Below, in pieces: positions 1 to 29,191 of a DNA stretch of 29,191 nucleotides (positions are counted from its first letter, which is position 1; each line of letters begins with the position of its first letter). Below the pieces are notes generated by a model. That model was not told where the DNA came from and made no database searches. It was given only the letters and a program-made list of their open reading frames with translations. A program made the translations under genes and the position numbers. The stretch spans positions 1-29,191 of IMG/VR virus record IMGVR_UViG_3300032304_001044. One strand, written 5' to 3'. This DNA comes from a virus.

Positions 1-1347
1 ACTCCAGATGTTCATGAGTGGACGTTTGGCATAGATGGTGCGTTGACATTGCCTACCGGTGGACATATCGGTCCGAGTGGTGGTAAAGGCGAGGGTACTA
101 CGTATGGCGGCGCAAATGACCATTTAGTAAGTTTAACCAGTTATTATAATAGTGGTCTATATTCCAGTTGTGTTACTGCTTACGCTGATGGTACATTAAA
201 CATCACTGCTTATAATGATGGCGGACCAAATCCGGCTAAAATCTGGACATTTGACAATACTAGTACTCTGACACTCCCAGATAACAGTGGTATTAAATCT
301 TCTACCAACATCGACATCACCATAGACACTCCGGACAGCAGTACATTCAATTGGCGATTTGGGGCGGACGGTGACCTAACATTCCCAGACAATACTGTAC
401 AAACCACAGCCTACACTGGCAATACCACAGTGGCCAAAGACGGTCCAACTTTGCCAACTACTTCGGGTGTTGTGGAAACATTAAATCACGATTCTGTGCT
501 AACTGGGCTAACTGATGGTACATACGGTCCGTTTACACGAGATGTAGTGACATTCAGTGTTATAGTAGCCAGCGGAGTTATTAATTCGTTCAGTAACATT
601 ACTGTCAGTGGTGATTTGCCTGTTAACGCTGTGATAGGCACAATTAGTGGCGGCGATATTAGCGAGACAGCAGTTACTACTACTTGGACGAGTCCTACTG
701 ATTTTCCAGGATACGGCGGAGGCCCTATGGGCTCGGGGTGTGTGCTAACTGGCCCTGGAAGTTCAACTGGTAGAATTAATATTAAGTTAACTGACCCCGC
801 AAAACAAACTGCTTGGTTGGCCCTGGCTATTGGTGCGCAAGTTACTGTTGCTGGTACAGGTATAATAGGATCACCGCTCACATTAGACTTAACCGGTGTA
901 AGCGGACAAGATGGTGATTTTTACTATCAAGAATTTAGTACTCCTGGAGCACTTTATCAAAACGGTGTGAGTAGTATTAATTCAGTTTCATTTACCCAGG
1001 GTGGTAATACTACAATTACCATTACAGTTGCCAGTGTAGTACAAGCAACACCTGTAGCCATAGACTTAACTAAAACAGTTAACAAACTGGCAGACGGTAG
1101 TTACACATTGGCCAACGGTACGGAAGGACAGATCTTGTATTTGGTTATGCAAAATGGTACTGTTCCGGCTAACGTAAGTGTATTAGTTGCCAACAGTCGT
1201 AATATAGGCGTTGGCACGTTGTCGCCATTCAGCGTATACGACAATTCTGATGATAGTTATTATGATAATATCGGTGGCTTCTGTACTTTAATCTTTACAG
1301 ACGGTGCTTGGCAACAGAGTGGCGGAGCGTGGGGTACCCCAACTTAA
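1..1347 (+). CDS. Fibre-like structural protein, 5'-truncated
   Basis: The reading frame is open from base 1, so the gene begins upstream of the window; a TTG at 43 is not the true start because the residues before it (W-T-F-G-x-D-G-x-L-T) belong to a motif repeated later. The pattern W-x-F-G-x-D-G-x-L-T-x-P appears at the window start and again near residue 105 of the stretch starting at 43, with a degenerate copy (WTFDNTSTLTLP) between them. The rest is rich in Thr, Ser, Gly, Asn and Val with predicted beta character, and no catalytic motif is seen. The C-terminus has a Gly-rich aromatic tail (W-x-x-S-G-G-A-W-G), a pattern common in tail fibre and other virion appendage proteins of marine T4-like phages. 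It lies upstream of the neck gene, where T4 has fibre and whisker genes. The role as appendage or adhesin is inferred. Confidence 0.6.
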   Translation, partial: TPDVHEWTFGIDGALTLPTGGHIGPSGGKGEGTTYGGANDHLVSLTSYYNSGLYSSCVTAYADGTLNITAYNDGGPNPAKIWTFDNTSTLTLPDNSGIKSSTNIDITIDTPDSSTFNWRFGADGDLTFPDNTVQTTAYTGNTTVAKDGPTLPTTSGVVETLNHDSVLTGLTDGTYGPFTRDVVTFSVIVASGVINSFSNITVSGDLPVNAVIGTISGGDISETAVTTTWTSPTDFPGYGGGPMGSGCVLTGPGSSTGRINIKLTDPAKQTAWLALAIGAQVTVAGTGIIGSPLTLDLTGVSGQDGDFYYQEFSTPGALYQNGVSSINSVSFTQGGNTTITITVASVVQATPVAIDLTKTVNKLADGSYTLANGTEGQILYLVMQNGTVPANVSVLVANSRNIGVGTLSPFSVYDNSDDSYYDNIGGFCTLIFTDGAWQQSGGAWGTPT

Positions 1348-1350
1348 ACG

Positions 1351-1358
1351 GTAAATAT
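1351..1358 (+). promoter_or_regulatory. Possible late promoter box (GTAAATAT)
   Basis: GTAAATAT resembles the T4 late -10 element TATAAATA. It lies just after the fibre stop codon and 16 nt before the ATG of the neck gene. Support is the sequence match and its position only. Confidence 0.35.
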
Positions 1359-1374
1359 ACTAAAGAGATAATGT

Positions 1375-2151
1375 ATGCCAACACAAGAAATTAACGAACT
1401 ACAACAAGCAAAAACTGAAGTCTACAATTATTGTAAGGCCATGCTAGGTGACGGAATGATTGACGTTGAATTAGATCCCATTCATTACGAAACTGCTCTA
1501 AGCAGAGCATTGGGCAAGTATCGTCAACGAGGCGACAGTAGTGTGGAAGAAAGTTACATGTTTTTGACCACGGTACAGGATCAAAACACATACACTCTGC
1601 CCAAAGAAGTTATTGAAGTACGTCAAATATTCCGCAGAAGTATCGGTAGTAGAAGTGGCAGTGGCAGTGGCGGCACAATCTTTGAACCGTTCAACTTGGC
1701 CTACACCAATACCTATTTGCTATCCAGTAGCAACATGGGTGGCATACTAACCTATGAGTTGTTTGCACAATATCAAGAAATGATTGGGCGTATGTTTGGT
1801 AGTTTTATTGAATTCAAATGGCACAGTCAAAGTCACAAATTAACAATATTACAGCGTCCACGTAACAGTGACGAAGAACTAATGCTTTACTGCTACAACT
1901 ATCGTCCTGACATCGGCATCTTAAATGATGTATATGCTACACAGTGGGTTAAAGATTACACTCTAGCCAACTGCAAACTAATGCTGGGTCAAGCTCGTGA
2001 AAAGTTTGCTCAGATCGCAGGACCACAAGGTGGAACCAGCCTAAACGGTGCCGCACTTAAAACTGAAGGCCAAACTGAAATTGAAAATCTTGAAAAAGAT
2101 TTGGCTACACAAGTTGCCGGCGGCCGTGGCTACACATTCATTATTGGTTAA
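1375..2151 (+). CDS. 13: Neck / head-completion protein, gp13-like
   Basis: This 258-aa protein has the layout of gp13-type neck proteins of marine T4-like phages. It has an N-terminal helical segment starting YNYCKAMLGDG with an aliphatic repeat around residues 25-50, then a YTLPKEVIEV strand region. A middle beta region contains a Ser/Gly-rich loop near residues 84-93. The C-terminal half has W-V-K-D-Y-T-L-A-N-C-K, followed by GPQGG-x-SLNGAAL and E-x-E-I-E-x-L-E-x-D-L. In T4, gp13 joins the portal vertex after packaging and, with gp14, forms the neck to which the tail docks. T4 gp13 is somewhat longer (309 aa). The start ATG at 1375 follows a late-type box and has only a weak purine stretch (AGAG) upstream. 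A gp13 paralogue or gp14 is the main alternative; the resemblance is from memory of the family. Confidence 0.65.
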   Translation: MPTQEINELQQAKTEVYNYCKAMLGDGMIDVELDPIHYETALSRALGKYRQRGDSSVEESYMFLTTVQDQNTYTLPKEVIEVRQIFRRSIGSRSGSGSGGTIFEPFNLAYTNTYLLSSSNMGGILTYELFAQYQEMIGRMFGSFIEFKWHSQSHKLTILQRPRNSDEELMLYCYNYRPDIGILNDVYATQWVKDYTLANCKLMLGQAREKFAQIAGPQGGTSLNGAALKTEGQTEIENLEKDLATQVAGGRGYTFIIG

Positions 2152-2158
2152 AAAAGAG

Positions 2159-2187
2159 TTGACCTTGTAATCTAACTGTTATATACT
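2159..2187 (+). promoter_or_regulatory. Sigma70-type promoter for dNMP kinase
   Basis: TTGACC (2159-2164) and TATACT (2182-2187) are separated by 17 nt, close to the bacterial vegetative consensus. A GGAGG-like site at about 2200-2204 precedes the ATG at 2209. The element looks like an early/host-polymerase promoter, unlike the xTAAATA boxes of the surrounding structural genes. Confidence 0.65.
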
Positions 2188-2208
2188 AGCGTTACTTACG
2201 GAGGCGCT

Positions 2209-2889
2209 ATGATTATAGGTGTGTGCGGTTTTATTGGTTCAGGCAAAGATACTATTGCCGATTATCTAGTTAATTTTCATGAATTTAGACGAGAAAGTTT
2301 TGCGTCGACACTGAAAGATGCTGTGTCAGCAGTGTTTGGCTGGGACAGAACCATGCTGGAAGGTAGAACCAAAGCCGCTCGTGAATGGCGTGAACAAGTG
2401 GATCCATGGTGGGCCCAACGCTTGGAAATGCCTAATCTAACTCCACGCTGGGTACTACAATACTGGGGCACAGAAGTATGCCGCAGAGCATTTCATGATG
2501 ATATCTGGATTGCCAGCCTAGAAAACAAACTTCGCAACAGTAAAGACGATGTTGTTATCAGTGACTGCCGTTTCCCCAATGAAATTAAATCAATTAAAGA
2601 TGCTGGTGGTGTCATAGTATGGGTCAAACGTGGCGAATTGCCCGATTGGTACAGCACAGCCGTGGAAGCAAATGCGGGCAATAATGTGGCCGCCAATGAC
2701 TTGAAAATGAAGAAAATTCATGCCAGTGAAACTGCATGGGTCGGCACTGAGTTTGATGCTGTTTTAGATAACAACGGTAGCATTGATGACTTGTACGAAG
2801 AAATTAAAAATCTGGTGTTAGATCGCCTTGCTTCCACTTCACTCCCTCGCGATGTAGTGACCGTTGACAGTTTGCACACACAGTTTTAA
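2209..2889 (+). CDS. 1: Deoxynucleoside monophosphate kinase (gp1)
   Basis: This 226-aa protein matches the T4 gp1 family, which phosphorylates dNMPs to dNDPs for phage DNA synthesis in the cytoplasm. The P-loop is GFIGSGKDT at residues 7-15. W45-D46-R47 followed by R-x-x-W-R-E-Q-V-D lies in the region that binds the nucleotide and phosphate donor in this family. Further on are L-Q-Y-W-G-T-E and a conserved VVISDCRFPNEI segment. T4 gp1 is 241 aa, so the length is normal. The start ATG at 2209 has a good GGAGG site and its own sigma70-like promoter, which suggests expression before the late genes around it. The last 86 nt (2804-2889) are read on the other strand as the end of the small HNH-type gene, so this stretch is doubly coding. 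Confidence 0.9.
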   Translation: MIIGVCGFIGSGKDTIADYLVNFHEFRRESFASTLKDAVSAVFGWDRTMLEGRTKAAREWREQVDPWWAQRLEMPNLTPRWVLQYWGTEVCRRAFHDDIWIASLENKLRNSKDDVVISDCRFPNEIKSIKDAGGVIVWVKRGELPDWYSTAVEANAGNNVAANDLKMKKIHASETAWVGTEFDAVLDNNGSIDDLYEEIKNLVLDRLASTSLPRDVVTVDSLHTQF

Positions 2890-3139
2890 GATTAGCGGGT
2901 CTACAATTAGTCAAGTCTCCGTCCACATGGAACACGTTAAACACTTCTCGGAACTTGCTCTTGTATCCGCACTTCTCACAAAAATCTCGTTGTCTATATC
3001 CTAGTCTATACCAGACGGGAACGCCCGGACCAGTGCCAGCGGCACAACCGTCGCACTTGGTTCTATAATAAGCACGTTTGCCTTTGTAATAGTTGATAGC
3101 ACAAGGCTTCTTTTGACAGATTTTGCATAAAGGACGCAT
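2804..3139 (-). CDS. Small zinc-ribbon HNH-type protein
   Basis: This 111-aa minus-strand gene encodes Cys pairs C5/C8, C29/C32, C54/C57 and C88/C91. Between the last two pairs is an HNH-like core: FHVDGD around residues 70-75, N78, and a P-x-NLKTVC segment at 81-88. HNH nucleases and recombination endonuclease VII share this ββα-metal layout, but the usual final His after the last CxxC is not at its standard place (C-A-N-C-Q), so catalysis is uncertain. Similar small proteins ending in W-K-Q-G-D-L-x-P-D-F recur in T4-like cyanophages, which supports this reading. It is convergent with dNMP kinase and overlaps its last 86 nt. A perfect TATAAATA box lies 4 nt before the ATG on the minus strand with no Shine-Dalgarno, predicting a nearly leaderless late mRNA. 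Confidence 0.8.
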   Translation of the reverse strand: MRPLCKICQKKPCAINYYKGKRAYYRTKCDGCAAGTGPGVPVWYRLGYRQRDFCEKCGYKSKFREVFNVFHVDGDLTNCRPANLKTVCANCQRSLHREGVKWKQGDLTPDF

Positions 3140-3143
3140 AAAC

Positions 3144-3151
3144 TATTTATA
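3144..3151 (-). promoter_or_regulatory. Consensus T4-type late promoter (TATAAATA, minus strand)
   Basis: The plus strand reads TATTTATA, which is TATAAATA on the minus strand and identical to the T4 late consensus. Only 4 nt separate it from the ATG of the HNH-type gene. In T4 these promoters need sigma factor gp55 and the sliding clamp gp45. Confidence 0.75.
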
Positions 3152-3208
3152 CCACCCCTTTTCGCACCCTTTTCATGGTTGTATAACAGAGCATTTTATC
3201 TTATCTCC

Positions 3209-3216
3209 GCTAAATA
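3209..3216 (+). promoter_or_regulatory. Late promoter box for tail sheath (GCTAAATA)
   Basis: GCTAAATA lies 40 nt upstream of the gp18 ATG. The predicted leader of about 35 nt carries AGGAG at 3244-3248, a strong ribosome site 8 nt before the start, as expected for a very abundant virion protein. Confidence 0.5.
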
Positions 3217-3256
3217 TTGTTAGAGCTTACAAAAGAGCTAATTAGGAGATAAGGAT

Positions 3257-6200
3257 ATGGCTTTAACTTCCCCAGGCGTACAGGTTTCCGTAATAGACGA
3301 AAGTTTTTACACACCTGCTGAACCAGGTACACGCCCACTGTTTATTGTTGCTTCGGCACAGGACAAAACCAACGGAGCAGGTACAGGTACAGCACAAGGT
3401 ACACTAGCCGCTAACGCAGGCAAGGTTTATTTATTGACAAGTCAACGTGATTTAGTTGACACATTCGGCGACCCAACATTCCGTGTTGACGCCAACAACA
3501 ATCCAATTCACGCAGGTGAATTAAACGAATATGGCTTACAAGCCGCATACAGTTATTTAGGTGTAAGCAACAGTACTTTCGTTGTTCGTGCTGATATGGA
3601 CTTGGAAAAACTAGTGGCCAGTGCAGACGCACCAGGCGGCGCACCAGCAGACGGTACTTTCTGGCTAGACAGTGATGCTACCACATATGGTATTTTTGAA
3701 TGGAATGGCGCTGCCGCTACGTCAACAGGCGGACAGAGTTTTACCAACAAAGTTCCAACTATTGTTACAACAGGTGTTCCATCAAACAGCGTGGGTGCAG
3801 TGGGTACATACGCAGTATCGTACAATGCCAGCAATACAAGTGTTGGTCACTTGGTAAAGATTTATTATAAGAGTGCTTACGATACAGATGGTAGCACAGG
3901 CACAGCAAGTTGGGTACAAGTTGGTTCTAGCTCATGGGCAACAGCTCATCCAGTTATTACTCCAACAGTATCAGGATTTACTCAAGGTGCAACAATATCA
4001 GGTGCAACACTATCGTTCGCAACTAACGGCGGATCACCAAGTAACGTGATTACAACCGGTGCAACAGTTGAATCTCTAGCAGACGACATTAACCTAGCGG
4101 CTATCGCAGGCGTTGGCGCTCGTGTTGTCAATGGTGTTTTACATATTTTTGCAAAAACCAACGATGTTAATAGAATCGACATCAGCGCACCCGTTTCGGC
4201 AACACTAACAGCATTAGGTATGGTAGAAGGCACATATTATGCCGCAGACTTTAAGATCAGCCCACATACCGATGTTCCATTATGGAAACGTAATAAACCT
4301 GGAAATCTTGCTCGTCCTACAGGATCTGTATGGATGAAAACCACAGAACCAAACTTGGGTGCTCGTTGGAGAGTTAAGATTTACAACGGTACCACACAGT
4401 TGTGGGATGAAGCCAGTGCTCCATTGTACGACACAAACCAAGCGGCAAATTACGGTATCGATCCAACCAAAGGCGGATTTGGTATTCCTGTAAACAGCGT
4501 TTATGTACAATATAACTATGATGAGTTTGTACAACCTTTAGCAGAGTTCCGTGTAATGCGCAGAGCACGTAGTGGTTCTACAGTGGTTAACACAGTACAA
4601 ATCGGTACAACTACATTGACATCTGGACAAGATTATGCAATCAGTTTAGGTGCCAGTCAAGTTGGTAGTGCCACACTAGCAGAAGGTGTCGTAACATTTA
4701 CAGCCGCTCCAGTGGCCGCAACAACTGCCACAAGAATCGCAGCCGCAATCAACAGTGCCAATATTGGCGCCATTGAAGCCAGCGTAACAACAGATAACCG
4801 TGTTAAGATTGAAAATACAGTGGGCGGTGATATCCGTTTTGCAGATGTGGGCGACAGTGCTACTGGCGCTTCCGCAGTTGGCAAACTAGGATTTATCAGC
4901 GAAAATACCAACGTGTATGTATTAGGAACTACAGATGACACATATGAATATGTTGCTAGTAACTGGATTCCACGTACATTTGCAGGCACAACACAAAGTT
5001 ACTTTATCGACACAGCGGCTCCAACTACACTAGTTGCAGACGGCGAACTATGGTATAGTTCAGTGGTTGATGAAGTGGATCTAATGATTCACAATGGTAC
5101 CACATGGGTAGGTTATGGTAATTTTTACAATGACACAGATCCAGCAGGTCCTATTGTAAGTGCTACACAGCCAACATTATTTGCAGACGGCACCACAGAA
5201 ATCGATGCGGCCGCAGATGGTCAAATCTGGGTTGACACCAGTGACATCGAAAACTATCCAGTAATCAAACGCTGGAACGGTGATTTACTAAGATGGCAAG
5301 CACTAGATGTAACAGATCAAACAACAGAAAACGGCGTATTATTTGCCGATGCACGTTGGGCCGCCGCAGGTGCTGACGATGAGCCCGCAACAATCGCTGA
5401 ACTATGGTTAAGCAATTTCTTAGACTTTGATGCTCCAGATCCTGCACTATATCCACGCGGTATGGTGTTGTTCAACTTGCGTCGTAGCGGATTTAATGTC
5501 AAGAGATTTAAACGTAACTACATCGACTTGACAGCAGACAACGGACGTATGGGTGATGTTTCTATGGAAGCATACTATCCACATCGTTGGGTTACTGAGT
5601 CTGGTAATCAAGCAGACGGTTCAGGTTCATTTGGACGTCATGCACAACGTAAGGTTGTGATCCAAGCACTACAGGCATTGGTAAACAGCAACGAAGATAT
5701 TCGCGATACAGAAGTACGTGGATTCAACTTAATGGCTTGCCCAGGATACCCAGAGTTAATTGGCGAAATGGTTTCATTGAACTATGACAGAGGTCTAACA
5801 ACTTTTGTTGTGGGCGATACTCCTCCACGCTTGACTCCGGATGCTACAACAATCAATGACTGGGGCAACAACGTTGCACTAAGTCTACAAGATGATGACA
5901 ATGGACTTGTAAGTTTTGATGAATACCTAGGTGTATTTTATCCATGGGGCTTCACAAGCGACAATGCAGGACGCGATGTTGCTGTTCCTCCAAGTCACAT
6001 GATTTGTCGTATGATTGCACTAAGCGACCAAGTAAGTTATCCTTGGTTTGCACCAGCAGGAACACGTCGTGGCGGTATTACCAACGCAACAGCAGTTGGT
6101 TATGTGACCAGCGAAGGCGAGTTCCAATCAGTAGCTCTAAATGAAGGACAACGTGATACATTGTATAACGCAAAAGTTAATCCAATCACATTCTTCACTG

Positions 6201-6574
6201 GAGCAGGTTTAGTAAACTTTGGACAGAAGACTCGCGCAAGAAACGCTTCTGCCTTAGACAGAATCAACGTAGCACGTTTGGTAATTTACTTACGTAGCCA
6301 GTTGAACAAACTTGCTAAACCATACATTTTTGAACCTAATGACAAGATCACTAGGGACGAAATCAAGCAACAGGTTGAAAGTCTGTTGCTGGAGTTAGTC
6401 GGACAACGTGCTCTATATGACTTCTTAGTTGTGTGTGACGAAAGTAACAACACACCAAATAGAATTGATAGAAACGAATTGTATGTAGACATTGCTATTG
6501 AACCAGTGAAGGCTGTGGAATTCATTTATATTCCAGTACGCTTGAAGAATACTGGTGAGATTGCAGGGCTATAA
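3257..6574 (+). CDS. 18: Contractile tail sheath protein (gp18), enlarged
   Basis: The N-terminus (SPGVQVSVIDES) and the C-terminal 370 residues (P-R-G-M-V-L-F-N-L-R-R-S-G-F-N-V, HRWVTESGN, CPGYPEL, YPWFAPAGTRRGG, VARLVIYLRSQL) are typical of T4-family sheath subunits, which polymerise around the tail tube and contract at injection. The protein is 1105 aa against 659 in T4. The extra length lies between about residues 130 and 700. Within it, a D-G-x-x-W ... W/Y-N-G motif occurs four times (about 132-151, 355-378, 595-619, 653-679), and two long related modules (about 131-330 and 355-555) each end in a segment with A-x-x-I-N-x-A-x-I and LG (G320-G323; L544-G545). These insertions would sit on the outer surface by analogy with T4 gp18. 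ATG 3257 is chosen for its AGGAG site. Confidence 0.93.
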   Translation: MALTSPGVQVSVIDESFYTPAEPGTRPLFIVASAQDKTNGAGTGTAQGTLAANAGKVYLLTSQRDLVDTFGDPTFRVDANNNPIHAGELNEYGLQAAYSYLGVSNSTFVVRADMDLEKLVASADAPGGAPADGTFWLDSDATTYGIFEWNGAAATSTGGQSFTNKVPTIVTTGVPSNSVGAVGTYAVSYNASNTSVGHLVKIYYKSAYDTDGSTGTASWVQVGSSSWATAHPVITPTVSGFTQGATISGATLSFATNGGSPSNVITTGATVESLADDINLAAIAGVGARVVNGVLHIFAKTNDVNRIDISAPVSATLTALGMVEGTYYAADFKISPHTDVPLWKRNKPGNLARPTGSVWMKTTEPNLGARWRVKIYNGTTQLWDEASAPLYDTNQAANYGIDPTKGGFGIPVNSVYVQYNYDEFVQPLAEFRVMRRARSGSTVVNTVQIGTTTLTSGQDYAISLGASQVGSATLAEGVVTFTAAPVAATTATRIAAAINSANIGAIEASVTTDNRVKIENTVGGDIRFADVGDSATGASAVGKLGFISENTNVYVLGTTDDTYEYVASNWIPRTFAGTTQSYFIDTAAPTTLVADGELWYSSVVDEVDLMIHNGTTWVGYGNFYNDTDPAGPIVSATQPTLFADGTTEIDAAADGQIWVDTSDIENYPVIKRWNGDLLRWQALDVTDQTTENGVLFADARWAAAGADDEPATIAELWLSNFLDFDAPDPALYPRGMVLFNLRRSGFNVKRFKRNYIDLTADNGRMGDVSMEAYYPHRWVTESGNQADGSGSFGRHAQRKVVIQALQALVNSNEDIRDTEVRGFNLMACPGYPELIGEMVSLNYDRGLTTFVVGDTPPRLTPDATTINDWGNNVALSLQDDDNGLVSFDEYLGVFYPWGFTSDNAGRDVAVPPSHMICRMIALSDQVSYPWFAPAGTRRGGITNATAVGYVTSEGEFQSVALNEGQRDTLYNAKVNPITFFTGAGLVNFGQKTRARNASALDRINVARLVIYLRSQLNKLAKPYIFEPNDKITRDEIKQQVESLLLELVGQRALYDFLVVCDESNNTPNRIDRNELYVDIAIEPVKAVEFIYIPVRLKNTGEIAGL

Positions 6575-6580
6575 GGCTAA

Positions 6581-6588
6581 GATAAATA
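6581..6588 (+). promoter_or_regulatory. Late promoter box for tail tube (GATAAATA)
   Basis: GATAAATA starts 6 nt after the gp18 stop and ends 20 nt before the gp19 ATG. AGGAG at 6594-6598 lies in the predicted leader. Confidence 0.5.
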
Positions 6589-6608
6589 ATTACAGGAGAT
6601 TATAGAGA

Positions 6609-7229
6609 ATGTCTATTTCAACACTAAGCAGATTATCGGTGCCCTTAGCCAGTGACCAGTCAGCAAGCTCTCAAGGCTTGTTGATGCCTAAACTAGCATA
6701 TAGATTTAGGATGTCATTTGAAAACTTTGGAGTATCAACACCAACAACAAACTTAACCAAGCAGGTTGTCGAGGCAAAACGTCCAGAAGTAACGTTTGAT
6801 CCAATTGAACTACCTGTGTACAACAGTCGTGTATATATGGCTGGTAAACACAAGTGGAATCCAGTTACTTGCAAACTACGTGACGATGCAACAGGTGAAG
6901 TACAAAAATTAGTAGGCGAGCAATTACAGAAACAATTTGACTTTTTTGAACAAAGTTCTGCGGCATCAGGAATTGATTATAAATTTACACTACGTTTAGA
7001 AATGTTAGATGGTGGTAACGGTGCAAACGTTCCTACAGTATTAGAAACTTGGGAAATGTATGGCTGTTTCTTAACCACAGCAAGTTATGGTACAGTAAAC
7101 TATGGTAGTAACGATGCAGTAACTATCGATTTAACAATTCAATACGACAACGCAATACAAAGCCCACAAGGCACTGGTATAGGTACAGCAGTAGGAAGAG
7201 CTCTTGGAACTCTCGCTACAGGCGGTTAA
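6609..7229 (+). CDS. 19: Tail tube protein (gp19)
   Basis: This 206-aa protein follows gp18 and matches the T4 gp19 tube family: an early segment L-A-Y-R-F-R-M-S-F-E-N-F-G, a V-x-F-D-P-I-E-L-P-V-Y-N-S-R strand pair, and G-K-H-K-W-N-P-V-T-C-K-L-R-D-D near the middle. The C-terminal half has L-E-T-W-E-M-Y-G-C-F-L and V-T-I-D-L-T-I-Q-Y-D-N-A. Tube subunits stack as hexameric rings inside the sheath and form the DNA channel. T4 gp19 is 163 aa; the extra length here includes an N-terminal stretch before residue 28 and a Gly-rich tail after residue 185. The start has an AGGAG site and its own late box. A strong terminator follows the stop. Confidence 0.9.
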   Translation: MSISTLSRLSVPLASDQSASSQGLLMPKLAYRFRMSFENFGVSTPTTNLTKQVVEAKRPEVTFDPIELPVYNSRVYMAGKHKWNPVTCKLRDDATGEVQKLVGEQLQKQFDFFEQSSAASGIDYKFTLRLEMLDGGNGANVPTVLETWEMYGCFLTTASYGTVNYGSNDAVTIDLTIQYDNAIQSPQGTGIGTAVGRALGTLATGG

Positions 7230-7248
7230 TTAACTCCGGGAGCAATAA

Positions 7249-7283
7249 GATAAAGGGACACTTCGGTGTCCTTTTTCTTTATC
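7249..7283 (+). terminator. Rho-independent terminator after gp19
   Basis: GGACAC (7256-7261), loop TTCG and GTGTCC (7266-7271) form a perfect 6-bp stem followed by TTTTTC. Flanking GATAAAG (7249-7255) and CTTTATC (7277-7283) extend the symmetry, so it may also work on the other strand. Confidence 0.88.
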
Positions 7284-7302
7284 TATACACATAATCGTTA
7301 CC

Positions 7303-7310
7303 GATAAATA
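7303..7310 (+). promoter_or_regulatory. Late promoter box 5 nt before ATG (GATAAATA)
   Basis: GATAAATA ends exactly 5 nt before the ATG at 7316, and no Shine-Dalgarno is present. With T4 late-promoter geometry, transcription would begin at the A of the start codon. Confidence 0.6.
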
Positions 7311-7315
7311 ATTGT

Positions 7316-8707
7316 ATGGCAAACATACTTAACGGCTTTTTAAATAACTTAGGTCAAGGACTAGGTAACCCCAAGGGTACACTAGGCGACTTCCAACATG
7401 CATCACGACTTTATAATAGTCAGGCTATGCGACTTGCTCCCAAGGGCAAGTGGATGTATCATGTGGTATTCAACATTAATCCTAGAGCACTGGGATCTGC
7501 AAAGTTTGATATACAAAAACATGGAACAGCAATCAATATGCTGGTTAAGTCCATAGATTTACCCAAGTTTAGAGTCCAAGTTGAAAAGCCAATTCAGTAC
7601 AACAGAAAAAGACAAATTCATACCAAGTTAGAATACGATCCTATTTCCGTAGGATTTCACGATGACAACTTTGGATTAACCACTAACTTGTGGGCCATGT
7701 ACTATGGTTATTACTTTGCTGACAGCAAGCACGGTGGCAGTGCTGGATCGTCTACTGCCGGTTCTTTATTGTCAGGAGTGGGCAATTTACTTGCTGGATT
7801 TATTCCTGGATCAACTGGATTACTGGGAGCAGTTAAAGGATTTCTTGGTAGTGCAGCCTCCGGTGTACCAGCGGCCTATCAACGTAATAGTTACAAAGGG
7901 TCCACATTAAACAAGTATCGTTACGGTTTAGATAACGGATCCAGTGCGCCATTTTTTAGTAGCATACAAATATTTCAATTGGCAAGACATCAGTATCAAA
8001 GTTACACATTGATAAATCCCGTGATTACCAGTTGGAGTCATGAAAGCCTAGCATCTAACAGCACAGAAGCATCGGGCAATACTATGCAGGTTGCCTATGA
8101 AGCAGTTATATATGGTGCGGGTGCTGTCAGCAGAGGTAATCCAAAGGGATTTGCCACAGAATTCTACGACAATCAACCCAGTCCATTGGGATTACTGGGT
8201 GGCGGAGTTACCAGTTTATTTGGCCAAGGTGGAATACTGGGAGGCATTGGCAGTATATTATCTGATCTAGGTCCAGGTGGCAACGGCTTCACGTTGGGCA
8301 CACTGATCAAAGGTATCAATGTTTATAACAACGCCAAAAAACTCACTAAAGAAGGAGTCCGCCAGGAAGGATTTAGTATTTTCAAGAGTGCCCTCGGAGC
8401 CAGTACTGGCATCGATGTATCAGGTGTTGCCAACGTATTATTTCCTAAACAGACAGGAAGAGGCCAGACAACACCTACTGTTGCCAGTCCGCCTAGGGAA
8501 ACTGCAAAAACAAATACAACAGATCAAAGACAATCAGCTCTGGCCAAAAACCCTGGTGCTAGGACAGCATTGATCGACCTAGCAATTAAGTCAGGAGTCG
8601 TAGCACCCGGCGCCAATGCCGCAGCCGCAGTGGATTCTTTGGTCAGTTCAGGACGTAATACTAAATTAAATGGACTGGCAGATAAAGTAATTTCAACAGC
8701 AGGATAA
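7316..8707 (+). CDS. Tail tube initiator / baseplate hub cap, gp48/gp54-like
   Basis: This 463-aa protein has a tube-like beta domain at about residues 45-140 (KWMYHVVFNINP, INMLVKSIDLPKF, Y-N-R-K-R-Q-I-H-T-K, D-P-I-S-V-G-F-H-D-D, N-L-W-A-M-Y-Y). A Gly/Ala/Ser-rich hydrophobic linker spans about 140-185. A second beta segment near residues 235-270 contains P-V-I-T-S-W and Y-E-A-V-I-Y-G. The rest is Gly-rich and then helical. Proteins of this form at this place in T4-like phages are gp54 (tube initiator) or gp48 (tube cap), which join the baseplate hub to the first gp19 ring. T4 gp54 is 320 aa and gp48 is 364 aa, so I cannot choose between them. It follows gp19 after a terminator and has its own late box with no ribosome site. 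Confidence 0.7.
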   Translation: MANILNGFLNNLGQGLGNPKGTLGDFQHASRLYNSQAMRLAPKGKWMYHVVFNINPRALGSAKFDIQKHGTAINMLVKSIDLPKFRVQVEKPIQYNRKRQIHTKLEYDPISVGFHDDNFGLTTNLWAMYYGYYFADSKHGGSAGSSTAGSLLSGVGNLLAGFIPGSTGLLGAVKGFLGSAASGVPAAYQRNSYKGSTLNKYRYGLDNGSSAPFFSSIQIFQLARHQYQSYTLINPVITSWSHESLASNSTEASGNTMQVAYEAVIYGAGAVSRGNPKGFATEFYDNQPSPLGLLGGGVTSLFGQGGILGGIGSILSDLGPGGNGFTLGTLIKGINVYNNAKKLTKEGVRQEGFSIFKSALGASTGIDVSGVANVLFPKQTGRGQTTPTVASPPRETAKTNTTDQRQSALAKNPGARTALIDLAIKSGVVAPGANAAAAVDSLVSSGRNTKLNGLADKVISTAG

Positions 8708-8709
8708 TT

Positions 8710-9093
8710 ATGTCAAATATATCACAGAGCAGTAACTTACCACAAACAGAGTCAACAGACTCGGGAGAAAAAGTAAAATCATTCTTTGATGCTTACTTCA
8801 TCGAACCTATCAGTTTTCCAGCGGAGCAGATTGATGCCACTGTGGGATTCTTTCAAAAGCGAGGATTTGACGAACTGGCCAGTCAGTCCACCGCCATTGT
8901 ATTACTTCAACAGGCCAAACTAGACGGTGTAAATGTATTCACACTATTGGATACTTTGAAAGGATTAGAAGACCTTAAACTCAGTGCTGTGGTTGCTGAA
9001 GTACTAAACTACAATAGACAAAAGATATCAACATTGGGTTATCGCCAACAGGGCCAACGCGATTTACTGGAAAGTCGTAACGTAGTAGTCTAA
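8710..9093 (+). CDS. Small conserved T4-like phage protein, unknown
   Basis: This 127-aa protein starts 2 nt after the preceding stop, so the two genes are probably co-translated. It has an amphipathic mid-region, with FFDAYFIEPISFPAEQ followed by VGFFQKRGF and LLDTLKGLEDLKL. It ends with V-L-N-Y-N-R-Q-K-I-S-T-L-G-Y-R and a short E-S-R-N-V-V-V tail. Proteins with this L-D-T-L-K-G-L and N-x-x-R-x-K-x-S-x-L-G-Y pattern are familiar next to tail and head-completion genes in marine T4-like phages, but their function is not known to me. Position between the tube initiator and gp4 suggests a virion or assembly role; that is inference. Confidence 0.75.
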   Translation: MSNISQSSNLPQTESTDSGEKVKSFFDAYFIEPISFPAEQIDATVGFFQKRGFDELASQSTAIVLLQQAKLDGVNVFTLLDTLKGLEDLKLSAVVAEVLNYNRQKISTLGYRQQGQRDLLESRNVVV

Positions 9094-9094
9094 T

Positions 9095-9532
9095 ATGGCC
9101 AGTAAGTTTGCCCAGGGAAAATTTGCTCTAAAAAATCCAGAAAAATACATGGGTAACCGTACTCCTACCTACAGAAGTAGTTGGGAATGGGCAGTGATGC
9201 AGATGTTCGATAATAATCAATCCATTGAAAAATGGGGCAGTGAAGTGATCAAAATACCTTATAGAGATCCGCTAACTGGTAAACACACAATATATGTGCC
9301 TGATTTCTTTGTAGTGTACAATGATAAAAACGGCAAAAAAAATGCCGAAGTTTGGGAGGTAAAACCCGCTAGTCAAGCAGTTTTAGAAAAAGTTGGACGT
9401 AGTAGAACCAACCAAGCGGCCTATATTAAGAACATGGCCAAGTGGGAAGCCGCTAGAGCATGGTGTAAACAACAAGGAATAATGTTTAGGGTAGTATCAG
9501 AAAACGATATTTTCCACAACGGCAAGCGATAA
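9095..9532 (+). CDS. 4: Head completion protein gp4 with nuclease-like core
   Basis: This 145-aa protein matches T4 gp4 (150 aa), which acts after DNA packaging and is needed for tails to join full heads. Family signatures are FALKNPEKYMG, the YRSSWEWAVM segment (residues 26-35), KIPYRDPLTGKHTIYVPDF and A-E-V-W-E-V-K-P. The arrangement E31, D70, E88-x-K90 is a PD-(D/E)XK nuclease layout like TnsA/MutH, and all the putative catalytic residues are intact. It begins 1 nt after the previous stop, so it is co-transcribed and probably translationally coupled. Confidence 0.88.
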   Translation: MASKFAQGKFALKNPEKYMGNRTPTYRSSWEWAVMQMFDNNQSIEKWGSEVIKIPYRDPLTGKHTIYVPDFFVVYNDKNGKKNAEVWEVKPASQAVLEKVGRSRTNQAAYIKNMAKWEAARAWCKQQGIMFRVVSENDIFHNGKR

Positions 9533-9542
9533 GTAGTTTGCT

Positions 9543-10124
9543 ATGTTATACACCTTTACCCCATTTTCTGTACCTATTTTTATGACGGACACTTGTTGGA
9601 AGGATCGACAAGTCATACACGACATAATTTCTGAATCAGAAACGGACAATAGAAATTTTGGGCAACGGACAAACCTCGAACAAGATAGTCGTTTTGATAC
9701 ACTAAGAAATTTAATTCTGTCTACTATTCCGCACCTAGTAGAACAAATGGGTCTAGAAGCACCCGAGTGCAAAATATCCAGTATGTGGCTAAACACATAC
9801 AAACAAAATCAATTTATTCATCCCCATTGGCATCCCAACAGTTGGCTCAGCGGAGTATATTATCCGTACGGTTGTGAATCAAGTCCTATTAGTTTTGAAT
9901 CGCCATTACCTTGCCCTACACTGAGTCCAGCAATCTTAAATAAAACTCAATTTAATCAAGAAATTGCAGAATATAGGATTAAAACAGAGTCCTTTTTATT
10001 CTTTCCAAGTTGGCTACGACACTATACTGTGCCCACTGGACCAGAAGAAAAGATCAGCATAGCATTTAATATTTGGCCGCAAGGCTTATTGCAAAGTGAT
10101 GCAATTAGTAAAGTGGTGGCTTAA
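9543..10124 (+). CDS. 2OG-Fe(II) oxygenase-like protein
   Basis: The 193-aa protein resembles the small 2-oxoglutarate/Fe(II) oxygenases common in T4-like marine phages (2OG-FeII_Oxy_5 type). The metal site is visible as H93-P-H95-W-H97 followed by SGVYY at 103-107, then FFPSWLRHYTVP with H160 as the distal ligand. The usual 2OG-binding Arg in an E-R-I-S-I-A-F-N motif is a Lys here (K170 in E-K-I-S-I-A-F-N), which may alter cosubstrate binding. Substrate is unknown; family members hydroxylate proteins, nucleic acids or small molecules. It sits between gp4 and gp16. A weak box GATAAGTA (9528-9535) lies 7 nt before the ATG and there is no clear Shine-Dalgarno. Confidence 0.8.
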   Translation: MLYTFTPFSVPIFMTDTCWKDRQVIHDIISESETDNRNFGQRTNLEQDSRFDTLRNLILSTIPHLVEQMGLEAPECKISSMWLNTYKQNQFIHPHWHPNSWLSGVYYPYGCESSPISFESPLPCPTLSPAILNKTQFNQEIAEYRIKTESFLFFPSWLRHYTVPTGPEEKISIAFNIWPQGLLQSDAISKVVA

Positions 10125-10140
10125 TTAGGATAAGTACTGT

Positions 10141-10647
10141 ATGACTAAAAAACTTGAAGAATTGTTAAATTTACCTGAAAATCAAGAAATCGTTAAAAGC
10201 GAAGAAAAGAATAACAGGAAAGCAGAAAAGCAATTGGCTCGTGATAATGCTCCAGCAGAAAATCTATTTCGCGATATCAGCGAGATTGATAAAATTGCCG
10301 CCGCACTGCCTCAGGTAAAAGGGCTAGGCGATATTGCAGACAACGAGTTAGATGTGCTGGCACAAAAAGCCACCGATGCCTACGATGATTTAGTGGATTT
10401 GGGCATGAATGTTGAACCACGTTACAGTGCTAGAATCTTTGAAGTAGCACAGTCTGCACTTAAAAATGCCATCGATGCCAAGTCAGCAAAAATAGACAAA
10501 AAACTCAAAATGATCGAACTACAGCTCAAGAAGCAGAAGTTGGATCAAGAGGCAAAACCAGCAGGAGAAGAGGATGATATTCAAGGTGAAGGTTACTTGA
10601 TAACAGACCGCAATAGTCTACTGGAAAAATTAAAGAATATGAAATAA
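10141..10647 (+). CDS. 16: Terminase small subunit (gp16)
   Basis: This 168-aa protein is the size of T4 gp16 (164 aa) and lies upstream of gp17, as in T4-like phages, although two extra genes intervene. It has a Lys/Glu-rich N-terminus, A-L-P-Q-V-K-G-L at about 54-61, a helical hairpin with Y-D-D-L-V-D-L-G-M-N-V, and then K-I-D-K-K-L-K-M-I-E-L-Q-L-K-K-Q-K-L, a coiled coil typical of the oligomerising central domain. The C-terminus has D-R-N-S-L-L-E-K-L. gp16 rings recognise concatemeric DNA and stimulate the gp17 ATPase. A weak late-like box GATAAGTA (10129-10136) ends 4 nt before the ATG. Confidence 0.85.
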   Translation: MTKKLEELLNLPENQEIVKSEEKNNRKAEKQLARDNAPAENLFRDISEIDKIAAALPQVKGLGDIADNELDVLAQKATDAYDDLVDLGMNVEPRYSARIFEVAQSALKNAIDAKSAKIDKKLKMIELQLKKQKLDQEAKPAGEEDDIQGEGYLITDRNSLLEKLKNMK

Positions 10648-10650
10648 ATA
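10643..10650 (+). promoter_or_regulatory. Late promoter box overlapping the gp16 stop (AATAAATA)
   Basis: AATAAATA overlaps the gp16 stop codon (10645-10647). Transcription is predicted near 10656, giving a 12-nt leader with GGGG before the ATG at 10668, or a leaderless GTG start at 10656. Confidence 0.45.
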
Positions 10651-10667
10651 CAATAGTGGGGACAACT

Positions 10668-11243
10668 ATGAAATCATTTAACGAATACTTAACAGAAAGC
10701 AAAAAGACTTACGAGTTTAAGATTAAAATCGCCGGCGATTTAGACGAAGAATTTAAGACCAAACTCAAGGGCGCCATGGAACGTTTTTCCATTGTAAAAA
10801 TGGACAACGGCAAACGTCTGCCTATTGCAGAAACACATTTGGATTTTCCAGCATTAAAGAACACAAACGTTACAGTATTCAAAGTTGAAGTCAACTACCC
10901 AACAACCACACAAGTATTAGAAACTTATGTGAGTCAAGTTTGCGGCTGCGAACTGGCAAAAATTCGTGTGCTTACTGCCAATCAAGATGCAGAAAACGCA
11001 GAATTAAAAATTAAAGAAAAGAACAGTTTAGATGATACACTGCTTGCCACTGAAGAGTTGGGCGGCGAAAGTGCGCAGGATAAAGTTGGACAGAAACATA
11101 TTTCAAGTTTCTTAAAAGGCTTGGCCGCTGATGCAAAAGATCGTGCTTGCGATAACCAACCAAAAGAAAAACCATCTGAAATGCCAGAGGCTGGGGCTAG
11201 TATTAGTCCAATCGGCTCCAAAACTCTAAAAGGAAAAAAATAA
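10668..11243 (+). CDS. Putative internal head protein with capsid-targeting N-terminus
   Basis: I choose ATG 10668 rather than GTG 10656 because it has GGGGA about 7 nt upstream and gives the N-terminus MKSFNEYLTE, which matches the T4 capsid targeting sequence of internal proteins (MKTYQEFIAE) at 5 of 10 positions, with the others mostly conservative. T4 prohead protease gp21 cuts after L/I-x-E, so cleavage is expected after residue 10. The mature part (about 181 aa) has an N-terminal alpha/beta region (Y-E-F-K-I-K-I-A-G-D-L, TNVTVFKVEVNYP) with one C-G-C. The C-terminus is polar, contains KEKPSEMPEAG and ends in Lys. Function is unknown. If the targeting call is right, it is packaged in the head and may be ejected with the DNA. 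Confidence 0.6.
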   Translation: MKSFNEYLTESKKTYEFKIKIAGDLDEEFKTKLKGAMERFSIVKMDNGKRLPIAETHLDFPALKNTNVTVFKVEVNYPTTTQVLETYVSQVCGCELAKIRVLTANQDAENAELKIKEKNSLDDTLLATEELGGESAQDKVGQKHISSFLKGLAADAKDRACDNQPKEKPSEMPEAGASISPIGSKTLKGKK

Positions 11244-11245
11244 TC

Positions 11246-11848
11246 ATGGATATGAAAAAGATCATAGGCATCCTTACCGGTGCTAAAGAAGAAAAGCAAA
11301 CTACACAACTAAATGAAAACATAGAAGAGTGTGGCATGCCAGGCGCTATGAGCAGTATGCCCAGCACACCTCCAGTTACTATGAGTGTGAACCTAAACGC
11401 ACAGGGCGTGGACAACATTAGAGAATTATTAAATCTAATGAGAACTGCGGAAGCAGAACCAGGCTACCATCAACCAGTTGGCATGCCAATGCCAGCAGTG
11501 GGATTAGATATGCCTATGTCTATTACTAAAATTTCCGGGCATGACCATGATGAGCATGACATGGATGATGAACCAAAATCAATGCCAGCAGGCGATGATG
11601 GCGATCGTGGCATGGCGCAGATAAGAGATCTTATCAGCAAAGCAGATAAATCTGACGAAGCCTATGCCAACGAACCAGATGAAAGATATGCAAGTGTAGA
11701 TGATGTGATTGCCAGCGGTGACGATTTACATAGACAAAAAACTATGCATCGTGCCACAGCAGGCGGCGACAATCCAATGGCTGTGCGAGAAGCCAATATT
11801 CGTCAAGCATTGGATCAACGTTACAAAGAAATCAAAGAAGGCAAGTAA
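11246..11848 (+). CDS. Conserved acidic Met-rich protein, head-associated candidate
   Basis: The protein of 200 aa starts 2 nt after the previous stop. It opens with MDMKKIIGILTG and Q-L-N-E, then has a low-complexity Met/Pro/Gly stretch (about 31-45). Next is V-T-M-S-V-N-L-N-A-Q-G-V-D-N-I-R-E-L-L-N-L-M, a beta-helix pattern that recurs in marine T4-like phage proteins of unknown role. Residues about 98-112 are rich in His, Asp and Met, and the C-terminus is a charged helix. Many Asp and Met residues and the lack of a hydrophobic core suggest a flexible scaffold-like or DNA-associated protein; this is inference. An internal ATG at 11252 could also be used. It ends just before a terminator. 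Confidence 0.65.
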   Translation: MDMKKIIGILTGAKEEKQTTQLNENIEECGMPGAMSSMPSTPPVTMSVNLNAQGVDNIRELLNLMRTAEAEPGYHQPVGMPMPAVGLDMPMSITKISGHDHDEHDMDDEPKSMPAGDDGDRGMAQIRDLISKADKSDEAYANEPDERYASVDDVIASGDDLHRQKTMHRATAGGDNPMAVREANIRQALDQRYKEIKEGK

Positions 11849-11865
11849 GTCTTCGTCGGCGGTTA

Positions 11866-11916
11866 GCACCACGTTTTAAAACGGTGCCAAAAGCATCCTT
11901 CGGGGTGCTTTTTTTT
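11866..11916 (+). terminator. Rho-independent terminator before gp17, with an extra stem
   Basis: AGCATCC (11892-11898), loop TTCG, GGGTGCT (11903-11909) forms a 7-bp stem with one G-U pair, followed by eight T residues. Just upstream, GCAC (11866-11869) and GTGC (11884-11887) flank the 12-bp palindrome CGTTTTAAAACG (11872-11883), forming a second stem that could act as an auxiliary element. Confidence 0.85.
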
Positions 11917-11917
11917 C

Positions 11918-11925
11918 GTTAAATA
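11918..11925 (+). promoter_or_regulatory. Late promoter box 5 nt before the gp17 ATG (GTTAAATA)
   Basis: GTTAAATA lies directly after the terminator T-run and ends 5 nt before the gp17 ATG. No Shine-Dalgarno can be fitted, so a leaderless mRNA is predicted. Confidence 0.6.
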
Positions 11926-11930
11926 AAAGC

Positions 11931-13526
11931 ATGGCAAGTAAATCATTAGACGGCGTATTAATCAAAAAGGCTAACCGCCAAGAACGTTTTACGGAACAAC
12001 AGATTTCCGAGCTGTCTCAGTGTGCGGATCCAGATACTGGTTATTTGTATTTCGCCAAGAACTTCTTTTACATCCAACATCCTGTAAAAGGCAAACTGCT
12101 GTTTGATCCATATAAGTATCAGGTAAATCTATTACACAGTTACCATGATCATAGATTCAACATCAATATGTTGCCTAGACAGAGCGGCAAGACCACTTGT
12201 GCGGCTGGCTACCTCCTGTGGTTCGCCATGTTTCATCCAGATCAAACGATTCTGGTGGCCGCACACAAATACACAGGCAGTCAAGAAATCATGCAACGTA
12301 TTCGTTACGCATATGAAGATTGCCCGGACCACATACGCTGTGGTGTAACCAACTACAACAAAGGGAGTATAGAATTTGATAATGGATCACGTATTGTATC
12401 AGCAACTACTACTGGCAACACTGGTCGCGGTATGTCAATATCCTTATTATACTGTGATGAGTTTGCATTTGTACAACCAAACATTGCAGACGAATTTTGG
12501 ACATCTATTTCGCCAACACTAGCAACTGGTGGTAGAGCAATTATTACATCAACACCCAACAGTGATGAAGATACTTTTGCTATAATTTGGAAAGAGGCTG
12601 AAAAGAAATTTGACGAACACGGTAATACCACTGAAGTGGGCATAAATGGATTCCATAGTTTTAGGGCAGAGTGGCACGAGCATCCAGATCGAGATGATGC
12701 CTGGAAAACTGTGGAACTGGGACGCATCGGTGAAGAACGTTTCCGCCGTGAATACGGTTGCGAATTCTTGGTGTATGATGAAACATTGATTAACAGCATT
12801 ACACTGGCAGGTATGGAAGGCAAAGAGCCTACACTTAAAATGGGTCAATGTCGTTGGTATAAAACTCCCACAGACGATATGATCTATGCCGTGGCCTTGG
12901 ATCCAGCTCTGGGTACAGGCGGAAACTATGCGGCCATACAAGTGCTGGAGTTACCGTCAATGATACAAGTGGCAGAGTGGCAACACAATACCACTGCTAT
13001 AGAAGGGCAGATAAAAATACTCAAAGATATCAACAAATATATTGCAGACTGTTGTCCCAAGACACAGGGCAGTAACATTTACTGGAGTATTGAAAATAAC
13101 ACTGTGGGGGAAGCGGCCTTGATTGTGGTTAAAAATGTAGGCGAAGAAAACATACCTGGAATGTTCATTGCAGAGCCCATGCGCAAAGGACATGTGCGTA
13201 AATTCCGCAAAGGATTCAATACCACACACCGTAGCAAGATTTCAGCATGTAGCAGACTCAAGCATTTGATAGAGTCCAACAAACTAAAAGTAAACAGCAG
13301 GGCACTGATATCTGAACTAAAAGCGTTCATAGCATCTGGCATCAGTTTCAAAGCAAAATCAGGCGAAACTGACGATTTAGTGTCAGCAATACTACTGGCA
13401 ATACGCATGAGTGCTGTGATGGCTGACTGGGATAGCCGTGTTTTTGAAGTCATGACCGGGCGATTAGAGGACGATGAAAACGATTACGAACCGCCCATGC
13501 CCATATTTGTTTCAACAGGATTCTAA
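11931..13526 (+). CDS. 17: Terminase large subunit (gp17)
   Basis: This 531-aa protein is the packaging motor ATPase and headful nuclease. The ATPase domain has Walker A PRQSGKT (residues 82-88), Walker B LLYCDE (172-177, with catalytic E177) and the coupling motif TSTPN (206-210). The C-terminal RNase H-like nuclease has the expected acidic triad: D324 in A-L-D-P-A-L-G, E388 in W-S-I-E-N-N, and D481/D482 in T-D-D-L-V. T4 gp17 is longer (610 aa). The motor docks on the portal and drives DNA into the prohead using ATP. The gene follows a terminator and has its own late box with no ribosome-binding site. Confidence 0.96.
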   Translation: MASKSLDGVLIKKANRQERFTEQQISELSQCADPDTGYLYFAKNFFYIQHPVKGKLLFDPYKYQVNLLHSYHDHRFNINMLPRQSGKTTCAAGYLLWFAMFHPDQTILVAAHKYTGSQEIMQRIRYAYEDCPDHIRCGVTNYNKGSIEFDNGSRIVSATTTGNTGRGMSISLLYCDEFAFVQPNIADEFWTSISPTLATGGRAIITSTPNSDEDTFAIIWKEAEKKFDEHGNTTEVGINGFHSFRAEWHEHPDRDDAWKTVELGRIGEERFRREYGCEFLVYDETLINSITLAGMEGKEPTLKMGQCRWYKTPTDDMIYAVALDPALGTGGNYAAIQVLELPSMIQVAEWQHNTTAIEGQIKILKDINKYIADCCPKTQGSNIYWSIENNTVGEAALIVVKNVGEENIPGMFIAEPMRKGHVRKFRKGFNTTHRSKISACSRLKHLIESNKLKVNSRALISELKAFIASGISFKAKSGETDDLVSAILLAIRMSAVMADWDSRVFEVMTGRLEDDENDYEPPMPIFVSTGF

Positions 13527-13532
13527 TAAATA
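13525..13532 (+). promoter_or_regulatory. Late promoter box 5 nt before ATG (AATAAATA)
   Basis: AATAAATA overlaps the gp17 stop and ends exactly 5 nt before the ATG at 13538. No Shine-Dalgarno is present. Confidence 0.6.
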
Positions 13533-13537
13533 CTACT

Positions 13538-15589
13538 ATGAAAGATTTAACCACAATTTCCACTGACCTTTTTAACAAAGTTCGTAGCAGATTTTCCAAC
13601 GTAAAATTGGGAGATAAAGCCGGCGTCGTTATTACGGATCCAGCAACTGCTCGCTTTTTTGACTTGGATTTTACCCATAAGGGCACAAGTATGGGGCACG
13701 TTAATATCAAGTTGGACAACGAAAGTTTGACTGTAATTTACAACGAGTCTATGGTGGATGGACAAAATATCGATGCTAAAAAACAATGGTACGATTTTTT
13801 AAAAGAATTGCGTATGTTTGCCAAGTCAAACATGCTGAACTTTGATACTAGAGACATTACCAAAACAAATCTAGACAAAAGAGATTATGAATATCTGTCA
13901 CAGGAAAACGGAGAAACAAAAATGAGTGAATCAAAATTATTTGGAACCAGCAAGACTAGTTTCCAAGACATGGGCGATGCTAAAATCATTGTTAAACATA
14001 GCCAACCAGTTAATTACAATGTTGCGGCAGGACGCACCATGCATATTGACAGCATTTATATTGAAAATGCTCAAGGTGAAAGATTCCGTTATCCACATCG
14101 TCATTTGAATGGTGCTCGTGCAATGGCCACACACGTAGCCAACGGCGGCACAGTGTACGATTCAATTGGTACACATATTTCCAGTTTGTCTGAAGAATTG
14201 AGCAAGTTACGTCAATTTAAAAATTACACTCAACGCAATGGCCTACAAGAAGCACTCAGCGATATTTCAGAATTAGTATTGACACGTATCACTGACATCA
14301 AAGAACATATTGCAAAACTACAACGTCAGACGTATTATGCAGAGTTTGCAGAAGGATTTGCTCCGTCGACTGACATGCCAATTCCAGAAGAAACAGTTGA
14401 CAATTGGGTAGACGCACTGACAATTCGTACATTCAACGAAGAATTAAAATCTGTATTCCCTTTCATTTATCGTTTGGTAGATCAACCCAAGTCCGTAGGC
14501 TACGAGGATTTAGTCAGTGAAGATAATAAAGAAGTTTGTGATGTTTGTGAAAAGGCACCATGTGAGTGCGATGAATTAGAAGAACACAATCATTTGGCAG
14601 GCTACGAACAACATTTAGACGACATTACAACATTTGAATACGATATGCCTCAACAACCTCAACCACAGCAAGCACCTAATGCTCGTCAAGTAGTTGAGTT
14701 TATTATGAGCATGTATGACCAAGCACAAGGTACTTTCCCCAAAGGTGAGGAAGGTGTTAAGATTGCAGTTGAAAAACGATTTGGCGACCAAGCAGGACAA
14801 TTTGCCAGTCAAGTGGTTGAGAAACTAAGTGTTAAAGGACAAGCCATGTCCGCAGAAGGCCCAGACTTTGACACTATGCGGGGCGCTATTCAAGAAGCCG
14901 CTGATGCTACTACTGCTGGAGAATTAAAAGCCGCTATTGAAAAATTCCAACAGGCCGCAGGAATTAAAGTAGATGGTAAATTTGGTCCAGAAACTAGTAA
15001 AGCCTTTCAAGGAGCAATGGGAGCAAAACCCGCACCAGCACCAGGTGGTGCACCAGCCGCGGCTCCTACACAGGCACAAACAAAACCAGCAACACCTGCG
15101 GCGGCACCTGCGGCGGCACCTGCGGCGGCACCTGCGGCGGCACCTGCACAGGCACCAGCAGACGAGTATGCTCCAAAACAATCTGGCGCATACGCGGCCG
15201 CGCAACAACAATCTAATGCACCTGCAACAGCACCGGCTCCAGCGGCTCAACCTGCAACCGCACCTGCACAGTCTAATCAAGGTTCAGCGGCAGGATTTGC
15301 TCCAGCACAATCTGCACCGGGCGCGACCCCCGCACAAGGTAGTACAACTAATACCACAACAAAGACTAATGTATCTGGCACAATTAAAATGGGCAAACCT
15401 GAAGGTCCTATCCAATTTAACGGAAAAACTGTACAACCTAACCAGCCAGAATATGCGGCCGCAAGCCAAGCATTATTAGCACAACAACAGAAAGCACAGC
15501 AGGCAAGACAGAACTTTGGTAGACAGCCTGCACCATCAACTGCTCCTGTACAACAAGGTGCATCACAAGCAAGAGATAGAGATTTCTAA
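13538..15589 (+). CDS. Modular conserved protein with PG-binding-like segment and Ala/Pro repeats
   Basis: This 683-aa protein is built of several parts. Residues 1-125 form an alpha/beta domain. Residues 130-270 contain L-F-G-T-S-K-T-S-F-Q-D-M-G-D and an H-I-D-S-I-Y-I-E segment followed by Y-P-H-R-H-L-N-G-A-R-A-M. Residues 333-344 have clustered Cys (C-x-x-C then C-x-C), a possible metal site. Residues 384-431 have F-P-K-G-E-E-G-V and R-F-G-D-Q-A. Residues 460-495 resemble a peptidoglycan-binding-1 motif (F-Q-Q-A-A-G-I-K-V-D-G-K-F-G-P-E-T). Beyond 497 it is low-complexity Ala/Pro/Gln, including four exact 12-bp DNA repeats. Proteins starting M-K-D-L-T-T-I-S recur in metagenomic T4-like phages without known function, as far as I recall. 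A virion protein that contacts the cell wall is a reasonable inference. Confidence 0.7.
   Translation: MKDLTTISTDLFNKVRSRFSNVKLGDKAGVVITDPATARFFDLDFTHKGTSMGHVNIKLDNESLTVIYNESMVDGQNIDAKKQWYDFLKELRMFAKSNMLNFDTRDITKTNLDKRDYEYLSQENGETKMSESKLFGTSKTSFQDMGDAKIIVKHSQPVNYNVAAGRTMHIDSIYIENAQGERFRYPHRHLNGARAMATHVANGGTVYDSIGTHISSLSEELSKLRQFKNYTQRNGLQEALSDISELVLTRITDIKEHIAKLQRQTYYAEFAEGFAPSTDMPIPEETVDNWVDALTIRTFNEELKSVFPFIYRLVDQPKSVGYEDLVSEDNKEVCDVCEKAPCECDELEEHNHLAGYEQHLDDITTFEYDMPQQPQPQQAPNARQVVEFIMSMYDQAQGTFPKGEEGVKIAVEKRFGDQAGQFASQVVEKLSVKGQAMSAEGPDFDTMRGAIQEAADATTAGELKAAIEKFQQAAGIKVDGKFGPETSKAFQGAMGAKPAPAPGGAPAAAPTQAQTKPATPAAAPAAAPAAAPAAAPAQAPADEYAPKQSGAYAAAQQQSNAPATAPAPAAQPATAPAQSNQGSAAGFAPAQSAPGATPAQGSTTNTTTKTNVSGTIKMGKPEGPIQFNGKTVQPNQPEYAAASQALLAQQQKAQQARQNFGRQPAPSTAPVQQGASQARDRDF
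15093..15140 (+). repeat. Four tandem 12-bp repeats (CACCTGCGGCGG)
   Basis: Four exact 12-bp copies occupy 15093-15140 and encode a P-A-A-A unit inside the 683-aa protein. A fifth partial copy (CACCTGC) follows. Because the unit is a multiple of three, changes in copy number keep the frame. Confidence 0.95.
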
Positions 15590-15591
15590 TC

Positions 15592-16017
15592 ATGAGAGCA
15601 TATGAAATTATTACCGAACGCGAGAAGTTAGACGAATTTATTCCTTTAGTTGCTATGGGCTTATGGCAATTAATCCAATGGGGACTAACCATTTGGAGTG
15701 CTACTATGATTTATGATACTGCTAAAAACTTCATAGAAAAGACCGGCGGCGATCCTAGTAAATTAACCGACGATGATTGGTTGGATATTGGACTGGCATT
15801 ACTGTTGATATTAGCAACTAAAATCCCAGGCGGTGCCCGATGGATTCGAGCTAAATTTGCCAAAGCAACTCCAGAAGAAAAAGCCAAGGCGATTGAGTTT
15901 ATCAAGCCAAAGGTTTCTGCGGTTTTTAAACAAAAATCGGATGCGGCCAGAAACGCCATAGGCGGCAGTGTTGGCACTGCGGGTGTGGCAGGTCTTGGTG
16001 CGAGCCAAGCAAAATAA
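15592..16017 (+). CDS. Small two-helix membrane protein with head-targeting-like N-terminus
   Basis: This 141-aa protein begins MRAYEIITE, which has the I-x-E cleavage pattern of prohead protease sites and resembles T4-type capsid targeting peptides. Two hydrophobic stretches follow: about residues 15-43 (FIPLVAMGLWQLIQWGL onward) and about 62-76 (W-L-D-I-G-L-A-L-L-L-I-L-A-T), separated by a polar D/K-rich loop. The C-terminal part is Lys/Ala-rich and helical, ending in a Gly/Ala tail. It starts 2 nt after the previous stop. It could be an ejected pilot or pore-type protein, or a simple membrane protein; the head-targeting idea rests on nine residues. Confidence 0.65.
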   Translation: MRAYEIITEREKLDEFIPLVAMGLWQLIQWGLTIWSATMIYDTAKNFIEKTGGDPSKLTDDDWLDIGLALLLILATKIPGGARWIRAKFAKATPEEKAKAIEFIKPKVSAVFKQKSDAARNAIGGSVGTAGVAGLGASQAK

Positions 16018-16170
16018 AACGGCAAAACTACTCACATTTTAAGTGAGATTTCTCTTGCAATACTAAATAAAAGTGCGTACAATAACATGTATGCACTTTT
16101 TGTTTTGCATGGTGTAAAACAAATATAAGGCAAACAAGCAGTACATAGGCATAACAATAGGAGAAACATT
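16018..16170 (+). promoter_or_regulatory. gp32 leader with terminator-like hairpin and late-type box
   Basis: This 153-nt stretch has no gene. It holds a weak CTCAC/GTGAG stem (16031-16047), a late-type box ACTAAATA (16062-16069), and a 12-bp hairpin (16069-16080 with 16089-16100, one G-U pair, 8-nt loop) followed by TTTTTGTTTT-like sequence. Either it terminates the upstream late operon or it is part of a controlled leader. AGGAG (16161-16165) precedes the gp32 ATG. T4 gp32 represses its own translation through a structured, unfolded-tail leader; this leader is different in sequence. Confidence 0.5.
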
Positions 16171-17142
16171 ATGGCCACATTAGCAGAAATTCGTGCAAAA
16201 CTACAGGCACAAGAAACAAAATCAAGCGGCGGAGATCGCCCCGTTGGAGACAACGCAATCTATCCGTTCTGGAACCTCGAGCAAGGTAAAGAATCCACAG
16301 TAAGATTCTTAGCAGACGGCAATTCCGATAATACATTTTTCTGGGCAGAACGCCTAATGATCAAACTGCCATTCGCAGGAATCAAAGGTGAAACAGATGT
16401 CAAACCAGTACAAGTACAAGTACCTTGTATGGAAATGTACGGCGAAACATGTCCAATCCTTAGCGAAGTTCGCGGTTGGTTCAAAGACAAAAGTTTAGAA
16501 GACATGGGTCGTAAGTATTGGAAGAAGCGCAGTTACATTTTCCAAGGTTTTGTTGTTGAAGACGGCTTGAAGGAAGATGGACATCCAGAGAATCCAATCC
16601 GTAGATTCATCATCGGTCCACAAATTTTCCAATTGATCAAATCAGCATTGGTTGATCCAGAGTTGGAAGAATTGCCAACAGACTTTGCTCGCGGAGTTGA
16701 CTTTAAGTTGGTCAAGACTTCAAAAGGTGGTTACGCAGACTACTCTACTAGTAAGTGGAGCCGTCGTGAGCGTCCATTAACAGACGCAGAAACCCAAGCA
16801 GTTACAACTCACGGATTGTTTAACTTGAGCGACTTCTTGCCCAAGAAGCCAGGTGACGTTGAACTTAAAGTTATCAAGGAAATGTTCCAAGCATCAGTCG
16901 ACGGTGAGCCGTTTGACAAAGAAGCATGGGGACAGTATTTCCGTCCAGCAGGTATGGGTTCAGTGACTGGTGATCCAAACAAGGCCGCTAGTACTGTGAT
17001 TGACAACATTGATCCAGACGATGTGCCTGCACCAAAAGTAAGTGCTCCTGCACCAAAGGTTGAAACAGCCTCTGCTCCAGCAAGTGGTAGCGGTCGTGCA
17101 GAAGACATCCTTGCGATGATTCGCAACCGTCAAAAGCAATAA
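16171..17142 (+). CDS. 32: Single-stranded DNA-binding protein (gp32)
   Basis: The protein of 323 aa matches gp32 of T4-like phages (T4: 301 aa). It coats ssDNA at replication and recombination forks and works with UvsX, UvsY and the polymerase. The N-terminal basic segment (M-A-T-L-A-E-I-R-A-K-L) mediates cooperativity in the family. The OB-fold core includes Y-P-F-W-N-L, R-F-L-P/A-D-G, W-K-K-R-S-Y-I-F-Q-G-F-V and R-R-F-I-I-G-P-Q-I-F. The T4 zinc site is H64, C77, C87 and C90; here only C86 and C94 are close, so a four-ligand zinc site is not evident. The C-terminal part has an Ala/Pro linker, and the last helix (A-E-D-I-L-A-M-I-R-N-R-Q) replaces the acidic tail of T4. It lies directly upstream of uvsX. 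Confidence 0.93.
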   Translation: MATLAEIRAKLQAQETKSSGGDRPVGDNAIYPFWNLEQGKESTVRFLADGNSDNTFFWAERLMIKLPFAGIKGETDVKPVQVQVPCMEMYGETCPILSEVRGWFKDKSLEDMGRKYWKKRSYIFQGFVVEDGLKEDGHPENPIRRFIIGPQIFQLIKSALVDPELEELPTDFARGVDFKLVKTSKGGYADYSTSKWSRRERPLTDAETQAVTTHGLFNLSDFLPKKPGDVELKVIKEMFQASVDGEPFDKEAWGQYFRPAGMGSVTGDPNKAASTVIDNIDPDDVPAPKVSAPAPKVETASAPASGSGRAEDILAMIRNRQKQ

Positions 17143-17153
17143 GCAACTAGAGT

Positions 17154-17180
17154 AAGTACAGAGGCAGGACCTCTGTACTT
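17154..17180 (+). promoter_or_regulatory. Perfect 11-bp hairpin after gp32
   Basis: Positions 17154-17164 pair perfectly with 17170-17180 around a 5-nt loop. There is no U-run after it (CTCACC follows), so it is not a classical terminator. It may protect the gp32 mRNA 3' end or be an RNA processing site. It lies 24 nt before the next ATG, which has CGGAG. Confidence 0.7.
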
Positions 17181-17204
17181 CTCACCACTATACGGAGAAT
17201 AATT

Positions 17205-17399
17205 ATGGCTAAAAAATTAAACAAACTCACAAAGGTAAATGAATCCTTTACAATTAATCGCTACGACAATGGCTTCATGATTGAAGTCGGTGGTCGCGAC
17301 AATGACAATGACTGGAAGAACTGCAAGGTCATGTGCAGTACAGAAGCAGAATTGATTGAAGTAATCAAAGAAGCACTATCGATGGAATTGGACTCTTAA
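17205..17399 (+). CDS. Small conserved ORF between gp32 and uvsX
   Basis: This gene encodes 64 aa with a basic N-terminus (MAKKLNKLTK), a beta-rich centre (Y-D-N-G-F-M-I-E-V-G-G-R), a D-W-K-N-C-K-V-M-C segment and a C-terminal helix (E-L-I-E-V-I-K-E-A-L). Small proteins with this G-F-M-x-E-V and D-D-W-K pattern recur in T4-like marine phages near recombination genes, but their function is unknown to me. CGGAG precedes the ATG. The stop is one nucleotide before the uvsX ATG, so the two are likely translationally coupled. Confidence 0.8.
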   Translation: MAKKLNKLTKVNESFTINRYDNGFMIEVGGRDNDNDWKNCKVMCSTEAELIEVIKEALSMELDS

Positions 17400-17400
17400 T

Positions 17401-18489
17401 ATGGCAACTAAAGCGTTCGACTTATCAAAATTTCGTAAGACTCTGACAAAAAGTATCGATGGACTTGGTGTTGGTTTTAATGATCCTACAGACTGGATCA
17501 GCACAGGCAACTATGCCTTAAACTATCTAATCAGCAGTGACTTTAACAAAGGTGTTCCTCTGGGTAAAGTTACTGTACTGGCAGGGGAATCTGGTGCAGG
17601 TAAAAGTTATATCTGTTCAGGTAACCTAATCAAAGCCGCACAAGAGCAAGGTATCTATGTGGTGTTGATTGACAGTGAAAATGCGCTGGACGAAGCATGG
17701 TTACACGCATTGGGTGTTGATACCAGCGAAGAAAAGTTGTTGAAACTTAACATGGCTATGATCGACGATGTGGCTAAAACCATTTCAGAGTTCATGAAAG
17801 AATACAAAGTAATGGACGAAGCAACTCGTCCTAAAGTATTGTTTGTGATTGACTCGCTGGGCATGTTGTTAACTCCAACTGACGTTAATCAGTTCGAAGC
17901 AGGTGAAATGAAAGGTGACATGGGCCGTAAGCCTAAGGCACTTACAAGTCTAGTTCGTAACTGCGTTAATATGTTCGGTAGTTACAATGTTGGATTGGTT
18001 TGTACTAACCATACCTACGCAAGCCAGGACATGTTTGATCCAGATGACAAGATTTCAGGTGGTCAAGGTTTCATTTACGCATCGAGTATTGTTATTGCCA
18101 TGCGTAAATTAAAGTTAAAGACTGATGCAGACGGCAATAAGACTACCACAGTAAATGGTATTCGTGCCGCATGTAAAATCATGAAAACACGTTATGCAAA
18201 ACCGTTTGAAAGTGTACAGGTCGAGATTCCTTATGAAACAGGTATGAGTCCTTACAGTGGCATGGTGGACTTGTGCGAAGCCAAAGGTATCTTGACAAAA
18301 GATGGCAATAGACTTAAATACGTTTCAGTGGATGGTACAGAAATAAGAATGTATCGTAAGGAATGGGACCGTAATGAAGAGGGTGGTCTGGACAAGATCA
18401 TGCTTGAATTCAATCAAACTATTGCTACTAAAAGTGTAACACCATCCGTTGATCAAGACACTGGAGAGATTTTAGAAAATGTTGAATGA
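17401..18489 (+). CDS. uvsX: UvsX RecA-like recombinase
   Basis: The 362-aa protein matches T4 UvsX (about 390 aa), which forms filaments on ssDNA, finds homology and performs strand exchange, driving recombination-dependent replication. The Walker A motif GESGAGKS is at 62-69, and V-V-L-I-D-S-E-N at 87-94 includes the conserved catalytic acidic residue. Walker B is V-L-F-V-I-D-S at 146-152. Loop regions are Q-F-E-A-G-E-M-K-G-D-M-G-R-K-P and D-K-I-S-G-G-Q-G-F-I-Y-A-S-S. The C-terminal E-N-V-E end overlaps the next ORF by 11 nt. gp32 and UvsY, its partner and mediator, flank it. Confidence 0.97.
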   Translation: MATKAFDLSKFRKTLTKSIDGLGVGFNDPTDWISTGNYALNYLISSDFNKGVPLGKVTVLAGESGAGKSYICSGNLIKAAQEQGIYVVLIDSENALDEAWLHALGVDTSEEKLLKLNMAMIDDVAKTISEFMKEYKVMDEATRPKVLFVIDSLGMLLTPTDVNQFEAGEMKGDMGRKPKALTSLVRNCVNMFGSYNVGLVCTNHTYASQDMFDPDDKISGGQGFIYASSIVIAMRKLKLKTDADGNKTTTVNGIRAACKIMKTRYAKPFESVQVEIPYETGMSPYSGMVDLCEAKGILTKDGNRLKYVSVDGTEIRMYRKEWDRNEEGGLDKIMLEFNQTIATKSVTPSVDQDTGEILENVE

Positions 18490-18730
18490 AGATCACATCA
18501 TTGATATATGGACAGGATTAAAAGAGTTTTTTGATAAAAAACAAATTGAAACTGTCGCTAGTAAGTATGTAGACGTCCTCGCCGATAACGGTGTTCAAGA
18601 GCATGTATTCAAAGCCGCAATTGGTGGCGACGAAGATCTTGATGCCGCAATCGAATACTATCTCGACGATTGGGATGGCGATTCCGAGGACGAAGTTGAT
18701 TATGATTCACAAGACTATGATGAGGACTGA
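18479..18730 (+). CDS. Small acidic conserved ORF between uvsX and uvsY
   Basis: This 83-aa protein overlaps uvsX by 11 nt and shares a TGATG with uvsY, so all three are translationally coupled. It has I-D-I-W-T-G-L-K-E-F-F-D-K-K-Q-I-E-T-V-A and V-D-V-L-A-D-N-G-V, then D-x-D-L-D-A-A-I-E-Y-Y-L-D. The last 20 residues are almost all Asp/Glu. This helix-rich layout with acidic tail recurs in T4-like cyanophages. The tail could mimic DNA or touch UvsX/UvsY; no function is established to my knowledge. Confidence 0.85.
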   Translation: MLNEDHIIDIWTGLKEFFDKKQIETVASKYVDVLADNGVQEHVFKAAIGGDEDLDAAIEYYLDDWDGDSEDEVDYDSQDYDED

Positions 18731-19185
18731 TGGGCTGGTATAACGACATCGCTGATGATATCAGCAATATTCCAGATGCTGTGGCATATTTTGAAGCCGA
18801 GTTATTGACCGCACGGCTCGAGTGTCGTATAGCGGGAAATATTGAAAAGGCAGCGGCCGCTATGCCTGGCTATGTGGAACAACGTTTTTGCCAACTACAG
18901 GAAATAGAGGCTATTCTTGAGTATCTTAATATTGAATTAAGACGACTCAGGAGTAGTCATTTCCGCAAATACTTGGAAAACTATGCTCGTGCGTTAAGCA
19001 GTAGAGATGTAGAAAAGTATGTGGAAGGCGAGTCCGATGTGGTTGATATGGAGAAGATTATCAACGAATTTGCCTTGCTTAGAAACAAATGGCTGGGCAT
19101 TACCAAGGCCATGGATCAAAAGCAATGGCAGTTAACAAACATTGTTAAATTGCGTGTTGCTGGTATGGAAGACGCCACTCTTTAA
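18730..19185 (+). CDS. uvsY: UvsY recombination mediator
   Basis: The 151-aa protein matches T4 UvsY (137 aa), which loads UvsX onto gp32-covered ssDNA. Diagnostic segments are A-x-Y-F-E-A-E-L-L-T-A-R, F-R-K-Y-L-E-N-Y-A-R-A-L-S-S-R-D-V-E-K-Y-V-E-G-E and E-F-A-L-L-R-N-K-W-L-G-I-T-K. The protein is mostly helical and oligomeric in T4. It begins within the TGATG of the preceding ORF. The stop lies 36 nt before the first gene of the glycan island. Confidence 0.93.
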   Translation: MGWYNDIADDISNIPDAVAYFEAELLTARLECRIAGNIEKAAAAMPGYVEQRFCQLQEIEAILEYLNIELRRLRSSHFRKYLENYARALSSRDVEKYVEGESDVVDMEKIINEFALLRNKWLGITKAMDQKQWQLTNIVKLRVAGMEDATL

Positions 19186-19205
19186 AATAGATAGGTTGTA
19201 TAATG

Positions 19206-19213
19206 GTTAAATA
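19206..19213 (+). promoter_or_regulatory. Late-type box before the glycan island (GTTAAATA)
   Basis: GTTAAATA ends 8 nt before the ATG at 19222. TATAAT at 19199-19204 lies just before it, so a sigma70-type -10 could be used instead, though no good -35 is seen at the right spacing. Confidence 0.45.
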
Positions 19214-19221
19214 CTACTATT

Positions 19222-19911
19222 ATGCAACCTATACCTATTTTTATTGGCTATGATCCTAGAGAAGCAATAGCATACCATGTATGCGTTAACAGTATCATTA
19301 GAAATTCTAGTGTACCTGTTAGTATCACACCTTTAGCATTAAACAATTTTAAAGATTATACCGAAACTCACACAGACGGTAGCAATCAATTCATCTACAG
19401 TAGATTCCTTGTTCCTTACTTGACTGGCTTTGCTGGCCATGCAATCTTCATGGACGGCGACATGATTGTGCGTGGTGACATTGCAGAACTATGGGATTAT
19501 CGTAATCACAATCATGCTGACGTGCAGGTTGTAAAACACGATTACAAAACACGGATGCCCGTCAAGTATCTTGGCTCAAAGAATGAAGACTACCCACGTA
19601 AGAACTGGAGTAGTGTAATGCTGTTCAATTGTAATAACTTCCCAACAAAAAAACTAACACCCGAATATATTCAAAAATCCACAGGCGCACATCTACATAG
19701 ATTTGAATGGACCGAGGATAGCCGTATTGGTGAATTGCCTCCTGAATGGAATTGGTTACCCGACGAATACGGCGAAAACAAAAATGCAAAATTGTTGCAC
19801 TATACGCTGGGCGCACCTTGTTTTCACGACTTTGCAGATACACCGCAGGGTTCGGAATGGCATCGCGAACGTATATTAACAGAATACTGTCAACAGCGAG
19901 ATATCAAATGA
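19222..19911 (+). CDS. GT8-like glycosyltransferase
   Basis: This 229-aa protein has the layout of small retaining (GT-A) transferases. It starts P-I-F-I-G-Y-D-P-R-E, followed by A-Y-H-V-C-V-N-S-I-I-R-N-S. The metal-binding D-x-D is D78-G-D80 in F-M-D-G-D-M, followed by R-G-D-I-A-E-L-W, the GT8 pattern. The C-terminus has L-H-Y-T-L-G-A-P-C-F-H. It uses a nucleotide sugar, but donor and acceptor are unknown. It opens the island and overlaps the next gene by 4 nt (ATGA). Similar ORFs occur in cyanophages. Confidence 0.78.
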   Translation: MQPIPIFIGYDPREAIAYHVCVNSIIRNSSVPVSITPLALNNFKDYTETHTDGSNQFIYSRFLVPYLTGFAGHAIFMDGDMIVRGDIAELWDYRNHNHADVQVVKHDYKTRMPVKYLGSKNEDYPRKNWSSVMLFNCNNFPTKKLTPEYIQKSTGAHLHRFEWTEDSRIGELPPEWNWLPDEYGENKNAKLLHYTLGAPCFHDFADTPQGSEWHRERILTEYCQQRDIK

Positions 19912-20564
19912 CTGTTGATTTAAATTTAGAATATAGAGAAAGTCGTCGACACTCAGGAAAATGGCTTTGGCCTGTAGAGGATATATGGGCATGGAAATGG
20001 CTTAATAAAATTGGTCATTTTGATTTACCAATACAAATTAGTAAACTAGTTTTGTCGAAAGATTTAGTGATACAAGCCGGGGGAAACTGCGGACTATATC
20101 CAAAACAATACAGTAAAATTTTTAACAATGTTGTAACGATAGAACCTGATAGTCGAAATTTTTTCTGTTTGTGCGAAAATGTTAAAGAAGATAATGTAAT
20201 AAAATATCAAAAAGCACTAGGTGATAAACATGGTTATGTAAAACTCGATACTAATCCTCGCTGGAACGAAACTAACACCGGAGCATTAAAAATTGCCGGC
20301 GGTGGAGCGATTGAACAAATAACTATAGACTCGTTAAGTTTAGCACCTTCATTAATTCATTTAGACATCGAAGGATTTGAAGGGTTTGCATTATTGGGTG
20401 CAAAGAACACAATAACTAAACACAAGCCATTGATAGTCTTAGAAACAAACGGCAGCGGTGACGAATATGGCTGGCCGCAAGAAAAAATTGACGAGTTATT
20501 ATATTCTTGGGGATATAAAATTATTCAAAAATGGGATCACGATACAGTTTATGAGAACAATTAA
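19908..20564 (+). CDS. FkbM-family SAM methyltransferase
   Basis: I start at ATG 19908, which overlaps the previous stop in ATGA; the frame is open further upstream, inside the preceding gene, but no homology is evident there. The 218-aa product has a SAM-binding motif (V-I-Q-A-G-G-N-C-G-L-Y at 54-64), then T-I-E-P-D-S at 77-82, and the FkbM hallmark L-I-H-L-D-I-E-G-F-E-G at 149-159 followed by A-L-L-G-A. FkbM enzymes O-methylate sugars or polyketides in surface glycans and antibiotics. Methylation of a glycan made by the neighbouring transferases is the likely job. The second E-rich C-terminal part is normal for the family. Base use is AT-rich from here on. Confidence 0.82.
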   Translation: MTVDLNLEYRESRRHSGKWLWPVEDIWAWKWLNKIGHFDLPIQISKLVLSKDLVIQAGGNCGLYPKQYSKIFNNVVTIEPDSRNFFCLCENVKEDNVIKYQKALGDKHGYVKLDTNPRWNETNTGALKIAGGGAIEQITIDSLSLAPSLIHLDIEGFEGFALLGAKNTITKHKPLIVLETNGSGDEYGWPQEKIDELLYSWGYKIIQKWDHDTVYENN

Positions 20565-21090
20565 ACAATTAGAAGAAGACTTCTTAAATTTAAAAATACA
20601 TCCAACATCATGGCTGGGAGATAGTCCATCGAGGTTCGATACTTACAAAAAATATGCGGCAATGGTCGACACTATTGTTGAATTTGGTGTTTACACTGGA
20701 TTAAGTACAACTGCTTTTTTAGCCGGCAACCCAAATAAATTAAGAAGTTATGATATAACAGATATTAATTTATCCATATTACCAGAATTGAACAATTACG
20801 CAAACAACAATAATATTGATTTTCAATTTATAATAGGAAACAGTTTAGAAATTGAGATAGATAATACAGACTTATTGTTTATAGATACGGTTCACAAAAG
20901 AAAACATACAGAAGCAGAATTGCAACGTCACTCTAAAAATGTAAACAAATATATCATACTACATGATACTACAGCATGGCCAGGTGTATTTGAAGCAGTT
21001 GTTGATTTTTTAATTAAAAATAACGAGTGGTTTATTGTAGAACACTGTAATAAGAACTCTGGAATGGTAGTTTTAAAAAGATATGATTAA
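20551..21090 (+). CDS. Class I SAM methyltransferase-like protein
   Basis: I start at ATG 20551, giving 179 aa and a 14-nt overlap with the FkbM gene; the longer upstream frame lies within that gene. Residues 43-53 (V-E-F-G-V-Y-T-G-L-S-T) form the SAM-binding loop. I-D-T-V-H-K-R-K-H-T-E at 111-121 and I-L-H-D-T-T at 136-141 are the patterns of the Methyltransf_24/CmcI-like family, where His and Asp can bind a metal. It could methylate a sugar or amino-sugar. The gene is one of the most AT-rich here. It overlaps the next by 8 nt. Confidence 0.72.
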   Translation: MRTIKQLEEDFLNLKIHPTSWLGDSPSRFDTYKKYAAMVDTIVEFGVYTGLSTTAFLAGNPNKLRSYDITDINLSILPELNNYANNNNIDFQFIIGNSLEIEIDNTDLLFIDTVHKRKHTEAELQRHSKNVNKYIILHDTTAWPGVFEAVVDFLIKNNEWFIVEHCNKNSGMVVLKRYD

Positions 21091-21724
21091 TATTGTTTGT
21101 GTATTGCGATTTGGCGGCAAGGTTGGGTATGATGCGTCGTGGGTTGAAAAGTTGCATAATTCTGTAAAGAGAAATATTTCTATTCCTTTTAAATTCATTT
21201 GTTTGAGTGATTGCGAAGTACCGTGTGATCGAATCGAGTTAGATATGACTGACGATGGGTTCTGGTCAAAAATGCAGTTATTTAAGCCTGGTCAATTTAT
21301 AGGGCCGGTTTTATACATTGATTTAGATACTGTTGTTTGTAATACGATAGATGATATTTTAGAATTGTGTAAAAATGAAAAATTTGTAATGTGGTTAGAA
21401 AAAGACAAGAATATTCATTCTAGTGCGTTAATGTATTGGGACGGAGATTATAGTAACTTATGGAATTTGTATAAAAGTAAACCGTTAGATTATTGGAAAG
21501 AATTATATTCTATTCCGCCACTATACGGCGATCAAGCAATAGTTAGCGAACACGTTGAGCATAAAACATTTTTAGATATTTGCCCGCATGATTGGTTTCA
21601 TATTGTTTCTAAACACGACAATGTACTCGATTTAACAAATATCAAAATGTTAATGTTTAGAAAAGTAAAACAAAAACCATCAACAATGATGGATCATAAA
21701 TTAGTCAAGGAACACTGGAAATGA
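21083..21724 (+). CDS. Putative glycosyltransferase with D-L-D motif
   Basis: This 213-aa protein has a GT-A-type N-terminus (residues 1-40), and W-S-K-M-Q-L-F followed by V-L-Y-I-D-L-D-T-V-V at 76-85 with the metal motif D80-L-D82. Later W-Y-W-D and Y-G-D-Q-A-I-V segments fit acceptor and donor binding loops seen in similar small phage and bacterial glycosyltransferases. The donor is unknown. It overlaps the previous gene by 8 nt and the next by 4 nt (ATGA), so it is translationally coupled. Confidence 0.7.
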   Translation: MINIVCVLRFGGKVGYDASWVEKLHNSVKRNISIPFKFICLSDCEVPCDRIELDMTDDGFWSKMQLFKPGQFIGPVLYIDLDTVVCNTIDDILELCKNEKFVMWLEKDKNIHSSALMYWDGDYSNLWNLYKSKPLDYWKELYSIPPLYGDQAIVSEHVEHKTFLDICPHDWFHIVSKHDNVLDLTNIKMLMFRKVKQKPSTMMDHKLVKEHWK

Positions 21725-22503
21725 AAGCATTTGTAATATATTTGCCATCTCGAGATCATAGCGTAACACACGCAAATGAAATGTTAGATACACTTACTTC
21801 TTACGGAATAGATACTGAATTGTTTGTAGGAACCGATGGCACCAATGCTGTCAAGATGGCTGAAAAGGCAAACAAAACATTGTATCCGTACAGTATTAAA
21901 AATAGAATTTTAGAAGAAGACGATATTGAAAGATTAATACGTCCTGAATTATACGAAGAATTTAAAAATAAACATTATTATCAAATAATAGAAAGACAAC
22001 TAATTGGAGAAAAAGATAAGGGAAAATTATCAAGACCTGGAGTAGTTGGTTGTTTCTATAGTCATTATAAACTATGGCAAAAATGTGTGGAACTCAACGA
22101 GCCAATAATGATTTTCGAAGATGATGTTAAATTTTATAGGAAATATGAGCCAGTTGAGTTTGACGATATTCTTATATTATCATTAGGGAAGAATTCTTTT
22201 TTAAATGAACCCTACGCAACCTTTTTAGAAAATCCATCAGGTCCGCCGGCCGCAGTTGCATGGAAAAACTTTTCGATGCCTGGCGCTAGTGGTTATGCAA
22301 TTAAACCGCATACAGCACGAGGACTAGTTAAATTTTATAGACCATATTGGTACCCGGCAGATAATGCAATCAATCAATATCTATGTAAAATGCAAATACA
22401 TACATATATCATGGGACGAAATACATTGCCAGAAGAAGGTAATATATCGATGACTAAATCTAAAGACTGGAGTATTAATGATAGTACCGATAGCACTGGC
22501 TAA
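21721..22503 (+). CDS. GT25-like LPS/LOS glycosyltransferase
   Basis: The 260-aa protein has features of GT25 transferases such as LOS galactosyltransferases: V-I-Y-L-P-S-R-D near the start, S-R-P-G-V-V-G-C-F-Y-S-H-Y-K-L-W-Q at 104-120, and E-P-I-M-I-F-E-D-D-V at 127-136, where F-E-D-D-V carries the metal-binding acidic residues. Further on, S-G-Y-A-I-K-P fits the family's G-x-x-A-Y pattern. It would add a sugar (often galactose) from a UDP donor; the substrate cannot be read from sequence. Overlaps: 4 nt upstream, 26 nt downstream. Confidence 0.8.
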   Translation: MKAFVIYLPSRDHSVTHANEMLDTLTSYGIDTELFVGTDGTNAVKMAEKANKTLYPYSIKNRILEEDDIERLIRPELYEEFKNKHYYQIIERQLIGEKDKGKLSRPGVVGCFYSHYKLWQKCVELNEPIMIFEDDVKFYRKYEPVEFDDILILSLGKNSFLNEPYATFLENPSGPPAAVAWKNFSMPGASGYAIKPHTARGLVKFYRPYWYPADNAINQYLCKMQIHTYIMGRNTLPEEGNISMTKSKDWSINDSTDSTG

Positions 22504-23476
22504 AACACCACCATTGGGGTATTCTAGTAATGATTTTGTAGAGTCAGTGTTAAAAAATACTGATACAGTTCTACGACTTTACAGTGATATAGAGAAATTA
22601 AAAAAAGAAAATAACTCTCTAGTATTAACAGAAAAATATGCCTTACTATCAAAATTACTTCCACATACTGATCCAGCCGCACTGACTATTGCATCATTTC
22701 ACGACAGAGAAATAACCGCATACAATGAATTTGATTTAATTAAAGATACAATTAATAAGCCTATATTAGTTAGAGGTATTGCATCTAGTCGTTATATGGA
22801 GTTTGTAAAATCTAAAGGACTTGATTATTATTTTATTGAAACTGGATATTTTGGAAATTATGTATCAAAGAGCAACCCTCAGGCAAAAAAACTCTGGCAT
22901 AGAATTGTTAAAAATTCCATGCAACATGAACAAGTATTAAATGTTCCTGATGACAGATGGAAAACACTTTGCAATCTAGATTCTCGATTGGTCTGGCCAG
23001 GATGGAAGAAAACTGGCAGTAAAATATTGTTAGTTGCGCCCATAGATAAATCCGCAGGCCACTACGGGTATACCAAAGATTCATGGATTGCTGAAACAAT
23101 TAACAAACTTAAAAAATATACAGACAGGGAAATTGTTGTAAGAGAAAAGTTACCAAGACCAGATAGAACATTTAAAAAAACAATATATCAAGCCATGGAC
23201 GAAGATATTTTTGCCGTGGTCGCCCTTAACAGCATTGCGGCAACAGAAGCAGTGGCCTACGGATTACCAGCATTTGCAACTGCACCTACTTCAGCAAAGG
23301 CTGTTACTTTAAATGATTTATCTAAGATAGAAACACCATATTATCCTGATGAAGAATTTGTTCACAAGTGGACATCGTCATTGGCCTATGGACAATTTCA
23401 TTTAGAAGAAATGCTGACAGGTAACGCATGGAGAACAGTTTTAGAAAATGAGCAACGAGAAACAATTAGTTATTAA
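22478..23476 (+). CDS. Capsule-transferase-like paralogue 1
   Basis: This 332-aa protein shares a C-terminal block with the two other members (23448-24398 and 25184-26029): K-K-Y-T-D-R-E-I-V-V-R at 212-222, then A-L-N-S at 249-252, A-T-E-A-V-A-Y-G-L-P at 255-264, and L-S-K-I-E followed by P-D and W about 10 residues later. The N-x-S and G-x-P elements resemble KpsC/capsule-synthesis-type GT-B transferases. The N-terminal half differs from the paralogues and has no recognised motif. GGAG lies 7 nt before the ATG, inside the end of the GT25-like gene. Function as a glycosyltransferase is inferred; a sialyl or Kdo-type donor is possible. Confidence 0.6.
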   Translation: MIVPIALAKTPPLGYSSNDFVESVLKNTDTVLRLYSDIEKLKKENNSLVLTEKYALLSKLLPHTDPAALTIASFHDREITAYNEFDLIKDTINKPILVRGIASSRYMEFVKSKGLDYYFIETGYFGNYVSKSNPQAKKLWHRIVKNSMQHEQVLNVPDDRWKTLCNLDSRLVWPGWKKTGSKILLVAPIDKSAGHYGYTKDSWIAETINKLKKYTDREIVVREKLPRPDRTFKKTIYQAMDEDIFAVVALNSIAATEAVAYGLPAFATAPTSAKAVTLNDLSKIETPYYPDEEFVHKWTSSLAYGQFHLEEMLTGNAWRTVLENEQRETISY

Positions 23477-24398
23477 GAGTTACTTGAGCAGTCTGCCTAA
23501 GCATATCAACGGCACTGAGAAAGTGAATGCCTTGACCTACTTTGCAGAGGGTGCCGCAAGATGCGGAGACTTGGCCTCCACAACCATGTCGCAGACGTAT
23601 GAATCCTGTAATGTTGGCGCTATAATTGGAAATGCGTTCGATGCTAATCCAGCAAAAACAACTCTTGCTCATTATAAAGTTAGAAAAATGGTAATGGATA
23701 CGCAGACTAAACTGGGTCAGTACTGGCTTAGTATTGATAGTAATGTGTTCATTTATAAAAACAAAGAAAATCCTAAAAAGTATCTAAGATATAGTTTTAA
23801 TGGCGTGTTTCCCAAGACCGGAATTTATTGTAACGACGAGTCAGGAGAAGACAATTGGAATAACATCAAGCGAGATTACAATATGGATTTGAAACCTTGG
23901 AGGTCTAATGGAAGTCATATTCTTATTACTCTACAAAGACCACTTGGTTGGAGTATGCGAGGTTTTAACTTAATGAAGTGGTTGGAAAATACATTTAGAG
24001 AAATACGCAAATATTCTGACAGACCCATAGTAATTAGATGGCATCCAGGAGATTGGAAATCATATCCCGTGTACGAAGCACTGTTAAAACAATACAACGC
24101 AACAATAAGTCCACAAGAACGACATATTACTGAGGATTTAGTCAACTGCTGGGCATTGATTTGCCATAACAGTACACCAAGTTCTGTGGCCAGCATAGAA
24201 GGTGTTCCAGCATTTATTACAGATGACCCTGGATATTGTCAAGCAGGAGATATTGCAAATTTAGATTTTAGTAAATTAGAAAATCCACAAATGCCCGATA
24301 GATCCGAGTGGATTAAAAAATTATCACAGTGCCATTGGAGTTTTGATGACACTCGCTCAGGACGATGCTGGGCACACATGAGAAACTACGTTAAGTAA
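23448..24398 (+). CDS. Capsule-transferase-like paralogue 2
   Basis: This 316-aa protein carries the shared block: I-R-K-Y-S-D-R-P-I-V-I-R-W-H-P-G at 186-201, L-I-C-H-N-S at 237-242, S-I-E-G-V-P at 249-254, and L-E-N-P-Q-M-P-D-R-S-E-W at 277-288. The sequence gaaatacgcaaatattctga at about 24000-24019 is shared exactly with the third paralogue. The N-terminal half is distinct, with I-T-L-Q-R-P-L-G-W-S-M-R-G just before the block. It is the last plus-strand gene of the island's operon, overlapping the previous gene by 29 nt. It ends 13 nt inside the end of the minus-strand glycosyltransferase gene. Confidence 0.6.
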   Translation: MSNEKQLVIKSYLSSLPKHINGTEKVNALTYFAEGAARCGDLASTTMSQTYESCNVGAIIGNAFDANPAKTTLAHYKVRKMVMDTQTKLGQYWLSIDSNVFIYKNKENPKKYLRYSFNGVFPKTGIYCNDESGEDNWNNIKRDYNMDLKPWRSNGSHILITLQRPLGWSMRGFNLMKWLENTFREIRKYSDRPIVIRWHPGDWKSYPVYEALLKQYNATISPQERHITEDLVNCWALICHNSTPSSVASIEGVPAFITDDPGYCQAGDIANLDFSKLENPQMPDRSEWIKKLSQCHWSFDDTRSGRCWAHMRNYVK

Positions 24399-25168
24399 CG
24401 TGACTGCTCATCGATAAAGATTTTCAAATCCTTACGTTTGCCTTTGGCAGTCCAAATATAACTGTTTGCATCCATGAACCAGTCAATATAAGACATTGGC
24501 AACTCGCCATATCTATATCTTCCAGCAATAACATCTAAAACATCTTGGTCCAACGACCAGTAAATCTTATCAGCATTAATATTGGATGTTAGTAGGGTAG
24601 AATATTCTTTTATAAATTTATAACTAGATTTATTCCCAGTAAGATATACTCCACCGGCAAGAAACTGCTTGTTTCTTCTAATGTACAAATCTGGACCATC
24701 GGCCAACACTGGTATTTGTTTACGTACAACTGCATCCACATCAATAGAAAATACTTTTTGAGGATCCGTTAATAATTCCGCTAATCTTATAAATCTAGCA
24801 CAGGCAAAATATGTTTTTTGCATACGTTCTAGAATAGATTTATCTCCGCCCTTTTCCATTGATTTCAATGTGCGTTTTTGACGTTCAATATCAAATTCTG
24901 TAGTCATAGTGTCTTGCCATTTATCTGCGGCCTGTTGAAATAATTCCATTGGAACTACTTCATAGGATACAGAAACACCGTGTTGTTGACAAAAATCTAA
25001 CTGATCCGCTCTGGGGTTAAACAAATGAAGATGGATATTGTTATCGCTGTTCTGCCTGATACTTTTAATCAGCACTCGCCCAAATTCATCAAAATATTTC
25101 TCATCACAGGCTCCGTAGATGAAGAAATCTGTGTGTTCGAGTTTTCCTTGTAGTGGTGGTATAATCAT
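24386..25168 (-). CDS. Minus-strand putative glycosyltransferase (D-V-D motif)
   Basis: This 260-aa protein has F-F-I-Y-G-A-C-D-E-K-Y near its N-terminus, a helical middle rich in Lys and Met, and F-S-I-D-V-D-A-V-V at 140-148 with the GT-A metal motif D143-V-D145. A Q-F-L-A-G-G-V-Y-L segment follows, a typical acceptor-side loop. It is the only minus-strand gene of the island, convergent with paralogue 2 (13-nt overlap) and divergent from paralogue 3 (15 nt apart). Its late box is the palindrome at 25169-25180, whose minus-strand copy ends 5 nt before the ATG. Donor and acceptor unknown. Confidence 0.7.
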   Translation of the reverse strand: MIIPPLQGKLEHTDFFIYGACDEKYFDEFGRVLIKSIRQNSDNNIHLHLFNPRADQLDFCQQHGVSVSYEVVPMELFQQAADKWQDTMTTEFDIERQKRTLKSMEKGGDKSILERMQKTYFACARFIRLAELLTDPQKVFSIDVDAVVRKQIPVLADGPDLYIRRNKQFLAGGVYLTGNKSSYKFIKEYSTLLTSNINADKIYWSLDQDVLDVIAGRYRYGELPMSYIDWFMDANSYIWTAKGKRKDLKIFIDEQSRYLT

Positions 25169-25180
25169 GTAAATATTTAC
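25169..25180. promoter_or_regulatory. 12-bp palindromic bidirectional late promoter
   Basis: GTAAATATTTAC is a perfect palindrome that contains a GTAAATA late-type box on each strand. It fills most of the 15-bp gap between the minus-strand glycosyltransferase and paralogue 3. The minus box ends 5 nt from its ATG; the plus box ends 8 nt from its ATG. No Shine-Dalgarno is present on either side. Confidence 0.6.
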
Positions 25181-25183
25181 TCA

Positions 25184-26029
25184 ATGAAACTCGCATACTT
25201 TCCTAATCAGACAGCACTGAAATCTGAACCAGTGTGGGGTGCGTTCCTCAACGGCGCAAGACAAGCCGGGTTAGAGCCTGTGGAAAACAGTAAAACCGCA
25301 GATTGTGCTCTTATCTGGAGTGTGTTATGGAACGGACGTATGCGCATGAACGAAACGGTGTACAACCATTATCGAAGTTTGGGTAAGCCTGTATTCATTA
25401 TCGAAGTAGGCGCACTGGATAGAGGACGTACTTGGAAGATTTCGGCTAATCATATCACCACCGAAGGAATTTATGGAAATACTGAAAATATTGACTACGA
25501 CCGAGCAAGAAAATTAGGTATTGAATTACAAGACGTAAAAACTTCAAGGAAAGATTCTATACTGATAGTAGGTCAACACGAACGTAGTTTACAATGGCAA
25601 CGTCAGCCAACTACGCAAGCCTGGGTTGCTCAGAAAGTCGGTGAAATACGCAAATATTCTGATAGACCTATAATTTTTCGACCACATCCAAGGCACCCAA
25701 TCAATATAACTTTTATGACTGGTGTGACTTTTGAAAGACCCAACAAGCTCGCAGACACATATGATAAATTTGATATCAATTTTAATCACCATTGTGTGGT
25801 GAGCCATAACAGTGGCCCCGGTATTCAGGCGGCTATTGCTGGAACACCGGTAATTTGCGACAAAAGTAGTTTGGTTCACCCGCTTAGTCAAAATATTTCA
25901 AAAATCAACGAAGCATTTCTGCCCGATAGACAAAATTGGTTTCATCAAATTTTACACACCGAATGGACTGTGGATGAAATCAGTCAAGGTATTCCACATA
26001 AACGTATATTAAATGTATTAAACCGTTGA
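25184..26029 (+). CDS. Capsule-transferase-like paralogue 3
   Basis: The 281-aa protein has the shared block: I-R-K-Y-S-D-R-P-I-I-F-R-P-H-P at 155-169, V-V-S-H-N-S-G-P-G at 205-213, A-I-A-G-T-P at 217-222, and I-S-K-I-N-E-A-F-L-P-D-R-Q-N-W at 238-252. H-N-S-G-P-G and A-G-T-P are the elements most like KpsC/capsule-synthesis proteins, where they contact the nucleotide-sugar. The N-terminal half (S-E-P-V-W-G-A-F-L-N-G-A) is a plausible acceptor domain of a GT-B fold. It is separate from its paralogues, on the far side of the minus-strand gene. It ends 31 nt before the next ATG. Confidence 0.65.
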   Translation: MKLAYFPNQTALKSEPVWGAFLNGARQAGLEPVENSKTADCALIWSVLWNGRMRMNETVYNHYRSLGKPVFIIEVGALDRGRTWKISANHITTEGIYGNTENIDYDRARKLGIELQDVKTSRKDSILIVGQHERSLQWQRQPTTQAWVAQKVGEIRKYSDRPIIFRPHPRHPINITFMTGVTFERPNKLADTYDKFDINFNHHCVVSHNSGPGIQAAIAGTPVICDKSSLVHPLSQNISKINEAFLPDRQNWFHQILHTEWTVDEISQGIPHKRILNVLNR

Positions 26030-26053
26030 CTTTGTTGTAAAAGGTGTTATAAT
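26026..26053 (+). promoter_or_regulatory. Sigma70-type promoter before the uvsW operon
   Basis: TTGACT (26026-26031) and TATAAT (26048-26053) are 16 nt apart. The ATG at 26061 is only 7 nt after the -10, so transcription would begin at or next to the start codon, and no Shine-Dalgarno is present. Confidence 0.7.
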
Positions 26054-26060
26054 AAAAAAT

Positions 26061-27308
26061 ATGACACATACCATTGAAGACGCACTAGAAATTTTAGCAG
26101 GCACTATTACTCGTGCTGTGAATATTCGAGTGGACATCGGCGAAATGAATTTGATTCGAAGTCTTGGTAGACAAGTAGCTCGTGGCACTGCGCTAACTGA
26201 TCGGCAATTTGAGCTAGCCACTAAAAAACTCGAAAAATATCGAAAAGGCTTAGAGCAAAATTCCGTAGACGTGACAGGGTTACTGACACTCAAACCCTTG
26301 CGTATGCCACTACGTCAACTGGATAGAACACAGTCGATATCGTTTGTCATGGGTCACGATAAGAAAATCAAACTGTCCATAAAATTTGTATTTTCTAAGA
26401 AATTTGCCGCAGTTTGGTCAGATTTACAAGATCAACTGACTGTGTCAATACATGAGCAAAAGGGTGAAAAACAATTAGCAGTCAACGAGCAAGACCTATA
26501 CCTAATAGTTAATACACTTCAGCCCATGGGCTTTACTGTGGCCACTGACGTGATGGACATCTATCAAAAAATTGAAGAAATTTACGTGACTCCTGACAAT
26601 TTTGCACCTCATGTGGATGTAGTTGACAATGTACTGGTTTTAAAAAATATAAATTCTCGTTGTAAAACTTATCTAGACAAAGAGTTTACCGACATTAAAG
26701 ACTCAGATTTTCTTGTATTTTTAGAGAGGGTAAAAAATTGCGGAATTTACCACAAAACCGACAGGATTATTGAAAAAATCACCGAGATCAGCCCTAATAA
26801 ATTAGTAAAAGACATACTGGTTTCTGAAGAGACAAGATTTCGTCTTAATCCTGAAGAACATACTACGAGCAGTCTCTTCGATATATTAGATACTTTAAAG
26901 CAATGGCCTGTTTTGGTTATAGTTGATGAGACCACAGATGCTATTTCCCAGGTAAAGAACTTGTGTACTGCACTACTGGACAGAGTGGACAATAATGAAG
27001 TCACTGTGTTCTTTAGATTAGAAAACGGTAATACTGAGCACGAGGAATTTAACCAATTTGTGGCCAATAACCACTTAAATAATTATATAGACTCAAAAAC
27101 TAAAGTGGTGTTTGTGTCTAAGAACCGTATACCTAAACCACTTTTCAATGCAGATTGGAAACCCAGAACTGCACTGGTAACAGCATCATACGAACACGGA
27201 AAAACTTCAGCATACCTAAATGATTTTCCCACAGTGTACTATTATAATAACTCATCGTCCGTGAGACACGGCAGAATAAAAGGATCGAGAAAAATTGTCC
27301 AGTTGTAA
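26061..27308 (+). CDS. Conserved unknown protein coupled to UvsW
   Basis: This 415-aa protein is not recognised with certainty. It has an N-terminal helical segment (L-G-R-Q-V-A-R-G-T-A-L-T-D-R-Q-F-E-L-A-T-K-K-L at about 35-57), a beta region with F-V-F-S-K-K-F-A, and a later alpha/beta part with W-P-V-L-V-I-V-D-E, which resembles a Walker B strand, though no Walker A is visible. The C-terminal part is rich in basic and aromatic residues (Y-Y-Y-N-N-S-S-S-V-R-H-G-R-I-K-G). It lies directly before uvsW, overlapping it by 14 nt, and is driven by a sigma70-type promoter, so a role with UvsW in DNA repair or replication is a fair guess. Similar ORFs recur near uvsW in marine T4-like phages, as far as I recall. 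Confidence 0.75.
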   Translation: MTHTIEDALEILAGTITRAVNIRVDIGEMNLIRSLGRQVARGTALTDRQFELATKKLEKYRKGLEQNSVDVTGLLTLKPLRMPLRQLDRTQSISFVMGHDKKIKLSIKFVFSKKFAAVWSDLQDQLTVSIHEQKGEKQLAVNEQDLYLIVNTLQPMGFTVATDVMDIYQKIEEIYVTPDNFAPHVDVVDNVLVLKNINSRCKTYLDKEFTDIKDSDFLVFLERVKNCGIYHKTDRIIEKITEISPNKLVKDILVSEETRFRLNPEEHTTSSLFDILDTLKQWPVLVIVDETTDAISQVKNLCTALLDRVDNNEVTVFFRLENGNTEHEEFNQFVANNHLNNYIDSKTKVVFVSKNRIPKPLFNADWKPRTALVTASYEHGKTSAYLNDFPTVYYYNNSSSVRHGRIKGSRKIVQL

Positions 27309-28764
27309 AATAGTCATCAGAGACGAAGTCAATATCAAAATCGAAGGATTACCTGTAGAGATCCGCAGGAAAATATCCAACGCATTAAAATTTGAATTGC
27401 CATACGCCCGTCATATGCCACAGTATAAACTTGGCCGTTGGGATGGCACAACAACGTTCTTTGGCTTGGGCGGGAATGGATATCTAAACCATTTGGATGT
27501 TATACTGCCTATCTTAGAAGAGTGCGGAGTTGACATTGACAATATTGAAGATTTGCGTCAGTCCCATAAGTTAGAATTTGAAAAGATCACAGAAAACTAT
27601 TGGGCAGATAAAGGCAAAGTGTGGCCCAAGGGACATCCGATTGCTGGACAGCCCATTGTGTTACGTGATTATCAATTGGATGCCATTAATAATTTCATGG
27701 AGCATCCGCAAGGATTACAGGAGTTGGCAACTGGTGCAGGTAAAACAATTATCACAGCCACGCTGTCGGCACTTTGCGAACCATATGGCCGTACCTTGGT
27801 CATTGTGCCCAACAAAGGCTTGGTTGTACAAACAGAAGAAGATTATATTAACGTAGGACTGGATGCCGGAGTATACTTTGGTGATCGTAAAGATTTGGGT
27901 AAGACACATACCATCTGCACTTGGCAAAGCCTTAATATACTAGATAAAAAATCCAAAGGTGTTACCGACGACGAAATATTAACACTGGCAGAATTGTTAG
28001 AAGGCGTGGTATGTGTTATCGTAGACGAAGTGCATATGGCCAAAGCGGATGTGTTGAAAAATCTACTAAGTCAAAATCTAGCCAACGCACCGATTCGTTG
28101 GGGGCTAACTGGCACAGTACCCAAAGAACAAATCAATTTTCACAGTATTCTAGCAACATTGGGTCCTGTGATCAATCGTATCAGCGCACATGCCTTGCAA
28201 GAAAAAGGTGTACTAAGTCAATGTCATGTTAACATTGTACAGATGTTGGACGTTAAAGAATTTAGAACATATCAAGAAGAATTAAAGTATCTTGTCACAG
28301 ACACAGACAGGATCGGTTATATCGCAAATTTATGCAACTCAATCAAAGACTCAGGCAACACACTAATACTAGTAGACAGGCTCGATGCAGGTAGACAAAT
28401 CGTGGAAGCGATACCGGGTTCCGTTTTCATCAGCGGAGAAGTTAAGCTCAGTGAGCGGAAGGAACACTATGATGAAATTAAAGACAGTGCTAACAAGGTT
28501 ATTGTGGCGACTTATGGTGTGGCCGCTGTTGGTCTTAATATCCCTAGGATTTTTAATCTGGTTCTTTTGGAACCCGGAAAGAGCTTTGTCCGCGTTATAC
28601 AATCAATTGGACGGGGTATTCGCAAAGCAGAAGACAAAGACTTCGTACAAATCTGGGACATAACATCTACTTGTAAGTATGCAAAAAGGCATTTGACCGA
28701 GCGAAAGAAATTCTACAAAGAAGCAAGATATCCTTTTACAATAGAAAAAGTATCTTGGGAATAA
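27295..28764 (+). CDS. uvsW: UvsW DNA/RNA helicase
   Basis: The 489-aa SF2 helicase matches T4 UvsW (503 aa), which unwinds R-loops and branched DNA and drives the switch from origin- to recombination-dependent replication. Motif Q-like L-R-D-Y-Q-L-D-A is at 123-130, Walker A A-T-G-A-G-K-T at 145-151, DEVH box at 244-247, T-G-T at 272-274, and motif VI Q-S-I-G-R-G-I-R near the C-terminus. The N-terminal domain includes L-G-R-W-D-G, the family's DNA-binding part. The only start in this frame after the stop at 27277 is TTG at 27295, with AGGA 10 nt before it. Upstream overlap is 14 nt, so translation is probably coupled. Confidence 0.95.
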   Translation: MSSCKIVIRDEVNIKIEGLPVEIRRKISNALKFELPYARHMPQYKLGRWDGTTTFFGLGGNGYLNHLDVILPILEECGVDIDNIEDLRQSHKLEFEKITENYWADKGKVWPKGHPIAGQPIVLRDYQLDAINNFMEHPQGLQELATGAGKTIITATLSALCEPYGRTLVIVPNKGLVVQTEEDYINVGLDAGVYFGDRKDLGKTHTICTWQSLNILDKKSKGVTDDEILTLAELLEGVVCVIVDEVHMAKADVLKNLLSQNLANAPIRWGLTGTVPKEQINFHSILATLGPVINRISAHALQEKGVLSQCHVNIVQMLDVKEFRTYQEELKYLVTDTDRIGYIANLCNSIKDSGNTLILVDRLDAGRQIVEAIPGSVFISGEVKLSERKEHYDEIKDSANKVIVATYGVAAVGLNIPRIFNLVLLEPGKSFVRVIQSIGRGIRKAEDKDFVQIWDITSTCKYAKRHLTERKKFYKEARYPFTIEKVSWE

Positions 28765-28783
28765 CAATAATAACGGAGAACGA

Positions 28784-29191
28784 ATGTATATTTTAACCTT
28801 AGATGATAAGAGTTTTGACTTATCTAAGATGCCAGACGAATTAGAAGACGATATTAGATTCAGTGTTTTAGATAACAACGATCCTAACAATCCAGATTTT
28901 TTCTTTATTCCTCTAATATTTTTAGAAAGTTTTAACAGTCCAGCCATGGTGTTGAACATCGGCGGACACGAAGTAACAATGCCCATCGATTGGAGTATTG
29001 CTGTAGGTGACAGCGAGTGCGGCAGTGAACTGGAAGTACTGCCACTGACCAGTCTAAATGACAGGGGATTCGAAGCGTTTATTTTTAATCCGCTGTCGGC
29101 ATTCAAGCACGAGTATGCACAGATTGAAATTGTAAATGTCTACAATGATGTCAAATGGTTCTTTCCTAAAATGAAAAATAACCAATTACTA
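28784..29191 (+). CDS. Conserved T4-like phage protein, 3'-truncated
   Basis: From ATG 28784 (with CGGAG upstream at 28774-28778) 136 codons are open to the window end, so the gene continues beyond it. The product begins MYILTLDDKSFDLSKM and contains P-M-x-W-S-I-like P-I-D-W-S-I-A-V-G-D, L-E-V-L-P-L-T-S-L-N-D-R-G-F-E-A-F, F-N-P-L-S-A-F and V-K-W-F-F-P-K-M-K-N-N-Q-L-L. This pattern is familiar from cyanophage and pelagiphage genes near uvsW, whose function is unknown to me. Because it follows uvsW closely (19 nt), it is probably in the same operon. Confidence 0.75.
   Translation, partial: MYILTLDDKSFDLSKMPDELEDDIRFSVLDNNDPNNPDFFFIPLIFLESFNSPAMVLNIGGHEVTMPIDWSIAVGDSECGSELEVLPLTSLNDRGFEAFIFNPLSAFKHEYAQIEIVNVYNDVKWFFPKMKNNQLL

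Follow-up and report, generated by a model that had tools for sequence, protein, structure and literature searches.

Which glycan is built, and on which acceptor, by a block of glycosyltransferase (GT) genes that a phage carries beside its recombination genes? The question is raised by a 29,191-base virus record, a 29 kb fragment that is here called the window. Its UvsX is nearest to those of jumbo phages, such as Phosso, Vibrio phage 2.275.O, and Atu_ph07. An ORF check of the window recovered all nine genes of a predicted glycan-modification island (19222-26029; genes A to I, Table 1). The ORF positions and family matches bear out its description as a set of several GTs with methyltransferases. 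With start codons adopted at 19908 for B and 20551 for C, the first seven genes overlap by 4 (A/B), 14 (B/C), 8 (C/D), 4 (D/E), 26 (E/F), and 29 nt (F/G), so the stated range of 4-29 nt holds at all six junctions. H is encoded on the minus strand and shares 13 nt with G, and a gap of 15 nt lies between H and the divergently oriented I. The G+C content drops to about 0.31 over 20.5-22 kb, whereas most of the window lies at roughly 0.38-0.45. The island had been placed between uvsY and uvsW. Its left flank is indeed uvsY, but its right neighbour is gene J (26061-27308), followed by uvsW; the two form one unit behind their own sigma70-like promoter. A sigma70-like promoter 5' of J was also seen in several relatives in which the site is empty.

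Table 1. Genes and promoter-like elements of the island, in window coordinates
Feature	Position	Strand	Assignment	Support
uvsY-A junction	19191..19221	+	Late-promoter-like TAAATA 14 nt 5' of the A start codon (GGTTAAATACTACTATTATG); hairpin spans the junction to 19232	
A	19222..19911	+	GT8-like glycosyltransferase; DGD motif, HYTxGxP	Pfam PF01501 E 3.4e-8, over cut-off
B	19908..20564	+	FkbM-family methyltransferase	PF05050 over cut-off; TIGR01444 E 6.6e-16
C	20551..21090	+	Probable methyltransferase, Methyltransf_24-like	PF13578 E 0.0018, below cut-off
D	21083..21724	+	Glycosyltransferase, GT-A-like; DLD motif	phrog_1962 'glycosyltransferase' E 1.8e-21
E	21721..22503	+	GT25-family glycosyltransferase	PF01755 E 1.4e-17, over cut-off
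F	22478..23476	+	Kdo-transferase-like GT-B paralog without the HP and Q motifs	AF2 pLDDT 94.1; Foldseek KpsC 8fux E 7.5e-7
G	23448..24398	+	Kdo-transferase-like GT-B; RxHP CMP-binding motif (R197, H199, P200); Q163 kept, G167 for nucleophile Asp	AF2 pLDDT 92.5; Foldseek KpsC 6mgc E 1.4e-5
H	24386..25168	-	GT8/GT-A-like glycosyltransferase; DVD motif (D143, D145)	PF01501 E 0.0016, sub-threshold; alignment of 12
H-I intergenic	25169..25183		Palindrome GTAAATATTTAC; TAAATA on both strands	
I	25184..26029	+	Third Kdo-transferase-like paralog; RxHP (R166, H168, P169); Q131 kept, S135 for Asp	hhalign to G E 2.5e-43
J-uvsW promoter	26026..26053	+	Sigma70-like promoter of the J-uvsW unit; right boundary of the island	11/12 match

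Gene A carries both the PF01501 match and the DXD motif of GT8 enzymes, and the motif residues D78 and D80 are invariant in the alignment. It is single-copy in the long contigs examined, and stays 76-80% identical even in phages with uvsY less than 61% identical. In nine relatives' loci, A is fused to an F-type domain as one ORF. The family of C recurs in relatives' islands.

F, G, and I gave no Pfam or PHROG family match, but profile alignments group them as one paralog family (hhalign E 2.5e-43, 3.5e-34, and 1.6e-27). The G and I profiles gave no meaningful matches to the sequences of solved structures, and no homologue of G was found when it alone was searched in bacterial genomes. The F and G models have the modified GT-B fold of the retaining β-Kdo transferases, and their top Foldseek matches were the Kdo transferases KpsC, WbbB, and KrkA, with TM-scores of only 0.36-0.50. 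These matches support the original description of the three proteins as capsule-transferase-like, and both models are of GT-B type, so they do not refute the transferase reading as models without a GT-A or GT-B fold would have done. Among viral models, G matched phage and Tetraselmis virus 'capsule polysaccharide' proteins, including K4JVV7 of CcrColossus.

Retaining Kdo transferases are described as having a QXXXD motif, which holds the nucleophile, and a (K/R)XHP motif for CMP binding (PMC12887879; PMC9587256). The nearest solved folds to F and G belong to GT99 (WbbB), GT107 (KpsC), and GT140 (KrkA). Like these enzymes, G and I keep the (K/R)XHP motif, the conserved Gln, and its spacing to the His (about 36-37 residues in the G and I families). 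The (K/R)XHP motif occurs in 124 of 125 G-family and 87 of 87 I-family members, compared with only 7 of 126 in F. Unlike the three GT families, the island proteins show no significant sequence match to them, and form three paralogs inside one phage cassette. The nucleophile Asp is missing from the window's G (Q163..G167) and I (Q131..S135), and F has neither motif; the three are therefore not assigned to GT99, GT107, or GT140. We infer that G and I are cytidylate-sugar transferases with a different chemical route. At least these two probably use a cytidylate-activated sugar of the CMP-ulosonic-acid type, whereas F may be an inactive partner of A. This reading of the motifs rests on sequence, without a superposed active site.

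The site was compared in 55 relatives that hold both uvsY and uvsW. In 17 of them there is no A/F/G/I gene between the two; the nearest of these empty-site relatives, L006, has UvsX and UvsY 91% and 87% identical to those of the window. G and I are present in all 38 islands (38/55 relatives) and A in 37 of them; F stands as a gene of its own in 28. One lineage has the island in the opposite orientation relative to uvsY/uvsW. Within the long contigs searched, G-family genes are confined to the neighbourhood of the island, and none was found in a 383 kb island-less contig, in Phosso, or in Atu_ph07. Since G and I recur together at this site and the G family occurs only there on long contigs, the gene set goes well beyond what chance would give. 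The nine-gene set is not universal among the relatives.

Exchange of the island is also evident between diverged phages. One relative (L087) has 95-100% nucleotide identity to the window across about 19.5-25.0 kb, which is most of the island, compared with 71-90% outside it and 72-90% in the flanking bins. In the near-identical phage L086, the identity is 97.6% over 16851-19911 and 94.3% over 22446-25350, but other genes replace the B-E block between. Whole and part islands have been transferred recently, and the similarity is not only due to shared descent. The empty sites and these two exchanges show that the island is a variable cassette, as the original description had suggested it might be. 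It occupies one fixed, exchangeable site in a large family of environmental jumbo phages. The cassette is real and modular; its general kind is known, but its constant core is unusual, and the evidence that it is exchanged is strong. No description of it was found in the openly licensed literature.

The 121 non-core proteins scanned in relatives' islands are mainly methyltransferases, GT25 enzymes, GDP-mannose dehydratase/epimerases, and pyruvyl- and sulfotransferases. A cytidylyltransferase-cupin fusion gene is located just upstream of A in relatives' islands. A strong membrane segment was seen in only 1 of these 121, compared with 20% of proteins in bacterial control loci; none of the nine window proteins has a membrane segment. 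The island was described as having no sugar-nucleotide synthesis genes, which is true for the window, but the same island carries such genes in relatives. The relatives thus make sugar donors, and the window phage must take them from the host or encode them elsewhere.

The first seven genes had been read as one translationally coupled operon; promoter-like boxes, which are sequence matches, point instead to three heads (A, H, and I) of late type. In the window, TAAATA lies 10-14 nt 5' of A, H, I, and the virion/packaging genes 7316, 10656, terL, and 13538, and farther upstream of sheath and tube 6609; none was found before ssb, uvsX, uvsY, or uvsW. Across relatives, the box was found near the starts of A (21/117), H (10/12), I (33/82), terL (9/19), and vsp13538 (5/5). 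The share for A is lowered by the frequent islands in which another gene comes first. On the replication side, the counts were 0/35 for ssb, 1/64 for uvsX, 0/97 for uvsY, 1/95 for uvsW, and 0/94 for K. Comparison of A, H, and I with these five genes gave a Fisher value of 1e-29, which ignores relatedness. The AAATATTTA core of the H-I palindrome is kept in most relatives checked. These boxes resemble T4 late promoters (TATAAATA). The exact T4 sequence was rejected as the box, with one match and no enrichment; the shorter TAAATA was informative. The island shares this putative late-gene switch with the virion genes and may be late-expressed. TAAATA also occurs within 140 nt after uvsY in 55 of 81 island loci, commonly just 5' of the first island gene. 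It was rejected as a mark of the island, since the 9 of 15 empty sites that have it are not a different share; there the box falls within or close to a hairpin downstream of uvsY, rather than directly before a start codon.

The gene neighbourhoods of A relatives point to a protein acceptor. In about 30 of 80 bacterial loci (the best 80 of the matches listed), the A homologue overlaps or abuts a gene for a TPR-glycosyltransferase (TPR-GT) with FlmG-like architecture. In the same sample, flagellin is near the A homologue in three loci, and NeuB in three others. In Caulobacter, FlmG, which has the TPR-GT architecture, adds pseudaminic acid to flagellin (PMC7591256). In the podovirus ctDrO704, a TPR-GT, an FkbM protein, and an A relative are encoded near the capsid gene. 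The Caulobacter phages CcrColossus and CcrBL9 have an A relative and two F/G/I relatives just after the tail-fibre genes. In Pelagibacter phage Mosig, an A relative lies beside F/G/I relatives and methyltransferases, and in S-SCSM2R one lies near KdsA/KdsB. Because A relatives adjoin TPR-GT, capsid, or tail-fibre genes, a protein acceptor is favoured through guilt by association; the late-type boxes, added to these neighbourhoods, favour a virion protein.

The FlmG system is similar to the island in these TPR-GT neighbours of A's bacterial relatives, and its cytoplasmic pathway with a CMP-activated nonulosonate can be counted as a further likeness (PMC7591256). It differs in that the window's island has no TPR-GT, lies in a phage, and has an acceptor that is only proposed. 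A TPR-GT homologue occurs in only 2 of 20 related contigs, and no initiating protein glycosyltransferase was recognised in the window's island. In mycobacteriophages, phage-encoded GTs are thought to modify capsid or tail proteins. Virion-protein glycosylation has been suggested for Maravista (PMC11256854). The likeness, one of description, lies in the phage-encoded GTs; the island set is much larger and exchangeable. The Ser/Thr-rich sheath insertions had been named as a possible target. Among only four island-minus sheaths, relative G018 keeps the insert region, and G001, Phosso, and Atu_ph07 each lack different parts of it; the insert does not track the island, and this candidate was rejected.

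The enzymes might instead add or cap sugars on the host LPS core, capsule, or flagellin, which would change receptors and exclude rival phages. This is possible, though rather doubtful. GT8, GT25, and Kdo-transferase folds are typical of LPS and capsule assembly, and relatives of these GT families build both. Soluble GTs can act on the LPS core from the cytoplasmic side. A few bacterial genomes have flagellin or NeuB beside the A relative. Polymorphic GT clusters of jumbo phages and cyanophages have been read as modifying capsular polysaccharide or LPS, and those of T4-related jumbo phages carry methyltransferases, cupins, nucleotidyltransferases, and NAD epimerases (PMC7824862). The relatives' islands also combine a polymorphic GT cluster with sugar-nucleotide enzymes, but the window is without donor genes, including an epimerase. 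Unlike those clusters, the island has a fixed uvsY/J-uvsW site, a constant A/F/G/I core, measured exchange, and late-type boxes. Moreover, the window lacks a flippase, exporter, polymerase, and lipid-linked initiating transferase, and membrane proteins are almost absent from every island. The GtrA flippase and GtrB membrane transferase of Gtr-type serotype conversion have no counterpart in the island, which encodes no membrane protein. The unit heads bear late-type boxes in common with virion genes. Virion-protein glycosylation is favoured over modification of the host surface by a modest margin.

Two other products can be considered. Glycosylation of DNA bases, as in T4, would fit a phage of the wider T4-like kind with GTs beside recombination genes, and DNA had been listed as a possible target. 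It is very improbable: the hydroxymethylated-base pathway is represented by PF00303 (thymidylate synthase/dCMP-hydroxymethylase) in only 2 of 20 related contigs, a set of partial sequences, and one of the two is the island-less Phosso. There was no Tet/JBP match, with a control equally silent, and the late-type boxes also argue against it. None of the nine proteins has a Pfam match to T4 AGT or BGT, in agreement with the prediction that the GT families differ from the T4 DNA glucosyltransferases. A released small glycoside or oligosaccharide, in the manner of a secondary metabolite and not bound to a macromolecule, is scarcely more probable. Natural-product pathways commonly include sets rich in methyltransferases, and clusters of this sort have been proposed in cyanophages (PMC7824862). 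However, the core contains no scaffold-forming enzyme, and GTs make up the constant core in 38/38 islands.

The explanation that we tentatively prefer is that the island is a soluble glycosylation cassette, exchanged horizontally and expressed late. It would most probably act on at least one structural protein of the phage (tail, fibre, or capsid). The core of A and the Kdo-transferase-like F/G/I, usually with one further GT in the H position, would build a short glycan. The exchangeable middle block (B-E in the window, with two methyltransferases, D, and the GT25 enzyme) would vary and cap it, with sugar donors supplied by the host of the window phage. Related phages would hence carry different 'glycotypes', and might gain from altered adsorption or from escape of the particle from recognition.

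A bolder and unlikely version is that a large family of aquatic jumbo phages coats its virion proteins with a methylated glycan derived from a CMP-ulosonic acid. Its structure would be switched among close relatives by cassette exchange at uvsY/uvsW, a viral counterpart of bacterial serotype switching, and its enzymes would include a clade of nucleophile-less, Kdo-fold CMP-sugar transferases. If the proposed glycosylation is right, the site would be a fixed genomic address for reading phage 'glycotypes' from sequence. Virion glycosylation could be tested in cultured phages with A and F/G/I relatives, such as Pelagibacter phage Mosig and Caulobacter phage CcrColossus. Divergent CMP-sugar transferases, with the same fold and CMP motif and no nucleophile, would also bear on the evolution of the double-displacement mechanism of Kdo transferases. 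The complete pair of QXXXD and (K/R)XHP motifs was found in 12 extra G-family paralogs in relatives, and in one podovirus protein.

In the window, the start codons of many putative late genes are preceded by TAAATA, a box resembling T4 late promoters, just 11-14 nt upstream. If this box acts as the -10 element, nearly leaderless late mRNAs would be expected. The protein encoded after terL also contains a stretch with weak endolysin likeness.

At the uvsY-uvsW locus of related phage contigs, one lineage (L091, L093, L095, L102, L122, L135, and L160) carries the island in reversed orientation with respect to its neighbours uvsY and uvsW. The cytidylyltransferase-cupin protein of L041 and L128 is an unusual donor-synthesis fusion. 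The palindrome between H and I is conserved in the window and in the relatives L087, L089, L090, and L154.

Features of the window and of related contigs
Feature	Position	Remark
Protein after terL	13538-15589	C-terminal part rich in Ala/Pro/Thr/Gln
TAAATA-preceded genes	7316, 10656, 11931, 13538, 19222, 25184	TAAATA upstream of each
Terminator-like hairpin, 17 pairs	19191-19232	covers uvsY-A junction and A start codon
Palindrome TAAATATTTA	25169-25183	between divergent H and I
Gene J	26061-27308	between island and uvsW
Cytidylyltransferase + mannose-6-phosphate-isomerase-type cupin fusion	L041:2774-3538, L128:5786-6547	just upstream of A

Gene J of the window, for which a family match was sought, gave none that was convincing. 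It is fast-evolving, with identities of about 20-76%, whereas those of uvsW are mostly 67-91%. In the contig L074, uvsW appears to be divided between two ORFs around 2051-3508; this split is possibly due to a frameshift, an intron, or an intein.
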